A stretch of 64,000 bases of DNA. Origin: Sinorhizobium arboris LMG 14919 (GTDB lineage: Bacteria > Pseudomonadota > Alphaproteobacteria > Rhizobiales > Rhizobiaceae). Shown one piece after another: positions 1 through 64,000 of the stretch. Both the position numbers and the translations under genes were made by a program. Every line of letters starts with the position of its first letter. The first letter of the stretch is position 1. The notes beneath the pieces are model-generated. The model ran no database searches. It worked only from the letters and a program-made list of their open reading frames with translations, and was not told where the DNA came from. The stretch covers positions 248,001 to 312,000 of the forward strand of contig NZ_ATYB01000008.1 in assembly GCF_000427465.1 (NCBI RefSeq). Reading direction: 5' to 3'.

Positions 1-1340
1 GCGACCTGCTGACACTGATCGGCCTGGTTGCGGTCATGTTCAGCAAGGACTGGGTGCTTTCACTCATCATCTTCCTCGTCGCGCCGCCGTTGCTCCTCGG
101 CCTTCGCTACATAGCGAGGCGCCTGCGCCTGGCGACGCGCGAGGCGTTGGAAGCCAACAGCCGGGTTGTCGGCGCCATGCAGGAGACCGTCCAGGGCATC
201 CCCATCGTCAAGGCCTTCACGATGGAGAACGAGCTGCGGCGCAAGGTCGAGGCGATCATCGATCACGCCGAGAACCGCGCCAACCGCATCGCGCGGCTCA
301 GCGAGCGAACCGCGCCGATGACCGATACCTTCGCCGGACTGGCGATCTCAAGCGTCCTCGCCTATGCCGCCTTCCGCACGATCTACTACAATATTCCACC
401 GGGAGCCTTTTTCGCCTTCGTCACCGCGCTGCTGTTGGCGTATGACCCGGCGCGGCGCTTGGCGCGCCTGCAGGTTTCGCTCGAGCGCGCCGCCGTCAAC
501 GCACGGATGCTTTACGAAATACTCGATACGGTGCCGCATCAGCGGGATCTGCCGGGCGCGACGGAGCTGACCTTCAGCGAAGCGACCGTCGAGTTTCGCG
601 ACGTGCGCTTCTCCTACGGCAATGGCGAGGAAATCCTCAAAGGGGTCAGCTTCCGCGCGGAGGGCGGCAAGACCACGGCGCTCGTCGGCCCGTCCGGCGC
701 CGGCAAGTCGACCATCATCAGCCTCATTCCGCGATTCTACGATCCACGGTCCGGCGAGATCCTGATCGATGGCCAGAATATCGCCGGCGTCACCAAGCAG
801 TCGCTCCGTGCCGGTCTCGCCTATGTCTCGCAGCAGCCCTATCTCTTCGAAGGTACCATTCGCGACAATATCCGCTACGGCCGGCCGGAAGCGACGGATG
901 CGGAAGTCGAGGAAGCGGCGCGGCTTGCCCATGCCCATGATTTCATCCTGGCGCAGCCGCAGGGCTACGATACGCCCGTCGGCGAACAGGGGATGACCCT
1001 TTCCGGCGGCCAGCGTCAGCGTCTGTCGATTGCGCGCGCACTCGTCCGCAACGCGCCCGTCCTGCTTCTGGACGAGGCGACATCGGCGCTCGACACGGAG
1101 TCGGAAGCGGCCGTCCAGAAGGCGCTGGATCAGGCGATGAGCGGCCGCACCGTCATCGTCATCGCCCACCGGCTCTCCACCGTCGTCAATGCGGACAAGA
1201 TCGTCGTCATGAAGGATGGCATGGTCGTCGAAGAGGGCACCCACGAGGAGCTTGCGCGCCGTCCGGGCGGTCTCTACGCCCGCCTCCACAATCTGCAAGG
1301 GAGCGCCTTGGAACTGTCCGTGGGGGCCGATGCCACTTAG
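1..1340 (+). CDS. ABC exporter, MsbA-like fused permease/ATPase (5' end missing)
   Basis: This is the C-terminal part of a fused ABC exporter; the reading frame is open from base 3, so the gene begins before the window. About 170 visible residues belong to the transmembrane domain and hold hydrophobic segments. A complete nucleotide-binding domain follows, with Walker A GPSGAGKST, signature LSGGQRQR, Walker B LLLDEATSAL and the switch His in VIAHRLST. Exporters of this layout act as homodimers in the inner membrane and move lipids, lipid-linked glycans or drugs. The substrate cannot be read from this fragment. Lipid A flipping is one possibility and surface-glycan export another. The gene ends 50 bases before the convergent AsmA gene. 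Confidence 0.9.
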   Translation, partial: DLLTLIGLVAVMFSKDWVLSLIIFLVAPPLLLGLRYIARRLRLATREALEANSRVVGAMQETVQGIPIVKAFTMENELRRKVEAIIDHAENRANRIARLSERTAPMTDTFAGLAISSVLAYAAFRTIYYNIPPGAFFAFVTALLLAYDPARRLARLQVSLERAAVNARMLYEILDTVPHQRDLPGATELTFSEATVEFRDVRFSYGNGEEILKGVSFRAEGGKTTALVGPSGAGKSTIISLIPRFYDPRSGEILIDGQNIAGVTKQSLRAGLAYVSQQPYLFEGTIRDNIRYGRPEATDAEVEEAARLAHAHDFILAQPQGYDTPVGEQGMTLSGGQRQRLSIARALVRNAPVLLLDEATSALDTESEAAVQKALDQAMSGRTVIVIAHRLSTVVNADKIVVMKDGMVVEEGTHEELARRPGGLYARLHNLQGSALELSVGADAT

Positions 1341-1390
1341 GGCTTTTCACTGTCGGGCCGGAACGATGAAACGCCGCGTCATGGGTTCGT

Positions 1391-4384
1391 CTACCGGAGG
1401 AACTTCTTGAAAAGGCTCTCCATCGGATTATCGGCCTCGTCCCCGGGTTCCTCTCCGCCGTTCGCCGGCTGCTCGGCGGCCCCGTCGGCTGCGGCGGGTT
1501 CCGCGTTCGCAGGCATTTGGCCGGGCTCGGACGCCGCATCGCCACCGATGATTTCCTCGATCGAAAGCTGCTGTCCTTTCTGCTTGAGCACCTTGTCCAG
1601 GGTGCCGCCGAGCAGATCCTTGACGGAGCCGCCCGATCCGGCCCCGTTAATCAGGTCGCCGATCGGCAGCTTGTCGACCGGCAGTCCGAAATCCCTGAGC
1701 TTTGCCAATGCGGCACCGGGATTCTTCAGCAGGTCCGAAAGATCAGGATAGATGCGGGGGGCGGCGAAGCTGCCTTCGACCACGACGGGGACGCCGATGC
1801 CGTCGGTGGAGATTTCGGCGCCCTGGCCCTGGAGAGAAGCGACCAGGCGGGGCTCGAGCCGGAAGTTCAAAGTGCTCTCCGCGAGGTCTGCCGCACCTTT
1901 CCCTGTCATGCGGACCAGCGGGCCGACAAGCCTGAGGTCCTCGGTGCGCGCAACGCCGCCTTCGATGGCGAACGACGCCGCAAGCTCGGTGAAGGTGGTG
2001 GCTTTGCTGTCGTCCTGTTTGAAGCCTGACGACATCAGCCGCACGAGATTGTTGTAGACGTTTGCGATGTCGATACCGCGGATGGCTCCATCCGAAAATC
2101 CTGCATTGGCGGTACCTTGAAGCGACTTCGCAAGCGTCCTGGTCGTTCCGCCCGCACCGGTCACGTCGAACTCGGCTTTCAATGTGCCCTCGAGATGTTT
2201 GAAGTCCGCCATGTCCTTGAGCAGCGGCGCAGCCGATGCCCCGGAGATGGAGGTCTTCAGGGCAATCGAGGGCTCGGACCGGGAGCCGTCGGCCCTGAGA
2301 TTCGCGACGATATGGCCGCCGTAGAATGGGCTTTCGGGCAGCGTCAGGCTTGCGACGCCATCGGAGACGACGAGACTGGTGGCGACCGGTCCGGCAAAGA
2401 CCTTGCCGTAGCCGAGCTTTTTGGCATTGACCTTGATGGTCGCATCGATCGAGCGGAGCGCGGAAAGATCCAGCGGCGCGTCGGCGGGCTCAGCCCGCTT
2501 CGCCTTCGCATGCGGCACAGGGGATTTCGTTCCGGCCAGGCGCGCAAGGTCCAGTTCGTCGAAGTCCAGAGAGGTCGAAATCTTCAGCGGCATCGCGAAT
2601 TCGACGGAGCCGCTGCCCGCGCCTTCGATACCATTGACGGACAAGGACGCATTTTCGAAGGAAACGCCCGTCGCGCCTGCATCGACATTGCCGCGGAACG
2701 CCAGCGGGCCGATGCTCTCAGCGCCGCTCTGACCGAGACCGGCAAGGAAAGCGGAAAGGTCGGCGGTGGAAAAAGCGAGCTTTCCCGCATATCTGCCCGA
2801 AAGCGCAGCGCTGCCGTCGAGCGACAGGCTCGCGTCGGGCATTTTCACCTGAAGCTTGAGCGGGACCGCCCCGGAGGCGAAGCTGCCGGCGAGAAATGTC
2901 TCGGCGGCGGGGATCTGCAGGTCGACGTCGACCGGCTTCCTGCGCCAGTCCAGGCGGCCGGCCACGCGCACCGGCTTCGCGAGGCCTTCAATCTTGGCCG
3001 TGATCTTCTTCGCTTTCACTTCGCGCATCGTCTCATCGGCAATGCCGGGCAGCGTATAGGCCGCATCGCGAAGGCCGATCGTTCCCGCCAGATCGACCGT
3101 CTTTCTGATGGTCTCCGCGTCGAGACCGCGAAAGGCAAAGCCGGCATCGGCCGTCAATGCTCCCGAAAGCGGTGCGGGTTGGCCGGCGAGGGCGGAAAGC
3201 TTGGCTATATCGAGGCCCTGGCTGGTGATCCGGCCCCGGAAGACCGGATCGTCGGCCCGGACGTCCGTGGCGACGTTGGCGGCGACGCTTCCGGCATCGA
3301 TCCCCAGATGCCCGAGCTCGGCCGTCAGCTTTCCGTCCGTGAGCGTCGCCGAAACGGAAACGTCCGATACGGAAATTTCCCCAAGGACCAAAGAGGCCGC
3401 GTTGATGCTCATATCGGCATCGAAGCCGGCCAGGAACTGCAAATTCGCCCGTTTGGCCGTGTCCGCTGCCGGCGCTTTGGACTGCGACGACGCTGGAGAG
3501 GCGTCCATGAACGGCGTCAGGTCGAGCCGCTCGGCTTCGAGGTCGACAAGAAAGCGCGCACGTTCTCCAGGGACGAAGAGCGCGTTCAGGCCGAAGGCCT
3601 GTTCGCCGGCTTCCACTTGGCCGCCACGGATCTGGTAGCTGCCATTCGTGTTCAGGGTGACCTGTCCGCTTGCCTCAACGTTGGCCAGGCCCGGCGCGGG
3701 AGCGGGGTCCGCTTTCACGGTCAGGGTGACGTCGGCGGGCTGGCGTTCGAGCAGCGACCGCAAGGTGGAGATGGTGAAGCTCGTCCCGTAGCTCCGCTCT
3801 CCCATGCGGGCGGACGCGGAAAGAGAGAACTCGTCATCGATATCGGGGGCCGTGAGCGTGAGCTCGATGTCGGAAACGACCTCCTCGGGACTTGCGGCGC
3901 TTCGCCGTATCAACGTGCCGGAGGTGATCGCGACCGACTCGATTGCGCTTCGCTCAAGGAAAGCGACAAGGGCGGGAAGCGGGTCGCCGGAACCGGTCTG
4001 AGCGCCGCCGCCGGGCGTGGGCGTCGCGTCGTCCGGCGCTTTCTCGTCAAGGATGATGACGGGGCGGTTGAGCGCGATCTGCTTGATGTGCAGTCGGTCC
4101 GACCAGAGCGAGGAAAGGGCCACCGAGCCTGCAACCTCCGCGAACTCCGCCGTCACTCCCTCTGTTTCGGCCGAGAGCGTCACGTCTTCAGCCACAACGG
4201 CGAGATACGGAAATGCCGAGAGTTTCACGGAACCGTTGAGCGCGATCGAACTGCCCGTCGCGGCGGATAATTGCCTGCCGAGTTCGGCCCGCATCCAGTC
4301 GCTGGAAATCAGGCTCGGCAAAATGGCAATTGCAGCGACCGCGAGCGCGGCTACGCCCAGAAGACAAAGAAAGAAGCGCCGCAT
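1391..4384 (-). CDS. AsmA family protein
   Basis: This 997-residue protein has one N-terminal membrane segment (about residues 4-25) followed by a very long region rich in beta structure. The pattern is that of the AsmA family of inner-membrane-anchored periplasmic proteins, which are linked to outer-membrane assembly and lipid transport. Residues around 700-900 resemble the conserved C-terminal AsmA region. The last 100 residues are acidic and rich in Ala, Glu and Gly, so probably disordered. The start codon is preceded by AGGAGA at a workable distance. The gene is convergent with the exporter on its left. A lipid or envelope role is inferred from the family only. Confidence 0.85.
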   Translation of the reverse strand: MRRFFLCLLGVAALAVAAIAILPSLISSDWMRAELGRQLSAATGSSIALNGSVKLSAFPYLAVVAEDVTLSAETEGVTAEFAEVAGSVALSSLWSDRLHIKQIALNRPVIILDEKAPDDATPTPGGGAQTGSGDPLPALVAFLERSAIESVAITSGTLIRRSAASPEEVVSDIELTLTAPDIDDEFSLSASARMGERSYGTSFTISTLRSLLERQPADVTLTVKADPAPAPGLANVEASGQVTLNTNGSYQIRGGQVEAGEQAFGLNALFVPGERARFLVDLEAERLDLTPFMDASPASSQSKAPAADTAKRANLQFLAGFDADMSINAASLVLGEISVSDVSVSATLTDGKLTAELGHLGIDAGSVAANVATDVRADDPVFRGRITSQGLDIAKLSALAGQPAPLSGALTADAGFAFRGLDAETIRKTVDLAGTIGLRDAAYTLPGIADETMREVKAKKITAKIEGLAKPVRVAGRLDWRRKPVDVDLQIPAAETFLAGSFASGAVPLKLQVKMPDASLSLDGSAALSGRYAGKLAFSTADLSAFLAGLGQSGAESIGPLAFRGNVDAGATGVSFENASLSVNGIEGAGSGSVEFAMPLKISTSLDFDELDLARLAGTKSPVPHAKAKRAEPADAPLDLSALRSIDATIKVNAKKLGYGKVFAGPVATSLVVSDGVASLTLPESPFYGGHIVANLRADGSRSEPSIALKTSISGASAAPLLKDMADFKHLEGTLKAEFDVTGAGGTTRTLAKSLQGTANAGFSDGAIRGIDIANVYNNLVRLMSSGFKQDDSKATTFTELAASFAIEGGVARTEDLRLVGPLVRMTGKGAADLAESTLNFRLEPRLVASLQGQGAEISTDGIGVPVVVEGSFAAPRIYPDLSDLLKNPGAALAKLRDFGLPVDKLPIGDLINGAGSGGSVKDLLGGTLDKVLKQKGQQLSIEEIIGGDAASEPGQMPANAEPAAADGAAEQPANGGEEPGDEADNPMESLFKKFLR

Positions 4385-4469
4385 CGCATTCTCCTGGTTG
4401 TGAAAGCTGTTGATTCGCTATCGTTTTCCAGAATGGGTGATTTCGCAAACGTCTTTCGCCGGGTGGGCG

Positions 4470-5501
4470 TCAGATATTTTCCGGCGTGTAGATGTCGAAG
4501 GGCAGGAATGTCTGGCCGGGAACGCTTGCCGCGCCCCGTTCGATCGCACCGATCATAAGATCTATCGTTTCCCGGACCAGAGCCGGAACGGGCGTCGAGA
4601 TCGCCATCAGCACCGTTTCGTCGGCAAGGGCTGCGCGCGATTCCGGCGTCAGCTCGTTGACGACGGCGAGCAGCCTGCCCCCGAGCTGTTCCTCGCGGAT
4701 CGCCGAGATGGCCCCTTCCATGCCGCCGCCGCAGACGTAGAAGCCTAAAAGATCCGGATGGCGCTGCAGGAGATCGAGCGTCGCCTCGTGGGTGATCTCG
4801 GGCGTGTCGAGGTTCACCATCGTGTCGAGGACTTCGAAATCGGGTGCGTTCTCGCGAAAATAGGAGCGAAAGCCGATCTCGCGCAGTTCGTGCCCGTGGA
4901 AGCGGTGGCTGCCGACGAAGGCGGCGACCTTTCCCGGCCGCTTGGCCGCCTTGGCGATCATCCAGGCAGCCGTCCTGCCGACTTTCTGGTTGTTCAACCC
5001 GACATAGCCTTCGCGCACGCCCGCCGCGAAATCCGAAAGCAGGGCGAAAACGGGGATGCCGCGTTCCTTGAGTTCTTCGATTGCCGCGGTCACGGCCGGA
5101 TAATCGGGCGATACCAGCGCGATCGCCTGATTGCGCGCGGCAACCGCCTTCAGTTTTTCGACGATCGCCGTGGGCGTCGAGCTTGCGACGAAATCCACCT
5201 GCGCGTTGGCGCGGACATGCGTCACCGAAAGCGCCGCATTCCCGATCTCCTTTGCCAGCGCCTTGTAGAACGACTGCTCGGGCTTCTGCAGAAGAAAGCC
5301 GAGCCGGTATTGCGGCAGGTCCTCGAAGACCCGTTGGCGCAGCAGGCCGACGGCGTGATAGCCGATCGTTTTCGCCGCATCATAGACGCGGCGCGCCGTT
5401 TCCTCGCGCACGGGATGGCGGCCGTTCAGCACCCGGTCGACAGTTGCGACGCTGACGCCGGAGGCGCGGGCGAGATCCGCGATCGTCGGCCTCTTCGTCA
5501 T
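4470..5501 (-). CDS. LacI family transcriptional regulator
   Basis: The N-terminus is a LacI helix-turn-helix (IADLARASGVSVATVDRVLN), followed by a hinge and a periplasmic-binding-protein-like effector domain. The length of 343 residues is normal for the family. The ATG is preceded by a strong GGGGAGGAG site. The gene is divergent from the mocDEF-like set, with about 205 bases between the two starts, so control of that operon is the simplest guess. The effector domain has the look of sugar- or polyol-sensing LacI proteins. The ligand is unknown. Confidence 0.88.
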   Translation of the reverse strand: MTKRPTIADLARASGVSVATVDRVLNGRHPVREETARRVYDAAKTIGYHAVGLLRQRVFEDLPQYRLGFLLQKPEQSFYKALAKEIGNAALSVTHVRANAQVDFVASSTPTAIVEKLKAVAARNQAIALVSPDYPAVTAAIEELKERGIPVFALLSDFAAGVREGYVGLNNQKVGRTAAWMIAKAAKRPGKVAAFVGSHRFHGHELREIGFRSYFRENAPDFEVLDTMVNLDTPEITHEATLDLLQRHPDLLGFYVCGGGMEGAISAIREEQLGGRLLAVVNELTPESRAALADETVLMAISTPVPALVRETIDLMIGAIERGAASVPGQTFLPFDIYTPENI

Positions 5502-5706
5502 GTCTCCTCCCCTGAAACTATTCCCTCATCGTTGAGGCTGTGATGCTGATAGGATTTGAGAGAATATATCATGACTGCATTGAGAACCGTCAAAAGTCAA
5601 CCTATCCTCACTTCATCGAATGGAGGCGCCGATCGGGAGTGGCGCCGGTTCAAAAGGCTGCAGCGGCTTTGGCGTCTATGAGGCGTCCGCTGCAGGGGAG
5701 GCAGGG

Positions 5707-6798
5707 ATGACGACAGTTGCGACGAAGCGCGATTACAGCCTGCTCGGCCGCGATGCCGAGGCGGCGGTTGCAAGCGGCCTGGCCGCGGCCGAATGGTATC
5801 ACACCGACATTCCGCGCAAGCAGATGAAGGAGCTGATGAAGCGGGAGGACGGCCCCGCCATCCGCGACACGGCCATCTGGCTCGGCAGCATGGTTCTTCT
5901 CGGCGGCCTCGGCGTCTTTTTCTGGGGCAGCTGGTGGGCGGCTCCCTTCTTTCTCGCCTATGGCGTCCTCTACGGTTCCGCTTCCGATAGCCGCTGGCAC
6001 GAATGCGGCCATGGCACGGCTTTCAAGACGATGTGGATGAACGACGCCGTCTACCAGATCGCCTGCTTCATGATCATGCGCAATCCGGTCACCTGGCGCT
6101 GGAGCCATACCCGCCATCATACCGACACCGTCATCGTCGGCCGCGACCCGGAAATCGCCGTCATGCGGCCGCCGGACCTCCTGCGTCTCGTCCTCAATTT
6201 CTTCGGCATCATCGACGTCTGGCATGCCATGATCGACATGGTCAGGAACGCCTTCGGCGTGATCAGCGCCGCGGAGAAGACTTTCATTCCGGAAATGGAG
6301 CAGCCGAAGGCCATCCGCGTCGCCCGCATCTGGCTCGCCATCTATCTGGCGACGATCGGGTTTGCGCTCTATCTCGGCTCGATCCTGCCCTTGATGCTCA
6401 TCGGCCTGCCGCGGCTTTACGGCGCCTGGCATCACGTGCTGACCGGGCTGCTGCAGCATGGCGGCCTTGCCGACAACGTGACTGACCATCGGCTGAACAG
6501 CCGCACTGTCTACATGAATCCGGTGAGCCGCTTCATCTACTGGAACATGAACTACCACGTGGAGCACCACATGTTCCCGATGGTGCCCTATCACGCGCTG
6601 CCGAGGCTGCACGCCATGATCAGGCACGACCTGCCGGCGGCCAATCCTTCGATCCTCGACGGCTACCGCGAAATGATCCCGGCATTCCTGCGGCAGCTGC
6701 GCAACGAGGATTACTTCCTGAAGCGCGAATTGCCGCCGACGGCAAAGCCCTATCGCGAAGAGTTCCACAACGACCGGCTCGTCCCTGCCGCGGAGTGA
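5707..6798 (+). CDS. mocD: MocD-like membrane di-iron oxygenase (fatty acid desaturase superfamily)
   Basis: This 363-residue membrane protein has the three histidine boxes of the membrane fatty acid desaturase/alkane hydroxylase superfamily: HECGH, HTRHH, and HVEHH in a late NYHVEHHMFP motif. These boxes bind a di-iron centre. The Rieske ferredoxin and FAD reductase genes just downstream form a plausible electron chain for it, the arrangement called mocDEF in rhizobia, where the products act in rhizopine demethylation. The start at 5707 was chosen because AGGGGAGGCAGGG lies just upstream; an in-frame start at 5620 would add 29 residues of poor character. Substrates other than rhizopine are quite possible, since no other moc genes are visible. 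Confidence 0.8.
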   Translation: MTTVATKRDYSLLGRDAEAAVASGLAAAEWYHTDIPRKQMKELMKREDGPAIRDTAIWLGSMVLLGGLGVFFWGSWWAAPFFLAYGVLYGSASDSRWHECGHGTAFKTMWMNDAVYQIACFMIMRNPVTWRWSHTRHHTDTVIVGRDPEIAVMRPPDLLRLVLNFFGIIDVWHAMIDMVRNAFGVISAAEKTFIPEMEQPKAIRVARIWLAIYLATIGFALYLGSILPLMLIGLPRLYGAWHHVLTGLLQHGGLADNVTDHRLNSRTVYMNPVSRFIYWNMNYHVEHHMFPMVPYHALPRLHAMIRHDLPAANPSILDGYREMIPAFLRQLRNEDYFLKRELPPTAKPYREEFHNDRLVPAAE

Positions 6799-6840
6799 GG
6801 CGGCGCGGGCGATCGCAGCAACCATCGAATGGAGGAAGAA

Positions 6841-7158
6841 ATGAGCTCGAACTGGGTGGAGGTTTGTGCGGCCGAAGAGATCGACGAGGAAGACGTCGTC
6901 CGTTTCGATCACGAGGGACGCACCTTTGCCGTCTATCGCAGCCCGGACGACGAATATTTCGCGACCGACGGGCTCTGCACGCACGAGCAGATCCACCTCG
7001 CCGACGGCCTGGTGATGGGCGACATCATCGAATGTCCGAAACATAACGGCCGCTTCAACTACAAGACCGGCCAGGCCAGGGGCGCCCCCGTCTGCGTCAA
7101 CCTCAGGACCTATCCGGTCAAGGTGGAGGCGGGGAGCGTGTTCATCGGGCTTTCCTAG
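6841..7158 (+). CDS. mocE: MocE-like Rieske [2Fe-2S] ferredoxin
   Basis: This small soluble protein of 105 residues has both Rieske cluster motifs: CTH near residue 45 and CPKH (C-x2-H) near residue 63, giving two Cys and two His ligands. It should pass electrons from the reductase encoded downstream to the di-iron oxygenase encoded upstream. The start at 6841 follows GGAGGAAGAA. An in-frame ATG at 6829 would add four residues but has no better binding site. It lies 42 bases after mocD, so the two are probably co-transcribed. Confidence 0.85.
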   Translation: MSSNWVEVCAAEEIDEEDVVRFDHEGRTFAVYRSPDDEYFATDGLCTHEQIHLADGLVMGDIIECPKHNGRFNYKTGQARGAPVCVNLRTYPVKVEAGSVFIGLS

Positions 7159-7182
7159 GGGGGTTGAGCGCCCGGCGGGGTT

Positions 7183-7327
7183 GCCCCTCATCCGCCTGCC
7201 GGCACCTTCTCCCCGCAGGCGGGGAGAAGGGGACTCGCGGCTCGCGAAGAGGGAAACGTCAGCGCCCTCGGCTTGTCCCTTCTCCCCGTATGGACGGGGA
7301 GAAGGTGCCGGCAGGCGGATGAGGGGC
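7183..7327. repeat. RIME-like intergenic palindromic element, copy 1
   Basis: The outer arms are a perfect 32-base inverted repeat (7183-7214 and 7296-7327). Each arm contains CCGGCACCTTCTCCCC or its complement. Smaller CTCCCC/GGGGAG hairpins lie inside. The same core occurs at 9661-9769 and 32867-32977. This matches the Rhizobium-specific intergenic mosaic elements known from Sinorhizobium. It separates mocE from mocF and may form a strong hairpin in the transcript. Confidence 0.85.
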
Positions 7328-7384
7328 ATGATTCCGGTGGGGCGAAATGCTCCCGCGGGAAGAGGCAGAATGGGAGGAGAGAGC

Positions 7385-8611
7385 ATGACCCATATCCTTA
7401 TCGTCGGCGCCGGCGAATGCGGCGCGCGGGCGGCTTTTGCCCTCCGGGAAAAGGGCTTCGGCGGCGAGATCACGCTGATCGGCGCCGAGCCGCACCTTCC
7501 CTATGAGCGGCCGCCGCTTTCGAAGGACGGCCTCGCAGAGGCCTCGCTGCCGAAATTCGTAGCCAGCGCCGAGCGCTATGATGAAGCGCGGATTGCGGTC
7601 CTGACCGGCGCGACGGCTGGAAGCATCGACCGCGCGCGGAAAGCCGTCACGCTCTCGGACGGACGATCCCTCGATTATGACCGCCTGCTTCTTGCCACCG
7701 GTGCCCGGCCGCGCGCCTTCCCGGGCGTGCCGGAGAGTGCCGGGCGTATCCGCATGCTCAGAACGCATGCCGACGCGCTTGCGATCCGCGCTGCCCTTAC
7801 ATCAGGTGCAAGGCTCGCCGTCGTCGGCGGCGGCTTCATCGGTCTCGAGCTTGCCGCCACCGCGCGCAGGCTCGGCGCCGAAGTCGTGCTTGTCGAAGGC
7901 CAGACGCGCGTTCTCTCCCGCGGGGTGCCGGAGGAGGTTGCCGCCGTCGTCGCCGAGCGGCACAGGCGCGAAGGGGTGGAGATCATCTGCGGCGCGCAGA
8001 TCGCGGCGATCGAGGAGGGCGGCGACGGCGCACGTCTGATGCTCTCCGGCGGCCACAGCATCGAGGCCGATCTGATCGTCGTCGGCATCGGCGCGGTGCC
8101 GAACACCGAACTTGCGGAGGCGGCGGGGCTTGCGATCGAAAACGGCATTGCCGTCGACGAGAGGCTCTGCACCTCGGACCCCGACATCTACGCCGCCGGC
8201 GACTGCTGCTCCTTCCCTCTGCCGCATTACGGCGGCCGGCGGGTGCGGCTGGAGGCCTGGCGCAATGCCCAGGACCAGGGCGCGCTTGCCGCGGCCAATC
8301 TGATGGGCGCGGGAGAAACCGTGGCCAGCGTGCCGTGGTTCTGGTCGGATCAATACGAGTTCACGCTGCAGATCGCGGGGCTTGCCGAGGGCGCGGAAAC
8401 GACCGTCCGGCGCGACATGGAGGAGGGGGCCTTCATTCTCTTTCACCTGGACGGCGGGGGACGGCTGATCGCCGCAAGCGGCATCGGCCCCGGCAATGCC
8501 GTCGCCCGCGATATCCGCCTTGCCGAAATGCTGATCGCCGCAGGCGCAATACCGGATCCGCTGGCGCTTGCCTCACCCGAAACCAGACTCAAGAAGCTGC
8601 TGGCGGCCTGA
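7385..8611 (+). CDS. mocF: MocF-like FAD-dependent ferredoxin reductase
   Basis: This is a 408-residue pyridine nucleotide-disulfide oxidoreductase of the ferredoxin-reductase type (BenA/RubB-like fold). The FAD-binding dinucleotide motif is at the N-terminus (IVGAGECGARAA). A second GxGxxG motif for NAD(P)H lies near residue 143 (VVGGGFIGLELA), and the conserved YAAGDC that contacts FAD is further on. It should take electrons from NAD(P)H and reduce the Rieske protein MocE. The start at 7385 follows GGGAGGAGA. The frame stays open upstream through the palindromic repeat, but that part does not look coding. Confidence 0.86.
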   Translation: MTHILIVGAGECGARAAFALREKGFGGEITLIGAEPHLPYERPPLSKDGLAEASLPKFVASAERYDEARIAVLTGATAGSIDRARKAVTLSDGRSLDYDRLLLATGARPRAFPGVPESAGRIRMLRTHADALAIRAALTSGARLAVVGGGFIGLELAATARRLGAEVVLVEGQTRVLSRGVPEEVAAVVAERHRREGVEIICGAQIAAIEEGGDGARLMLSGGHSIEADLIVVGIGAVPNTELAEAAGLAIENGIAVDERLCTSDPDIYAAGDCCSFPLPHYGGRRVRLEAWRNAQDQGALAAANLMGAGETVASVPWFWSDQYEFTLQIAGLAEGAETTVRRDMEEGAFILFHLDGGGRLIAASGIGPGNAVARDIRLAEMLIAAGAIPDPLALASPETRLKKLLAA

Positions 8612-8654
8612 ACCGCCGCAGAGCTTTCCTGAAAGCGCTCTGCCGGAGAAACCG

Positions 8655-9464
8655 ATGAGACACCGCCGCCCGACCGTTGCCGATCTCCTGTCGATGAAAG
8701 GAAAGCGGCAGCTCACCATGCTCCGGGTCGTGACGCTGGAAGAGGCCGAGGCCGCGGAGAAGGCGCGCATCGACCTCGTCTCCGTCCCGCCGGCGCTGCT
8801 CGGCCCCGAATTTCGCGAGGCGGCCCCTTCCGTCTTCGCCTTTCCCGGCCTCGAATATGGCGACCATGTCACCGCCGACGATTATATCCGCGCCGCCTTT
8901 CAGGCGCTGAAGGCGGGCGGCGACGCGGTCTACTGCGCCGCCAGCCTTTCGACCGTGCGGCGCATGCGCGAGGAGGGCATTCCCGTCTGCGGCCATGTCG
9001 GGCTGATCCCTTCCAAGGCCACCTGGACCGGCGGCTTTCGCGCCGTCGGCAAGACGGCCGCAGGCGCGCTCGAGATCTGGCGCCAGACCAAGGCGCTGGA
9101 AGAGGCGGGCGCCTTTGCCGCCGAGATCGAGGTGGTGCCCGGCGAAGTCGCCGCCGCGATCAGCGCGCGCAGCTCGATGCTGATGCTGTCGATGGGGGCG
9201 GGGACGGGCTGCGACGCGCAATATCTCTTCGCCGAGGACGTGCTCGGCGCCCACCGTGGCCATTATCCGCGGCACGCCAAGACCTATCGCAACTTTGCCG
9301 CCGAATATGACCGCCTGCAGCAGGAGCGCATCGCCGCCTTTTCCGAATTCGCTTTCGACGTCCGTTCCGGCGCCTATCCGGAAAAAGGCCATCTTGTCGG
9401 TATTGAGGAGAAGGAGTTGAGCGCTTTCCTGAGCGAACTCGAAGACGGGCAAAGTGCGGGATGA
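8655..9464 (+). CDS. PanB-superfamily protein with altered active site
   Basis: This 269-residue protein aligns by eye with ketopantoate hydroxymethyltransferase (PanB): it keeps PVCGHVGLIP and, near the C-terminus, GHYPRHAKTYRNF. The pieces that carry the metal and catalytic acids in true PanB look different. The VGDSLG block is VPPALLG here, the DLPF block is FPGLEYGD, and the KIEGG block is VYCAAS. The later Glu in EVVPGEVA may correspond to the PanB catalytic Glu. It follows mocF by about 43 bases and ends just before a terminator, so it probably belongs to the mocDEF transcript. An aldolase-like role on another keto acid is possible. Pantothenate synthesis is unlikely. Confidence 0.7.
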   Translation: MRHRRPTVADLLSMKGKRQLTMLRVVTLEEAEAAEKARIDLVSVPPALLGPEFREAAPSVFAFPGLEYGDHVTADDYIRAAFQALKAGGDAVYCAASLSTVRRMREEGIPVCGHVGLIPSKATWTGGFRAVGKTAAGALEIWRQTKALEEAGAFAAEIEVVPGEVAAAISARSSMLMLSMGAGTGCDAQYLFAEDVLGAHRGHYPRHAKTYRNFAAEYDRLQQERIAAFSEFAFDVRSGAYPEKGHLVGIEEKELSAFLSELEDGQSAG

Positions 9465-9550
9465 GGAAAGGCGCGCGCGGCTTTCCGCCCGCACCTCGCG
9501 CCAGGCTCGGCAAGCGCAAGACGAGCTCACCTCCCAGTGGGGCCGCCTGG

Positions 9551-9586
9551 CCGCCTTGATCGAATAGGATCGAGGCGGTCTTTTTT
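9551..9586 (+). terminator. Rho-independent terminator after the PanB-like gene
   Basis: The stem is CCGCCTTGATC (9551-9561) with GATCGAGGCGG (9568-9578), allowing one G-T pair, around a six-base loop, followed by TCTTTTTT. It is well placed to end the moc-type transcript. The gap 9465-9783 holds this terminator and RIME copy 2, with no gene that I can see. Confidence 0.8.
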
Positions 9587-9660
9587 GTCTGGTGAGGCAG
9601 AGCGCCAAAGATTTGCCAGCAAGAACGGTTTGTGGAATATGGCGGCAAGATGCGGGCGCC

Positions 9661-9769
9661 GCCCCTTACCCCAATCTCTGCCCGCAGGCGGGGCGAGGGG
9701 ACTGGAAGCATGCCGCGAGTCCCTTCTCCCCGCCCGCGGGGAGAAGGTGCCGGCAGGCGGATGAGGGGC
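9661..9769. repeat. RIME-like intergenic palindromic element, copy 2
   Basis: The right arm (9738-9769) is identical to the 32-base right arm of copy 1. The left arm has diverged (GCCCCTTACCCC at the outer end). An internal CTTCTCCCCGCCCGCGGGGAGAAG-type hairpin is intact. It sits just upstream of the left rkpT paralogue, so the promoter of that gene must lie in it, before it, or in the 14 bases after it. Confidence 0.8.
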
Positions 9770-9783
9770 AGCATCACTCATCC

Positions 9784-10584
9784 ATGGCAGTACACTTGAG
9801 GTCGGACGTGAATCTCATCCAGCAGCATCTGCGAGTGACGGCGGCGCTCATCGTGCGCGAAATGTCCACGCGCTTCGGCTCGAAGCCGGGGGGCTATCTC
9901 TGGGCGATCTTCGACCCGGTGGCCCATGTCGCACTGATGACGCTGATCTTCCAGGCGATCGCCAGGATGCCGGCGCTCGGCCTGAGCTTTCCGCTGTTCT
10001 TCGCCAGCGGCTATCTGCCCTTCGCCTTCTATCAGCGCATGTCCGGCTTCATGGCCGGCACGGTGAAGGCCAACAGGGCGCTTTTCTCCTACCCCATCGT
10101 CACCCCCTTCGATGCGATCGTCTCGCGCTTCATCCTGCAGCTGATGACCGATACGCTGGTGACGATCCTCATCCTGATGATGATCCTCGAACTCGGCGGC
10201 GTCAGCCAGCCGATGAACATCGCCGGCATGATCGAGGCCGCCGGCGCCGCCGCCCTGCTGGGTCTCGGCATCGGGACGATCAACATCGTGATGTTCGCCC
10301 GTTTCCCGCTTTACGAACAGATCTTCGGCATCGTCAACCGGCCGCTCTTCATGATATCAGGCGTCTTCTTCCTGCCGGAATCGCTGCCGAACCCCTTCCG
10401 CGATTTCCTCCTCCACAACCCTCTGGTGCATGTCATCATGTGGTTCCGAGAAAGTATCTACCCGGAGTACCGAGCCGATTTGCTGGACAAGGGCTATGTG
10501 ATCGAATTCGCGCTCGTCTGTTTTGTGGCAGGGCTGCTGCTGCTGACAACCTCGACGCGGGAGATACGGGAGGACAGACTTTGA
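9784..10584 (+). CDS. rkpT2: Capsular polysaccharide ABC-2 permease (RkpT/KpsM paralogue, left copy)
   Basis: This 266-residue inner-membrane permease has about six hydrophobic segments and the N-terminal signature of capsule and O-antigen ABC-2 permeases (VREMSTRFGSKPGG). It is a clear paralogue of the permease at 28215-28985: both share MSTRFGSKPGG/MATRFGSKPGG, the VxxPFDxIVSRFILQ region and LYEQIFGIVNRPLFMISGVF. No ATPase gene stands beside it, so it would need to borrow RkpS (27559-28218) or be non-functional. It overlaps the next gene by four bases. The symbol follows S. meliloti naming as I remember it. Confidence 0.85.
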   Translation: MAVHLRSDVNLIQQHLRVTAALIVREMSTRFGSKPGGYLWAIFDPVAHVALMTLIFQAIARMPALGLSFPLFFASGYLPFAFYQRMSGFMAGTVKANRALFSYPIVTPFDAIVSRFILQLMTDTLVTILILMMILELGGVSQPMNIAGMIEAAGAAALLGLGIGTINIVMFARFPLYEQIFGIVNRPLFMISGVFFLPESLPNPFRDFLLHNPLVHVIMWFRESIYPEYRADLLDKGYVIEFALVCFVAGLLLLTTSTREIREDRL

Positions 10585-11624
10585 GCGGCTCGCGCCGGCC
10601 GGCAATCTTCTTCGGCTTCAAGCCTTGGAAAGACTACGTTCCCCGCTGGTTTCCCGACCGGGACTGCAGGGTGGTGAGCCGCAAGCCACGCGACATGCTT
10701 CTCCAGGGTTGGCCGCTTCGACTGCTTCTCTGCCGCAGCCCTGAAGTCTATGTCTGGGGCTCCAAATATCCGCCGTTCCTGAAATCGTTCTGCCGCCGCT
10801 TCGGCATTCCCTTCTATCACGTCGAGGACGGATTCGTCCGTTCCGTCTCGCTCGGGGCCCAGAGATCGCCACCGGCCTCGCTTATCATCGACTCCCGGAC
10901 GCTGCATTACGATGCGCGCAGTCCCTCGGACCTGGAACTGACGCTGCAGACTTATGACTTCGCCGCCGACAAGGCGCTGATGGAGCGCGCGGACAGGTGC
11001 ATCCGCATGCTGCTCGATCTGCGCGTCAGCAAGTACAACCTAGGCAAGCGCGTGAGCCTCGACATCCTGTTTGGACCTAAAACGAGGCGTCGCGTGCTGG
11101 TGATCGGACAGGTGGAAACCGACGCCTCGATCGCTTTCGGCTGTGACCGGCCGGTGACCAACAACGATGTCGTGCGCCTCGCCGCGGTGGAAAATCCGGA
11201 TGCGCAGATCATCTACAAGCCGCATCCGGAAGTTCTGCACGGTACCCGCACGGGTGTGTCGAATCCGGCCGAGGTGGCGGACATTTGCGAGATATTGAAA
11301 GAGGATATCGCGCCCGCCGACGCTTTGGAGGGGATCGACCACGTCTACACGATAACCTCGCTGATGGGCTTCGAGGCACTGCTCCGCGGCATTCTGGTGA
11401 CGTGTTATGGGATGCCGTTTTATGCCGGTTGGGGTGTGACGGATGACCGCCAGAAGTGCGCGCGGCGGGTGAGGAGGCTCACGGTGCCCGCCGTTTTTTC
11501 GGCGGCGTATCTGTTGCGCTCGCGCTACTTCGATCCGGCGACTGGTGGTTCCACGAGCTTGGAATCGGTAATCTCGGAGCTAAGCCAAGACGTGTGCTGT
11601 CGCACGCCTGCAACAGGGACGTAG
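10581..11624 (+). CDS. rkpZ2: Half-size KpsC-like capsule glycosyltransferase (RkpZ paralogue, left copy)
   Basis: The protein matches the Capsule_synth (KpsC/LipB) family: HVEDGFVRSVS near residue 75, MTNNDxVRLA-like VTNNDVVRLA, IIYKPHPEV, and a conserved VYTITSLMGFEALLRG. KpsC proteins are Kdo transferases that build the poly-Kdo linker of capsules. This one, at 347 residues, has only one glycosyltransferase module where E. coli KpsC has two. It is a paralogue of 28991-30292. I chose TTG at 10581, which overlaps the rkpT2 stop as TTGA and suggests translational coupling; an earlier start inside rkpT2 cannot be excluded. Confidence 0.78.
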   Translation: MSGSRRPAIFFGFKPWKDYVPRWFPDRDCRVVSRKPRDMLLQGWPLRLLLCRSPEVYVWGSKYPPFLKSFCRRFGIPFYHVEDGFVRSVSLGAQRSPPASLIIDSRTLHYDARSPSDLELTLQTYDFAADKALMERADRCIRMLLDLRVSKYNLGKRVSLDILFGPKTRRRVLVIGQVETDASIAFGCDRPVTNNDVVRLAAVENPDAQIIYKPHPEVLHGTRTGVSNPAEVADICEILKEDIAPADALEGIDHVYTITSLMGFEALLRGILVTCYGMPFYAGWGVTDDRQKCARRVRRLTVPAVFSAAYLLRSRYFDPATGGSTSLESVISELSQDVCCRTPATGT

Positions 11625-11826
11625 AACCCTTGGTGACTGGCGGCCAATTGCGACGCTTGCTCCCAATTTCGCCTACTTGGTCGATTGCCTTTGCGGAAAG
11701 GAATGTCTAAGGACAGCCGGAGCATTTTGACACCTGAGATTGTGCGGGTGTCTGGAACTGGGGTGCGATGAAGCGCTCCTCCGATTGATGTCGACGGGTG
11801 TGACGTCGATAAAGAGGGAAGCATTT

Positions 11827-12765
11827 ATGACTGAAACCAAGGAAATCAAGGTTATCGCCGAAATCGGCTGCAACCACATGGGCAGCATGGATACTGCCAA
11901 GGAATTGATCCGGGTGGCGGCCAAGGTTTGCGGAGCGCATGTTGCGAAGTTCCAAAAGCGGCACAACCGCGAGCTGCTGACGCCGGAAGAATATGACCGC
12001 CCGCATCCGGTGCCTGCAAATTCCTACGGCAAGACCTATGGCGAACACCGCGAGTTTCTGGAGTTTTCGGTCGGCCAGCATAAGGAACTGCAGGAGGAGT
12101 GCCGGGCGATGGGGATCGATTATTCGACCTCCGTGTGGGACCTGACTTCTGCCCAGGAAATCGCAGCGCTGAAGCCGAACCTTATCAAACTGCCTTCGGC
12201 CACGAACCAGCACTATATCCTCCAGGATTTCCTCTGCAAAAATTATGACGGTGAAATCCATGTTTCGACCGGCATGACCACGCATGACGAGACGGACCGT
12301 CTCGTGAAATTCTATGAAGAGCGCGGTCGTGCAAAGGACCTCGTGCTTTATGCCTGCACTTCGGGATATCCGGTTGCTTTCCCAGACATTTGCGTGCTCG
12401 AGATCAATCGTTTGCAGGAGCGGTATGGCGATAAGGTCAAGTCCATCGGCTTCTCCGGCCACCACCTCGGCATCGCTGCCGATGTCGCGGCAATGACGGC
12501 CGGCATCATCGGCCGCAACATCTACGGCAAGGGCGAGTTCGAATATGTCGAGCGTCACTTCACGCTCGACCGTACCTGGAAGGGAACCGACCACGCGGCG
12601 AGCCTGGAGCCCGATGGCCTGCGCCGCCTGTGCCGGGACCTCAAGAACGTCCGCCAGGCTGTCGCCTACAAAGACAAGGAAATGCTGGACGTCGAACTCG
12701 TCCAACGCGACAAGCTGAAGTGGCGCGAAGAAAAGCACGGTGCTCAGATCAGGCAAGTTTCCTAA
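11827..12765 (+). CDS. NeuB-type nonulosonic acid synthase lacking the SAF domain
   Basis: This 312-residue protein is a sialic acid/nonulosonate synthase TIM barrel: IAEIGCNHMGSMDTAKEL at the N-terminus, AKFQKR, KLPSATNQH, STGMTTHDE, and GFSGHHLG near residue 215. These enzymes condense phosphoenolpyruvate with a six-carbon amino sugar or sugar. Most NeuB proteins run to about 340-350 residues and end in an antifreeze-like SAF domain that contacts the partner's active site. Here the sequence stops after a charged helix, with no SAF-like piece. The start at 11827 fits an AAGAGGGAAG site. The stop is followed directly by the next start codon, so the two genes form one unit. Confidence 0.85.
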   Translation: MTETKEIKVIAEIGCNHMGSMDTAKELIRVAAKVCGAHVAKFQKRHNRELLTPEEYDRPHPVPANSYGKTYGEHREFLEFSVGQHKELQEECRAMGIDYSTSVWDLTSAQEIAALKPNLIKLPSATNQHYILQDFLCKNYDGEIHVSTGMTTHDETDRLVKFYEERGRAKDLVLYACTSGYPVAFPDICVLEINRLQERYGDKVKSIGFSGHHLGIAADVAAMTAGIIGRNIYGKGEFEYVERHFTLDRTWKGTDHAASLEPDGLRRLCRDLKNVRQAVAYKDKEMLDVELVQRDKLKWREEKHGAQIRQVS

Positions 12766-13935
12766 ATGAAGGTTATCGCCGTCATTCCTGCTCGGGGAGG
12801 TTCCGTTGGTCTCCCCGGCAAGAACATCAAGCCTTTGAACGGCGTGCCTCTAGTGGGGCGCGCTGTACTTGCAGCCGTCAACTCGGCATTCGTATCGGAT
12901 GTCTACGTATCGTCGGATTCCTCGGAGATTCTCGGAGTCGCCGCGTCTTTTGGCGCCACAGGCATCAGCCGTCCCGCCGAAATCTCCGGCCCGACCGCCA
13001 GCTCGGAGTCGGCGCTGATTCACACACTTCATGAGGTTGAGAGAATAAAGGGCAAGATGCCCGACGTTCTCGTCTTCCTCCAGTGCACGTCGCCCTTCAC
13101 CACATCGGAGCAGATCGACGCCGTGGTGTCGAAGCTCCTTGAGGAAGAGGCAGCAAGCGCTTTCAGTGCGATCGAGGACCACGGCTTCATTTGGCAGATT
13201 GCGGATGACGGTACGGCGGCCGGCATTACCCATGATCATACGAAACCTCGCCAGCGCCGGCAGGATATGACGCCGCGCTACCGGGAGACCGGCGCAATCT
13301 ATGCGATGCGTGTTCCGGAGTTCCTGGCGCAAGGGAATCGTTTCTGCGGCAAGACGGTGCTTGTGCCCGTAGAGATGCCGCCGATCGAGGTCGACACCGC
13401 AGAAGACTGGACGGTTGCCGAGGCCTATGCCCGCCTGCGGGACCCGCACCGCTTGCCCCAGCTTAAAAGGATCAAGGCGCTTATCACGGATTTTGATGGC
13501 GTGCATACGGACGATCGCGTGATCGTCAACCAGGACGGCAGCGAGGCCGTACGTTGCAGCCGCAGCGACGGCATGGGCATTGAAATGCTAAGGCATCGCG
13601 GCCTCAAAATGCTTATCCTTTCCCGCGAGCAAAACCCGGTGGTCAAGATGCGTGCAGCAAAGCTCCAGATGGACGTGCTGCACCATATTCGCGACAAGCT
13701 TCCGGCGCTTGACGCTTGGCGTACGGAGCAGCGGCTGGAATGGGCGGAGATTGCTTATGTCGGGAACGACATCAATGATCTCGACTGCATGAAGGTGTGT
13801 GGTATGAGCTTCGCCCCTTCGGATGCCCATCCGGAAGCGAAGGCGATCTCCACGATGGTGCTGCAGAGGTCCGGCGGCAACGGCGCTCTGCGGGAACTGA
13901 GCGAGTATCTGGTCTCGAACGATCTGATTGGCTGA
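12766..13935 (+). CDS. CMP-nonulosonate cytidylyltransferase fused to a HAD (KdsC-like) domain
   Basis: Residues 1-225 are a CMP-sialic acid synthetase domain, with the N-terminal IPARGGSVGLPGKNIKPLNG loop and the later RYRETGAIYA and EMPPIEVDTAEDW motifs. Residues 232-389 are a HAD domain of the KdsC type with TDFDGVHTDD (Asp242 and Asp244) and the closing YVGNDINDLDCM. The first domain activates a nonulosonic acid with CTP. The second could remove a phosphate from a 9-phosphate intermediate, or may be only structural as in animal CMAS. It starts on the base after the synthase stop codon. Its substrate, Neu5Ac or another nonulosonic acid, is not fixed by the sequence. Confidence 0.88.
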   Translation: MKVIAVIPARGGSVGLPGKNIKPLNGVPLVGRAVLAAVNSAFVSDVYVSSDSSEILGVAASFGATGISRPAEISGPTASSESALIHTLHEVERIKGKMPDVLVFLQCTSPFTTSEQIDAVVSKLLEEEAASAFSAIEDHGFIWQIADDGTAAGITHDHTKPRQRRQDMTPRYRETGAIYAMRVPEFLAQGNRFCGKTVLVPVEMPPIEVDTAEDWTVAEAYARLRDPHRLPQLKRIKALITDFDGVHTDDRVIVNQDGSEAVRCSRSDGMGIEMLRHRGLKMLILSREQNPVVKMRAAKLQMDVLHHIRDKLPALDAWRTEQRLEWAEIAYVGNDINDLDCMKVCGMSFAPSDAHPEAKAISTMVLQRSGGNGALRELSEYLVSNDLIG

Positions 13936-13939
13936 ACCA

Positions 13940-15181
13940 ATGCGCGTGTTGGCGCTCGCCTCCTACGATTCCTTTCTCAACATCGCGCGCCTGATCGCGC
14001 CGCATTTCGAGCGCGAGGGCTGCGAGGTGGAATTCGCGCTTGTCCAGGCGCGGCGTCATAAGCAAATCAGTGACAGCCAGGTGCAGCGTAGTGGCCTTGG
14101 GGCAAAGGTTTGCTGGATCGATATCGAGTCATTTTGCGGCTCCGGCGAGATTGCCGCCTATGACATCGTGCTTTCCTGTTTGGAAGGCCTTTCCACGCGC
14201 CGTCTGATGCACCATCTGATCCCGCTCGGCAGCAAGCGGCCCTTGGTGATTTCCGCCTATCCGGGGCTGGTACTGCGCTATGCCTATGACGGTTTTTCGA
14301 TGCGCACCGCAAGTGACCTGCTCTGGCTGAACTGCGAAGCCGATGTGGAGGCCTACCAGACAATGTGCAGTGCCTTCGACGTTGACGGCAGCAATGCGCG
14401 CGTCTTTGGCGTTGGTGCGCTTCTGGAACCAGTGAGCAGACAGCTGACAACGGAAACCGGTCCCGTCGTCTTCTTTGAGCAGGCGGTAATCCCGCGCAAC
14501 GAAGCCGAGCGCGAGTTTCTGGCCGAACAGCTTATTTTCTTGGCGAAGCGCTTCCCGCGAACCGATTTCGTAATTAAGCCGCGCACGACGGGCAACGACG
14601 CGACATTGCACCGCTCGGGATATCCGGTCGAATCACTGCTCAAGGCTGCCGCCAAGCGTCAAGGCGGCTGGCCGGGCAACTTGTCACTGACTTCAGAAAA
14701 AGCCTCGACGCTCCTCTCGGGAGCTTCCCACTGCCTTACCGTTTGCTCGACTGTTGCCGCCGAGGCCATCCATGCAGACATTCCGACAGCGATCATCGGC
14801 GACTTCGGGGCGTATGATGACTACGGACTTCAATATTTCTACGGTTCTGGGTTGATCAGGACGTTTGCCGAGCTTGAATTTCCGTTTCAGGAGAAGCCAA
14901 ACGCCAAGTGGCGCTCGCGGTATGTGGGTGACCCCAATCGGACAATCGACGAGCTAATTGCCGAGGCTGTGGGTCTCGCGCGACTTGAACGCCTGCCGTT
15001 GGTTCAAAGGCCGTTGCGTGCTGAAATGTCGCCGGAACTACGGGAGTATCTCGTGCGGCGAAACGGCCCATCTAACGTTCTCAGTCGAGCAGCGGCGGGC
15101 CGGCAGGCGAAAGGAGCACAGATGGTGCTCCACAGACTGGCACGAAAACTCGCCAAGTCAGCGCTTTTTGGGAGAGAATAG
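13940..15181 (+). CDS. Putative glycosyltransferase, DUF6716-like
   Basis: This 413-residue protein has the look of a GT-B enzyme. There is an N-terminal Rossmann-like start (RVLALASYDSFLNIARLIAPHF), then SAYPGLVLRYAYDGFSMRT, VIKPRTTGND, and a late TVCSTVAAEAIHADIPTAIIGDFG that resembles the donor-binding half of sialyl- and capsule transferases. I associate this pattern with DUF6716 putative glycosyltransferases that occur next to NeuB genes. It starts four bases after the cytidylyltransferase stop, in the same operon. The Lys/Arg-rich tail may touch the membrane. Donor and acceptor are unknown. Confidence 0.65.
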   Translation: MRVLALASYDSFLNIARLIAPHFEREGCEVEFALVQARRHKQISDSQVQRSGLGAKVCWIDIESFCGSGEIAAYDIVLSCLEGLSTRRLMHHLIPLGSKRPLVISAYPGLVLRYAYDGFSMRTASDLLWLNCEADVEAYQTMCSAFDVDGSNARVFGVGALLEPVSRQLTTETGPVVFFEQAVIPRNEAEREFLAEQLIFLAKRFPRTDFVIKPRTTGNDATLHRSGYPVESLLKAAAKRQGGWPGNLSLTSEKASTLLSGASHCLTVCSTVAAEAIHADIPTAIIGDFGAYDDYGLQYFYGSGLIRTFAELEFPFQEKPNAKWRSRYVGDPNRTIDELIAEAVGLARLERLPLVQRPLRAEMSPELREYLVRRNGPSNVLSRAAAGRQAKGAQMVLHRLARKLAKSALFGRE

Positions 15182-15335
15182 GATCTGTGCAATAGATTCG
15201 ATGCACGGCGATTGGCGTCCGAGGGCACGATGTGACAGGGACGACTGCGCGCCTTGGAGGCCATCCAGTTCCGAAAGAAGATCCTTCAAATGCCACATCG
15301 GGTGACAAATCAACAGCCTCTGAACTCGCTTTTGA

Positions 15336-16535
<1,200 letters not shown>

Positions 16536-16647
16536 TTTCCTCGCACTTGCAGAAAGTCAAAGCTGCAAATAGGTGTGCCGCTCACCGATGACCGCGTAGC
16601 GGACATGCAACTGCAGGTCGATTTTGCTCGTCTTAGGGAACTGAAGT

Positions 16648-19452
16648 ATGAAGCGTCTGATTCTCGCCACCGGGAAATGGTCAACGATCCTGACTGTCGC
16701 GTATTTGAAGAGCCGTGGTGACCTCCATCACTACGACGATACTCTCGTGCACATGTCCCATGTGTGCGACCAGTCCTATCTCGACTCCTTCAATGAGTTT
16801 TGCAGCAAGTTTTGGGACTTCTCCGGGGTTCACTGCATCAACTACTGCATTTACGAAAACTCCACGCCAGAGAACTTTACCTTTGGAGACCTAAAAGAAA
16901 AATCGGATGCAGAGTGCACACGCCTGCTGTTGGAGATTCTTGGAGACGAGGAATACGACGAAATCATTGTGCCACATCTTTTCTCCCCGAAGTCTCGTTT
17001 GCTGATGGAGGTTTACGCTAAAGCGAGTGCGTATTGCATCGAAGAGGGGCTCAATTCGTATTTTAGACACCACAGCAAACTGAAATTAAACGACAGGGAA
17101 AGGTACTTTCTATCCAGGCTTCAAGGATACGTTAGCTTTAATTTCATGGGACTGCAGCCACTCTTCGATTTTGACGCTCATGGTGTGCCTGTGATCATCC
17201 CTGAGGTCACCTACGTCAAAGAGGCCATTGACCGAATTGCAGCTGAGGGATTGAGGGTTGCAGAGCCCCACGACCCGAATAAGGTCTTGTTTATAGGTCA
17301 ATTCGCACGGGCCGACATGTCAGTCGACCAGCTGTTAGAGCATTATCTTGCTTCAATTTCGTCGCTTCTACTGTTTGGATTCTCGGTTCATTTTGTAAAG
17401 CACCCGCGAGATACGGGCGTTATCAGCGAACTCCTGGAAGAGGCATTTGCCGGTCAGCAGTTTCATATAATCGACGCACCGAATGTACCGGTGGAAAGAA
17501 TTGCTTCTTCCCACCACTGGTGCGCTGCGGTCTCGTATGCTTCATCCGCGCTGGTAAGCATACCCGCCCTCTATCAAATCCCAGCCTTCACAATTGACGA
17601 GTACGATCTGGAGAAACTTTTGCCTGGGAATGGCGATTTCGGCAACGCACGCAACTTTTGCGCTGTGGTCGTTCCGACGCTGCGGTCGCTGCTAGCGAGA
17701 TTGGAAGAGAACGGTGATAGTCCTGCGGAAGTTGCGGCTGAGGTGTTCAGGTCCTTTCCTCCTCAGCACCACCTCCTGAAGAGGATTTACGCCCCCAAGC
17801 GGCCTGGCAACGATATACAGAGCCTGACCAAACTGACTCTCCGAACTATCGAAGAAAAGATTCAGAGAAACCCGTTCAACTCTAAGCTCAGATTGGCCCA
17901 CGCTCTCAGGGAACAGAATTACACCCGCGCAATGAAGTCGGCGTGGCAAGGATTACTGTTGCATCCTGGCCGGCTGGAGGCGTACCGAATTCTAATTTCT
18001 AAGCTTGTAAGCCCTGTGTCGCGTAAGCTCAACCCCACTATTCCTGATAAGGAGGCTGATGTCTTCAGGATCGCCCGCGCAAGGCCATTGTCGGTAGAAG
18101 CACTCTTTGGCTACGCCAAGCTTTGGGAGAGAAAATCCGAGTACAGCAAAGCCTTGGAGTATCGACTGCTCTCGGTGCTGACACATCCTTTTCATCCGCT
18201 GTCCTACTACAACCTTCTGAAGTGGGCACAAAAAAAAGCAACGTTCGACATCCGAAATAAGCGTTGTGGTTGGTTGTTCAACGTGCTCTTTGACCGTTCA
18301 TTGCGACGATTACAACGGCAGGCGACGGCGATAAGAAAAGCTAACGTGCCGGGAAAGCATATTTCGGCCTTGGCCTACCGCCCCAACAAGGGTGCTACAG
18401 GGGGGCCGGGCGGAGTGTTGGCGCTGCAAAAGGCGGTATTGGGTCCATACTTCGACGATCGTTTGATCAAGTACAATTTTCGAGGGAGTAAGTCTTATAC
18501 GGACTGGTATGCCGACATCGTCAGCGGAGGGAGTTTTGCGCTCGATCAGTGTAAGACTGGCGAGTACGCGCACTTTTTTGCCCATGACTTGGGTTGTGCG
18601 TATGGTCTTGCTTTAGCCGGCAGGAGTTATGTACTTGATTGGCATTTCCAAGGGTCGTTCGTCACGCAGATGCGGAACTTCGGCCATGAGCTGTCGCCAG
18701 CATTTATTGAGAAGTTGAAGGCAATTGAAGGCGTGGCTATGAAGGGAGCAAAATATGTGGTGTTCCCGAGTGATGGCGCTAGAGACATGTACTTCGACGA
18801 CGAATTCAGGGGATGCAACCGCGACGAAGTTTGCGTCGGCCCAAGTGTCTACAACACTATTCTCCCTGGGGCCGCGCGTCCCGACCTTTCAATCGGAAGA
18901 AGTTTGCCAGCCTTCGATGGCATTACCTTCACGAGCATTGGGACGTTGACGTTGGCAAAAGGCCAAGACCAAGTCTTGGATTTCTTTGACAGAATGCTTC
19001 CGCATGCGAAAACGCCCGTCCGGTGGATTTGCATCGGAGATGGTGTCATGCGGGAAGAGCTTCTTCTGCGAGCGAACAAACTCGCCGATGGGTACGAGAA
19101 GTTCGAGTTTACGTACCTTCCGAAGATCCCACACAAGCAAGTGATGAACGTGCTGCACGCATCTGACGTTTACATCATGCTCCACAGAATTTCGATTTTC
19201 GATTTTGCCACGCTCGAGGCGATGAAAAACAAGTGCGCGATTGTGCTTTCGAGAATTGGCGGGAACGTAGACTTCAATAAGGAAGGCAACGTCCTCTTTG
19301 CTGAGGATATGAAGTTTCCCAACAATGAGGTCTTTGGAGTTGAGAATATTTCGCGATTGAAAGAGCTTAATGTCGAGGTCTTCAATCGGTGTTTCTCCAT
19401 CCAGAATTTCAAAAAGCAGAATTTCGACTTGATTGAAAAACTCTGCGCCTAG
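16648..19452 (+). CDS. Two-headed capsule glycosyltransferase: sialyltransferase-like domain plus GT4 domain
   Basis: This is a 934-residue protein of at least three parts. Residues 1-320 carry the three motifs of bacterial poly/oligosialyltransferases: a D/E-D/E-G motif (IEEG at 131-134), HP (KHP at 251-253) and SS (YASS at 297-300). Residues 390-545 are helical and TPR-like (REQNYTRAMKSAWQGLLLHP). Residues about 565-934 form a GT-B fold ending in a GT4 donor domain (FTSIGTLTLAKGQDQVLDF, and TLEAMKNKCAIVLS with Glu857). The likely role is to build a mixed polymer from a CMP-nonulosonic acid and a nucleotide hexose. Meningococcal W/Y polymerases also join these two activities, but there the GT4 part comes first. 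It follows glf in the AT-richer segment. Confidence 0.78.
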   Translation: MKRLILATGKWSTILTVAYLKSRGDLHHYDDTLVHMSHVCDQSYLDSFNEFCSKFWDFSGVHCINYCIYENSTPENFTFGDLKEKSDAECTRLLLEILGDEEYDEIIVPHLFSPKSRLLMEVYAKASAYCIEEGLNSYFRHHSKLKLNDRERYFLSRLQGYVSFNFMGLQPLFDFDAHGVPVIIPEVTYVKEAIDRIAAEGLRVAEPHDPNKVLFIGQFARADMSVDQLLEHYLASISSLLLFGFSVHFVKHPRDTGVISELLEEAFAGQQFHIIDAPNVPVERIASSHHWCAAVSYASSALVSIPALYQIPAFTIDEYDLEKLLPGNGDFGNARNFCAVVVPTLRSLLARLEENGDSPAEVAAEVFRSFPPQHHLLKRIYAPKRPGNDIQSLTKLTLRTIEEKIQRNPFNSKLRLAHALREQNYTRAMKSAWQGLLLHPGRLEAYRILISKLVSPVSRKLNPTIPDKEADVFRIARARPLSVEALFGYAKLWERKSEYSKALEYRLLSVLTHPFHPLSYYNLLKWAQKKATFDIRNKRCGWLFNVLFDRSLRRLQRQATAIRKANVPGKHISALAYRPNKGATGGPGGVLALQKAVLGPYFDDRLIKYNFRGSKSYTDWYADIVSGGSFALDQCKTGEYAHFFAHDLGCAYGLALAGRSYVLDWHFQGSFVTQMRNFGHELSPAFIEKLKAIEGVAMKGAKYVVFPSDGARDMYFDDEFRGCNRDEVCVGPSVYNTILPGAARPDLSIGRSLPAFDGITFTSIGTLTLAKGQDQVLDFFDRMLPHAKTPVRWICIGDGVMREELLLRANKLADGYEKFEFTYLPKIPHKQVMNVLHASDVYIMLHRISIFDFATLEAMKNKCAIVLSRIGGNVDFNKEGNVLFAEDMKFPNNEVFGVENISRLKELNVEVFNRCFSIQNFKKQNFDLIEKLCA

Positions 19453-19612
19453 GTGAGGCGCGCCCTTCACGCAGCAGCAGGAAAAGGGATTTGGTGGGAT
19501 GGGTCGGCTAGCTATCTGGATAGAATAAGTGACCTTGCCCCCAAGTTTTATCCAGCTTTGAGTTCGCACCAGCGGTTTTGGGTTGCTGTCATCTGCGCGG
19601 TAGGGGCGCGTT

Positions 19613-19643
19613 GTGGTGCGGAGCCATTTCGGCTGCGCACCAC
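19613..19643. terminator. Hairpin between convergent capsule genes
   Basis: GTGGTGCGGAGCC (19613-19625) and GGCTGCGCACCAC (19631-19643) form a 13-base stem with one mismatch and a five-base loop. It lies between the end of the two-headed glycosyltransferase and the end of the convergent pyruvyltransferase fusion. There is no T-run, so termination is a guess. It could also be a repeat or the relic of an insertion sequence end. Confidence 0.35.
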
Positions 19644-19659
19644 GGGGCAAGGCCAGTAT

Positions 19660-21654
19660 TTAGGTGAGGGTGGCGGCGAACTCCGCAGCCTGGGCACGCA
19701 GTTTGTCGCCGAGCACCGCGCGCTTTTCCGCAATCGAGGCGACTAGGCGATCCTCGTTATGGATGAAGAAATTAAGTTTGCCGATCATAGCATTTGCCAT
19801 GTCGTCTAGTTGTCCCCGCGTCATTTTTGGATTGCGTGGTACGTTGCAGAGGAATTCGTTCGACCCAAAATAGTCCACCGGCATCCCGCGCCGCTCAGGC
19901 ATTCCGATGAACGCAGCAGGCGTGTCGAAAGCGAGGAACGGCAACCAGCCGTGCAAGCGCTTCCCGAACGCAAAGCGGCTATCGCAGTATCGCTCACCGA
20001 ATGACGGGTGCTTCGACAGTGCCTCGTTAAATTCGTAATTGAACTCCTTCCCCGTAAGTTCCGCCTGCAGCAGATCACCGAAATAAGGCATGTCAATTTC
20101 AATGGGTGGAAACAGCTCCAGCAGCATCCGATTTGAGTCACCGGCAGCATTGATCATTGAGCGCACTTCCAGGCCTTCGGCCTCGGCATAGGCCTTGAAT
20201 CGTCGAAGGGGGTGGTCTTGGAAGTTCGCCTCGTTGAAGAGGAACTCGTCGAGGTTCACCACTACGAGGTCGCGTTTTCGCGGCTTGATGTCGAGCAGAG
20301 TGTCAGTGAAAAGTGATACGCAGGGAGACCACTCGGGTTCAGTCGAGGGGTCCACCCCGCGGATAAAGTCGGCTTCCCGTGTTGCGCGAACAATAATCTT
20401 CGGCGCGCGTGCTGTGACCCGGCGCACTGCATTGAGTTCTTCATCGGTTGGTTTCGCGAGGATCCCCGTCGACCAAAGAAAGAACTTGGAGTTCTGGAAT
20501 TGATCCCACTGCTTGGCGATTTTCTGGTGCAGGTGTCTGGATGAATTCGTTTGGACGAACATCCCGCCGGGACCGATGATTACGTTATCTGGCGCGTCTT
20601 GTCCGTCGCGGATGTAGACTGGTTCGTGCACGAAGCGAAAATCGAGGTCCACAAGACCATCGAACAACTTCCGAGTAACCTGGTATAGAAGGGCATCTCC
20701 GGCATTACCACGAACGCCACACGTAACCCATAGGGCCTTCTTCATTGCTCGTCCTTTTCCAATGTCCACCCGGGCGGTCCGAGACGTGTCTGCACAGGTC
20801 GACGAGCCCTTTCCGCCCGGTGTATCAAGTCCTTGTGCCTCTTGGTTAAAGACCCGGAGACCGGAAGCGCCGGAAATCGCCTCCTGACATAGCGCAGCTA
20901 GACTTTTTGTTCGGGGCAGCATCAATATTTCGTCCACGATTGCATTCGATCGCATGGAGCTTTGAAGATCCGCTTGCTTCCCCGCTGCACGCGTCAGACT
21001 ATCGACTACATCGGACACAGCGGCTTTGTCTGTGTTGTCAACTAAGAATGGTAGGACGACTGAGTGTGTTTGCAGCGGAAGCCGGACTAGCGAAACGCTC
21101 TCGCCGGACACGCTCTCTGCTTCTGACCGGTCGTTCGCGTTAAGATTGCCAAAGATGATGGTCGCGCTCGTGGTTGAGGGGACGTGTGTTACATCACCAT
21201 AGCGAGCTAAATCCTCTGCGATGCTCCTATCGGCCGATGCCACCTCCAGCAACTTCTTGTAGCTTGGAAAGCGCACCCGTGGATTCTCAGGGAAGATTCG
21301 CGTCTGCGGCCCAAAGCACAGACTTGAATACCGCCGGTGTCTGTCCTTGGTCGAGCATAGTGCTGCCATCAGCAGGGCGCCAAAGCCACCCTTTGAACAC
21401 CCAATAAAAAGCACTCGTGCTACGGCAAGTTCCGCCGCAATCGCTACGATAGCGCCTGAAGTCTCAGCGGCTCCGAGGGTGAAATATGTGTCTTTTTGGT
21501 CTGCGAGATGCAGGACGGTGGAGTGAAACTCAGTCTTGTAGAAGGCAAAGCTTTTCTTCTGAGAGAGCACGACAATCATCTCGTCGAGTCGCTCTCCGAA
21601 CCGAAGCTCAGAACTGATCCAGGGCGGAAGAGTGTTTTTAGTCTTTGCTAGCAC
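19660..21654 (-). CDS. Alpha/beta-hydrolase-like domain fused to a polysaccharide pyruvyltransferase
   Basis: The single frame encodes 664 residues from a GTG at 21654 (GAGGA upstream). Residues 1-240 look like an alpha/beta hydrolase with a nucleophile elbow (IGCSKGGFGALL, Ser87) and a later QTHSVVLPF His. Residues 304-664 match the WcaK/CsaB polysaccharide pyruvyltransferase family: VTCGVRGNAGDALLYQ, NVIIGPGGMFVQ and RLHGWLPFLAFDTPA. These enzymes transfer pyruvate from phosphoenolpyruvate onto sugars. Residues 265-303 are a low-complexity joint. Met304 (base 20745) is preceded by AAGGACGAG, so the second domain might also be made alone. The first domain could be an acyl- or acetyl-esterase acting on the capsule. 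Confidence 0.7.
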   Translation of the reverse strand: MLAKTKNTLPPWISSELRFGERLDEMIVVLSQKKSFAFYKTEFHSTVLHLADQKDTYFTLGAAETSGAIVAIAAELAVARVLFIGCSKGGFGALLMAALCSTKDRHRRYSSLCFGPQTRIFPENPRVRFPSYKKLLEVASADRSIAEDLARYGDVTHVPSTTSATIIFGNLNANDRSEAESVSGESVSLVRLPLQTHSVVLPFLVDNTDKAAVSDVVDSLTRAAGKQADLQSSMRSNAIVDEILMLPRTKSLAALCQEAISGASGLRVFNQEAQGLDTPGGKGSSTCADTSRTARVDIGKGRAMKKALWVTCGVRGNAGDALLYQVTRKLFDGLVDLDFRFVHEPVYIRDGQDAPDNVIIGPGGMFVQTNSSRHLHQKIAKQWDQFQNSKFFLWSTGILAKPTDEELNAVRRVTARAPKIIVRATREADFIRGVDPSTEPEWSPCVSLFTDTLLDIKPRKRDLVVVNLDEFLFNEANFQDHPLRRFKAYAEAEGLEVRSMINAAGDSNRMLLELFPPIEIDMPYFGDLLQAELTGKEFNYEFNEALSKHPSFGERYCDSRFAFGKRLHGWLPFLAFDTPAAFIGMPERRGMPVDYFGSNEFLCNVPRNPKMTRGQLDDMANAMIGKLNFFIHNEDRLVASIAEKRAVLGDKLRAQAAEFAATLT

Positions 21655-21915
21655 TCGTTGGAATCCTCACGATGAACCCTCACTTTAGCGTATATGCACA
21701 ACCTTAGTCGGAGTTGGAAGTGCCGCTGTGCAGAAAGGCTTTGCTGGACGCAGTTCCGTATTTGGTCCATATCGCTCCTGCCTAGGCTTTTACGATCTAC
21801 ACGCCGGTTTGTTTGAAGTGCGGTGTTTGTGCGATCGCGAAGACAGGCGAGCGGGGTTCACGGTTTGGGAGCCGTGTTGACCAAGCGTGCGCGATCGTCT
21901 GGTTGGCGACCTCAA

Positions 21916-22359
21916 TTAGCCGTCAGTATCTCCAGATTGTAGTATTTTCAAAGCTGCTATACAGAGGGCGATTGCTGGGCTAGCGGCAGAGCAATACGGC
22001 CCGTCACCAATTTTTGCGTAGCCACCGCGACTGTCCCAACTCACACCCCCGGCAAGGTCTGGCGCTACCATCTGGGCAAATGCGCATGCGTCATCAATCA
22101 CGGCGGTATAGCGTGGTACGCGACCGGGATCTTGACCGCCGGGGTGCAACCAGAGAACGCGCCTCGTCTGCTCCCCAGAATTTGGGTCCCTGACGTTTTC
22201 GACTTTCCGTTTGTAGCCAATCAGCATCGCCAAGGCTACATCCAACTTGCGGCTTGGCTCCTGCGCCTCCTCAAGGTCTCTGATAACATCAATAACAGCC
22301 ATCAAGTCGTTCTTTACAGTTTGGATCGGTACTCGTTCTGAAGCATGCGACATTACCAT
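21916..22359 (-). CDS. Hypothetical protein, phage ABA-sandwich-like
   Basis: This small protein of 147 residues (ATG at 22359; the frame stays open to a GTG at 22443) contains KLDVALAMLIGYKRK, then VPRYTAVIDDACAFAQMV and a final AASPAIALCIAALKIL. The order (short aspartate-led start, a YT-SxD middle and a final ALALC-type helix) recalls small phage ABA-sandwich proteins common in rhizobial prophages. No other phage genes are near. There is no convincing ribosome-binding site for any start. It may be a stray gene carried in with the capsule island. Function unknown. Confidence 0.4.
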   Translation of the reverse strand: MVMSHASERVPIQTVKNDLMAVIDVIRDLEEAQEPSRKLDVALAMLIGYKRKVENVRDPNSGEQTRRVLWLHPGGQDPGRVPRYTAVIDDACAFAQMVAPDLAGGVSWDSRGGYAKIGDGPYCSAASPAIALCIAALKILQSGDTDG

Positions 22360-22960
22360 AAGCAGTTTGCTGTCCCTCGAACAAGTGTTGACGGTCTGAA
22401 ATCGCTGATGGGCCTGCCCGCTTCGGCTTGTACCCGGCGGCACTGCCGAGTTCGCTCTGGATTTCCGAAAGGTCAGTCAACCTCCTCGAGAGCACGGAAA
22501 CCTGTTCATCGTTAGCGGCAGGCGCATCGCGTAAACTTGAGTGGCGCGCTCGGTTCCTCCGTCAATGGAAGCGCCTTACTGTGCTACGTATAGAGTTGCG
22601 ACGGGTCCAGTTCCTGAGACCGCACAAATCGCCAATATATTGGCACCAGGGCGAGAGCGCCTCCGCGACAAACCGCGCGTTCTCTCCGACCAGTGGCGTG
22701 GCTTGCGTCGAGACTGCGCCGGCTCGGCTGTCAGGTCCTCGAATGATGATTCACATTGTCGCTCATCGGTTTCTCCGCATAACTCATGCTCAGAACGCGC
22801 GCTCAGCGGTCTTGAAATTACGTGGGGTAGTCTACGCGCTTACGGCACATCTAAAGCACTCGCTCTTACTCCTAACGGGATGGCGAGGACGATGAGAAGC
22901 GCATTGCCTGCAACTTACAAGTGCTCTATACACGGCGATCAGTGCACACTGGAGCAGACA
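22360..22960. other. Gap with no recognisable gene
   Basis: This stretch upstream of the RTX gene has open frames on the plus strand (for example 22428-22895), but none gives a protein I recognise or has a good ribosome-binding site. It probably holds the RTX promoter and leftover DNA from rearrangement in the capsule island. No repeat or RNA gene was seen. Confidence 0.4.
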
Positions 22961-24034
22961 ATGGCAAGATTAACGGTCGCATCAAACTATGGCTTTGATC
23001 AATGGAGCTTCGATTTCAGCCAGCTCTACTACGGGACGTCCTATGTTGGGACATCGACCCTGTTCCGGATCAACTATTCAGATGGCACAAGCGAAGAATT
23101 CCGTGGTACGGGGATTCAATACGATGCTTATGGAGTACCTTATGCCGGCATCATCACCTCGTATGCCGGCTATTACAACGGTCAGCAGCTTGTAATCTTC
23201 CAGGGCGGTAACATTGCTGTCGCTGATATTGTCGCGGCAGCAGATACTTGGTATGCCGGCGACGATGAGCAAGTCATTTTCAATGCCCTGAACGGTAACG
23301 ACACGCTTGTCGGTGGTAATCTCGCGGACGCCCTCGCAGGCTTCAATGGTAATGACGTGGTCAACGGCAACGGTGGAAACGATTTGCTCTACGGCTACGA
23401 TGGTAAGGATACGATCATAGGCGGAGCCGGGCGTGACTATATAGATGGCGGGGAGGGTAGCGACACTGCATCGTATGCGACCTCTCGGTCCGGGGTGGTG
23501 GCCAATCTTGCCAATCGCTATGCAAACACCAATGACGCCTCTGGTGACTACTACGTTTCGATCGAGCATCTATTCGGCACGGGTTACAGCGATCGCCTTT
23601 ACGGCAATTCGGCTGGAAACGTCATCACAGGAGGTAATGGCAACGATTCTATCGCTGGCGCGGGTGGCAATGATGCACTCGTTGGTGGCGCTGGCGCTGA
23701 TCGACTTTGGGGCGGGATCGGTGCCGATCGGTTCATCTTCAAAGCCGTGTCTGATTCCGCTGGATCCCAGGTCGACACAATCTTCGATTTTGCGCCGAGT
23801 GGCGGCGACAGGATTGATCTCGCCACGATCGACGCCAATGTGAATGCCTCGGGCAACCAAGCGTTCACCTTTATTGGTACCACAGCCTTTCAGGGGAAGG
23901 CCGGAGAGCTCCGCTATGTGAAGCAAGCGTCCGACACCTACGTCTATGCGGACGTGAACGGGGACAAGAAGGCGGACTTGGCGATCCATCTCGACGGTGC
24001 TGTGGCGCTGACGAAGGACTATTTTCTACTTTAA
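22961..24034 (+). CDS. Secreted RTX calcium-binding protein
   Basis: This 357-residue protein has no N-terminal signal peptide but many glycine/aspartate nonapeptides of the GGxGxDxUx type (LNGNDTLVGG, GGNDLLYGYDGKDTIIGG, GGNDALVGGAGADRLWGG) from about residue 105 to 260. The C-terminus (DTIFDFAPSGGDRIDL ... GDKKADLAIHLDGAV, then KDYFLL) is the serralysin-type end that carries the type I secretion signal. Such proteins bind calcium outside the cell. No catalytic domain is evident in the first 100 residues. The start follows GGAGCAGACA. No type I secretion genes are in the window. S. meliloti has a similar secreted protein in its rkp-3 region, as I recall. Confidence 0.85.
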   Translation: MARLTVASNYGFDQWSFDFSQLYYGTSYVGTSTLFRINYSDGTSEEFRGTGIQYDAYGVPYAGIITSYAGYYNGQQLVIFQGGNIAVADIVAAADTWYAGDDEQVIFNALNGNDTLVGGNLADALAGFNGNDVVNGNGGNDLLYGYDGKDTIIGGAGRDYIDGGEGSDTASYATSRSGVVANLANRYANTNDASGDYYVSIEHLFGTGYSDRLYGNSAGNVITGGNGNDSIAGAGGNDALVGGAGADRLWGGIGADRFIFKAVSDSAGSQVDTIFDFAPSGGDRIDLATIDANVNASGNQAFTFIGTTAFQGKAGELRYVKQASDTYVYADVNGDKKADLAIHLDGAVALTKDYFLL

Positions 24035-24111
24035 ATTGGCCGTCATTGAAGAACGCTTAATCGCTACCATTGATGTAGCGCTTTTGAATACGATCGCTTA
24101 AACACCGGGCA

Positions 24112-24145
24112 TCTCCTCTCTCGTGATTGGGAGAGGAGACCTTTT
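24112..24145 (+). terminator. Probable terminator after the RTX gene
   Basis: TCTCCTCTC (24112-24120) pairs with GAGAGGAGA (24131-24139) around a ten-base loop and is followed by CCTTTTC. The perfect nine-base stem lies about 80 bases after the RTX stop codon. Confidence 0.6.
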
Positions 24146-24289
24146 CAAAATAGTCCAGCTTCGGCGGTTTTTCCATTTTCCATTGGGCAGAATACCTACC
24201 CTTATAGGGAGTGGAAGGGAGAACTGTAATTCTTTATGGGCAAACGGTACCGTAGCGGCAAGTCGGGACCGTTCAGCCAACGTAGGTCC

Positions 24290-24425
24290 TCGAAGCGGCG
24301 TGCGACTTCGGAAACCTCCACGCCCGGCGCGAAAGCCTCCGCCAGTATCCGCGCGCGATCTTTCATCTCGCAACGACCGTCGCCGACGCCGCTCTGGTCC
24401 CGTCAGCAAAACTGTATGTCCATGA
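24290..24425 (-). mobile_element. Remnant of an IS66-family first transposition protein (frameshifted)
   Basis: Read on the minus strand, the DNA from about 24425 encodes LLTGPERRRRRSLRDE. After a frame change near 24366 it continues as KDRARILAEAFAPGVEVSEV and then ARRF. Together these match the N-terminal helix-turn-helix of IS66-type OrfA/TnpA, where the motif is usually (L)TGPERRRRW...KARIVAEAFAPG. After ARRF the match stops. So this is a broken piece only. The whole gap 24035-24612 holds this relic and the RTX terminator, and no other gene that I can see. Confidence 0.65.
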
Positions 24426-24612
24426 ATCGGACAATGCACTCTTAAGTCCACTCTTGAGTGCGCAGACTCGCGGGAGACACGGAACTCCGCAAGGCGGTGC
24501 CCGCCGGAGGGAAGCCTCATGGCTGGTGAGTGACTTGGGAGAGGGTGAGCGTCAATCAGGTTCGCGGATTCAGAGGAGCTTTTGGTAATCCCTAGTGACC
24601 GCGATTGCGAGA

Positions 24613-25950
24613 CTAAACCGCCGTTCTTGTACCGGCGCCACCAGTTGCAGGTGTTGGTGCTCCGAGCGGGACGATACCGTGAAACTTAAGAACTGAGCCA
24701 ACAGTTGCCATGTTTATGATTGCCTGTCCCGAAAAAGCATTCCGCAGGCTCACCCCATCAGCAAGAATTTCGGTGTCCGCGCCAGTTCCAACCACATTTA
24801 CACCACTGTAAGTTAAAGCGCCTGCTGACCCGATTTCTTGCAAATCAACGTTGCGAATGACTCCCTGGAAATCACCGCTGTGCAGGTCGATGCCATGACC
24901 TCGACAATACGTTCCGTGAAAGCCGTTAATGACGAAACCTCTGTTGTGCCCGGTCATCGTCATGAAGCTCATCGGTTCTACGCTTCGGATTGTTGCGCGC
25001 GTGCCGCTCACGCTATTATTGCGTATAGTGTAGTTAGCGCCGCCATCTATCTGGAATGCGATGGTGTTTGCATGCGTGACTGTACAGTTTTCAATGACAG
25101 AACCGTCACCAAGGGACCCGACGAAAATGCCGTCCCCAATGTTCGAATAGCAGTTGCGGACAATCAGATGAGCATTGCTTGCGTTAGCACCTCTGTTGCG
25201 AACGCCCGCGACCTGGATAGCGTGGAACTCGCATCCGTCCACGAGCAGGCGGCGAAAGCCAGTGGCACTGCTCGCGTTATCTCCGCCGCCTTTGACATAG
25301 TCGGCCTCGGCAGGCCAATCAAAGTCGATGCAGTATCGTGCTCTGGTCAAAAGTGAACCGATAAATGAACATCCTCGCCCCCGGTTCTTCGCAAGGTAGT
25401 AAAATCCGGAAACATACCCATCACGAAACGTGAAGTCTTGATCAGCGCGGCCGCCGTCTGGCTTGATCAAATGCACTCCAATATTTGCCTCACTCATTCC
25501 TGCAAAACTGTCGCATTGAATGCCGATATTTCGCATACCATTGCGCTCCCCCCGGACAACTATGGCCGCCTCGTCCACAATGGTTGTCCGCTTAAGCAAT
25601 GAGCTGTTGTCTTCACCATCGCCAACCCATTTTTGTCCGTCCTCATTAATGGACCACTGATCGGCAAAGGTGACCGGTGCATCAGCGTGCACTCGGATGG
25701 TGGGTTCACCGCTATCGGCCGCAGCTTGCAGCGTGCTGGACCAATTCGAAGGGTCAACACGGGTTTTGCGGAATTTTCGAAGCGAGATCGCGTCCGAACC
25801 GTAGTCTTTAATGTAGGTGAGGTTGAGCTGCTCAACCGGTTGATCGGGGCCTTCCCCTGACAGGTCTTGGGCTGAAGCTATCAACGGGAGCGCCGCCCCC
25901 GCCGTCAAAAATCTTTGCAGGAAATAACGCCTTCCGAGATGTTTTACCAT
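24613..25950 (-). CDS. Tat-exported parallel beta-helix protein (pectate-lyase-like)
   Basis: The 445-residue product begins with a twin-arginine-like signal (GRRYFLQRF near residue 6, then a hydrophobic stretch ending ASA). Beta-helix rungs run from about residue 110 to 400, with repeated units such as HLIVRNCYSNIGDGIFVGS, SVIENCTVTHANTIAFQIDG and NYTIRNNSVSG. This fold is shared by pectate lyases, glycan depolymerases, epimerases and phage tailspikes. Its place between the RTX protein and the rkpR export gene suggests it acts on the local polysaccharide, perhaps trimming it. No active-site residues can be assigned from the sequence alone. A periplasmic or secreted location is inferred from the signal. 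Confidence 0.72.
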   Translation of the reverse strand: MVKHLGRRYFLQRFLTAGAALPLIASAQDLSGEGPDQPVEQLNLTYIKDYGSDAISLRKFRKTRVDPSNWSSTLQAAADSGEPTIRVHADAPVTFADQWSINEDGQKWVGDGEDNSSLLKRTTIVDEAAIVVRGERNGMRNIGIQCDSFAGMSEANIGVHLIKPDGGRADQDFTFRDGYVSGFYYLAKNRGRGCSFIGSLLTRARYCIDFDWPAEADYVKGGGDNASSATGFRRLLVDGCEFHAIQVAGVRNRGANASNAHLIVRNCYSNIGDGIFVGSLGDGSVIENCTVTHANTIAFQIDGGANYTIRNNSVSGTRATIRSVEPMSFMTMTGHNRGFVINGFHGTYCRGHGIDLHSGDFQGVIRNVDLQEIGSAGALTYSGVNVVGTGADTEILADGVSLRNAFSGQAIINMATVGSVLKFHGIVPLGAPTPATGGAGTRTAV

Positions 25951-26221
25951 AACACGTTATAACACCCCGAAGCGTTCCCTCACAGACACCAGTCCCCGTG
26001 ATGGACCGGCTACGAAGCGTTCGTACTCATTGGCAATCCGTCTCGAACTCACGGGGTCCGGCGCCGAGACTGGCATTCGGTGGCTGCGGTTTGATCGAGC
26101 CTTGGATGTCCGATGGATTCCACCGTCGAATCCGGGGTTGAAGAGCTTGCGAGTGTCCGCGCTCCGAAGCGCAACATTGCAATTGCCACCAACGTTCAGA
26201 TTGAACGATCAATCGAGGTAC

Positions 26222-27559
26222 TTAGGCCCGGTCCCGAATGTTGTAATAACTCATCACGCCGATTCCCCAGGCAAACAGCAGACCGAGCGCCAATAAAAGG
26301 GAGTTCAACAACCGAGCGGGATATTGCGCCATCTGCGATAGCGTAGGCTCTATGAAAAGAGCGAGATACCGCTGGCGATTGTTCGCGTCGATACGGGCCT
26401 TCTCAAGCGAGCCCAACGCCGCCGTATAGGCACGCTCGGCGAATTCGCGTTCAGTCTCCAATTCCTCGAACTCAGCGATCCGGCCAGCGACGTCCGGGGC
26501 GTTTGGATCGTCAGCAGCCGACGTGCCCTTTTCGCCTGCACCCAAACGCTGCCGCTCCACGGCAAGCTGCTGTTCCAGGCTTTCGATGCGGGCCTTGAGT
26601 ACGCGGATACGCGGCGTGTCCTCGCTCATCTGGCTTTTCGCGGTGGCGAGATCGGCGTTGAGCTTCGTCAGCTCTCCTTCCAGGCTGCCGATCAGCTGAA
26701 CCGCAAGCTTCGCGCCTTCTTCCGGGCTGATTTCCTGGGACTTGTCACGATACTCGCGCAGCCCCGCGCGAGCCTTCGAAAGCCGCGCTTCGCCGGCTAG
26801 CACCTCGTCCTGCGCGCCGCGCAGGACGTCATTGCGCGCCGAAAGTGAGAGGCTGTTCACGAGGCTGTCGCTCTGATCGACGATGAATTGCGCAATCTCC
26901 TGCGCCTGTTTCGGCTCGAAGGCCTTGACGGTCACCTGCATAATGCCGGAGGCATGGTCGAAACTGACCTTCACCATATCGCGCCAATAGGCAAGCTTGT
27001 CCTCGATCGGAAGGTCGGAGCCGATGCCGTAGAAATAGTCGAGCCCGCGGGTGGCGTAGACCTCTTCCAGCTTGAAACGCCGGTCCGCGTCGGCGGCCAT
27101 ACGCTCGCTCAGGATATAGTCCATCAGGATATAACTGTCCGAAACGGTGCTGCCGCCGGAAGCCTGGGTGAACATGCCGAGGATGTCGCTGGAAACGCCG
27201 CCTTCGATGCTGCGGACGGCGAAGGAGGCCGTGCTGTGATACTGGTCGGCGGCGATGAACGCCATGTAGAGCGAGGCGAGAGTCGCCGGCAGAGCGACGA
27301 GACCGAGGAAAGATGCCGCGATGATAGTGTGACGAAACGCCAGTTTCGTCAGCCATTTTGGCCTGAAGTCGGGCTTGTTGGCCGGCAAGATTCTGTCCTG
27401 CCGTTCGCGAAGCGGGATGACGGGGGCGCTCTCTCGTGCGAGCAAGCCCTCTAATATGGCAATTCCCTTGCTTTTGGCATCGCCCTTGGCAGCCGCGGCT
27501 ATTTTATCAGCTTGAGCGGAGTCGGCTCCGTTCACCGCCGCGTCGTTCCTGACTGCCAT
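26222..27559 (-). CDS. rkpR: Capsule export polysaccharide co-polymerase (RkpR/KpsE-like)
   Basis: This 445-residue inner-membrane protein has a membrane segment near residue 80-105 and another near the C-terminus (about 415-438). Between them is a long coiled-coil periplasmic part (AKSQMSEDTPRIRVLKARIE and following). It has the Wzz/KpsE layout and links the ABC transporter to the outer-membrane channel in group 2 capsule export. The C-terminal PxLSQMAQYPARLLN block matches the proline-rich motif before the last membrane helix. It is the last gene of the minus-strand rkpZ-T-S-R unit; its ATG overlaps the stop of rkpS as TAATG. Confidence 0.88.
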   Translation of the reverse strand: MAVRNDAAVNGADSAQADKIAAAAKGDAKSKGIAILEGLLARESAPVIPLRERQDRILPANKPDFRPKWLTKLAFRHTIIAASFLGLVALPATLASLYMAFIAADQYHSTASFAVRSIEGGVSSDILGMFTQASGGSTVSDSYILMDYILSERMAADADRRFKLEEVYATRGLDYFYGIGSDLPIEDKLAYWRDMVKVSFDHASGIMQVTVKAFEPKQAQEIAQFIVDQSDSLVNSLSLSARNDVLRGAQDEVLAGEARLSKARAGLREYRDKSQEISPEEGAKLAVQLIGSLEGELTKLNADLATAKSQMSEDTPRIRVLKARIESLEQQLAVERQRLGAGEKGTSAADDPNAPDVAGRIAEFEELETEREFAERAYTAALGSLEKARIDANNRQRYLALFIEPTLSQMAQYPARLLNSLLLALGLLFAWGIGVMSYYNIRDRA

Positions 27560-28218
27560 TAATTTTCCCTCATATTCTTGTCGTGCGCGCGGATCGCGTC
27601 TTCGACATTCTCATAATAGGTCATCTTGCCTTTTTCCAGCACCACGCCGCAATCGCAATAATCGCGGATCGTCCCGGTGCTGTGCGAGACCATGACCACG
27701 TCAGAATCCTGTAGCCTGGTCTCGAAGACAGCTTGGCACTTTTTCTTAAAATTTGAGTCACCAACGGCGGTGATTTCGTCGACCAGATAATAGTCGAAGT
27801 TGACGCCCATGCTCAAGCCGAAGGCGAGACGCGCTTTCATGCCGGAGGAATAGGTGCCGACCGGCGCCTTGAAAAAAGGGCCGAGCTCGGCAAAATCCTC
27901 GACATAGGCGATCAATTTCTCCGAATCAACGCCGTAGATCCGGGCGACGAAACGCACATTCTGTTCGCCCGTCATCGAAGGCTGAAAGCTGCCGGCAAAG
28001 CCGAGCGGCCAGGAGATCTTGCCGCGGCGGATGATTCGGCCCTTGTCGAGCTTGATGGCGCCGGCGATCAGCCGCAGCAGCGTCGATTTTCCGGCGCCGT
28101 TGCGGCCGAGAAGGCCGACGCTCTTGCCGCGGTTCAGCGTCAGCGATGCATCCTCGATGATCGGCTTCTTGATGCCCTTGGTGCGGGCGTATTTCGTCGC
28201 CTGCTCGAACCGGATCAT
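27559..28218 (-). CDS. rkpS: Capsule export ABC ATPase (RkpS/KpsT)
   Basis: This 219-residue ATPase has Walker A GLLGRNGAGKST, a short signature YSSGMKARLAFGLSMG and Walker B DYYLVDEITAVGD, the form typical of KpsT-type polysaccharide exporters rather than LSGGQ-type importers. It powers capsule export with the RkpT permease encoded just upstream, whose end it overlaps by four bases. It is the only KpsT-type ATPase in the window, so it may also serve the left permease copy at 9784. Confidence 0.93.
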   Translation of the reverse strand: MIRFEQATKYARTKGIKKPIIEDASLTLNRGKSVGLLGRNGAGKSTLLRLIAGAIKLDKGRIIRRGKISWPLGFAGSFQPSMTGEQNVRFVARIYGVDSEKLIAYVEDFAELGPFFKAPVGTYSSGMKARLAFGLSMGVNFDYYLVDEITAVGDSNFKKKCQAVFETRLQDSDVVMVSHSTGTIRDYCDCGVVLEKGKMTYYENVEDAIRAHDKNMREN

Positions 28219-28985
28219 TCGTTTCTCAGCGTCTTTCTGGAAAGGGTGAAGATCAACATTCCGGCAAACAATGTCAGAAATGCGATTCCGTAGACATAGT
28301 TCATGTTAAGGCCCACTGCGCGATACTCCGGATAGAAGCCCTGGCGGAAGCCCATAACGATGTGGACGAGCGGATTGATGAGCACGAGATCGCGATATGG
28401 CGCGGGGATCGAATCGGGCAGGAAGAAGACGCCTGAGATCAGGAAGAGCGGTCGGTTGACGATGCCGAAGACCTGCTCGTAGAGCGGATATTTTAGAAAC
28501 AGCACGCAATTGACCATGGCCACGCCCAGGCCGAAGAGACAGGCGAGCCCGATCGCCTCGAGAATCGAGGGCCAGTGGATATCCGTGTCGACCCGCATGC
28601 TGGCGACGATCGTGCCGAGCACGATGAAGGCGACGAGGGAGGTCGTGCCCATCTGCAGGATGAAGCGGGCGACGATCGTGTCGATCGGCGCGACATTCGG
28701 GTAGCTGAGCAGCGCCTTGTTGGCCTTGACCGCGGCGTTCAGGTAGCCCGTCATCGCCTGGTAGAACTGGAAGGCGATATAGCCTGTCGCGAAGAACAAC
28801 GCGAAGCTCGTGCCGAGCGCCGGCGCTCGGGCGATCGCCCGGAAGATGACCGTCATCAGCAGGATATGGGCCGCCGGGTCGAGCAGCGCCCAGACATAGC
28901 CGCCGGGCTTGGAGCCGAATCGCGTCGCCATTTCGCGGACCAGAAGGGCGCCGACGACGCGGAAATGGGTGGTGAGATAGCCCAT
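28215..28985 (-). CDS. rkpT1: Capsular polysaccharide ABC-2 permease (RkpT/KpsM, right copy)
   Basis: This permease of 256 residues has six hydrophobic segments and the same VREMATRFGSKPGGYVWALL start as the left copy. I placed the start at the ATG of 28985; a TTG at 28994 overlapping the rkpZ stop as TTGA is an alternative that mirrors the junction of the left pair. With RkpS it forms the inner-membrane transporter that moves the finished capsule chain. The numbering of the symbol follows my memory of S. meliloti. Confidence 0.88.
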   Translation of the reverse strand: MGYLTTHFRVVGALLVREMATRFGSKPGGYVWALLDPAAHILLMTVIFRAIARAPALGTSFALFFATGYIAFQFYQAMTGYLNAAVKANKALLSYPNVAPIDTIVARFILQMGTTSLVAFIVLGTIVASMRVDTDIHWPSILEAIGLACLFGLGVAMVNCVLFLKYPLYEQVFGIVNRPLFLISGVFFLPDSIPAPYRDLVLINPLVHIVMGFRQGFYPEYRAVGLNMNYVYGIAFLTLFAGMLIFTLSRKTLRNE

Positions 28986-28990
28986 GTCAG

Positions 28991-30292
28991 TCAACCGAAC
29001 GGATAGAGGATGCGGCCGATGATGCGGTATTTCCGCTCGGACAGGTTACGGAAGAAGCGGATCGGGTCGGACCTGAAGTCTTCGACATCGCGGTCACTGC
29101 CGATCCTGCGGATCGCCGGTGTGACGAAGGCGGTCAGCAGATGGCGCCAGCCGAGAAGGCCGTAAGGGCCCCAGGCGCGCCATTGCGGCCGGCGCGGGCG
29201 AAGGCCCTGCGGCTCGTCGAGCTGTCTTCTGATCGCGGTCACGGTCGCTTCGAATGAGGTCTGCGCTCCTGTATCAGGATCGAAGTAGCGAGGATAAAGC
29301 AGATAGGCGCCGGCGAAAAGCGCTTCGATGCTCAGGCGCCGGCCGCGGCGCGGGTTCGGCTGGCGGTCGTCCGTCAGTCCCCATCCGGAATAGAAGGGAC
29401 AGCCGGCCGTGGTGACTGGAATGCCGCGAATGAGCGCCTCGAAGCCCGCAAGCGAGGTGATCGTATAGACGTGGTCGACGGTGCGCAGCGCCTCGGCCAG
29501 CGGCAGACTCTCGGTCACCAGCTCGCAAAGATGCGCCACTTCGGCGGGGTCGGACCTTGCCGGGCGGGCGCGGCTCAGCACGTCCGGATGCGGCTTGTAG
29601 AGGATCTGGGCGTCCGCCTGCTCCGAGGCCGCGAGCCGCACCAGGTCGTTGTTGGTCATGCGGGTAAGACAGCCGTAGCGGATCGAAGCGTCGTCCTCCA
29701 CCTGGCCGACGACCAGCACCCGCCTGCGCGTCTTCTCGCCATAGACCTCCTCGGCGGTGCGCCGGCGCGCGCCGTTATATTTGCTGATGCCGCTTTCGGT
29801 GAGAAGCGCGATGCCGGCGCGCGCCCGCTCCGCCAGGGCCGCGTCCGCATCGAAGTCGTAGGTCTTCAGCAGCACTTCGAGGTCGGAGGGATGGCGGCAG
29901 TCGAAATAAAGCGCCCTGCCGTCGAGCGCCAGGGAGAGGGGAGGCGTGCGACTGGCGCTCGGACGGGCCGAGCGAAGGAAGCCGTCCTCGATGAAGGTGA
30001 CGGGAATGTTCCGCGCTTTTGCCAGCGCCTCCACTGCGCCCGGAAGCTCCGGGCCCCAGGCGAGAATTTCGGGGTCGTGCTCGGCCAGGATCCGCGGCTT
30101 CCAGACGCGCTCGAATTCGCGCTCGCCGAGATTCATGGGGAGGAAGCGGAAGTGCCTGTCGGGAAAATATCGCTCGAAAGACTCTCTCTTCCATCCGATG
30201 ATATTGACGGCAAAGGTCGTCCGGGGCCGCATAGGCGCAGCGCCGTCATCGAAATCCCTCTCCCGTGAGCCCTCGCCGGCGTGAGGTTTCAT
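28991..30292 (-). CDS. rkpZ1: Half-size KpsC-like capsule glycosyltransferase (RkpZ, right copy)
   Basis: The product of up to 433 residues shows the Capsule_synth family motifs: FIEDGFLRSARP, ISKYNGARR, MTNNDLVRLAASEQ, ILYKPHPDV and VYTITSLAGFEALIRG. RkpZ/LpsZ proteins affect chain length and display of rhizobial K antigens, and their KpsC relatives are Kdo transferases. The match to 10581-11624 extends over almost the whole length. An in-frame ATG at 30232 (MRPRTTFAVN) would give 413 residues and may be the true start, since the first 20 residues are unconserved in character. It is the first gene of the export operon. Confidence 0.85.
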   Translation of the reverse strand: MKPHAGEGSRERDFDDGAAPMRPRTTFAVNIIGWKRESFERYFPDRHFRFLPMNLGEREFERVWKPRILAEHDPEILAWGPELPGAVEALAKARNIPVTFIEDGFLRSARPSASRTPPLSLALDGRALYFDCRHPSDLEVLLKTYDFDADAALAERARAGIALLTESGISKYNGARRRTAEEVYGEKTRRRVLVVGQVEDDASIRYGCLTRMTNNDLVRLAASEQADAQILYKPHPDVLSRARPARSDPAEVAHLCELVTESLPLAEALRTVDHVYTITSLAGFEALIRGIPVTTAGCPFYSGWGLTDDRQPNPRRGRRLSIEALFAGAYLLYPRYFDPDTGAQTSFEATVTAIRRQLDEPQGLRPRRPQWRAWGPYGLLGWRHLLTAFVTPAIRRIGSDRDVEDFRSDPIRFFRNLSERKYRIIGRILYPFG

Positions 30293-30467
30293 CGCATTTC
30301 CCGTTGTCCGCCGTTCCGGACGCCTGTCGACGGCGCCAGCGCGTCTTCTACATGTCCGGCCCCGATATCGCCAGCCCTTTGGCGTCGTTGACGCGGGCGG
30401 GCAGCTGCATTTCCCGAGCCCGTGTTGCGGATGCGGCGCGCTGGCGGCTTGTCAAACTCACCTATAT

Positions 30468-30485
30468 GTGAATTAAGTATTCAAA
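30468..30485. promoter_or_regulatory. Candidate operator GTGAAT-N5-ATTCAAA before the CoA-transferase gene
   Basis: TGAAT (30469-30473) and ATTCA (30479-30483) form an inverted repeat with five bases between, flanked by G on the left and AA on the right. The same arrangement, with the same flanks, occurs at 54580-54597. It lies about 85 bases before the start at 30570, within the 277-base gap between divergent transcription units. It probably binds a dimeric repressor or activator not encoded nearby. Confidence 0.5.
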
Positions 30486-30569
30486 TAAGAAGAAGATCGG
30501 GCTTCGCCGGGTCCAGGGCGGATGGCCGTCCGCATCCGTTGCCGCTGCATGAGGGAAGAGTAACCACGC

Positions 30570-31730
30570 ATGACAACAGAATCCGAACTGCCGCTTTCCG
30601 GGCTGGTCGTCGTCGATATGAGCCAGTTTCTTTCCGGCCCCTATTGTTCGCTGCGGCTGATGGATCTCGGCGCGCGGGTCATCAAGATCGAGCGGCCGGA
30701 TGGCGGCGATCTTTCCCGCCGGCTTTATCTGAGCGACACCGAGATCGGCGGCGATTCGACCATTTTCCACGCGATCAACCGCGCCAAGGAAAGCCTTGCG
30801 ATAGACCTCAAGAACGAGGCCGATCTTGCCGCGCTGAAGCGGCTTCTCGCGCAGGCCGATGTCGTGATCCAGAACTTCCGGCCGGGCGTCATCGAAAGGC
30901 TGGGGCTGGATTACGAGGCGGTCAGGGAAATCAATCCGCGCATCGTCTATGCCTCGATCAGCGGTTATGGCGAGGAGGGCCCCTGGGTGAAGCGCCCCGG
31001 CCAGGATCTTCTGGCGCAGGCGCGCTCGGGTGTCATGTGGCTGAACGGCGACGAAGGGCAGGGGCCGGTTCCCTTCGGGCTCGCCATCGGCGACATGCTG
31101 GCCGGCGCCGCCGCCGCCCAAGGAATTCTCGCGGCGCTGGTGCGGCGGGGCATTTCCGGCAAGGGAAGCCTCGTCGAAACGAGCCTGCTGGAGGCGCTTG
31201 TCGATTTCCAGTTCGAGGTATTGACCACGCATCTCAATGACGGCGGCCGCCTGCCGAAGCGGTCGGCGTTCCGCAGCGCTCATGCCTATCTCGCCGCGCC
31301 CTACGGCGTTTACGCGGCGAGCGACGGCTATCTCGCGATCGCCATGACGCCGATCCCGAAGCTTGCGGACCTGCTCGAGATCGGCGAACTCGCCCCCTAT
31401 CGCGACGACCCGTCCTCGTGGTTCACCGAGCGCGACCGCATCAAGGCGCTGATTGCCGCGCGAATCGCGCTGCGCAGCGTGGGCGAGTGGCTGGCGGTGC
31501 TGGAGCCGGCCGATATCTGGTGCGCGCGCGTGCTCGACTGGAACGAGCTCCTGGAAAGCGAAGGTTTCCAGGTGCTCGACATGCTGCAGACGGTGGTGCG
31601 CGAAGACAACGTGTCGATCACCACCACGCGCTCGCCGCTCAGGATTAACGGCCGCCGGCCGCGCGTCGAGCGCGCCGCGCCCCGCATCGGCGAGCATGAC
31701 CGTTCGATCAGGGAGGAGTTCGGCCTATGA
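30570..31730 (+). CDS. CoA-transferase family III (CaiB/BaiF)
   Basis: This 386-residue enzyme has the family III start (LSGLVVVDMSQFLSGPYCS), the ARVIKIERPDGGD turn and the conserved RPGQDLLAQARSG segment that carries the catalytic Asp. Family III enzymes move coenzyme A between carboxylic acids. The specific acids are unknown. The next gene overlaps by four bases. A broken relative lies at 58193, also behind a locus with the same operator, hinting that both belong to one regulon for an organic acid. Confidence 0.88.
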   Translation: MTTESELPLSGLVVVDMSQFLSGPYCSLRLMDLGARVIKIERPDGGDLSRRLYLSDTEIGGDSTIFHAINRAKESLAIDLKNEADLAALKRLLAQADVVIQNFRPGVIERLGLDYEAVREINPRIVYASISGYGEEGPWVKRPGQDLLAQARSGVMWLNGDEGQGPVPFGLAIGDMLAGAAAAQGILAALVRRGISGKGSLVETSLLEALVDFQFEVLTTHLNDGGRLPKRSAFRSAHAYLAAPYGVYAASDGYLAIAMTPIPKLADLLEIGELAPYRDDPSSWFTERDRIKALIAARIALRSVGEWLAVLEPADIWCARVLDWNELLESEGFQVLDMLQTVVREDNVSITTTRSPLRINGRRPRVERAAPRIGEHDRSIREEFGL

Positions 31731-32857
31731 GCATGGTCCTCAAGGGCATGACCTGGAACCACCCGCGCGGCTATGATCCGATGGTGGCCTGCTCGCAGTC
31801 CTGGCGGGAAAAGACGGGCGTCGAGATCCGGTGGGAGAAGCGGTCGCTGCAGGATTTCGAGACCTTCCCGGTCGAGACCCTGGCAAGGAGCTATGACCTG
31901 ATCGTCATCGACCATCCGCATGTGGGGCAGATCACCGGCGAAAATTGCCTGCTGCCGCTTGACGTGACGGGCCGCGAGGCGGAGCGGCAGGCGCTCTCGG
32001 CGGCAAGCGTCGGCCCGTCCTATCGCAGCTATGCGTGGAACGAACGCCAATGGGCCTTTCCGATCGACGCCGCGACCCAGGTTCAGGCCTGGCGGCCGGA
32101 CCGGACGGAACGCCTCCACGCCTGGCGGGATATGCTCGCGCTCGCGCGCAGCGGCGGCGTCCTCCTGCCGCTCAGGCCGCCGCATTCGCTGATGAGCTTC
32201 TACACCCTCTGCGGCAATCTCGGCCGGCCCTGCCGCAGCGGCGGGAAGGGCGATCTCGTCGATGCCGAAACCGGCGCCATGGCAGTCGATCTGCTGCAGG
32301 AAATCTCCGCCCTGATCGACCCGGCATGCTTCGGGATGGACCCGATCGCGGTTCTCGAGGCGATGGCGGCCGAGGCCTCGCCCGCCCTGTGCGCTCCGCT
32401 CATCTACGGCTATGTCAGCTATTCCATCGCCGGCTTTCGCCCGGCGCTCGTGCGCTTCGGCGATTTCCCGACCGTGGGCGCCGCGGGGCCCGTCGGCTCG
32501 GCGCTCGGCGGGACGGGCATCGCCGTCTCGGCCTTTTCGCAAGCGCCGGGAGGGGCGATCGACTTCGCCTATTGGGTGGCGAGCGGCGGCGTGCAGCGCG
32601 GCCTCTATGCGGCATCCGGCGGCCAGCCCGGCCATGGGGACGCCTGGCAGGACGGCACCGTCAATGCGGCGACCCATGATTTCTACCGCGCGACGCGAGC
32701 GACGCTCGAGGGCGCCTGGCTCCGGCCACGCCACGACGGCTACATGAGCTTTCAGCAGGCGGGCTCGGATCGCCTGAACGAAGGCCTGATGCGCCGGGAG
32801 AGGCCGAGGCTCGTGGTCGAAGAGCTCAACCGGCTGTTTCTTGCGAGTTTTCGCTGA
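31727..32857 (+). CDS. Solute-binding-protein-like protein without signal peptide
   Basis: The 376-residue protein resembles family 1 extracellular solute-binding proteins: early KGMTWNHPRGYDPM and YDLIVIDHPHVGQ, then WAFPIDAATQVQAWRPD, and a GGTGIAVSAFS hinge region. It begins without any signal peptide; the first hydrophobic stretch is not at the N-terminus. No permease gene accompanies it. It overlaps the CoA-transferase gene (ATGA), so the pair is tightly coupled. It might be a cytoplasmic ligand-binding or sensor protein. A start further upstream is blocked by the coupling, so loss of the signal is not a start-codon error. Confidence 0.72.
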   Translation: MSMVLKGMTWNHPRGYDPMVACSQSWREKTGVEIRWEKRSLQDFETFPVETLARSYDLIVIDHPHVGQITGENCLLPLDVTGREAERQALSAASVGPSYRSYAWNERQWAFPIDAATQVQAWRPDRTERLHAWRDMLALARSGGVLLPLRPPHSLMSFYTLCGNLGRPCRSGGKGDLVDAETGAMAVDLLQEISALIDPACFGMDPIAVLEAMAAEASPALCAPLIYGYVSYSIAGFRPALVRFGDFPTVGAAGPVGSALGGTGIAVSAFSQAPGGAIDFAYWVASGGVQRGLYAASGGQPGHGDAWQDGTVNAATHDFYRATRATLEGAWLRPRHDGYMSFQQAGSDRLNEGLMRRERPRLVVEELNRLFLASFR

Positions 32858-32866
32858 GGGCGAATT

Positions 32867-32977
32867 GCCCCTCATCCGCCTGCCGGCACCTTCTCCCCGC
32901 AGGCGGGGAGAAGGGACCCGCGGCAGCCTCCAAAGTCCCCTCTCCCCGTATCCGGGGAGAGGGTTAGGGTGAGGGGC
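32867..32977. repeat. RIME-like intergenic palindromic element, copy 3
   Basis: The left arm (32867-32898) is identical to the 32-base left arm of copy 1. The right end has a variant arm, CTCTCCCCGTATCCGGGGAGAG followed by GGTTAGGGTGAGGGGC. It lies ten bases after a stop codon, so it may act as a transcript-end hairpin. The rest of the gap to 33129 shows no gene. Confidence 0.85.
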
Positions 32978-33129
32978 AATCTTGACGACAGAATTTCAAA
33001 AGCCGCCTGGCAACTCTGCCCGCGTAAAGATTGGATTCAATCTTTCTTGGTAATTTCCCGTTAGCAAGTCTCGTCAGTGGGTCCTGACGGCGCGTTTGCC
33101 GTCGGCTTTTGTATTGCGTGCGGGTCCTC

Positions 33130-34140
33130 ATGCGTCCTTTTTCGGCTGTCTCAGCGATCGTCATAACGTGCCTGGTTCTATCGAGCTGCGGCTTCGGCGG
33201 GAGCCGGCCGTCGCGGGAGACGACGAGCTCCGTCGTCCGTCCGGCAAGCCCGGTTCCTTCAACGGAGGTCAGTGCTGCCGCCGTGCCGGCGGATCCGCAG
33301 CCGGAGGCGCTCGCCTGGGCGGGAACCGTTCCGCAGCCGCAGGCCTTCATGCCGGCGGAAAGGGCGGTGGGCATGCCGGTTCCGACCGAGCGACCCATTG
33401 CGATGCTCGCTCCTGAAAATCCCGCGCGCGAGCCGCGCGGCCGCTCCCGCGTCTACAGCCACAGCTTCCGCGATGCCCATCCGATCAATTTCGGTACCCG
33501 CTCGCCGCGCAAACTCGCCGTTCACGGCGTCGACGTTTCGCGCTGGCAGGGCGAAATCAACTGGCCGAAACTGCGCACGCAAGGCGCCAATTTCGCCTAT
33601 ATCAAGGCGACCGACGGCGGCGACCATCTCGATCCCATGTTCAAGAAGAACTGGCGCCGGGCCGACGAAGCCGGCCTGAAACGCGGCGCCTACCACTTCT
33701 TCTACTGGTGCCGCACGGCCGGCGAGCAGGCGGACTGGTTCATCCGCAACGTCCCCCGGGATCCGACCGCGCTTCCGCCCGTCATCGACGTCGAGTGGAA
33801 CGGCGAGTCGAGCTGCAAGCGGCGTCCCTCGCCCGAGCGGGTGCGGGAAAAGATGCAGGTCTTCATGGACAAGCTGGAGCGCCACTACGGCCAGCGCCCG
33901 ATCATCTATACCGCCCCGGATTTCTACCGCGACAATCTGCAGGGCGCGTTCCCCAACCATCCCTTCTGGCTGCGCTCGGTTGCGGCCCATCCGTCCAAGG
34001 TCTATCCCGGACGCAAATGGGTCTTCTGGCAATATTCGGGTTCGGGCCTGTCGCACGGCGTCGACGGGCGCATCGACCTCAACGTCTTCAACGGCAGCGA
34101 GGAAGACTGGCACAACTGGGTGGCGGCGCGCTCGAGCTGA
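33130..34140 (+). CDS. Glycoside hydrolase family 25 lipoprotein (lysozyme-like)
   Basis: The product (336 residues) begins with a lipoprotein signal ending in LVLSSC, so Cys near residue 20 should be lipidated. A variable Pro/Ala-rich spacer follows. From about residue 130 the GH25 domain is clear: HGVDVSRWQGEINWPKL, NFAYIKATDGGD, AYHFFYWCRT and the catalytic PPVIDVEWNG with its Asp-x-Glu. GH25 enzymes cleave the peptidoglycan glycan backbone. I chose ATG 33130; GTG 33118 and TTG 33109 are in frame and would lengthen the signal. The GNAT gene follows after four bases. Confidence 0.9.
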   Translation: MRPFSAVSAIVITCLVLSSCGFGGSRPSRETTSSVVRPASPVPSTEVSAAAVPADPQPEALAWAGTVPQPQAFMPAERAVGMPVPTERPIAMLAPENPAREPRGRSRVYSHSFRDAHPINFGTRSPRKLAVHGVDVSRWQGEINWPKLRTQGANFAYIKATDGGDHLDPMFKKNWRRADEAGLKRGAYHFFYWCRTAGEQADWFIRNVPRDPTALPPVIDVEWNGESSCKRRPSPERVREKMQVFMDKLERHYGQRPIIYTAPDFYRDNLQGAFPNHPFWLRSVAAHPSKVYPGRKWVFWQYSGSGLSHGVDGRIDLNVFNGSEEDWHNWVAARSS

Positions 34141-34144
34141 GGGA

Positions 34145-34621
34145 ATGAAGTTGACGCCGATCCGCCTGCTGCAGGCCAATGACGCCGCCTTCCCCGCACT
34201 TGCGGCCCTCATGGAGGAAATGCAGGCGCATTACCGCGTGGCCTGTCCGCCGCGCGCCGAGATCATCGCGGGGCTTGAAGCCATGCCGCCGGGCGCGGAG
34301 ATCCTCGTCGCCGAGGAGCATGGGTCGGTGCTCGGTTTCGCCGCCTTCTCGGCGATCTATCCCGGGCCGGGCCTGCAGCCGGGCATCTTTCTGAAGGAAC
34401 TCTACGTCAGCGGAACGCAGCGGGGCCGCGGCCTCGGACGCGCTTTGATGCGGGAGCTCGCCAGCCTGGCGAAGGAGCGCGGGCTCTCGCGCATCGATTG
34501 GACCGCGGAGGCCGAAAACACGCGGCTCCTCTCCTTCTATGAAGAGCTGGGCGGTGCACGCAAACCGGACAAGCTCTTCTTCCGGCTCGACGGGGAGGCC
34601 CTCGCGCGGCTGTCGGGCTGA
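34145..34621 (+). CDS. GNAT family N-acetyltransferase
   Basis: This 158-residue protein has the GNAT acetyl-CoA motif QRGRGLGRALMRELA, preceded by the LKELYVSG strand and followed by WTAEAENTRLLSFYEELG. Substrate unknown. It sits four bases after the GH25 lipoprotein gene and is convergent with the LysR regulator. Confidence 0.85.
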   Translation: MKLTPIRLLQANDAAFPALAALMEEMQAHYRVACPPRAEIIAGLEAMPPGAEILVAEEHGSVLGFAAFSAIYPGPGLQPGIFLKELYVSGTQRGRGLGRALMRELASLAKERGLSRIDWTAEAENTRLLSFYEELGGARKPDKLFFRLDGEALARLSG

Positions 34622-34651
34622 GCCGGCGCGCCACCGCCCGGCCTGCCGTCC

Positions 34652-35554
34652 TCAGTCGCCCATGCCTTCCGCTTCCGCCATCAGCCATGCCTCGAAGGTC
34701 CGCATGGAAGCGCTCGGCGCGATGTCTCGCGGTTTTGCGAACCAGTAGCCGTAGTCGCTTCGATAGCCGAAGCCGTTCGGATTGACGAGCTTTCCCGCCG
34801 CAAGGTCATCGAGGATCAGGCCGCGCGGGATCAAAGCCATTCCCTGTCCGGCAAGTGCTGCCCGGATCACCATCGTATAATAGCCGAAGCGCGTGGTGTG
34901 CCGCACCGCGAGGTCGTCCCTGCCGTGACCCTTGGCGAAATAATTCCAGTGCAGCGGCGTCTGCGGGTGCTCCAGCATGATGCCGTCGGCGAGGTCCTCG
35001 ATCGTCTCCGGAGTGCCGTTCTTCTCCCAATAGGAAGGAGCGCTGACGGCAAGGACCTCTCGCCCGAACAGATAGCTGGTCTCCTCTTCTGGCAGCGGTT
35101 GGCTCAGGAAGCGGAATATCGCATCGGGCGTCTGGGACTGGGTCGGAGACACGAAGGTCGTGAACTGCACCTCGATCTCCGGGTGCTGCTCGGTAAAGCG
35201 AAGGAAGCGCGGCAGCAGCCACCGGTCCCCGAAAATGGGCGGCACCTGCAATCTGAGGACCCGCGGGCCCGGTTTCAGGCGGGCGACGCGAAGGGCGGCG
35301 TCCTCCATCGCCTTCAATGCGGTGCGCGCCTGTTCGATATAGATCGTGCCTGCTTCCGTCGGGATCATTCCGCGCGGCGTCCGGACGAAGGCGGGGCTGC
35401 CGATCAGGTCTTCGAGCGCAAGCAATTGCTTGCTGACGGCGCTCTGCGACAGCGACGTGCTTTCGGCGGCGGCGCTCGTCGATCCCCTCTCGGCCACCGC
35501 GAGCAGCACCTGAAGCGCGGTCGTCGAAGGCAAGCGCCGCCGTCCCGAAGCCAT
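34652..35554 (-). CDS. LysR family regulator (GcvA-like)
   Basis: The protein (300 residues) has the LysR helix-turn-helix LSQSAVSKQLLALEDLIG followed by FVRTPRGMIPTEAG, and an effector domain of ordinary length. The start at 35554 follows GGAGGGATTTTC; the frame remains open another 45 codons upstream but this is unlikely to be used. It is divergent from the ArgH paralogue, with 185 bases between, and is the natural candidate to control that operon. The HTH wording resembles GcvA/AmpR-type LysR proteins. Confidence 0.88.
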   Translation of the reverse strand: MASGRRRLPSTTALQVLLAVAERGSTSAAAESTSLSQSAVSKQLLALEDLIGSPAFVRTPRGMIPTEAGTIYIEQARTALKAMEDAALRVARLKPGPRVLRLQVPPIFGDRWLLPRFLRFTEQHPEIEVQFTTFVSPTQSQTPDAIFRFLSQPLPEEETSYLFGREVLAVSAPSYWEKNGTPETIEDLADGIMLEHPQTPLHWNYFAKGHGRDDLAVRHTTRFGYYTMVIRAALAGQGMALIPRGLILDDLAAGKLVNPNGFGYRSDYGYWFAKPRDIAPSASMRTFEAWLMAEAEGMGD

Positions 35555-35739
35555 GAAAATCCCTCCGCCATGTTCAGCCGATGCGCTTCCGCTCCGCCCC
35601 GTTCCTTGCGCAGACCCTAAATAAGTGCCCGGAGCAAGGCTAGTCGTTTTTGTCATAGTCTGGTGAAATAACTTCGCTTGCCGGGGCATGCGACCCGTGG
35701 GAGCTTCTCCGAAAGAATGTACAAATAAAGGGAACGAAG

Positions 35740-37206
35740 ATGACTGAGCCCACTCAGCTTTGGGGTGGACGATTCAAGTCCGGACCGTCGGAAGCGCTTG
35801 CAAACCTGTCCCGCGCGCCGCGATCTTACTTTCGGCTTTACAGGGAAGATATTGCAGGTTCTCGCGCCCATGCTTGCGAACTGAAGCGGGCCGGCGTCCT
35901 GGACGAGAGTGAGTTCTCCGCGATACGCGCGGCCCTGGAAGGCATCGAGGCCGATGTCGGTGCCGGCCGCGAGGAGCCGATTGCGGCCGACGAGGATCTG
36001 CATACCTTTCTCGAACGCCTGTTGATGGCGCGCCTCGGCGCGCTCGGCGGCAAGCTTCGCGCCGGGCGGTCGCGCAACGACCAGACGGCAAACAATACGC
36101 GCCTTTATCTCCGGCGCATGGCGCGGGAGCTTTGCCGGGGCGTCATCGCCATCGAAGAAGCCCTGACGGAGCAGGCATCCCGCCATGCGGAAACCGTGAT
36201 GCCCGGCTTTACCCATCTTCAGCCGGCCCAGCCGGTCGTGCTCGGCCACCACCTCATGGCGCACGCGCAGTCGCTGCTGCGCGACCTGCAGCGCTTTGCC
36301 GACTGGGACCGCCGCTTCGACCGCTCGCCTCTGGGGGCGGCCGCGCTGGCCGGATCCGGCATTGCGCGCCGCCCCGATCTCTCCGCCATCGATCTCGGCT
36401 ATTCGGCCGCTTGCGAGAACTCCATCGATGCGGTCGCCGCGCGCGATCACGTCGCCGAATTCCTCTTCATCTGCTCGCTGGTGGCGGTGGATCTTTCGCG
36501 GCTTGCGGAGGAAATCTGCCTGTGGAGTTCCAAGCAGTTCAGCTGGGTGCGGCTGCATGATTCCTATTCCACCGGCTCCTCGATCATGCCGCAGAAGAAG
36601 AACCCCGACGTCGCCGAACTGACGCGCGGCATGTCGGGCACGCTGATCGGCAACATCGCCGGTTTCCTCGCGACCATGAAGGCGATGCCGCTCGCCTATA
36701 ACCGCGATCTCGCCGAGGACAAGCGCAGCCTGTTCGAGACGATCGACGTTCTCGAACTGATCCTGCCCGCCTTCGCCGGCATGGTGGGAACGCTGGAATT
36801 CGACGTGGAGAAGCTGCGCGAGGAGGCGCCGAAGGGTTTTACGCTCGCGACCGAAGTGGCCGACTGGCTGGTGGGCCGGAACGTGCCTTTCGCGGAAGCG
36901 CACGAGATCACCGGCGCAGTGGTGCGCTATTGCGAAGAGCGCGGACACGACCTTGCCGGCCTGACGGCGGAGGACCTGCCGCGGATCGATCCGCGGCTTC
37001 AGCCGGAGATGCTGGCGGCACTCGCGCTCGAAAAGGCGCTTGCGAGCAGAAACGGCTACGGTGCAACCGCGCCGGAGCGGGTTCGCGAGCAGATTGCCCG
37101 CTTCGAAACGGCGCTCGCCGAATGCCGCGCCTTTGCCGGCGGCCCGATCGGCGGCACGGCCTTTGCGGGAGCCAAGAACGGCGCAGAGGAGGCGCGACGC
37201 CGATGA
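35740..37206 (+). CDS. argH2: Argininosuccinate lyase paralogue (ArgH superfamily)
   Basis: This 488-residue enzyme belongs to the fumarase/aspartase superfamily, with the signature GSSIMPQKKNPDVAEL and the N-terminal LWGGRFKSGP of argininosuccinate lyase. True ArgH is near 460 residues, so this one is a little long. It is the first gene of an operon with a polar amino acid ABC transporter, not of arginine synthesis. It may therefore cleave an imported aspartate or succinate adduct, giving fumarate and an amine. S. meliloti pSymB has an argH2 in similar company, as I recall. The stop overlaps the next start by four bases. Confidence 0.85.
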   Translation: MTEPTQLWGGRFKSGPSEALANLSRAPRSYFRLYREDIAGSRAHACELKRAGVLDESEFSAIRAALEGIEADVGAGREEPIAADEDLHTFLERLLMARLGALGGKLRAGRSRNDQTANNTRLYLRRMARELCRGVIAIEEALTEQASRHAETVMPGFTHLQPAQPVVLGHHLMAHAQSLLRDLQRFADWDRRFDRSPLGAAALAGSGIARRPDLSAIDLGYSAACENSIDAVAARDHVAEFLFICSLVAVDLSRLAEEICLWSSKQFSWVRLHDSYSTGSSIMPQKKNPDVAELTRGMSGTLIGNIAGFLATMKAMPLAYNRDLAEDKRSLFETIDVLELILPAFAGMVGTLEFDVEKLREEAPKGFTLATEVADWLVGRNVPFAEAHEITGAVVRYCEERGHDLAGLTAEDLPRIDPRLQPEMLAALALEKALASRNGYGATAPERVREQIARFETALAECRAFAGGPIGGTAFAGAKNGAEEARRR

Positions 37207-38075
37207 ATGTGGCAAGCCTCGCAACTCAGCCTGCGGATTCCAAATACGAGGTCGCCCACCTGAAACTGGTGCCGAAGCGCCATATCGGGAGGATGATCGC
37301 AGCGGGCGTCGTGCTCCTGCTGCTTGCGGGCCTCGTGCGGGCCTTCAGCGTCGGGCAGATCGAATGGAGCTATGTCCGCGATTTTCTCTTCGCGCCCGCC
37401 ATCCTCGCCGGCCTCTACAACACCCTGCTGATGACCGTTGCCGCCATGGGGCTCGGCATCGTCCTCGGCGTCGTTGTCGCCATCATGCGGATATCGGGCA
37501 ATCCAGTGCTGTCGTCGATCGCCGTCGGCTATGTCTGGGTCTTTCGCGGCGCCCCGGCGCTGCTGCAGCTGATGCTGTGGTTCAATCTCGCGCTGATCTT
37601 CCCGACGCTCGGCATTCCGGGACTGTTCGAGTTCAGGACCGTCGACGTCATGACGCCCTTCGTCGCCGCCGTACTCGGGCTCGGCATATCGCAGGGCGCC
37701 TATACTTCGGAAGTGGTGCGAAGCGGGCTTCTGTCCGTCGACGCCGGCCAATACGAGGCTGCGCGCACGATCGGCATGACGCAGATGATGATGCTGCGCC
37801 GTATCGTCCTGCCGCAGGCGATGCGCGTCATGGTGCCGCCGGTCGGCAACGAGGTGATCGGCATGGTGAAGCTGACGTCGCTCGCAAGCGTCATCCAGTA
37901 TTCCGAGATCCTCCACAATGCGCAGATCATCTATTTCGCCAACACCCGCGTACTCGAACTGCTGCTGGTCGCAAGCTTCTGGTACCTGCTGGTCGTCTCC
38001 GTGCTCTCGATAGGGCAGCACTATATCGAGCGCTATTTCGGCCGCGGTTCGAAGTCGATCCGCTCGTCCATGTGA
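37203..38075 (+). CDS. Polar amino acid ABC transporter permease
   Basis: This is a 290-residue permease of the His/Glu/Gln/Arg/opine family. It has an N-terminal helix from about residue 30, then ILAGLYNTLLMTVAAMGLG, and the EAA loop YEAARTIGMTQMMMLRRIVL followed by PQAMRVMVPPVGNE. No second permease is encoded, so it may form a homodimer. It is translationally coupled to the ArgH paralogue by an ATGA overlap. Confidence 0.93.
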   Translation: MNVASLATQPADSKYEVAHLKLVPKRHIGRMIAAGVVLLLLAGLVRAFSVGQIEWSYVRDFLFAPAILAGLYNTLLMTVAAMGLGIVLGVVVAIMRISGNPVLSSIAVGYVWVFRGAPALLQLMLWFNLALIFPTLGIPGLFEFRTVDVMTPFVAAVLGLGISQGAYTSEVVRSGLLSVDAGQYEAARTIGMTQMMMLRRIVLPQAMRVMVPPVGNEVIGMVKLTSLASVIQYSEILHNAQIIYFANTRVLELLLVASFWYLLVVSVLSIGQHYIERYFGRGSKSIRSSM

Positions 38076-38083
38076 GGTCGGTC

Positions 38084-38854
38084 ATGAACCAGGATATTCT
38101 CGTCAAGGCTATCGACGTCACGAAGAACTACGGCACGTTCCGCGCTCTCGACAAGGTCAGCCTGGACGTCGCCCGCGGAGAGGTGAGCTGCATCATCGGT
38201 CCTTCGGGTTCGGGCAAGAGCACGCTTCTGCGCTGCATCAATCTCCTGGAACGCATGGACGGCGGAGCGATCTGGGTCAAAGACGAACTGATCGGCTACC
38301 GCCGCGACGGCGACAATCTCTACGAGATCAGCGATGCGGAAATCTCGCGGCAGCGGCGGCGGATCGGCATGGTGTTCCAGCGCTTCAACCTGTTCCCGCA
38401 CATGACCGCCCTGGAAAACATCATCGAGGGGCCGGTGCAGGTGCTCGGCGAGCCGGTGAAGGAAGCGCGCGACAGGGCCGCGGCATTGCTGGAGCGGGTG
38501 GGCCTCGCGGATAAGGCGAACCATTATCCTTCGGAGCTTTCCGGGGGCCAGCAGCAGCGCGTCGCGATCGCCCGCGCCATGGGCATGCGGCCGGATCTCA
38601 TCCTCTTCGACGAACCGACATCGGCGCTCGACCCGGAGCTCGTGTCGGAAGTGCTCGACGTGATGCGGGACCTTGCCGCTTCCGGCATGACGATGATCGT
38701 CGTCACCCATGAGCTGGGCTTCGCCCGCAACGTGGCAAACACCGTGACCTTCATGGAGACCGGCAAGGTGGTCGAAACAGGCTTGGCATCGGAGGTTCTC
38801 AGCACCCCGAAAAGTGCCCGAACGGCGGAGTTCATCAAAGCCGTTCACAGCTGA
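38084..38854 (+). CDS. Polar amino acid ABC transporter ATPase
   Basis: This 256-residue ATPase has Walker A GPSGSGKST, signature LSGGQQQRVAIARAM, Walker B LILFDEPTSALDPE and the switch region VVTHELGFARNVA. It has the GlnQ/HisP type of layout and pairs with the permease eight bases upstream. Confidence 0.94.
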   Translation: MNQDILVKAIDVTKNYGTFRALDKVSLDVARGEVSCIIGPSGSGKSTLLRCINLLERMDGGAIWVKDELIGYRRDGDNLYEISDAEISRQRRRIGMVFQRFNLFPHMTALENIIEGPVQVLGEPVKEARDRAAALLERVGLADKANHYPSELSGGQQQRVAIARAMGMRPDLILFDEPTSALDPELVSEVLDVMRDLAASGMTMIVVTHELGFARNVANTVTFMETGKVVETGLASEVLSTPKSARTAEFIKAVHS

Positions 38855-38915
38855 GGAACAGGAGAACAGCGGCAGAAGTGGCCGCCGGCTCGAACCAGGA
38901 CAAATGGGGAACCAC

Positions 38916-39746
38916 ATGAACAAGCACATCGCAGCGCTCACGGTCGCATGCCTCGCCGCAACCTCTGCCAATGCCGCCGGCCTGCCCGAGCGCGTGAAGT
39001 CGGCCGGCAAGGTCGTCGTCGCCAACCAGCCGAACTATCCGCCGATGGAATATGTCGATCCGGCTACCAACGAACTTAAGGGTGTCGACATCGATCTCGG
39101 CGTTGCGCTTGCCAAAGAGCTCGGCACCACGGTCGAGTGGTCGAACATCGGCTTCGAGCAGATGATCTCGTCGCTTCAGACCGGCCGCGTCGACCTTATC
39201 CACAGCGGCATGAGCGATCTCCCGAAGCGCCGCGACACGCTCGACTTCATCGATTACATGAAATCCGGCGCGCAGTTCTACACGTCCTTTGCCCGCAAGG
39301 ACGAGTTCAAGACGCTCACCGATTTCTGCGGCAAGACCGTCGGCATGAGCCGCCGCACCTCCTTCCCGGACGAGACGGCGAAATGGAGTGCCGCCAATTG
39401 CGAAGCCAAGGGTCTGCCGGCCATCAAGGTCGTCGGCACGGAAGGCTCCGCCGACGCCCGCGCCCAGCTGAAGCAGGGCCGGCTCGACGCGGCGGTCCAG
39501 GGTTCCGAAACACTGCCCTATCTGATGGATCTCGAGAAGGACACCTACGCCGTCGTGGGCGAGCCCTTCACCACGGTGTACCAGGGCATCGGCTTCGCCA
39601 AGAAGGACACGGAACTGCGCGACGCCTATGCCGCAGCGTTGAAGGCCCTCATGGAATCAGGGGAATATAAGGAGATTTTCGCCAGATACGGCCTCGAGGG
39701 CACCTTGCTCGACGGCATCTACGTCAATGGCGAAGCGGTGAAGTAA
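38916..39746 (+). CDS. Polar amino acid ABC transporter binding protein
   Basis: This is a 276-residue family 3 periplasmic binding protein with a cleavable signal peptide (hydrophobic core, cleaved near SANAAG). Motifs include GKVVVANQPNYPPMEY, LKGVDIDLGVALAKELG and QMISSLQTGRVDLI. I used ATG 38916, although ATG 38904 is four codons earlier and also has a nearby AGGA. It probably captures the substrate later cleaved by the ArgH paralogue. The ligand is not defined. Confidence 0.92.
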   Translation: MNKHIAALTVACLAATSANAAGLPERVKSAGKVVVANQPNYPPMEYVDPATNELKGVDIDLGVALAKELGTTVEWSNIGFEQMISSLQTGRVDLIHSGMSDLPKRRDTLDFIDYMKSGAQFYTSFARKDEFKTLTDFCGKTVGMSRRTSFPDETAKWSAANCEAKGLPAIKVVGTEGSADARAQLKQGRLDAAVQGSETLPYLMDLEKDTYAVVGEPFTTVYQGIGFAKKDTELRDAYAAALKALMESGEYKEIFARYGLEGTLLDGIYVNGEAVK

Positions 39747-39819
39747 TTGCCGCGCCGCGGCCCCGCCGAATAGGCCGGGGGCGCAACAGGCGCCGCCGCC
39801 GACCGATTCCCGACAAGAC

Positions 39820-41223
39820 ATGAGCAGTTCCATGCCCCGCGTTGCTGCCGACGCGCCGGTCGACAGGCTGGCATCCTTTCTTTCAGCCCTTCGGTTCGAG
39901 GCGCTTCCCGCCGACGTCGTCGAAAAGACGAAGATCCACATCGCGGACACGATCGGCGCGGCCCTGGCGGGCGCGCGCTCGGCGGAAGCCCGCATCGCCC
40001 GCCAGGCCGCCGGCGCATCGGGCAGCGCGCCGATCTGGGGCACCGGCAATTGCGCCGCAGCGCGTGATGCCGCGTTCATAAACGGGGTTGCGGCCCATGC
40101 TCTCGAACTCGACGATTCCGGCGGCTGCGACCATTCGGGCGCCGTCGTCGTTCCCGCCGTTCTGGCTGCCATTGCCGAGGCGAATCAACCCGTGACGGGC
40201 AGGGAACTCATCGTCAGCGTGGTTGCGGGTTACGAGGCCGGCCGGCGCGTCCTCGAAGCGGCGGGCGGATACGACAGCCACAACGGCCTCGGCTGGCATT
40301 CCACCGGTACCTGCGGCACGCTTGCGGCAGCGGCGGCCGTTGCCAGGCTTCGCGGTTTCGACGATCTTGCCACGCGCGATGCGGTCACGCTCGCCACCAG
40401 CTTCTCCTCCGGTCTCTGGGCCTTCATCCACGACGGATCGCAGGCGAAGAAGATCCATGCGGGCCGCGCGGCCGAAGGCGGCCTGCTCGCGGCGCGGTTG
40501 GCAGGGGAGGGCCTTGCCGGCCCCTCCAAGGTCTTCGACGACGTCTGGGGCGGCTTTTTCCGGGCGTTCAACAGGGATGTCTGCGAGCCGCAGAAGCTAT
40601 GCGACGGACTCGGAGAGGGCTGGAAGGTGATGCGTGCGGTCCTCAAGCCTTACGCCTCCTGCCGGGGCGCCCATTCGGCGATCGATGCGCTGGACGACCT
40701 GCTTTCGGAAACGGACCGCGATGCAGCCGAGATCGACAGGATCGAGGTGCGGCTGAGCGCCATGCTGATGGGCATGTGCGGCGCCCGGGAGAGCGGCGCC
40801 ATGGCGCCGACGCAGATGAGCCTGCCCTACGCGCTTGCGGCACGCTGCGTGCTGCTGACGGCCGGGCTCCGGGCCTATGCGGCCGACCGGCGTGCCGATC
40901 CCCGCCTGCGCGCCGTCATGGACCGCATGCTGCTGACGGTAGACGAAGGGATGCAGCCGCTCGACGAGCCGGTCGTCACGCTTCTCTTCAAGGACGGCGC
41001 CCGCCTGTCACGAATGGTGCCCCGTGCGACCGGCTCCGCCGAAAGGCCGATGCGGCCCGCCGCCATCCGCGCCAAGTTCGGAGAGCTCACGGCGATGAGC
41101 ATCGAAATGGAGCAGGCGGACCGGCTCTGGCGGATGCTCGCCGGGCTCGAACATCTCGAGGATTGCCGCGCTCTCGAGCCGCTGCTCGCCGGCAACGGCG
41201 ACAAGCGCCCCGTCTTTTGCTGA
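39820..41223 (+). CDS. MmgE/PrpD family protein
   Basis: The 467-residue product matches the MmgE/PrpD family: HIADTIGAALAGARSAEARI near residue 45, AAHALELDDSG, and GYEAGRRVLEA followed by GWHSTGTCGTLAAAAA. Members include 2-methylcitrate dehydratase and cis-aconitate decarboxylase. Here no propionate genes are present, and its place after the transporter suggests dehydration or isomerisation of an imported polycarboxylate or its breakdown product. Confidence 0.9.
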   Translation: MSSSMPRVAADAPVDRLASFLSALRFEALPADVVEKTKIHIADTIGAALAGARSAEARIARQAAGASGSAPIWGTGNCAAARDAAFINGVAAHALELDDSGGCDHSGAVVVPAVLAAIAEANQPVTGRELIVSVVAGYEAGRRVLEAAGGYDSHNGLGWHSTGTCGTLAAAAAVARLRGFDDLATRDAVTLATSFSSGLWAFIHDGSQAKKIHAGRAAEGGLLAARLAGEGLAGPSKVFDDVWGGFFRAFNRDVCEPQKLCDGLGEGWKVMRAVLKPYASCRGAHSAIDALDDLLSETDRDAAEIDRIEVRLSAMLMGMCGARESGAMAPTQMSLPYALAARCVLLTAGLRAYAADRRADPRLRAVMDRMLLTVDEGMQPLDEPVVTLLFKDGARLSRMVPRATGSAERPMRPAAIRAKFGELTAMSIEMEQADRLWRMLAGLEHLEDCRALEPLLAGNGDKRPVFC

Positions 41224-41233
41224 GGATTTCGCC

Positions 41234-42112
41234 ATGACCTACGACCTGACGCCGCGTCCGCTCAATCCGGCGCCGCAAACGCCGGCGATGACCTGGCCGA
41301 ACGGCGCCAAGAGCGCCGTCTTCATCGGCTTCGACGTGGATGCCGAAACCGCATGGATCGGCAACAACCCTTCGAATGTCGACCGGATGGTGACCACCTC
41401 CCATGGCGGCTACGACGCGCGCGTCGGCATCGGCAGGATCGTCGACCTGATGGCGGAACTGGCGCTGAGGGCGACATTCTTCACGCCCGGGTGGACGGCG
41501 CTCGCCCATCCCGAGGCCTGCGAGAAGATTGTCGCGGCCGGACACGAGATCGGTCACCATGGGTATCTTCACAAGATGCCGGATCGCGACCGGCTGGAAG
41601 AGACATTCGAGGAGATCGACCGCGGCTTCGAGGCACTGCAGCGGGCATTCGGCATCCGTCCTGTCGGCTATCGCGCACCCTCGGGAGAAAACTTTCCCGA
41701 GCTTATCGCCTATCTTGCCAGATCGGGAATTCGCTATTCGAGTTCGTTCCGGGACGATATCCTGCCCTACCGGCACGCGTCGGCGGACGGTGTGCCGGGC
41801 CCGGTGGAGATCCCGGTCAATTTCGCATTCGACGACTGGAATTTCGGCATGTCCAGCCGCTCGAGCGCGCGGCCGCTCTTCGGCCGCGAAGCCGTCCTCG
41901 CACTCTGGATCGACGAATTCGAGGCCACCCATGCCTGGGGCGGCGTCACGACGCTCGTCCTGCACCCGCAGGTGTCCGGCCGTCCGATGCGCTGGCACCT
42001 CCTTCGCGACTTCCTCCGTCACGTCCAGGCAAAAGGCGACGTCTGGATCGCAACGGGCAAGGAGATCGCCGAACACTTCGAAACGCTGGAACGGCAACGC
42101 GACGCATCGTGA
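41234..42112 (+). CDS. Polysaccharide deacetylase family amidase
   Basis: The 292-residue protein has a NodB-homology fold without signal peptide. FIGFDVDAE gives the metal Asp and HEIGHHGYLH the two metal His, with YRAPSGE and HPQVSGRPMRW later. Members of this cytoplasmic branch include PuuE allantoinase and cyclic imidases. The product probably opens a cyclic amide or removes an acyl group from a small molecule. It is the last gene of the argH2 operon, ten bases after the MmgE/PrpD gene. It converges on the fuconolactonase gene. Confidence 0.85.
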   Translation: MTYDLTPRPLNPAPQTPAMTWPNGAKSAVFIGFDVDAETAWIGNNPSNVDRMVTTSHGGYDARVGIGRIVDLMAELALRATFFTPGWTALAHPEACEKIVAAGHEIGHHGYLHKMPDRDRLEETFEEIDRGFEALQRAFGIRPVGYRAPSGENFPELIAYLARSGIRYSSSFRDDILPYRHASADGVPGPVEIPVNFAFDDWNFGMSSRSSARPLFGREAVLALWIDEFEATHAWGGVTTLVLHPQVSGRPMRWHLLRDFLRHVQAKGDVWIATGKEIAEHFETLERQRDAS

Positions 42113-42172
42113 CGGCGCATCCGGCACACCCTCGTTCCTGTGACGAGCGCAGGGACGAGGCTGGAAGCACTG

Positions 42173-43009
42173 TCAGACCAGATTCCAGATCCGCCGCGCA
42201 TTGCCGGAGAGCAGCTTCCTCCGCTCCTCGGGACTGCAGCCTTCGATGAGGGCCTGGGTGGCCGCGACCCAGGTCGAGAGATTGCCGCCAAGCGTGCAGA
42301 CCGGCCAGTCGCTGCCCCAGACCACGCGGTCCCATCCGAAAACAGAAATCGTGTGCTCGACATAGGGGCGGATGGAAGCGAGCGCCCAGTCTTCCTCCGC
42401 ATAGGCGATCACTCCGGAGATCTTGGCGACGACGTTCGGGCGGCGGGCGATCTCGGTCATATGGTCGCGCCAGGGGTGCTCCGCGTGGCTCTTTATGTCC
42501 GGAACGCCGCAATGATCGAGAATGAACCGGACGTCGGGTGCGAGGTCGGCGAGCGCAATCGCTTTCGGAATCTGATGCGGCAGGACGCAAAGATCGAAGG
42601 TGAAGCGGGTGCCCGAGAGCCGCTTGACGTTTTCGCGGAAGCGGGGCTGCTCCGAGAGGTCGTCGGCAACGACGTGCAGCACCCGCCTGAAACCCTTGAC
42701 GAAGGCGTTCTCTTCCTGCCGCTCGAGATAGGCGGCGAAGCCTTCCTCTTCCGGACGGCAAGCCGCGATCGCGCCCTTGAGGAGGCTTCCGGGCTCACCC
42801 GCAAGACGCGCGACCTCGCGCGTTTCGAGTTCGATCTCGGCGGGGTCGACGTCTACTTCCATATGCAGCGAGGCGGCGATGCCGACGCGTTTCGCCTCCG
42901 CCGCATAGGTGGAATAGAGAAAATCGCGATCGAGCGCGGGAACGCCGGCGAGCCACGGATAGCTGAGCGCGGATTTGTCGATCAGATGCAGATGCGTGTC
43001 GATGATCAA
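42173..43009 (-). CDS. L-fuconolactonase-like amidohydrolase
   Basis: This metal-dependent hydrolase of 278 residues belongs to the COG3618/amidohydrolase 2 group. It starts with IIDTHLHL and contains FILDHCGVPD, the VVAKISG strand and VVWGSDWPV near the end. Members hydrolyse L-fucono-1,5-lactone and related sugar lactones. The TTG at 43009 is preceded by an ideal GAGGAGGAG, so I prefer it over a longer frame beginning at 43063 that overlaps the IclR stop. It follows the IclR gene on the same strand and supplies the lactonase step of the L-fucose pathway laid out to the right. Confidence 0.82.
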   Translation of the reverse strand: MIIDTHLHLIDKSALSYPWLAGVPALDRDFLYSTYAAEAKRVGIAASLHMEVDVDPAEIELETREVARLAGEPGSLLKGAIAACRPEEEGFAAYLERQEENAFVKGFRRVLHVVADDLSEQPRFRENVKRLSGTRFTFDLCVLPHQIPKAIALADLAPDVRFILDHCGVPDIKSHAEHPWRDHMTEIARRPNVVAKISGVIAYAEEDWALASIRPYVEHTISVFGWDRVVWGSDWPVCTLGGNLSTWVAATQALIEGCSPEERRKLLSGNARRIWNLV

Positions 43010-43059
43010 GGCTGCTCCTCCTCTTCGTTCAAACAAGAAGTCGGTCTTTCCGGCGCGGA

Positions 43060-43842
43060 TCAACCCTGCGCGACATCGGCACCGGCGAGCGCCGAAAGCT
43101 GCGACGCGGTCTTGAGCAGGAGCGATATGGTCTCGGTGATATCAGGAGCCGAAGGATTGTTGACCAGGGAAATATAGGGGCAGGTGAGCGCTGCGATGCT
43201 GCGTCCGTCAGGCCCCAGGATCGGGGCGGAGAGGTTGTAGACACCGGCGGTCTGGGCACTTGCCATCATCTCGTAGCCGCGCTCGCGGATCTGGTCGAGA
43301 CGGGCGTAGAATTCCGGAGTGAGATTGATCTCGTCCCTGCTGCGCACATGTTCGGAGATCATCATTTCCCGTTCCTCCGGCGAACGGAATGCAAGCAGCA
43401 CGTGGCCCGATCCGGTGTCGAACAGGCTGATATGCGAGCCTACCCGGATCGAAATGCCCCAATAGTCCGGCGCCTCCTGCTGGGCGATCACGACCGCCGA
43501 GCCGCGGTCGAAGACGGCGAGCTGGTTGGCCTGCTTCGACCGCTGGGCGAGCTCACGCATCAGCGGCGTGGCGAAGGAAGCGAGCCGGCGCACGGGCGCA
43601 TGCAACTGCGCCAGGCCGAAGAGCTTCAGGGTCAGCGAGTAGAGATCGCCGTCGATACGGGTTACGTAGCCGCGGCGCACGAGCCTGTCGAGCATGCGGT
43701 AGAACTCGTTCGGGCTGCGGTTCAGCCTCTTCGAAATCTCCGCCTGCGTAAGGCCGCCGTCGACGCTGGCAAGCAGCTCCAGTATGTCCAGGCCCTTGTC
43801 GAGTGCCGGCGCGCGATACTTGTCGGACTCTTCATTGTCCAT
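43060..43842 (-). CDS. IclR family transcriptional regulator
   Basis: The 260-residue protein has the IclR winged helix (LDILELLASVDGGLTQAEIS ... NEFYRMLDRLVRRGYV) and the effector domain ending in NLSAPILGPDGRSIAALTC. The start at 43842 has GGGAG upstream; ATG 43875 and 43920 are possible but give unconserved tails. It is divergent from the sugar ABC transporter, with about 170 bases between, and is likely to control both the lactonase gene and the transporter/fucose operon. Confidence 0.88.
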   Translation of the reverse strand: MDNEESDKYRAPALDKGLDILELLASVDGGLTQAEISKRLNRSPNEFYRMLDRLVRRGYVTRIDGDLYSLTLKLFGLAQLHAPVRRLASFATPLMRELAQRSKQANQLAVFDRGSAVVIAQQEAPDYWGISIRVGSHISLFDTGSGHVLLAFRSPEEREMMISEHVRSRDEINLTPEFYARLDQIRERGYEMMASAQTAGVYNLSAPILGPDGRSIAALTCPYISLVNNPSAPDITETISLLLKTASQLSALAGADVAQG

Positions 43843-44009
43843 CCGCGTTTCTCCCAGATGAATATTCCTCTCCATATACGCATGAAAAGCGGAATGCGGA
43901 AGGGAATGCCCCTTGACCATCCATAAATTTATCGTTTGTATATGAATTAGTTTCTCACGGATGAGGACTCATGCTCCTGGAGAAGGGCGTGTTCAGCGGA
44001 GGAGATACA

Positions 44010-45329
44010 ATGAACAGGCTGCTTTCCGGCGTATCGGCCGGAGTGATCATGCTTGCTTGCGCAATGGGGGCGGCCAATGCCGCGGACCTGCCTGGCAAGT
44101 TCGAGGGCGTGACCATCGAGGCCAAGCTGATCGGTGGACAGCAATACGAAAAGCTTTACGAGCGCATCGGCGAATGGGAGAAGGCGACCGGCGCCAAGGT
44201 CAATATTCTGTCAAAGAAGAACCACTTCGAACTCGACAAGGAGATCAAGTCCGACATCGCCACCGGCGGACTCACCTGGTGCGTCGGCTCGAACCATTCC
44301 TCCTTCGCGCCGCAATATCCGGACATCTACGCCGATCTTTTCGGCCTCGTCCCTGCCGAGGAAGTGGCCAAGTTCGTGCCGGCCGTAATCGACGCCTCGA
44401 CGCTCGACGGCAAGCTCGTCATGCTGCCGCGGGCGCAGTTCGACGTCTCCGCCCTCTACTTCCAGAAGAGCCTGTATCAGGACGAGGCGAAGAAGACCGA
44501 ATTCAAGGCCAAATACGGCTATGATCTCGCGCCGCCGGACACCTGGGCTCAGGTGAGCGACCAGGCGGAATTCTTCGCCGCTCCACCGAATTTCTACGGC
44601 ACCCAGTTCGCCGGCAAGGAGGAAGCGATCAACGGCCGCTTCTACGAAATGCTGGTCGCCGAGGGCGGGGAGTATCTCGACAAGGACGGCCGCCCGGCCT
44701 TCAATTCGGAAGCGGGCGTGCGCGCGCTGGAATGGTTCGTCAAGCTCTACAAGGACAAGGCGGTACCGCCGGGCACCACCAACTACCTCTGGGACGATCT
44801 CGGACAGGGCTTCGCCTCGGGCTCGATCGCGGTCAATCTAGACTGGCCTGGCTGGGCATCCTTCTTCAACGATCCGAAGTCGTCGAAAGTCGCCGGCAAT
44901 GTCGGCGTCAAGGTTCAGCCGGCCGGCTCCTCCGGCAGGCGCACCGGCTGGTCCGGGCATCACGGCTTCTCGGTGACCGAGTCCTGCGCCGACAAGGAGG
45001 CGGCCGCCTCGCTCGTCTGGTGGCTGACCAACGAGGACAGCCAGAAGCTCGAATCCGCCGCCGGCCCGCTGCCGACGCGAAGCGCCGTCTGGGACTACAA
45101 CATCAAGGCCGCTGAAGGCGACGCCTACAAGACCGAGGTCCTGCAGGCGTTCCAGGAAGCGGCAAAGCATGCTTTCCCGGTGCCCCAGACGGCTGAGTGG
45201 ATCGAGATCTCCAACGCAGTCTATCCGGAGCTGCAGGCGGCGATCCTCGGCGACAAGACGTCCAGGGAAGCGCTCGACGCCGCCGCCGAAAAGGCGACCG
45301 GCATCCTGGAAGACGCCGGCAAGCTCTGA
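44010..45329 (+). CDS. Sugar ABC transporter binding protein (family 1)
   Basis: The 439-residue product has a cleavable signal peptide (cleaved near AANAAD). Features include YEKLYERIGEWEKATGAKVN, the GGLTWCVGSNHSSFAP strip and WSGHHGFSVTESCADKEAA. It belongs to the family 1 binding proteins that feed MalFGK-type importers. The start follows GGAGGAGATACA. Given the pathway genes in the same operon, L-fucose is the most likely ligand. Confidence 0.9.
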   Translation: MNRLLSGVSAGVIMLACAMGAANAADLPGKFEGVTIEAKLIGGQQYEKLYERIGEWEKATGAKVNILSKKNHFELDKEIKSDIATGGLTWCVGSNHSSFAPQYPDIYADLFGLVPAEEVAKFVPAVIDASTLDGKLVMLPRAQFDVSALYFQKSLYQDEAKKTEFKAKYGYDLAPPDTWAQVSDQAEFFAAPPNFYGTQFAGKEEAINGRFYEMLVAEGGEYLDKDGRPAFNSEAGVRALEWFVKLYKDKAVPPGTTNYLWDDLGQGFASGSIAVNLDWPGWASFFNDPKSSKVAGNVGVKVQPAGSSGRRTGWSGHHGFSVTESCADKEAAASLVWWLTNEDSQKLESAAGPLPTRSAVWDYNIKAAEGDAYKTEVLQAFQEAAKHAFPVPQTAEWIEISNAVYPELQAAILGDKTSREALDAAAEKATGILEDAGKL

Positions 45330-45398
45330 TCCCGATCGAAAGGCGGCGCCGGACCGTTTCGGCGCCGCCACGCATGTGAACCCTTTCCAGGATCTCCG

Positions 45399-46295
45399 AT
45401 GAAGCTCTCGAAACTGTCGGCACCCACGCTTCTGCTGCTTCCGGCCTTCATCGTCCTGGCAGTCTTCATCGTGCTGCCGCTCATCTTTTCGCTCTATTCG
45501 AGCTTCACGCCGTTCCGTCTGACGAAGCCGGACTCGCTTTGGGTCTTCATCGGTTTTCGGAATTATGTGAACGTGCTCACCAATGCCGAATTCTGGGTCG
45601 CGTTCGGCCGGACGGTGCTCCTGCTCACCGTCGCTCTCAACGCCGAGCTGTTGCTCGGTCTTGGTCTGGCGCTGCTCGTCAACAAGGCGACTTACGGCCA
45701 GCGGGCGCTGCGAACGGCGATGATGTTTCCGATGATGTTCTCGCCGGTGCTCGTGGGCTTCCAGTTCAAGTTCCTTTTCAACGACAATATAGGCTTCGTC
45801 AACAATGCGCTGCAGTCGCTGGGCCTCACCGACCGCGCCATCCCCTGGCTGATCGACGGCAATCTTGCGCTCTTTTCGATCATCGTGGCGGAGGTCTGGT
45901 CGTCGACTGCGGTCTTCGCGATCCTCATTCTGGCGGGGCTGCTTGCCATGCCCAAGGATCCGGTCGAAGCAGCCCATGTCGACGGCTGCACGCCCTGGCA
46001 GACCTTCCGCTACGTCACCTGGCCCTATCTGATGCCCTTCGCCTTCATCGCGATGACGATCCGTTCGCTCGATGTCGCGCGCGCCTACGACATCGTCAAG
46101 ATCATGACGGATGGCGGCCCGGCCAAGCGCACCGAACTGCTCTGGACGCTTGTCGGACGCACCGCCTATGGCGACGCCCGCATGGGGATGGCCAACGCGA
46201 TGGCCTATGTCGCCATCCTGCTGTCGATCGTCTTCACCGTCTATTTCTTCCGCAAGCTCGCCGCGGCGCGCCAGCAGATCGGAGCCGAGTGGTAA
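45399..46295 (+). CDS. Sugar ABC transporter permease (MalF-like)
   Basis: This 298-residue protein has six membrane segments and the EAA loop PKDPVEAAHVDGCTPWQTFR, followed by VTWPYLMPFAFIAM. It forms the channel with the permease encoded by the next gene, whose start overlaps its stop by one base (TAATG). Confidence 0.93.
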   Translation: MKLSKLSAPTLLLLPAFIVLAVFIVLPLIFSLYSSFTPFRLTKPDSLWVFIGFRNYVNVLTNAEFWVAFGRTVLLLTVALNAELLLGLGLALLVNKATYGQRALRTAMMFPMMFSPVLVGFQFKFLFNDNIGFVNNALQSLGLTDRAIPWLIDGNLALFSIIVAEVWSSTAVFAILILAGLLAMPKDPVEAAHVDGCTPWQTFRYVTWPYLMPFAFIAMTIRSLDVARAYDIVKIMTDGGPAKRTELLWTLVGRTAYGDARMGMANAMAYVAILLSIVFTVYFFRKLAAARQQIGAEW

Positions 46296-47161
46296 TGGAT
46301 ACGAACGCGTCTCATCGCCTGCGGCGGCGGCTGCTGAAGGTCGCGCACCTGGTCGGGCTCTTTCTCGCCATGCTGGTCATCTGCCTGCCGGGCCTCTGGA
46401 TCGTGCTTTCGTCGCTGCGACCCACGGTCGAGATCATGGCGAAGCCGCCGGTCTGGATTCCGGAGACGCTCTCGCTCGACGCCTACCGGGCGATGTTTTC
46501 GGGCGCCGGACAGGGGGGCGTTCCGGTCTGGGATTATTTCCGCAATTCGCTCATCGTATCGGTCACCTCCACCGTCGTCGCGCTGGCGATCGGTCTTTCC
46601 GGCGGCTATGCCTTCGCGCGCTACCGGTTCAAGGCGAAGTCGGCGATCTTCCTCGGCTTCATGCTGACGCGCGCAGTGCCGGGCATCGCGCTGTCGCTGC
46701 CGCTCTTCATGCTTTATGCGCGAACCGGCATCATCGATACGCATTTCTCGCTGATCCTCACCTATGTCGCGCTCAACGTTCCCTTCACGATCTGGTTGAT
46801 CGACGGATTCTTCCGCCAGGTCCCGAAAGACCTCGCGGAAGCCGCGCAGATCGACGGCTGCACGCCTTGGCAGGCCTTCTGGCAGGTGGAGTTTCCGCTC
46901 GCCGGCCCGGGCATTGCATCGGCCGGTATCTTCGCTTTCCTGACGTCCTGGAACGAATATGCGCTCGCCTCGCAGATTACCCGCTCCGTCAATTCCAAGA
47001 CCTTGCCCGTGGGTCTCCTCGACTATACCGCCGAATTCACCATCGACTGGCGCGGCATGTGCGCGCTTGCGGTCCTCATGATCGTTCCGGCGTTGACCCT
47101 CACCTTCATCATTCAGAAGCACCTCGTCTCGGGTCTGACCTTCGGCGCGGTGAAAGGATAA
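46295..47161 (+). CDS. Sugar ABC transporter permease (MalG-like)
   Basis: This 288-residue partner permease has the EAA loop PKDLAEAAQIDGCTPWQAFW and the C-terminal VSGLTFGAVKG ending typical of MalG-type proteins. The start was placed at 46295 by the TAATG junction with the MalF-like gene. The frame is open far upstream, but that stretch lies antiphase within the first permease. Confidence 0.93.
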   Translation: MDTNASHRLRRRLLKVAHLVGLFLAMLVICLPGLWIVLSSLRPTVEIMAKPPVWIPETLSLDAYRAMFSGAGQGGVPVWDYFRNSLIVSVTSTVVALAIGLSGGYAFARYRFKAKSAIFLGFMLTRAVPGIALSLPLFMLYARTGIIDTHFSLILTYVALNVPFTIWLIDGFFRQVPKDLAEAAQIDGCTPWQAFWQVEFPLAGPGIASAGIFAFLTSWNEYALASQITRSVNSKTLPVGLLDYTAEFTIDWRGMCALAVLMIVPALTLTFIIQKHLVSGLTFGAVKG

Positions 47162-47167
47162 TCGTTC

Positions 47168-48265
47168 ATGGCGCCCGTTACGCTCAAAAAACTCGTCAAG
47201 CGCTACGGCGCTCTGGAGGTCGTGCACGGCATCGATCTCGAAGTGAAGGATCGCGAATTCATCGCGCTCGTCGGACCTTCTGGCTGCGGCAAGTCCACGA
47301 CGCTGCGCATGATCGCAGGGCTCGAGGAGGTCAGCGGCGGCGCGATCGAGATCGGCGGGTGGAAGGTCAATGACCTGCCGCCGAGGGCGCGCAACATCTC
47401 GATGGTCTTTCAGTCCTATGCACTCTACCCGCATATGACGGTTGCCGAGAATATGGGCTTCTCGCTGAAGATCGCCGGCCGCCCCGCGGACGAAATCAAG
47501 AGCCGCGTTGCCGAGGCAGCGGCGATCCTCGATCTCGGCCATCTTCTCGAACGCCGTCCTTCGCAATTGTCGGGCGGCCAGCGCCAGCGCGTCGCCATGG
47601 GGCGCGCCATCGTGCGGCAGCCGGATGTCTTTCTCTTCGACGAGCCGCTTTCGAATCTCGACGCGAAGCTCAGGACCCAGGTGCGCACCGAGATCAAGAA
47701 GCTGCATGCCCGCATGCAGGCGACGATGATCTACGTCACGCACGATCAGGTGGAGGCGATGACGCTCTCCGACCGCATCGTCATCATGCGCGACGGGCAT
47801 ATCGAGCAGGTGGGCACGCCGGAGGATGTCTTCCGCCGCCCGGCGACCAAGTTCGTCGCGGGCTTCATCGGCTCGCCGCCGATGAACATGGAGGAGGCGG
47901 TCCTGACGGACGGAAAGCTCGCCTTTGCGAGCGGCGCGGCACTGCCGCTTCCGCCGCGCTTCCGTTCCTCGGTTCGGGAGGGCCAGAAGGTGACCTTCGG
48001 GCTGAGGCCGGACGATGTCTATCCTTCCGGCCACGGCCTTCATGCCGGCGATCCGGACGCCGTCCACGAGATCGAGCTTCCGGTCACGATCACCGAACCG
48101 CTCGGCAACGAAACCCTGGTCTTCACGCGGTTCAACGGTCGGGATTGGGTCTCGCGCATGCTCAACCCTCGGCCGCTGCGTCCGGGCGAGGCAGTGCCCA
48201 TGAGCTTCGATCTGTCCCGGGCGCATCTCTTCGACGGCGAGACCGGAAAGGCTTTGGCAGGCTGA
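47168..48265 (+). CDS. Sugar ABC transporter ATPase (UgpC/MsmK type)
   Basis: This 365-residue ATPase has Walker A GPSGCGKST, signature LSGGQRQRVAMGRAI, Walker B FLFDEPLSNLD, and a C-terminal regulatory extension from about residue 235 (TKFVAGFIGSPPMNM) with the OB-like TOBE segment. It completes the importer encoded by the three preceding genes. Confidence 0.94.
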   Translation: MAPVTLKKLVKRYGALEVVHGIDLEVKDREFIALVGPSGCGKSTTLRMIAGLEEVSGGAIEIGGWKVNDLPPRARNISMVFQSYALYPHMTVAENMGFSLKIAGRPADEIKSRVAEAAAILDLGHLLERRPSQLSGGQRQRVAMGRAIVRQPDVFLFDEPLSNLDAKLRTQVRTEIKKLHARMQATMIYVTHDQVEAMTLSDRIVIMRDGHIEQVGTPEDVFRRPATKFVAGFIGSPPMNMEEAVLTDGKLAFASGAALPLPPRFRSSVREGQKVTFGLRPDDVYPSGHGLHAGDPDAVHEIELPVTITEPLGNETLVFTRFNGRDWVSRMLNPRPLRPGEAVPMSFDLSRAHLFDGETGKALAG

Positions 48266-48266
48266 C

Positions 48267-49379
48267 ATGGCGAGGATCGAGAAAATAGAACTGCGGATGG
48301 TGGATCTTCCGCCGAAGGTCAAGCGGACCGACGCCATCCAGAGCTTCGTGAGCCAGGAAACGCCGATCGTCACGATCACGGATGCCGACGGGGCGACCGG
48401 CACCGGTTACAGCTACACGATCGGCACCGGCGGATCCTCCGTCATGCGGCTGCTCTCCGATCATCTGGTTCCGATCCTGCTCGGGGAAGATGCGGACTGC
48501 ATAGAGGCGCTTTGGCACAGGATGGAGTTTGCGACGCATGCGACGACCATCGGCGCCATCACGGCCCTGGCGCTCGCCGCCGTCGACACGGCGCTATGGG
48601 ACCTGCGGGCGAAAAAGCAGAAGCTGCCGCTCTGGAAACTGGCGGGCGGCGCGAAGGAAAGTTGCCCGCTTTACACCACCGAGGGCGGCTGGCTGCACAT
48701 CGAAAAGCAGGCTCTCGTAGACGACGCATTGCAGGCGAAGGCCAAGGGCTTCTCCGGATCTAAGGTCAAGATCGGCAAGCCGAGCGGGGCGGAGGATTAC
48801 GACAGGCTCTCAGCCATGCGCGCAGCCCTTGGCGACGGTTTCGAAATCATGACGGATTGCAACCAGGGTTTTACCGTCGACGAGGCGATCCGCCGGGCCG
48901 CCCGGCTCCGCGAACTCGATCTCGCCTGGATCGAGGAACCGCTGCCGGCCGACGATCTCGACGGCCACATCCGCCTGACGCGGTCGACGCCGACGCCGAT
49001 CGCCGTCGGCGAATCCATCTATTCGATCCGCCACTTCCGCGAATATATGCAGAAGGGCGCCTGCTCGATCGTCCAGGTGGACGTGGCGCGGATCGGCGGC
49101 ATCACTCCCTGGCTGAAAGTGGCCCATGCGGCGGAAGCTTTCGACATTCCCGTCTGCCCGCATTTCCTGATGGAACTGCATGTGAGCCTCGTTTGCGCGG
49201 TGCCCAACGGGAAATATGTCGAATACATTCCGCAGCTCGACGACCTGACGCAGAAGGGCATGGAGATCCGGGAAGGCAGGGCGGTCGCGCCTTCCGATCC
49301 GGGCATCGGTATCGCCTGGGACTGGGAAGCGGTCCGGGCGCGCTCGGTTGCCGAGTTCACCCGCGAGTTCCGCCGGTAG
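48267..49379 (+). CDS. Mandelate racemase/muconate lactonising family acid-sugar dehydratase
   Basis: This enolase-superfamily enzyme of 370 residues has the K-x-K catalytic pair in GSKVKIGK, metal ligands in MTDCNQGF and WIEEPLPADD, and the distal His in CPHFLMELH. That set defines the mandelate racemase subgroup, whose members mostly dehydrate sugar acids. It is distinct from the L-fuconate dehydratase encoded at 52982. It starts two bases after the ATPase stop. Possible substrates are sister acids such as L-galactonate or D-arabinonate, which share stereochemistry with L-fuconate. Confidence 0.87.
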   Translation: MARIEKIELRMVDLPPKVKRTDAIQSFVSQETPIVTITDADGATGTGYSYTIGTGGSSVMRLLSDHLVPILLGEDADCIEALWHRMEFATHATTIGAITALALAAVDTALWDLRAKKQKLPLWKLAGGAKESCPLYTTEGGWLHIEKQALVDDALQAKAKGFSGSKVKIGKPSGAEDYDRLSAMRAALGDGFEIMTDCNQGFTVDEAIRRAARLRELDLAWIEEPLPADDLDGHIRLTRSTPTPIAVGESIYSIRHFREYMQKGACSIVQVDVARIGGITPWLKVAHAAEAFDIPVCPHFLMELHVSLVCAVPNGKYVEYIPQLDDLTQKGMEIREGRAVAPSDPGIGIAWDWEAVRARSVAEFTREFRR

Positions 49380-49391
49380 AAGGGAACGGTC

Positions 49392-49721
49392 ATGCAGAGA
49401 ATGGGAATGGTGATCGGGCTCGAACCGTCGAAAGTGGCGGAATACAAGCGGCTGCATGCGGCCGTCTGGCCGGAGATTCTCGCGCTGATCAGCGCGTGCA
49501 ACATCACCAACTACTCGATCTTCCTGAAGGAGCCGGAAAATCTTCTCTTCGGCTACTGGGAATATGTCGGGGAGGATTTCGAAGCCGACATGGCGAAAAT
49601 GGCGGCACATCCGAAGAACCAGGAATGGTGGTCGGTGTGCATGCCCTGCCAGAAGCCGCTCGAACGCCGCAGGCAAGGCGAGTGGTGGGCGATGATGGAG
49701 GAAGTCTTTCATCATGACTGA
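49392..49721 (+). CDS. L-rhamnose/L-fucose mutarotase (RhaM-like)
   Basis: The 109-residue product matches the RhaM family over its whole length: MGMVIGLEPSKVAEYKRLH with HAAVWPEI, then NYSIFLKEPENLLFGYWEY, and a final KPLERRRQGEWWAMMEEVFH. These enzymes interconvert the anomers of 6-deoxyhexoses such as L-rhamnose and L-fucose. In this operon L-fucose fits best. It overlaps the next gene by eight bases. Confidence 0.9.
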   Translation: MQRMGMVIGLEPSKVAEYKRLHAAVWPEILALISACNITNYSIFLKEPENLLFGYWEYVGEDFEADMAKMAAHPKNQEWWSVCMPCQKPLERRRQGEWWAMMEEVFHHD

Positions 49722-50796
49722 GACCTTCGATCCCTCGTCGCTGCGGCAATGGTGGCCGAAGCCGGTTACGCCACGGCCCATCGTCATCTTCGGTGCGGGC
49801 AGCATCGTCGGCGATGCCCATCTTCCGGCCTACAGGAACGCTGGCTTCCCGGTGGCCGGCATCTTCGATCCGGATTCGGAGAAGGCGGCGGCGCTCGCGC
49901 GGCATTGGGATGTCAGGGCGTTTACGAGCGAAGGCGAGGCCCTTTCCGCGGAGAACGCGATCTTCGATCTCGCGACGCCGCCGGCCGCGCACGCCTCGAT
50001 CCTCTCGAAGCTGCCGAAGGGCTCCTTTGCGCTGATACAGAAGCCGATGGGCAGCGATCTTGCGGCGGCGACCGGGATTCTCGAAATCTGCCGTGAGCGG
50101 AACATCAGGGCGGCGGCGAACTTTCAGCTCCGCTTCGCGCCGATGATGCTGGCGCTCAAGGATGCCATCGCCAGGGGCCATCTCGGCGAGGTGGTCGATT
50201 TCGACGCCTGGCTGGCGCTTGCGACGCCCTGGGGGCTGTGGCCGTTCCTGAAGGGACTGCCGCGCATCGAGATCGCGATGCATTCGATCCACTATCTGGA
50301 CCTCGTGCGCAGTCTCCTAGGCGACCCGCAGGGTGTTCACGCCAAGACGATCGGCCATCCGAACCACGATGTGGCGCAGACCCGCACCGCCGCGATCCTC
50401 GATTACGGCGGTGCCGTGCGCTGCGTGCTTTCCGTCAATCACGACCACGATTTCGGGCGGAAGTTCCAGGCCTGTGAATTCCGCATCTGCGGGACAAAGG
50501 GTGCCGCCTATGTCAAGCTCGGCGTCAATCTCGACTACCCGCGCGGCGAGCCGGACGAGCTGTGGATTCGCCCGGCCGGAGGTGCCGACTGGATTCAGGT
50601 GCCGCTCGAAGGTTCCTGGTTTCCCGATGCTTTCGCCAACCGGATGGCCAATCTGCAACGCCATGCCTGTGGCGAGAATGATGAACTCATAGGTTCGATC
50701 GAGGACGCATGGCGGACGATGGCACTGGTGGAGGCCGCCTATCAATCGAGCGCGCGGCCGGCAACGCCGATCGCAGCGCTTCCATTGGAAAAGTGA
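49714..50796 (+). CDS. Gfo/Idh/MocA family dehydrogenase
   Basis: This 360-residue NAD(P)-dependent oxidoreductase has an N-terminal Rossmann motif ([15 protein letters not shown]) and the catalytic Lys context [10 protein letters not shown]. The C-terminal half carries the beta-sheet domain ([20 protein letters not shown], then [16 protein letters not shown]). It could be the L-fucose dehydrogenase that starts the pathway, since the SDR encoded downstream looks like the later ketodeoxyfuconate enzyme. This assignment is an inference from position. Confidence 0.82.
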
Positions 50797-50797
50797 A

Positions 50798-51259
50798 ATG
50801 AGCGAGCAGACGATCTATTACGAGGACTACGAACAGGGCCATGTGCGGCTGACGAGCGGGCGCACGATTACGGAAACGGACTTCGTCGTGCATGCCGGGC
50901 ATACGGGTGATTTCTTCCCGCACCACATGGACGCGGAGTTTGCCAAAACGCTCCCCGGCGGTCAGCGCATTGCCCACGGCACGATGATCTTCTCGATCGG
51001 TGTCGGGCTCACCGCCTCCTTGATCAACCCCGTCGCCTTCTCTTACGGTTACGACCGTCTGCGATTCGTCCGCCCCGTCCATATCGGCGATACGATCCGC
51101 ACCCGCGTCACCATCGCCGCCAAGGAAGACGATCCGAAGCGCCCGAGGGCCGGCCGGGTCATCGAGCGGTGCGAGGTCATCAACCAGCGCGGCGAGGTCG
51201 TTCTTGCCGCCGATCACATTCTAATCGTCGAACGCAAATTTGAGGGATCCATCCAATGA
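50798..51259 (+). CDS. MaoC-like hot-dog dehydratase
   Basis: The 153-residue protein is a single hot-dog fold of the MaoC type: [20 protein letters not shown], then [24 protein letters not shown] and [19 protein letters not shown]. Members usually hydrate enoyl-CoA thioesters. None of the known L-fucose steps needs this, so its role in the operon is open. A second MaoC protein is encoded at 57632. It starts two bases after the preceding gene ends and overlaps the SDR by four bases. Confidence 0.84.
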
Positions 51260-51990
51260 CAGCGAAGCTTGCCGGAAAGGTCGTCCTCGTTACAGCCGCG
51301 GCGCAGGGGATCGGACGCGCAACCGCACTCGCCTTCGCAAGGGAAGGCGCTAAGGTCCACGCGACGGATATCAACACGGATGCTCTTGCCAGCCTTGATG
51401 GTGAGGCCGGCATCAGCACCCATCGGCTCGATGTCCTCGACACCACTGCGGTCGAGGCGCTGGTCGCAGAGATCGGCCCGGTGGACGTGCTCTTCAATTG
51501 TGCCGGCTTCGTGCATGCAGGCTCGGTGCTCGCGATGAAGGACGCGGACCTCGATTTCGCCTTCGACCTCAACGTCAAGTCGATGATCCGCACCATCCGC
51601 GCGGTGCTGCCCGGGATGATCGCACGCAAGGACGGATCGATCATCAATATGGCCTCGGTGGCCTCCAGCATCAAAGGCGTGCCGAACCGCTTCGCCTATG
51701 GGGTGACCAAGGCAGCCGTCATCGGGCTGACGAAAGCCGTTGCCGCGGATTATGTGGGCGACGGCATTCGCTGTAATGCGATCTGCCCGGGAACGGTCGA
51801 AAGTCCGTCACTCGAAAGCCGCATGCGGGCACAGGGAGACTACGAAACGGCGCGTGCGGCCTTCATCTCCCGCCAGCCGATGGGCCGTCTCGGCACGCCC
51901 GAAGAGATCGCCGACCTTGCCGTCTATCTCGCCGGCGCCACCTACACCTCCGGCCAAGCCTACGCCATTGACGGCGGCTGGACCATTTGA
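51256..51990 (+). CDS. Short-chain dehydrogenase, probable 2-keto-3-deoxy-L-fuconate dehydrogenase
   Basis: The 244-residue SDR has the cofactor loop [20 protein letters not shown], the catalytic Tyr-x3-Lys in AYGVTKAA and Ser in NMASVASS. It is strikingly close by eye to human DHRS6/BDH2 (NCPGTV-like [13 protein letters not shown], and [13 protein letters not shown]). Bacterial relatives of that type oxidise 2-keto-3-deoxy-L-fuconate to the 2,4-diketo acid. This fits the next gene, which would cleave that product. An L-fucose dehydrogenase role is the alternative. Confidence 0.87.
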
Positions 51991-52012
51991 ACGTTCAATC
52001 AGGGAAAAGCAC

Positions 52013-52858
52013 ATGAAATTTCTTCGTTACGGCGAACCGGGCCAGGAAAAGCCGGGTCTTCTCGGATCCGACGGCATCATCCGCGATCTTTCCGGCCACG
52101 TGCCCGATCTCTCCGCCGACGCGCTCGACCCCAGCAAGCTTGACGAACTCGCGAAGCTCGATGTCGGGGTGCTGCCTGCCGTGTCCGGTAATCCGAGGCT
52201 TGGGCCCTGCGTCGGCGGTACCGGCAAGTTCATCTGCATCGGCCTCAACTATTCCGATCACGCCGCCGAGACGGGCGCGACCGTGCCGCCGGAGCCGATC
52301 ATCTTCATGAAGGCGACCTCCGCGATCGTCGGGCCGAACGACGATCTGGTCCTGCCGCGCGGTTCGGAAAAGACCGACTGGGAAGTGGAACTCGGCATCG
52401 TGATCGGAAAGACCGCCAAATATGTGAGCGACGCCGAGGCACTCGACTACGTCGCCGGCTATTGCACGGTCCACGATGTCTCCGAGCGCGCTTTCCAGAC
52501 GGAGCGTCACGGTCAGTGGACGAAGGGCAAGTCCTGCGACACCTTCGGACCGACCGGACCGTGGCTCGTCACCAAGGACGAGGTGGCGGACCCGCAGAAT
52601 CTCGCAATGTGGCTGAAGGTCAACGGCGAGACGATGCAGGACGGCTCGACCAAGACGATGGTCTACGGCGCCGCCTATCTCGTCTCTTATCTCTCGCAGT
52701 TCATGTCGCTGCGCCCCGGTGATATCATCTCGACCGGCACGCCGCCGGGCGTCGGCATGGGCATGAAGCCGCCGCGCTATCTGAAGGCCGGCGACGTCGT
52801 CGAACTTGGCATAGAGGGCCTCGGCAGCCAGAAGCAGCGCGTTCGCGCCGACGCCTGA
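52013..52858 (+). CDS. FAH-family hydrolase, probable 2,4-diketo-3-deoxy-L-fuconate hydrolase
   Basis: The 281-residue protein has the fumarylacetoacetate hydrolase fold: FICIGLNYSDHAAETG, then PIIFMKATSAIVGPND, the metal Glu and Asp in DWEVELGIVIG, and STGTPPGVGMGMKPP. In the non-phosphorylative pathway this family splits 2,4-diketo-3-deoxy-L-fuconate into pyruvate and L-lactate. It is 22 bases after the SDR gene, with AGGGAAAAG before its start. Rhizobial homologues are often labelled ureidoglycolate lyase, which fits this context less well. Confidence 0.87.
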   Translation: MKFLRYGEPGQEKPGLLGSDGIIRDLSGHVPDLSADALDPSKLDELAKLDVGVLPAVSGNPRLGPCVGGTGKFICIGLNYSDHAAETGATVPPEPIIFMKATSAIVGPNDDLVLPRGSEKTDWEVELGIVIGKTAKYVSDAEALDYVAGYCTVHDVSERAFQTERHGQWTKGKSCDTFGPTGPWLVTKDEVADPQNLAMWLKVNGETMQDGSTKTMVYGAAYLVSYLSQFMSLRPGDIISTGTPPGVGMGMKPPRYLKAGDVVELGIEGLGSQKQRVRADA

Positions 52859-52981
52859 GCTGATCGAACGGTTCCTTCGGTCCTATCCGACTGAAGGGCG
52901 GAAAAAGCAGTATCGAAGTGCCACAGCGATCTTCGCGCGTCCGAAAGGGCGCGCGGCGCTGCAGGTCTATTGGAGCAAAAC

Positions 52982-54259
52982 ATGACCCGCATCACCGACC
53001 TTCGCGTCTTCGACCTTCGCTTTCCGACCTCGGCGAGCCTCGACGGTTCGGATGCCATGAACCCGGATCCGGACTATTCGGCGGCTTACGTCATCCTCGA
53101 CACGGATCGACCGGGGCTGGCGGGTCACGGCCTCACCTTCACCATCGGGCGCGGCAACGACATCTGCTGCATGGCGATCGAGGCCATGCGGCATCTCGTC
53201 GTCGGTCAGGACCTTGAGGAGATCGTGAAACATCCCGGCCGCTTCTGGCGGCACCTGACGAGCGACAGCCAGTTGCGCTGGATCGGCCCCGAGAAGGGTG
53301 CGATTCATCTTGCGACCGGTGCCATCGTCAACGCCGTCTGGGATCTCCTCGCAAAGGAGGCCGGCAAGCCCGTGTGGCGTCTCGTCGCCGAGATGCCGGC
53401 GGAAGAGATCGCCGACATCGTCGACTACCGCTACTTGACGGATGTTCTCACCCGGGACGAGGCGGTCGAGATCCTGCGGCGGGCCGAGCCCGGCAAGGCT
53501 GATCGCATTGCCACGCTCGAGAAGGATGGCTACCCCTGCTACACGACTTCTGCCGGCTGGCTCGGCTATGACGACGAAAAGCTCCGGCGGCTTGCGCAGG
53601 AGGCGGTCGACGCAGGCTTCAACCACATCAAGATGAAGGTCGGGCGTGACCTCGACGACGACATCCGCCGGCTGAAGATCGCCCGCGAAGTGATCGGTCC
53701 CGACAGGTATCTGATGATCGACGCGAACCAGGTCTGGGAAGTGGGCGAGGCGATCGATTGGGTGCGAAAGCTAGCCTTCGCCAAGCCCTTCTTCATCGAG
53801 GAACCGACGAGCCCGGACGATGTTGCCGGGCACCGCAAGATCCGCGAAGCGATCGCGCCGGTCAAAGTCGCGACCGGAGAGATGTGCCAGAACCGGATCA
53901 TGTTCAAACAGTTCATCGCCGAGGGCGCGATCGACATCGTGCAGATCGATTCCTGCCGCATGGGCGGGCTGAACGAGGTGCTGGCGGTGCTCCTGATCGC
54001 CGCCAAATACGGATTGCCCGTCTGGCCGCATGCCGGCGGCGTCGGCCTCTGCGAATATGTGCAACACCTTTCCATGATCGATTACGTTGCCGTTTCCGGT
54101 ACCAAAGACGGGCGGGTGATCGAATATGTCGACCACTTGCACGAACACTTCCTGGATCCGTGCGTGATCGAGAACGCCGCTTACATGCCGCCCGAGCGGC
54201 CCGGCTTTTCGATCGAGATGAAGCCGCAATCGATCGAAGACTATACGTTTCGCGGCTGA
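52982..54259 (+). CDS. L-fuconate dehydratase
   Basis: The 425-residue enolase-superfamily enzyme carries the K-x-K motif in HIKMKVG, metal ligands in MIDANQVWE and FIEEPTSPDD, and the catalytic His in VWPHAGGVGL. The N-terminal SASLDGSDAMNPDPDYSAAY and the length are typical of L-fuconate dehydratase, which makes 2-keto-3-deoxy-L-fuconate. The ATG at 52982 follows TTGGAGCAAAAC; an in-frame TTG at 52970 is less likely. It is the last gene of the L-fucose cluster. Confidence 0.9.
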   Translation: MTRITDLRVFDLRFPTSASLDGSDAMNPDPDYSAAYVILDTDRPGLAGHGLTFTIGRGNDICCMAIEAMRHLVVGQDLEEIVKHPGRFWRHLTSDSQLRWIGPEKGAIHLATGAIVNAVWDLLAKEAGKPVWRLVAEMPAEEIADIVDYRYLTDVLTRDEAVEILRRAEPGKADRIATLEKDGYPCYTTSAGWLGYDDEKLRRLAQEAVDAGFNHIKMKVGRDLDDDIRRLKIAREVIGPDRYLMIDANQVWEVGEAIDWVRKLAFAKPFFIEEPTSPDDVAGHRKIREAIAPVKVATGEMCQNRIMFKQFIAEGAIDIVQIDSCRMGGLNEVLAVLLIAAKYGLPVWPHAGGVGLCEYVQHLSMIDYVAVSGTKDGRVIEYVDHLHEHFLDPCVIENAAYMPPERPGFSIEMKPQSIEDYTFRG

Positions 54260-54285
54260 ACACTCCATCTTTTGACGACTTACGC

Positions 54286-54545
54286 GCGGGTCCTCGGGTC
54301 AAGCCCGAGGAGGACGACGGAGGAGTCGTGGGGCCGGCAACCGGTGCGACCCAAGAGTGGCGAGAAGCGGCGTTCCGATAATGGTGCGGCTGCTCTAACC
54401 GCGCGCAATGCAGATCATCAACATTCGCCATCCTCGGGCTTGACCCGGACTTGACCCCGGGGTCCAGCCACGAGCCTCCCCGGCGCTTCGCGCAGTGCTC
54501 CTAGAGCGGGATCAGGAAGGTGTGCGCGGTTTTCTGGGCGGGAAT
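54286..54545. repeat. Intergenic palindromic repeats
   Basis: TCCTCGGG and CCCGAGGA (54291-54311) form a perfect hairpin around TCAAG. A near-complementary copy (TCCTCGGGCTTGACCCGG) lies at 54431-54448, so the two outline an inverted repeat of about 160 bases. At 54500-54545 a worn copy of another rhizobial repeat is seen (TAGAGCGGGATCAGGAAG and GTGTGCGCGGTTTTC). The gap 54260-54640 contains these repeats and the operator at 54580, with no gene. Confidence 0.6.
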
Positions 54546-54579
54546 CGAGCCGCCACCGCTTGACGCCATTCGTTCATTT

Positions 54580-54597
54580 GTGAATATATTATTCAAA
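54580..54597. promoter_or_regulatory. Candidate operator GTGAAT-N5-ATTCAAA before the TRAP operon
   Basis: TGAAT (54581-54585) and ATTCA (54591-54595) with five bases between; the central part is a perfect 15-base palindrome (TGAATA-TAT-TATTCA). Flanks G and AA are the same as in the site at 30468-30485. It ends 43 bases before the dctP start, a good position for repression. Confidence 0.55.
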
Positions 54598-54640
54598 CTT
54601 GTGAAAGTCCGGAGGCGGAGTCCGGAAAAGGGAGGACAGC

Positions 54641-55618
54641 ATGAAGACCTTGATCGCTGCGGCTGCAATGGCTGCATTGTCTCTCTGCGGCATGGCCAAC
54701 GCGCAGGAATACAGCCTGCGGTTTTCGACCTCGCAGGTGAATCCGAACGAGCCGATCATCAAAGCCATGAAAACCTATGCCGAGCGTGTTGGTGAGCGTT
54801 CCGGCGGACGCATCGCCATTACCGTCATGACGGGCGATCAGCTCGGTGCGCAAAAAAAAGTCAACGAGATGGTAATGAGCGGCGCAAGCCTGCTCAGCGC
54901 CACCGATTACGGTCAGCTCGGCCAGTTCGTTCCGGATCTCTCGATCCTCGCCGGTCCCTATGTCTATCCGGATCTGGCGGCGACGGACCGTCTCTTCGCT
55001 TCGGATTTCTACAGAGACCTTTCCGGTAAGCTGGAGGCGCGGGGCATCAAGATCATCATGCCGAACGGTCTCTTCGGCTACCGGCATATCATCGCCAACA
55101 AACCGGTCCGCTCGCCGGCGGACCTGGCCGGCGTCACCATTCGCGTGCCCTCTTCGCCGATCATGATGGCGACCTTCGGCAATTACGGCGCCAGGCCGAC
55201 GGAATTGCCGTGGGGCGACGTTTACAATGCGCTTCAGACCGGCGTCGTCGACGCGGCCGAGGGCCCATTCGGCTCGATCGCAGGGGCGAAGCTGAACGAG
55301 ACCCGCAAGGTCATTTCGAAGACCGGTCACCAGATCATGTTCACGGCCTGAGTGGCCTCCAGCCAGTTCTTCGACAGCCTGCCCGAAGACCTGCAGAAGA
55401 TCCTCCTGGAGGAAGGGGAGACCATTGCCAGGGAACTGACGCAGATGACGCTGGAAACGGACGGTGCCTATGCAAAGCAGCTCGCCGACTCCGGCGTCGA
55501 GATCGTCACCGATGTCGACGTCCCGGCGTTCATCGAGGCCTCGCGTGCCGCCTATGACAAGGTGCCGAACATCACCCCCGGCATCTACGATCAAGTGCAA
55601 AAAGCGATGGCAGAGTAA
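54641..55618 (+). pseudogene. dctP: TRAP transporter binding protein (DctP type) with an in-frame TGA
   Basis: The reading frame encodes a 325-codon DctP-type binding protein: a signal peptide, then LRFSTSQVNPNEPIIKAMKT, GDQLGAQKKVNEMV and the AGVTIRVPSSP / NALQTGVVDAAEG core. Codon 237 (55349-55351) is TGA, directly after IMFTA and before VASSQFFDSLPEDLQ. Homologues normally have Trp at this place, so a single TGG to TGA change explains it. The frame stays open after the stop for 88 codons. The truncated product would lack the C-terminal helices that close the ligand pocket. Whether it is dead, read through, or an assembly error cannot be told here. Confidence 0.8.
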
Positions 55619-55721
55619 CAGGATCGACGCGACCGCGTCTTTGCCGGCGCGGTCGCGGCGCAATGCCAACGGGTGCTGATCGAAGCGGGTTCGGTTCAGC
55701 CCCTCGGAAGTTCGAGACACC

Positions 55722-56234
55722 ATGGAAATCTCACGCTCGCCGGAGGAGACGATTCCTCTCATCAGCCTGCGCCGCGCCGATGAGGCTATTGGCGTCGCAG
55801 CGCTCCTCGTCATCGTCTTTTCGATCCTCTGGGGGGTCGTCAGCCGATATGTCTTCCCGCAGCCGGCCGCCTGGACCTATGAACTGGCGATGATGGCCTT
55901 CGCCTATCTGGTCTTCTTCGGTGCCGTCGCCGGCGTCCGCCTCGGCACGCACGCAGCAATCGACGTGCTCGTTGCGGCTCTCCCGGACAGCTGGCGGAAA
56001 GCCGTCGCCTGGTTCAACTATGTGCTGCTTGCGCTCTTCTTCATCGTCATGACCATCCTCTTTGCCTGGCAGGCCTGGACCTCCCGCAATGTGCATACGA
56101 TCGCACTCGATCTGTCGCGCAGCCTGTCCTATGCGCCTCTGGCGCTCGCTTCAGCCGGGATGTTCGTCCAGCATCTGATCGTCGAGAGACCCTGGGCCAT
56201 CCGTCCGCATCGCAATTTGGAATCGCTGATATGA
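55722..56234 (+). CDS. dctQ: TRAP transporter small permease (DctQ)
   Basis: This 170-residue protein has four membrane helices and the DctQ pattern (RADEAIGVAALLVIVFSILW, RYVFPQPAAWTYELAMMAFA and GTHAAIDVLVAALP). It pairs with the large permease encoded next, whose start overlaps its stop by four bases. It appears intact, unlike the binding protein gene before it. Confidence 0.88.
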   Translation: MEISRSPEETIPLISLRRADEAIGVAALLVIVFSILWGVVSRYVFPQPAAWTYELAMMAFAYLVFFGAVAGVRLGTHAAIDVLVAALPDSWRKAVAWFNYVLLALFFIVMTILFAWQAWTSRNVHTIALDLSRSLSYAPLALASAGMFVQHLIVERPWAIRPHRNLESLI

Positions 56235-57544
56235 CCCTGTTCCATCTGGCCGGTCCCTCGCTTCTCGTCGTCGTCCTGCTTTTGCTGTCGACGCCGATCA
56301 CCTGGGCCATGGCGATCGGAGCATTCGCCTTCTTCCTCATCAATATGGACATGATCCCGCTCGCCAATTTCGCGCAGGAAATGGCGGAGGGCAGTCAATC
56401 AGTTTCCCTGTTGGCGCTGCCCCTGTTCGTTCTTGCCGGCTGCATCATGAATGCGTCAGGCATCACCCGGCGTCTTTTGGCGCTCGCAGACGTGCTGGTC
56501 GGCCACATGACGGGCGCGCTGGCGCAGATGTGCACCGTGCTCGGCACCTTGCTCGGCGGACTGACCGCATCTGCCAATGCCGATGCGGCGATGCTCGCCA
56601 AGACGCTCGGCATCGAGATGTCGCAACGGGGCTACAGCCGCGCCTTCGCCGCGGTCATCACATCGTCGGCAGCGATCATCACGAGCCTCATTCCGCCGTC
56701 GATCGGCCTTATCGTCTATGGCTTTCTGGCGGAGACGTCCATCGGCCGGCTCTTCGCGGCGGGTGTGATGCCTGGTCTCGTGCTGGCGACGGGGCTCATG
56801 GTCACCACCTATTTCATCGCCCGCAAGCGTGGCTACGAGCCGTTGCGCAAGGAGCGCGCCACCCGCGCAGAGGGCATCCGGGCGCTGATCGACGGGCTCT
56901 GGGCGCTGTCGATCCCGGTGGTGATCTTCGCCGGTACGCGATACGGTCTCTTCACCACCACCGAAGCCGGTGCGGTGGTCGTCGTCTATGTGCTCTTCGT
57001 CGCGGTGTTCGGTTACCGCGAGTTCACCTTCCGCCAGATCCCGGAGGTTCTTGCCGAGGCCGTTCGCGATTCGGCCGTGGTGATGATCATGATCTGCGCG
57101 GCGGCAGCCCTCGGTTTCTATCTCGCCTGGGAGCAGGTGCCGCAGGCCATGTCCGGTTGGCTCGGCGAAGCCACCGACAATCCGCTCCTGATGCTGCTCC
57201 TCATCAACGTCCTGCTGATCGTCATCGGCACGGCGATCGAGGGGTCGGCGGCACTGATCATCCTTACGCCGATGCTGATCCCGATCATCGACGGTGTCGG
57301 TATCGACCGTGTGCATTTCGGCGTCGTTTTCATCACGAACCTGACCATCGCCGGCATCACGCCGCCGGTCGGGGGACTGATGTATATTTCGTCCATGGTG
57401 CTGAAGGTACCGATGATGGCCTATGCCCGCGAGGTGCTGCCTTACTTGGCGATGATGATGGTCATTCTCGTCATGCTGAGCACGTTCCCGCAGTTGTCGC
57501 TTTGGCTGCCGAACCTGGTCTATGGGACGAGCGCGGTCCAATAG
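56231..57544 (+). CDS. dctM: TRAP transporter large permease (DctM)
   Basis: The 437-residue protein is a DctM permease of about 12 membrane segments, with ALPLFVLAGCIMNASGITRR, the LGGLTASANADAAMLAKTLG reentrant region and TPPVGGLMYISSMVLKVPM near the end. It is complete. Its substrate is probably a carboxylic acid, judged by the TRAP class and the MaoC/CoA-transferase neighbours. Confidence 0.92.
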   Translation: MTLFHLAGPSLLVVVLLLLSTPITWAMAIGAFAFFLINMDMIPLANFAQEMAEGSQSVSLLALPLFVLAGCIMNASGITRRLLALADVLVGHMTGALAQMCTVLGTLLGGLTASANADAAMLAKTLGIEMSQRGYSRAFAAVITSSAAIITSLIPPSIGLIVYGFLAETSIGRLFAAGVMPGLVLATGLMVTTYFIARKRGYEPLRKERATRAEGIRALIDGLWALSIPVVIFAGTRYGLFTTTEAGAVVVVYVLFVAVFGYREFTFRQIPEVLAEAVRDSAVVMIMICAAAALGFYLAWEQVPQAMSGWLGEATDNPLLMLLLINVLLIVIGTAIEGSAALIILTPMLIPIIDGVGIDRVHFGVVFITNLTIAGITPPVGGLMYISSMVLKVPMMAYAREVLPYLAMMMVILVMLSTFPQLSLWLPNLVYGTSAVQ

Positions 57545-57631
57545 CGCGACGAAATACGATCTCTGCGCCATGGTGGCGCAGAGGTCGGAAACGGCTCCGG
57601 TAGTCCCGGCCTTCTTACGCAGGTACTGATC

Positions 57632-58183
57632 ATGGATGAGTTCACGCCCACTGTCGGAGTTTCTTCGACACGTCCCGCCGACATGCCGGAAGACCATGCC
57701 GCTTTGCCGGTCTGGAACGCCGAAAACTGGTTCTACGAGGATTGGCCCGTCGGTCAGCGCATCCGGTCGTTACGCCGGACGATCGGCGAGAGCGATAGCC
57801 ACCTCTTCAATACCCTGGTCGTCGACATCCATCCTTATGTCCAGGATCAGATGTTTGCGGAGCGGGAAGGCATTTTCGGCCGTCGCCTCGTTGCCGGCGC
57901 CTTCGTGTTCTCGGCCGGTCTCGGCCTCGTCGCGACCAACTGCGTCAATGCCTTCTCCTATGGCTACGACAGGCTGCGGTTCATAAAGCCGGTCTTCATT
58001 GGCGACACGATCTACACGATCAGGACCAACATGGAAAAAGCACCACGCTACAAAGACCTCGGGCTCGTTCGCGCCAGCTACCAGGTCTTCAAGAACGAGG
58101 GTGAACTGGTGCTCTACTGCGAGCATCTGCAAACGGTGAAATACAAGAACCCGGCGGATTTCGCCGGCAAGACCGAGAAGTAG
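57632..58183 (+). CDS. MaoC-like hot-dog dehydratase
   Basis: The 183-residue protein has the MaoC fold: [20 protein letters not shown], then [35 protein letters not shown] and [19 protein letters not shown]. The last stretch matches the MaoC protein encoded at 50798 almost word for word. The residues before it differ, lacking the [10 protein letters not shown] block. It follows the TRAP genes and precedes a CoA-transferase stub, suggesting that a CoA ester was once the pathway intermediate. Confidence 0.83.
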
Positions 58184-58192
58184 AGAACAGAA

Positions 58193-58275
58193 ATCGAAGA
58201 AAACGAGCTTCCGCTTGCCGGCGTCGTCGCAATCGACATGAGCTCGTTTTGGGCAGCCTGTTGCGCCATCGTGCA
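58193..58275 (+). pseudogene. Stub of a family III CoA-transferase
   Basis: Starting ten bases after the MaoC stop, one frame reads IEENELPLAGVVAIDMSSFW before the match fades. This corresponds to the first 24 residues of the CoA-transferase at 30570 (ESELPLSGLVVVDMSQF). The remaining 360 codons are missing. No clear start codon remains. The gene was evidently deleted, leaving its 5' end. Confidence 0.65.
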
Positions 58276-58351
58276 TCCTGGCGCAGGCATTATCCTCAAT
58301 TCCGTCCGCCGACATATTCCGCCAATCGCATGTACTCATGCGAACACGGAA

Positions 58352-58386
58352 TAAAAACGTTTATATTTTCGTTGAAATCGTTTTTA
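58352..58386. promoter_or_regulatory. Paired LacI-type operator half-sites before the lacI remnant
   Basis: TAAAAACGTTTATA (58352-58365) and GAAATCGTTTTTAT (58374-58387) are two CG-centred sites whose centres (58358/59 and 58379/80) are 21 bp apart, two helical turns. LacI-family operators typically have a central CG with A/T flanks. The same pair with the same spacing is found at 62271-62305. Placed about 35 bases before the remnant regulator gene, it points to former autoregulation. Confidence 0.55.
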
Positions 58387-58419
58387 TCAGCTGATACGGC
58401 TTTCGTCGGGAGGCCGATC

Positions 58420-58777
58420 ATGGAAAACACGCAAGTGCCGCGCGCACGGCCAGGGATCAAGGCTTTGGCCGAGGCTACGGGCTATTCGATTGCGACCGAC
58501 CACGCTCGGCGTGCTTTCGGGCCTGGGCTCGCGCGGACGGCGGATCGGCGTCGATGTCGACGTGGTCGCCTATGACGACATCAATGTCAGCGCCTATTTC
58601 ACCCCGCCGATCACCACCTTCTATCAGCCCATCGAGGTTCTCGGGCGAACCCTTGGGGAGTTCCTGCTGCGGCGAATGGCGGGGGAGGATGCCCGGGCGT
58701 TGAAACAGGTTTTCAGGCCGGCGCTGATCGAAAGACAGCCCGACAATCTCGGCGGGCGGCTACCTCAAAGTGCTTGA
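58420..58777 (+). pseudogene. LacI family regulator with a large internal deletion
   Basis: From ATG 58420 the frame encodes PGIKALAEATGYSIAT, the start of a LacI helix-turn-helix, and then changes register near 58497. In the shifted frame one reads RPTTLGVLSGLGSRGRRIG, then VDVDVVAYDDINVSAYF and TFYQPIEVLGRTLGEFLLRR to the stop at 58775-58777: the C-terminal end of a LacI effector domain. About 230 residues are missing, including half of the DNA-binding motif. The gene cannot encode a working repressor. Confidence 0.75.
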
Positions 58778-58807
58778 GAAACAACTTTCACAACGGAGGA
58801 GAACAAC

Positions 58808-59554
58808 GTGAAAAAATTGATGATTGCACTCACGATAGCGGCCCTCGTCTCGGGCGGCGCCTCGGCCGCCGATCTCGGCGGGAAGCTGCTGAAGGTCGGC
58901 TCGGACACGACCTCTCCGCCGATGGAGAGCATCGATCCCGCGACCGGCCAGATCGTCGGTTTCGATATCGATGTGGTAAATGCGATCTGCGCCAAGATCA
59001 ATTGTCAGGCGGAATTCGTGACCACCGGTTGGGACGGCATTTTCGCAGCGCTCGATCAGGGCAACTTCGATCTCGTTGCCTCGGGCGTGTCGATTACCGA
59101 GGAACGCAAGAAGGCCATGGACTTCTCCGATTCCTACATCGTCAACAGCCAGGCGGTGCTGATGCGGGTCGAGGACCAGGGCGTGTCGCTGGAGGACTTC
59201 AAGTCGAAGGGCAAGAAGCTCTCCGCCCAGGCCAACACCACCGATGCACAGGTCGCGGAAGGGGTGGTCGGCAAGGAAAACGTCGTCGCCTATGACAGCT
59301 TCAGCGCCGCGATCATCGCGCTCAAGAACAAAGACGTCGACGGCGTCGTCATCAACGGGGCCAATGCTGCCGCTTACGAACGCGAGTTCGTCGGCGAACT
59401 CGTGGTCGCGATCCGGGACCTCGAATCCGATCCGCTCGGCCTCGTCTTCCGCAAGGGCGATGCCAATGTCGCTGCCTTCAACGAAGGACTGAAGATGATC
59501 CGCGACGACGGCACGCTGGGTCAGCTCGTCAACAAATACTGGGGCGTGAAGTAA
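58808..59554 (+). CDS. Polar amino acid ABC transporter binding protein (family 3)
   Basis: The 248-residue protein starts with GTG after a strong GGAGGAGAACAAC. It has a cleavable signal peptide (near ASAAD), then LKVGSDTTSPPMESID, IVGFDIDVVNAICAKI and LVASGVSITEERKKAMDFS. It should deliver an amino acid or related compound to the permease encoded 73 bases downstream. No ATPase gene is close by. Confidence 0.92.
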   Translation: MKKLMIALTIAALVSGGASAADLGGKLLKVGSDTTSPPMESIDPATGQIVGFDIDVVNAICAKINCQAEFVTTGWDGIFAALDQGNFDLVASGVSITEERKKAMDFSDSYIVNSQAVLMRVEDQGVSLEDFKSKGKKLSAQANTTDAQVAEGVVGKENVVAYDSFSAAIIALKNKDVDGVVINGANAAAYEREFVGELVVAIRDLESDPLGLVFRKGDANVAAFNEGLKMIRDDGTLGQLVNKYWGVK

Positions 59555-59627
59555 CCTCATCCGAGCACCCCGGGGAGCGGTCTGCGCTCCGGGGCCGAAG
59601 TTCTGCGCAGGATCCCCGGAGGGATGA

Positions 59628-61277
59628 ATGTCGTTCCTGAGAAGCGTGCGGCCCAGCAATCTGATCATTCTGACAGCGCTGCCGTTCATCATCTATCTTT
59701 TCGCCTCCTCCGGAGACTACCAGCGTTCGCTGAGAGCCATTCTCGGAGTCGAGAACGGCTCGTCCGCCTTCGTGCCGGGCTTCATTGCGCTGCTCGTCGC
59801 CTTTGGCTCGGGTGTCGCCGTTCTCGTCTTCTCCCGAGCCAAGGCGCCGCGGCCGCGGCTGTCGCTTGCTGCGGCATCGATCAATCTCGCTTCAGCGGCC
59901 ATCATGCTTCTGAGCGACGCCGTTCATCCCTACCTTGCGTCGGTCCTCGCCAATGCCGTCGATTCCTCCACGTCCGATCTCGTCGTGAAGGGGCTTAGCC
60001 CTCGGCAACTGACGGATGCCGCGGATACGACCCTGCGCGGCATCGAGGCCGTTCTTCTTCCGGCCTATTTCGCGCTTACGCTGATCGGCTTCATGCTTTT
60101 CTTCGGTGCCGGCAAGGCATCTGCGCCGGAAAGCCTCCTGCGCCGCGCAGGAGCGTGGAGCATCGGCGCCGTCAACGGTGCGGGACTCCTGTTCATCCTC
60201 TTCTTTGCGCATATCGCCTTTGCCGCCGGCGTGGCGACGACGGTTCGTGCAGCCATTGCCGCCTATCTTCTCGCAGCGATCATCGGACTCCTCTGGGTCG
60301 GATTGCTTCAGTTGCATTATACGGTGCGCACCAGCCTCATCTTCGCGCTCGCGACGCTCGCTCTGGCACTCGCCGCCGCCTGGTTCCTGTTGCAGCCTCC
60401 CACGGCCTATGTGCTTGCGGGGCGTCTTGACGGCAGGGTCGCGATCGTCAGCAACACGCCGTCCGGCCTCATCGGCGCGGTGCGCTTTGGCCAATATCCG
60501 GGCGCGCCCGGTGAAGAGGCGGCGGTGCGAACCTTTCTGGGCCCGACCGAGGCCATCGCGGCGATGGAGAAGAACGAGGTGACGGCGGCGCTTCTGCCAG
60601 CGGCAGCGGCACCTGGCGGCTTGCCGCTCCTTTGGGAAACGGCGGCTTTGAACGATCGCGACCGGGCCGCAGGAATCACTTTCGCCGTTCTGGCAATCAT
60701 CCTCGGTCTGCTCACTTTCGGCGGCCATCTGCACCGGCGTCATCCTCTGGCGATCGGCTCGGAATTCGTCGTCGATACGATCCGCGGCATTCCGATGCTG
60801 GTGATCGTTCTCTATGTCGGCCTGCCCTTAAGCGGGGCGCTGAAGGATGCGACGCAAGGCGTGCTCGATCCGCCGAACCTGATGCGCGGCATCGTCGCCA
60901 TGGCGCTTGCCTATTCCGCCTATCTGGCGGAAATCTTCCGCTCGGGCATCAACGCTATCCCGATCGGTCAGATCGAAGCGGCCCGCAGCATCGGGCTCAA
61001 CCGGTGGCAGACGGCGCGGCTGGTGGTCCTCCCGCAGGCGTTCCGGATCATCATTCCGCCGCTCGGCAACGAGCTGATCGCGATCCTCAAGGACACGTCA
61101 CTCCTGTCGATCCTGTCGATCCGCGACATCACCCAGCGCATGCGCGAGTTCCAGTCGGCGAGCTTCCTGCCCTTTGCGCCCTATAACTCGGCAGCCATCT
61201 TCTACATCTTCCTGACGCTCGCGGCGGCGAGCCTGATTAACATGATCGAGCGGAAATATGACATCAAGCATCGATAA
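59628..61277 (+). CDS. ABC permease with a long extra membrane domain
   Basis: This 549-residue protein has two parts. Residues 1-255 contain about seven hydrophobic segments not typical of the family. A soluble loop follows (about 265-335, GPTEAIAAMEKNEVTAALLP). Residues 370-549 are an amino acid permease of the HisM/GlnP type with TIRGIPMLVIVLYVGLPLSG, and EAARSIGLNRWQTARLVVLP in the EAA loop. It lies in one unit with the binding protein. The SDR start overlaps its end by 20 bases. The extra domain might replace a second permease or sense something. No partner ATPase is encoded in the window after 58 kb except the sugar type at 62352. Confidence 0.82.
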   Translation: MSFLRSVRPSNLIILTALPFIIYLFASSGDYQRSLRAILGVENGSSAFVPGFIALLVAFGSGVAVLVFSRAKAPRPRLSLAAASINLASAAIMLLSDAVHPYLASVLANAVDSSTSDLVVKGLSPRQLTDAADTTLRGIEAVLLPAYFALTLIGFMLFFGAGKASAPESLLRRAGAWSIGAVNGAGLLFILFFAHIAFAAGVATTVRAAIAAYLLAAIIGLLWVGLLQLHYTVRTSLIFALATLALALAAAWFLLQPPTAYVLAGRLDGRVAIVSNTPSGLIGAVRFGQYPGAPGEEAAVRTFLGPTEAIAAMEKNEVTAALLPAAAAPGGLPLLWETAALNDRDRAAGITFAVLAIILGLLTFGGHLHRRHPLAIGSEFVVDTIRGIPMLVIVLYVGLPLSGALKDATQGVLDPPNLMRGIVAMALAYSAYLAEIFRSGINAIPIGQIEAARSIGLNRWQTARLVVLPQAFRIIIPPLGNELIAILKDTSLLSILSIRDITQRMREFQSASFLPFAPYNSAAIFYIFLTLAAASLINMIERKYDIKHR

Positions 61278-61971
61278 GAGAGGGGAGGAAGGTCCGCGCA
61301 CGGTGCTGATCACCGGCGCATCGCGGGGCCTTGGTCAGGAACTTGGACGGCAATATGCAGCCGCCGGCTGGCGGGTGATCGCCTGCGGCCGCCAACCTTC
61401 GGCAAGGAACGGGGAAAACGGCATCGAGCGGCGGATACTCGACGTTACGGACGCGAGGTCCGTGGCGGCGCTTGCCGAAAGCCTCGGCGAGCGGCCGATC
61501 GACGTCCTCATCAACAATGCCGGAATCCGCGGCGGCACAGGCGGACTGTCGGCCGTCGAAGCCGAGGATTTCCTAGAGGTCATGCGCGTCAATGCCCTGG
61601 CGCCGATCCTGATCGTGCGGGCGCTGCTCCGCAATCTCCTGGCCGGCGGCGATCGGATCGTCGCCAATATCAGCAGCCGCGCCGGATCGCTTGCCGAGGG
61701 CACGCTCGACGACGACGAAGGGGACTATGCCTATCGCTGCTCGAAAGCGGCGCTGAACATGGCAACGGTCAAGCTCGCCCAGGACCTGCGCCCGTACGGT
61801 GTCACCGTGCTGTCGCTCCACCCCGGCTGGGTCAGAACCGATATGGGCGGTCCTCAGGCCAACGTGCCGGTTGCGGAAAGTGCCGCAGGCCTGAGAACGG
61901 TCATCGAAAGGGCCCGGCTCGCCGAGAGCGGCAGCTTCCGGGCCTTCGACGGAAGAATGGTATCGTGGTGA
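61258..61971 (+). CDS. Short-chain dehydrogenase/reductase
   Basis: The 237-residue SDR shows LITGASRGLGQELGRQYAAAG, INNAGIRGGTGG, ISSRAGS and the catalytic AYRCSKAALN. The PGWVRTDMGGP ending is typical of the CsgA/sniffer-like SDR group that reduces carbonyls. Overlap with the permease gene suggests that it works on the imported compound. Cofactor and substrate are unknown. Confidence 0.86.
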   Translation: MTSSIDKRGEEGPRTVLITGASRGLGQELGRQYAAAGWRVIACGRQPSARNGENGIERRILDVTDARSVAALAESLGERPIDVLINNAGIRGGTGGLSAVEAEDFLEVMRVNALAPILIVRALLRNLLAGGDRIVANISSRAGSLAEGTLDDDEGDYAYRCSKAALNMATVKLAQDLRPYGVTVLSLHPGWVRTDMGGPQANVPVAESAAGLRTVIERARLAESGSFRAFDGRMVSW

Positions 61972-61986
61972 CGCGAGTCGAACGAT

Positions 61987-62012
61987 GACGGCGAGCGAGA
62001 TCGTTCGCCGTC
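61987..62012. terminator. Hairpin after the SDR gene
   Basis: GACGGCGAGCGA (61987-61998) faces TCGTTCGCCGTC (62001-62012), an almost perfect inverted repeat. There is no T-run. It may end the transporter/SDR transcript. The rest of the gap, 62013-62270, shows no gene or repeat that I recognise. Confidence 0.35.
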
Positions 62013-62270
62013 GCCCGTCTGCGCGACGCCTGCGGTTTTGCACCGATTCCGAAGGCCGCGCGGTAGTGCAGTGCCTGGAGCGCAATGCTCATGACTTTTC
62101 GGGCGTTATCAAGCGCGGCATCGCAAGACCGAAGGCAGCCGTCTTCGATTTTCCGCGAAGATCACGCCGCCTGCGTCCTTCAGCGGACGATTGGGACCGT
62201 TTCCTCGATGCCCGACGCAGTGCTGGCGCAGGTAGAAGTCGCCTGACGGAAGTTTTCCCTTTACAATTAA

Positions 62271-62305
62271 GTTAAACGTTTTTATCCGTAATAAAAACGT
62301 TTAAC
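62271..62305. promoter_or_regulatory. Paired LacI-type operators before the sugar ABC operon
   Basis: GTTAAACGTTTTTA (62271-62284) and TAAAAACGTTTAAC (62292-62305) are perfect inverse copies of each other around seven bases. Each arm is itself an AAACGTTT-type site. The two CG centres (62277/78 and 62298/99) are 21 bp apart, as in the site at 58352. The distance to the start codon at 62352 is about 46 bases, so a bound repressor would block the promoter. Confidence 0.65.
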
Positions 62306-62351
62306 AAACTGGTGGGCAAGCGGTTGATCGGCCGCCTGCCGGGAGGAGAGT

Positions 62352-63527
62352 TTGGCCGCAATTCGCATCGACAACCTTCGCAAGGCTTTCGGCTCACTCG
62401 AGATTCTGAAGGGCATCGATCTGGACATCGCCGACGGGGAGTTCGTCTGCTTCCTGGGGCCGTCCGGATGCGGCAAGAGCACGCTTCTGCGCTCGATTGC
62501 CGGGCTTGAGAGTCTCGATGACGGATCGATCCGCCTCGGCGAACGCGATATCACCGATCTGCCGTCCGCCAGGCGCGACATCGCCATGGTGTTCCAGAAT
62601 TACGCGCTTTATCCGCACATGAACGTGCGCAAGAACCTTTCGTTCGGCCTTGCGCTGAACGGCATGAAGCGCGCCGAGATCGATCGGCGCGTAAACAATG
62701 CGGCGGAAATTCTGAGAATCGGCGAGCTTCTGGATCGCAAGCCTCGCCAGCTGTCCGGCGGTCAGCGCCAGCGCGTGGCGATCGGCCGGGCGATCGTGCG
62801 CGAGCCGAAGCTCTTCCTCCTCGACGAGCCCCTTTCCAATCTCGATGCCGGTCTCAGGGTGACGATGCGCGTCGAACTTGCCGCGCTGCACGAACGCCTC
62901 GGCGTGACTATGATCTATGTGACGCACGACCAGGTTGAGGCGATGACGCTCGCCGATCGCGTCGTCGTCCTCGACAAGGGGCGCGTCAGCCAGTTCGGCA
63001 CGCCGCTCGAACTGTTCTACCGTCCGGCAAATCTCTTTGTCGCAGGCTTTATCGGTTCGCCGCGCATGAACTTCCTCTCGGTGGGCGTCGCGGAGCAGGG
63101 CGCGGCCGGCGTGACGCTTGCCGGCGGCGGCTTGTCACGGCCGGTGACGCTCGATACGCCTTCCTCCGCGCCCCTCGGCCGAAGCCGCCCCGTCACTCTC
63201 GGAATTCGTCCCGACAAACTCGAACTGACCTCGCCGGAGGAGGCGCATCTCGCCGGTACCGTAAGGCTCGTCGAACGGCTCGGCACCGAAAGCCACGTCC
63301 ACATCCGTATCGAGGGCGGTGGTGATCTGACCGCCGTAGTGCGCGGAACCCATCCGGTCGCGAGCCGAGATCAGGTTCATCTCCGCCTTCCTTCCGAGCA
63401 CTGCCATCTGTTCGATGCCGAAGGCACGGCGATCGCGAGGCGGCTCGATCCGGAGACCAAGGCACTTATCGGTAACGGGAAGGCAATGGGCGCGCGTGCG
63501 CCGGTTTTGGAGGAGAGACATGCCTGA
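62352..63527 (+). CDS. Sugar ABC transporter ATPase (UgpC/MsmK type)
   Basis: This 391-residue ATPase has Walker A GPSGCGKST, signature LSGGQRQRVAIGRAI, Walker B FLLDEPLSNLD, the H-loop VTHDQVEAMT and a C-terminal TOBE extension (from about residue 235). The start is TTG after GGGAGGAGAG. Its order is unusual in that the ATPase gene comes first and the binding protein second. It overlaps the next gene by eight bases. The permeases presumably lie beyond the window. Confidence 0.92.
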   Translation: MAAIRIDNLRKAFGSLEILKGIDLDIADGEFVCFLGPSGCGKSTLLRSIAGLESLDDGSIRLGERDITDLPSARRDIAMVFQNYALYPHMNVRKNLSFGLALNGMKRAEIDRRVNNAAEILRIGELLDRKPRQLSGGQRQRVAIGRAIVREPKLFLLDEPLSNLDAGLRVTMRVELAALHERLGVTMIYVTHDQVEAMTLADRVVVLDKGRVSQFGTPLELFYRPANLFVAGFIGSPRMNFLSVGVAEQGAAGVTLAGGGLSRPVTLDTPSSAPLGRSRPVTLGIRPDKLELTSPEEAHLAGTVRLVERLGTESHVHIRIEGGGDLTAVVRGTHPVASRDQVHLRLPSEHCHLFDAEGTAIARRLDPETKALIGNGKAMGARAPVLEERHA

Positions 63528-64000
63528 TATGAAAACGACGGTAATCGGATCGCTTTTGGCCCTGTCGGTCGCCGGCGCGGCGACTGCGCGCGCAGAGGAG
63601 GTGTTGCGTTTCGCGACCTGGGACACCGGCGAGAGCCTCGCAATCCAGCAGGCGATCGCCAAGAAATTCGAAGAGAAGCACCCGGGTGTGAAGGTTCAGG
63701 TCGAGCCCTATGCCGAGGGTTACGATCAGAAGCTCGTCGCAGCCTTCGGCGCGGGCAATCCGCCCGATGTCATGTATATGTGGAACTTCCCGCAATACTA
63801 CACGTCGCTGATGCAGCTCGATGAGCTGATCGCGCGCGATTCGGCCGAGATCAAGCCGGACGATTTTCCGCAAGGCCTGATGAACACGACGCGTATCGAG
63901 GGCAAGACCTATGGCATGCCCTCGGGTTTCACTACCCAGGTGGTCTTCTACAACAAGGACATGTTCGCAAAGGCGGGTGTCGAAGAGCCGAAGGAGGGCT
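63520..64000 (+). CDS. Sugar ABC transporter binding protein, family 1 (3' end missing)
   Basis: The frame is open from ATG 63520 (GGAGGAGAGAC upstream; ATG 63529 is an alternative) to the window edge, 160 codons. It has a signal peptide cleaved near ARAEE, then LRFATWDTGESLAIQQ, KKFEEKHPGVKVQVEPY and GNPPDVMYMWNFPQYY, typical of family 1 sugar-binding proteins. It is coupled to the ATPase gene by overlap. The ligand is unknown. Confidence 0.9.
   Translation, partial: MPDMKTTVIGSLLALSVAGAATARAEEVLRFATWDTGESLAIQQAIAKKFEEKHPGVKVQVEPYAEGYDQKLVAAFGAGNPPDVMYMWNFPQYYTSLMQLDELIARDSAEIKPDDFPQGLMNTTRIEGKTYGMPSGFTTQVVFYNKDMFAKAGVEEPKEG

Follow-up and report, generated by a model that had tools for sequence, protein, structure and literature searches.

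Gene content of the locus

The window analysed here is a stretch of 64,000 nucleotides from a Sinorhizobium-type genome, in which an intact open reading frame with an ATG start (16648-19452, + strand) codes for a protein of 934 amino acids, P0001. From its sequence, the surrounding region is recognizable as an rkp-3-like capsule locus, with capsule export genes flanking the P0001 gene on both sides within the window. Upstream, on the + strand, we found a KpsM-like ABC permease similar to rkpT2 (9592-10584; Pfam/NCBIfam matches, homology starting near 9802) and a Capsule_synth protein similar to rkpZ2 (10440-11624; PF05159). Downstream, on the − strand, lie a KpsE-like export protein similar to rkpR (26222-27559; TIGR01010 below cut-off, E 4.5e-69), an ABC ATPase in the KpsT position, rkpS-like (27559-28218; Pfam), a second KpsM-like permease, rkpT1-like (28215-28994; Pfam/NCBIfam), and a second Capsule_synth protein, rkpZ1-like (28991-30292; PF05159). 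This set is of the group-2 type, as it combines a KpsM/T/E-type exporter with Capsule_synth proteins; the Pfam ABC and Capsule_synth models match above cut-off, and the NCBIfam KpsM and KpsE models give strong matches below their own cut-offs.

Between the upstream export genes and P0001 there is a putative CMP-nonulosonate module, on the + strand. It begins with a NeuB-family nonulosonate synthase (11842-12765), for which PF03102 is the only match above cut-off; a Pfam scan recognized no antifreeze (SAF) domain in it, and TIGR03569 matches below cut-off over positions 3-273 of its 329. Next comes a fusion of a CMP-nonulosonate synthetase-like domain and a KdsC/Kdn-9-phosphatase-like domain (12766-13935; PF02348 and PF08282 above cut-off), which is also matched by the NCBIfam models for PseF, KdsC-type and Kdn-9-phosphatase enzymes, each scoring under its own cut-off. 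It is followed by a DUF6716 putative glycosyltransferase (13928-15181; PF20471), found beside NeuB and the CMP synthetase in 10 of the 11 loci in which we counted this core with tblastn, and which may act as a priming (transition) transferase. Beyond this module, a UDP-galactopyranose mutase, Glf (15345-16535, +; TIGR00031 above cut-off, PF03275), adjoins the P0001 gene. On the other side of P0001, a polysaccharide pyruvyl transferase-like protein is coded on the − strand (19660-21654; PF04230). The initial annotation had read the protein as a capsule polymerase candidate of a rhizobium, with local CMP-nonulosonate genes and a UDP-galactopyranose mutase; the sequence supports these neighbours, the capsule context and a Sinorhizobium-type host.

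The arrangement is partly kept in the genome that codes for a full-length ortholog, L019. There, Glf (78% identity) again adjoins the fusion, the NeuB, CMP synthetase/phosphatase and DUF6716 genes are on the same contig about 19 kb off, and the halves of the pyruvyl transferase-like protein are two separate genes flanking Glf and the fusion.

Domain organization of P0001

P0001 carries a PF07388 head first (residues 11-316 by Pfam scan) and a GT4-type head last (PF00534 at 759-882), with a helical linker between the two; the two-headed layout described in the initial annotation holds by sequence. L019 is 67% identical to P0001 and keeps both heads. Identity is 69% in the PF07388 head and 74% in the GT4-type head, versus 47% in the linker, by which both heads look constrained; protein identity was used as the gauge of conservation because dS was saturated in the dN/dS comparison.

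(i) N-terminal head. With residues 1-330 scanned alone, PF07388 (Alpha-2,8-polysialyltransferase) matched at residues 11-316 (16678-17595, +), covering positions 9-314 of 316 of the profile at a score of 43.5 bits (cut-off 23.3; E 3.8e-11). The whole-protein scan put the match at 31-316 (E 5.1e-10), and L019 reached 60.2 bits (E 3.1e-16). The three sialyltransferase motifs initially read as EEG, HP and SS were all located: a D/E-D/E-G motif at E132 E133 G134 (17041-17049, +), the HP motif at H252 P253 (17401-17406, +), and the S-S/T motif at S299 S300 (17542-17547, +), which is S299-T300 in the ortholog. All three align with the same motifs of the ortholog and of other PF07388 proteins. Seven of the 11 other PF07388 loci were considered for this alignment (without L006, L014, L017 and L018), and L013, which is without D/E-D/E-G, was excluded; the remaining six were selected by motif pattern, so that conservation among them is partly by construction, and two of them (L004 and L005) are similar proteins from one genus. 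The rows of the window, AFS073149, ml28 and G244 were not picked by motif pattern.

The motif positions, HP included, coincide with residues described as proven catalytic in the Mannheimia haemolytica polysialyltransferase (M. haemolytica PST) and in NmB-polyST (PMC5517516, PMC2169525). By its place in the motif, E133 is the counterpart of E153, the catalytic base of the former (PMC5517516). Another residue, E283 (17494-17496, +), is spaced roughly like the CMP-ribose-binding Glu (E323) of the same enzyme, with H-31-E-16-S in P0001 and the values 32 and 16 given for M. haemolytica PST (PMC5517516); of the 10 PF07388 proteins in the alignment, 6 have a Glu at this position.

A profile of residues 1-385 found no sialyltransferase among solved chains, only one chance-level match (E 0.59). 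The AlphaFold models, built from two-row alignments, were both of low confidence and too poor for use (mean pLDDT 48.8 for residues 1-385 and 36.0 for the full-length protein), and the sialyltransferase fold expected in the initial annotation was not confirmed in them. The best 50 Foldseek matches of the low-confidence 1-385 model were mostly GT-B enzymes and UDP-GlcNAc 2-epimerases at TM of about 0.3-0.4, with the Neisseria LOS sialyltransferase 2yk7 at rank 36 (TM 0.2) and M. haemolytica PST absent among these 50, which suggests a general GT-B resemblance that does not single out sialyltransferases.

It seems very improbable that this head transfers Kdo from CMP-Kdo instead of a nonulosonic acid. 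The HP motif is reported as common to beta-Kdo transferases (PMC5517516), and KrkA is described as a two-headed polymerase with its Kdo head first (PMC12887879), but both P0001 and L019 match PF07388 and not the PF05159 Capsule_synth model, and a CMP-nonulosonate module accompanies the gene in both genomes.

(ii) Linker. Residues 386-565 (17803-18342, +) are helical and are the least conserved part of the protein. The helical repeat region initially proposed here is only weakly TPR-like: its best profile match is an engineered TPR protein (residues 477-533, E 0.0012 summed over repeats), with no single stretch significant, and no Pfam TPR model scores above cut-off in P0001. FlmG of an alphaproteobacterium is described as joining a TPR domain to a GT-B head (PMC7591256), and P0001 could by analogy be a flagellin glycosyltransferase built from a TPR part plus a nonulosonate transferase. 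We regard such a role as extremely improbable, as P0001 has capsule genes on both sides, a second glycosyltransferase head and its TPR-like part in the center, and no flagellar gene was found among the scanned ORFs.

(iii) C-terminal head. Residues 566-934 (18343-19449, +) match PF00534 at 759-882 (39.7 bits, cut-off 26.4, E 4.6e-10) and PF13692 (38.2 bits, cut-off 27), and the head of L019 gives E 1.6e-9. Among solved chains, the profile of this head matches the capsule polymerase Cps3D best (8qoy; E 0.0045). The EX7E motif of GT4 enzymes is SX7E in both P0001 (S849-x7-E857; 19192-19218, +) and L019, with Ser in place of the first Glu and the second Glu kept. The expected family matches were obtained above cut-off for both heads, but one of the two motif glutamates is missing, and the C-terminal head counts as GT4-type by profile only. 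Among the 24 GT4 matches of its own genome, the fusion alone has Ser at this position; the residue aligned to S849 is Glu in 18, Asp in 2 and Phe in 1, and 2 could not be aligned.

According to one report, AceA is inactive when the first Glu is lost, and BshA when either is lost (PMC10361700). As S849 replaces this Glu, the GT4-type head may be altered or dead. If it were dead and only structural, the PF07388 head alone would make a nonulosonic acid homopolymer, of the general kind known in Sinorhizobium fredii HH103 (PMC9037385). The sharing of S849 by both orthologs and its uniqueness among the GT4 matches of the genome are in line with such a loss, but no part of P0001 is better conserved than the GT4-type head, another GT4 protein of the same genome (L064) likewise has no acid at that position, and Glf is retained next to the fusion, so we find this outcome quite improbable.

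Searches for relatives

Beyond L019, no further full-protein copy was found in 59 other relatives, in 296 other family genomes (E 1e-10), or in plasmids (E 1e-5) or phages. These negative searches are weak, since the plasmid search at E 1e-5 missed a PF07388 protein of Sinorhizobium meliloti ml28 whose sequence is part of the plasmid set. The match of this protein to the fusion has E 6e-4, and that to L019 has E 5.8e-4 to 1.2e-5, depending on direction, with small databases. In 248 other genomes, the GT4-type head profile had no match at E 1e-12, and the N-terminal alignment gave nothing in viral contigs.

Several long frames were considered as fusions or polymerases and rejected. The 909-aa frame at L006/L007, which PF07388 matches over 39 positions, at first resembled a second fusion; it codes for a PF04464 protein, and the PF07388 match, near the C-terminus, is sub-threshold. 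As for the others, the 1124-aa frame of G784 is a histidine kinase, the 1307-aa frame of G1027 a caspase-domain/TPR protein, and the 846-aa and 835-aa frames of AFS073149 are an acetyltransferase-family/HAD-like protein and a TPR protein, respectively. An 812-aa protein of G017 (L040) has a GT4 domain last (E 9.2e-15), and QDG, HP and ST motifs can be made out by eye within the first 400 residues. For this N-terminal part, no Pfam model scored above cut-off, no solved relative was found, and a profile comparison with the PF07388 head of P0001 gave no match (hhalign probability 0.4%); the protein is kept as a candidate only.

Comparison with known polymerases

The meningococcal serogroup W/Y polymerases (SiaD), known here by description, also join a GT4 hexosyltransferase and a CMP-sialate transferase in one protein through an intervening sequence, but in these the GT4 domain comes first, the sialyltransferase is of family GT97 instead of PF07388, and EX7E is conserved (PMC10361700). 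The difference in sialyltransferase family is consistent with a possible independent assembly of P0001, as suggested in the initial annotation. The reversed order stressed in the initial annotation holds against the W/Y enzymes but was overstated as a distinction, as two-headed polymerases with a ulosonate transferase first or a GT-B galactosyltransferase last are already published (PMC12887879, PMC11666461, PMC5974469). The former is KrkA of Escherichia coli K13/K20/K23, in which a GT140 ulosonate head precedes a pentosyl head and whose single protein is described as consistent with making the whole repeat; it uses Kdo and pairs GT140 with a phosphoribosyltransferase/HAD pair (PMC12887879), whereas P0001 pairs PF07388, with a nonulosonate as candidate substrate, with a GT4-type head. 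The latter are the TagF-like Cps3D/Cps7D, also two-headed and with a TPR domain (PMC11666461, PMC5974469). Their other head transfers glycerol phosphate, and their TPR domain is N-terminal (PMC11666461), unlike the weakly recognizable one between the heads of P0001.

We take PF07388 to correspond to family GT38. In the GT38 polysialyltransferases M. haemolytica PST and NmB-polyST, D/E-D/E-G, HP and then Ser-Ser/Thr are reported in the same order as in P0001 (PMC5517516, PMC2169525), but these enzymes make sialic acid homopolymers, while in P0001 the domain is followed, in one protein, by the linker and the GT4-type head.

Parallels in layout are two proteins of S. meliloti ml28 (L022, 34285-37344 and 23414-25084), both with a sialyltransferase head first (PF07388 and CST-type, respectively) and a second transferase behind. 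Both lie downstream of the same NeuB/CMP synthetase/DUF6716 core as P0001, the 34285-37344 gene being separated from DUF6716 by about 11 kb with transposase and recombinase genes. Where P0001 has its GT4-type head, these proteins have a Bcs3-like ribosyltransferase and a glycogenin-like GT8.

Proposed function

Both domains, their motifs, their conservation in the ortholog and the locus are supported by sequence, and on this basis P0001 is probably a bifunctional polymerase of a group-2-type (ABC-transporter-dependent) capsule, alternating a nonulosonic acid with a second sugar. Synthesis would start from a Kdo primer built on lipid by KpsS/KpsC-type enzymes; the first residues would come from a conserved transferase (perhaps DUF6716), and elongation from there on would fall to the fusion. 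Its PF07388 head is predicted to transfer the nonulosonic acid from a CMP donor, E133 serving as base and H252 stabilizing the leaving CMP, and its GT4-type head to add the other sugar from a nucleotide donor. The product would be a chain in which acid and sugar alternate, exported through the transporter of this locus. The acid is perhaps Kdn and the hexose perhaps galactofuranose, with CMP-Kdn or a related nonulosonate and UDP-Galf or UDP-Gal as putative donors; Glf is linked to the donor of the GT4-type head by neighbourhood only. The linker may hold the chain and both heads together, a role also proposed in Cps3D/Cps7D, with the note that Cps1B activity is reported not to need its TPR domain (PMC5974469). 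Activity, polymerization and step order, like the donors and the roles of the linker and DUF6716, are our inferences.

The two heads could also be linked but separate transferases, the GT4-type head adding a single linker or side-branch sugar (e.g., Galf) and the PF07388 head extending or capping the chain. DUF6716 and the pyruvyl transferase-like protein indicate that further steps exist in this locus, and the N-terminal ulosonate head of WbbB is described as terminating a chain (PMC12887879). Against this, a scan of eight ORFs from the interval between DUF6716 and the KpsE-like gene recognized no other sugar-chain glycosyltransferase, which leaves the fusion as the only evident chain-extending enzyme there, and we consider the separate roles unlikely.

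For some Sinorhizobium-legume pairs, K-antigens are reported to be important in nodulation (PMC4881576). It is rkp-3 that codes for the strain-specific chemistry of these antigens, and P0001 is a concrete candidate chain-making enzyme for it, with a predicted repeat of one nonulosonic acid and one other sugar. If true, a polysialyltransferase-family domain would be at work in a heteropolymer. More speculatively, and with considerable doubt, the strain-specific part of rkp-3 could be a set of interchangeable two-headed polymerases, with a PF07388 or CST-type head before a GT4-type, ribosyltransferase or GT8 head, all supplied by one conserved NeuB/CMP-nonulosonate/DUF6716 core, in which the SX7E head of the window, with its own UDP-galactopyranose mutase, would use UDP-galactofuranose to make a nonulosonate-galactofuranose copolymer. 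Taken together, P0001 and the ml28 proteins suggest repeated assembly of two-headed polymerases out of different parts.

Fusion protein and its ortholog

The candidate two-headed capsule polymerase (window 16648-19452, forward strand; hereafter, the fusion) is encoded by 934 codons without interruption. In Pfam searches, PF07388 (Alpha-2,8-polysialyltransferase) covers residues 31-316 of the whole protein (E 5.1e-10, above the curated cut-off) and residues 11-316 when residues 1-330 are searched alone (E 3.8e-11, 43.5 bits versus a cut-off of 23.3), while the GT4-type families PF00534 and PF13692 cover residues 759-884 (E 4.6e-10 and 2.1e-9, above the curated cut-offs). A scan of genome_contigs with six short peptide patterns gave a sole relative, at locus L019 of Rhizobiales bacterium isolate AFS073149, which is 66% identical over residues 1-934 by tblastn (67% in the alignment) and has the same domain order (PF07388, E 3.1e-16; PF00534, E 1.6e-9). 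The arrangement proposed in the initial annotation, sialyltransferase then GT4, is thus borne out by both family matches and kept in the ortholog. The start codon is supported, as the two proteins share their first 15 residues. The orthologs are 69% identical across residues 1-330 and 74% across 566-934, against 47% across 386-565; both heads appear constrained and the linker less so. The fusion is real, conserved, and well placed, and it would add a variant to the two-headed capsule polymerases, with a predicted activity and candidate donors and polymer.

(i) Sialyltransferase head. The EEG, HP, and SS motifs claimed for the N-terminal part were located at E132-E133-G134, H252-P253, and S299-S300 (S299-T300 in L019). 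In the M. haemolytica PST, as described in PMC5517516, E153 of the D/E-D/E-G motif is the base and H291 of the HP motif stabilizes CMP, with E323 as the ribose-binding residue and S339/T340 as the phosphate-binding ones; by spacing, without alignment to PST, H252-31-E283-16-S299 of the fusion is close to H291-32-E323-16-S339. Ten PF07388 proteins were aligned, six of them picked by motif pattern (a seventh candidate without the motif was left out). All ten have the HP pair, Ser/Thr at 299, and the glycine of D/E-D/E-G, and Glu at 283 occurs in six of the ten. The fusion belongs, by its profile match, to PF07388. As for the proposed sialyltransferase fold, the support comes from this Pfam profile: the model predicted for residues 1-385 averages a pLDDT of 48.8, Foldseek matches of this low-confidence model show general GT-B resemblance only, and a sequence profile of the same residues found no sialyltransferase among solved chains. 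With the single fusion sequence, phmmer found no solved chain at an E value of ≤1.

(ii) Linker and GT4-type head. When both orthologs are combined into a profile, residues 477-533 match engineered TPR proteins (E 0.0012), with no stretch significant singly, and all Pfam TPR models fall below cut-off on the fusion. For the second head, the solved chain nearest to its profile is the capsule polymerase Cps3D (8qoy, residues 962-1035; E 0.0045). The claim of a GT4 domain holds by profile but is weakened by the EX7E motif, which reads S849-x7-E857 in both orthologs. Among the 24 GT4 matches of the LMG 14919 genome, fusion included, Glu occupies the aligned first motif position in 18, Asp in 2, and Phe in 1 (L064); the fusion has Ser, and 2 are not alignable there. 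PMC10361700 reports that AceA activity is abolished by losing the first Glu and that of BshA by losing either. The Ser replacement is the strongest argument against normal GT4 activity in the fusion; because the first Glu is missing, we do not class the second head as canonical GT4, though it is GT4-type by profile. A furanose donor as the reason for the replacement is speculation.

Comparison with known polymerases

According to PMC10361700, the meningococcal W polymerase has GT4 first and GT97 last. The fusion has the opposite order, as had been claimed relative to the W/Y enzymes, and is therefore not of their type. KrkA of Escherichia coli K13 has a Kdo transferase followed by a ribosyltransferase (PMC12887879), and Cps3D/Cps7D have TPR, a glycerol-phosphate transferase, and a GT-B galactosyltransferase last, elongation becoming less processive after TPR truncation (PMC11666461); the TPR part of Cps1B is dispensable for activity (PMC5974469). 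The fusion most likely works like these polymerases. Among the papers listed by literature searches, in a library with few subscription papers, no title or opening of an abstract describes a two-headed sialyltransferase polymerase from a rhizobium.

Capsule locus and candidate donor sugars

KpsM-like and Capsule_synth genes lie at 9592-11624, and KpsE-, KpsT-, KpsM-like, and Capsule_synth genes at 26222-30292. Between them come NeuB, a protein joining CMP-nonulosonate synthetase-like and KdsC/Kdn-9-phosphatase-like domains, DUF6716, the UDP-galactopyranose mutase Glf, the fusion, and pyruvyl transferase-like, RTX-repeat, and beta-helix genes, so the local CMP-nonulosonate and mutase genes noted initially are indeed present. 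The rkp-3 layout in PMC5429615 (rkpZ1, rkpT1, rkpS, rkpR, strain-specific region B, and rkpT2, with rkpZ2) places the fusion in region B, with rkp names in the window assigned from family matches and order. GC per kilobase is 0.51 to 0.56 throughout 15-26 kb and 0.58 to 0.69 in all remaining kilobases, as expected of an exchangeable region. Positions 32000-56000 match S. meliloti plasmid records of ~1.6 to 1.7 Mb (94% over 93% of the query), taken as pSymB from their size; the ml28 record carries that name.

Three of the proteins encoded there have further features. A 664-aa frame (19660-21654) has an unassigned first half with a GCSKGG stretch and a pyruvyl transferase-like second half, and L019 has these halves as separate genes flanking Glf and the fusion. 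An RTX calcium-binding repeat protein is encoded at 22541-24034, and a beta-helix protein with a Tat-like N terminus by eye at 24613-25950, for which action on polysaccharide is possible.

NeuB, the CMP synthetase, and the 9-phosphatase-like domain, without a NeuC-type neighbor, fit Kdn, whose pathway starts from mannose 6-phosphate. Neu5Ac may be the alternative, since the LMG 14919 genome has one NeuC match, below cut-off, and two AGE-type epimerases away from the locus. Glf, which would supply UDP-Galf, precedes the fusion by 112 bases and still adjoins it in L019. No SAF domain was recognizable in the window NeuB (11842-12765); that of meningococcal NeuB supplies key substrate-binding residues (PMC7591256). 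A Kdn-containing polysaccharide is reported for S. fredii, as cited in PMC9000132 and PMC7845648.

Conserved core across loci

NeuB and the CMP synthetase occur together in all 11 loci fetched for them (the window, AFS073149, S. meliloti ml28, S. fredii CCBAU 25509 and NXT3, Ensifer adhaerens Casida A, Rhizobium sp. 32-5/1, and genomes G840, G784, G1027, and G017). DUF6716 adjoins them in 10 of the 11, whatever the cassette, and was not found within the 20 kb fetched of L037; because the loci were chosen for carrying NeuB or the CMP synthetase, this count alone is informative. Such retention is as expected of a priming transferase. The fusion is present in two of these 11 loci. Five of the six plasmid records with NeuB at at least 90% were fetched, and in L026 the CMP synthetase is split into two pieces in different frames. 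The synthetase was found in 5 of 297 family genomes, LMG 14919 included (E 1e-60), and in 3 of 33 genus genomes (E 1e-40). The 307-aa NeuB-family protein is 85 to 97% identical across ten related loci, and DUF6716 (13928-15181) 56 to 79% in the nine having it.

In AFS073149, the 319,862-base contig that carries the fusion also has, at a distance of ~19 kb from it, NeuB (91.5% identity), the CMP synthetase (70%), DUF6716 (62%), and a Capsule_synth gene (62%). Near the ortholog, L019 14891-16540 encodes a cytidylyltransferase fused to an aldo/keto reductase, perhaps a sign of a second nonulosonate pathway.

Rarity of PF07388 and other two-headed proteins

PF07388 occurs in 5 of 397 order genomes (4 over cut-off) and 9 of 397 phylum genomes (8 over cut-off), LMG 14919 and G244 being counted in both; these are samples, and distant fusions may escape detection. 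Frames outside LMG 14919 have 315 to 416 aa, with one 909-aa exception, which was rejected as a further fusion because it is a different protein.

Near the same core, pSymB of ml28 encodes two other two-headed proteins. The first (L022 34285-37344, 1019 aa) has PF07388 at residues 65-319 (E 3.1e-20), and its residues 413-756 match the Hib polymerase Bcs3 (E 1.9e-22), with a further match to a ribofuranosyl transferase (E 5.7e-11). With its Bcs3-like ribosyltransferase/HAD head, it is likely, by analogy with KrkA, a nonulosonate-ribose polymerase; lying ~11 kb past DUF6716, beyond transposase and recombinase genes, it may be part of a separate island. Directly after DUF6716, the second (L022 23414-25084, 556 aa) has a CST-type sialyltransferase, which we take to be GT42, inside residues 24-241, followed by a glycogenin-like GT8 located in 261-467. 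The recognized sialyltransferase head is N-terminal in all three distinct two-headed proteins found among the selected frames scanned. In G017, of the same genus, the sole gene called from DUF6716 to the KpsE-like gene (L040 9224-11662) encodes an 812-aa protein with GT4 last, and its unassigned first half has QDG, HP, and ST motifs by eye.
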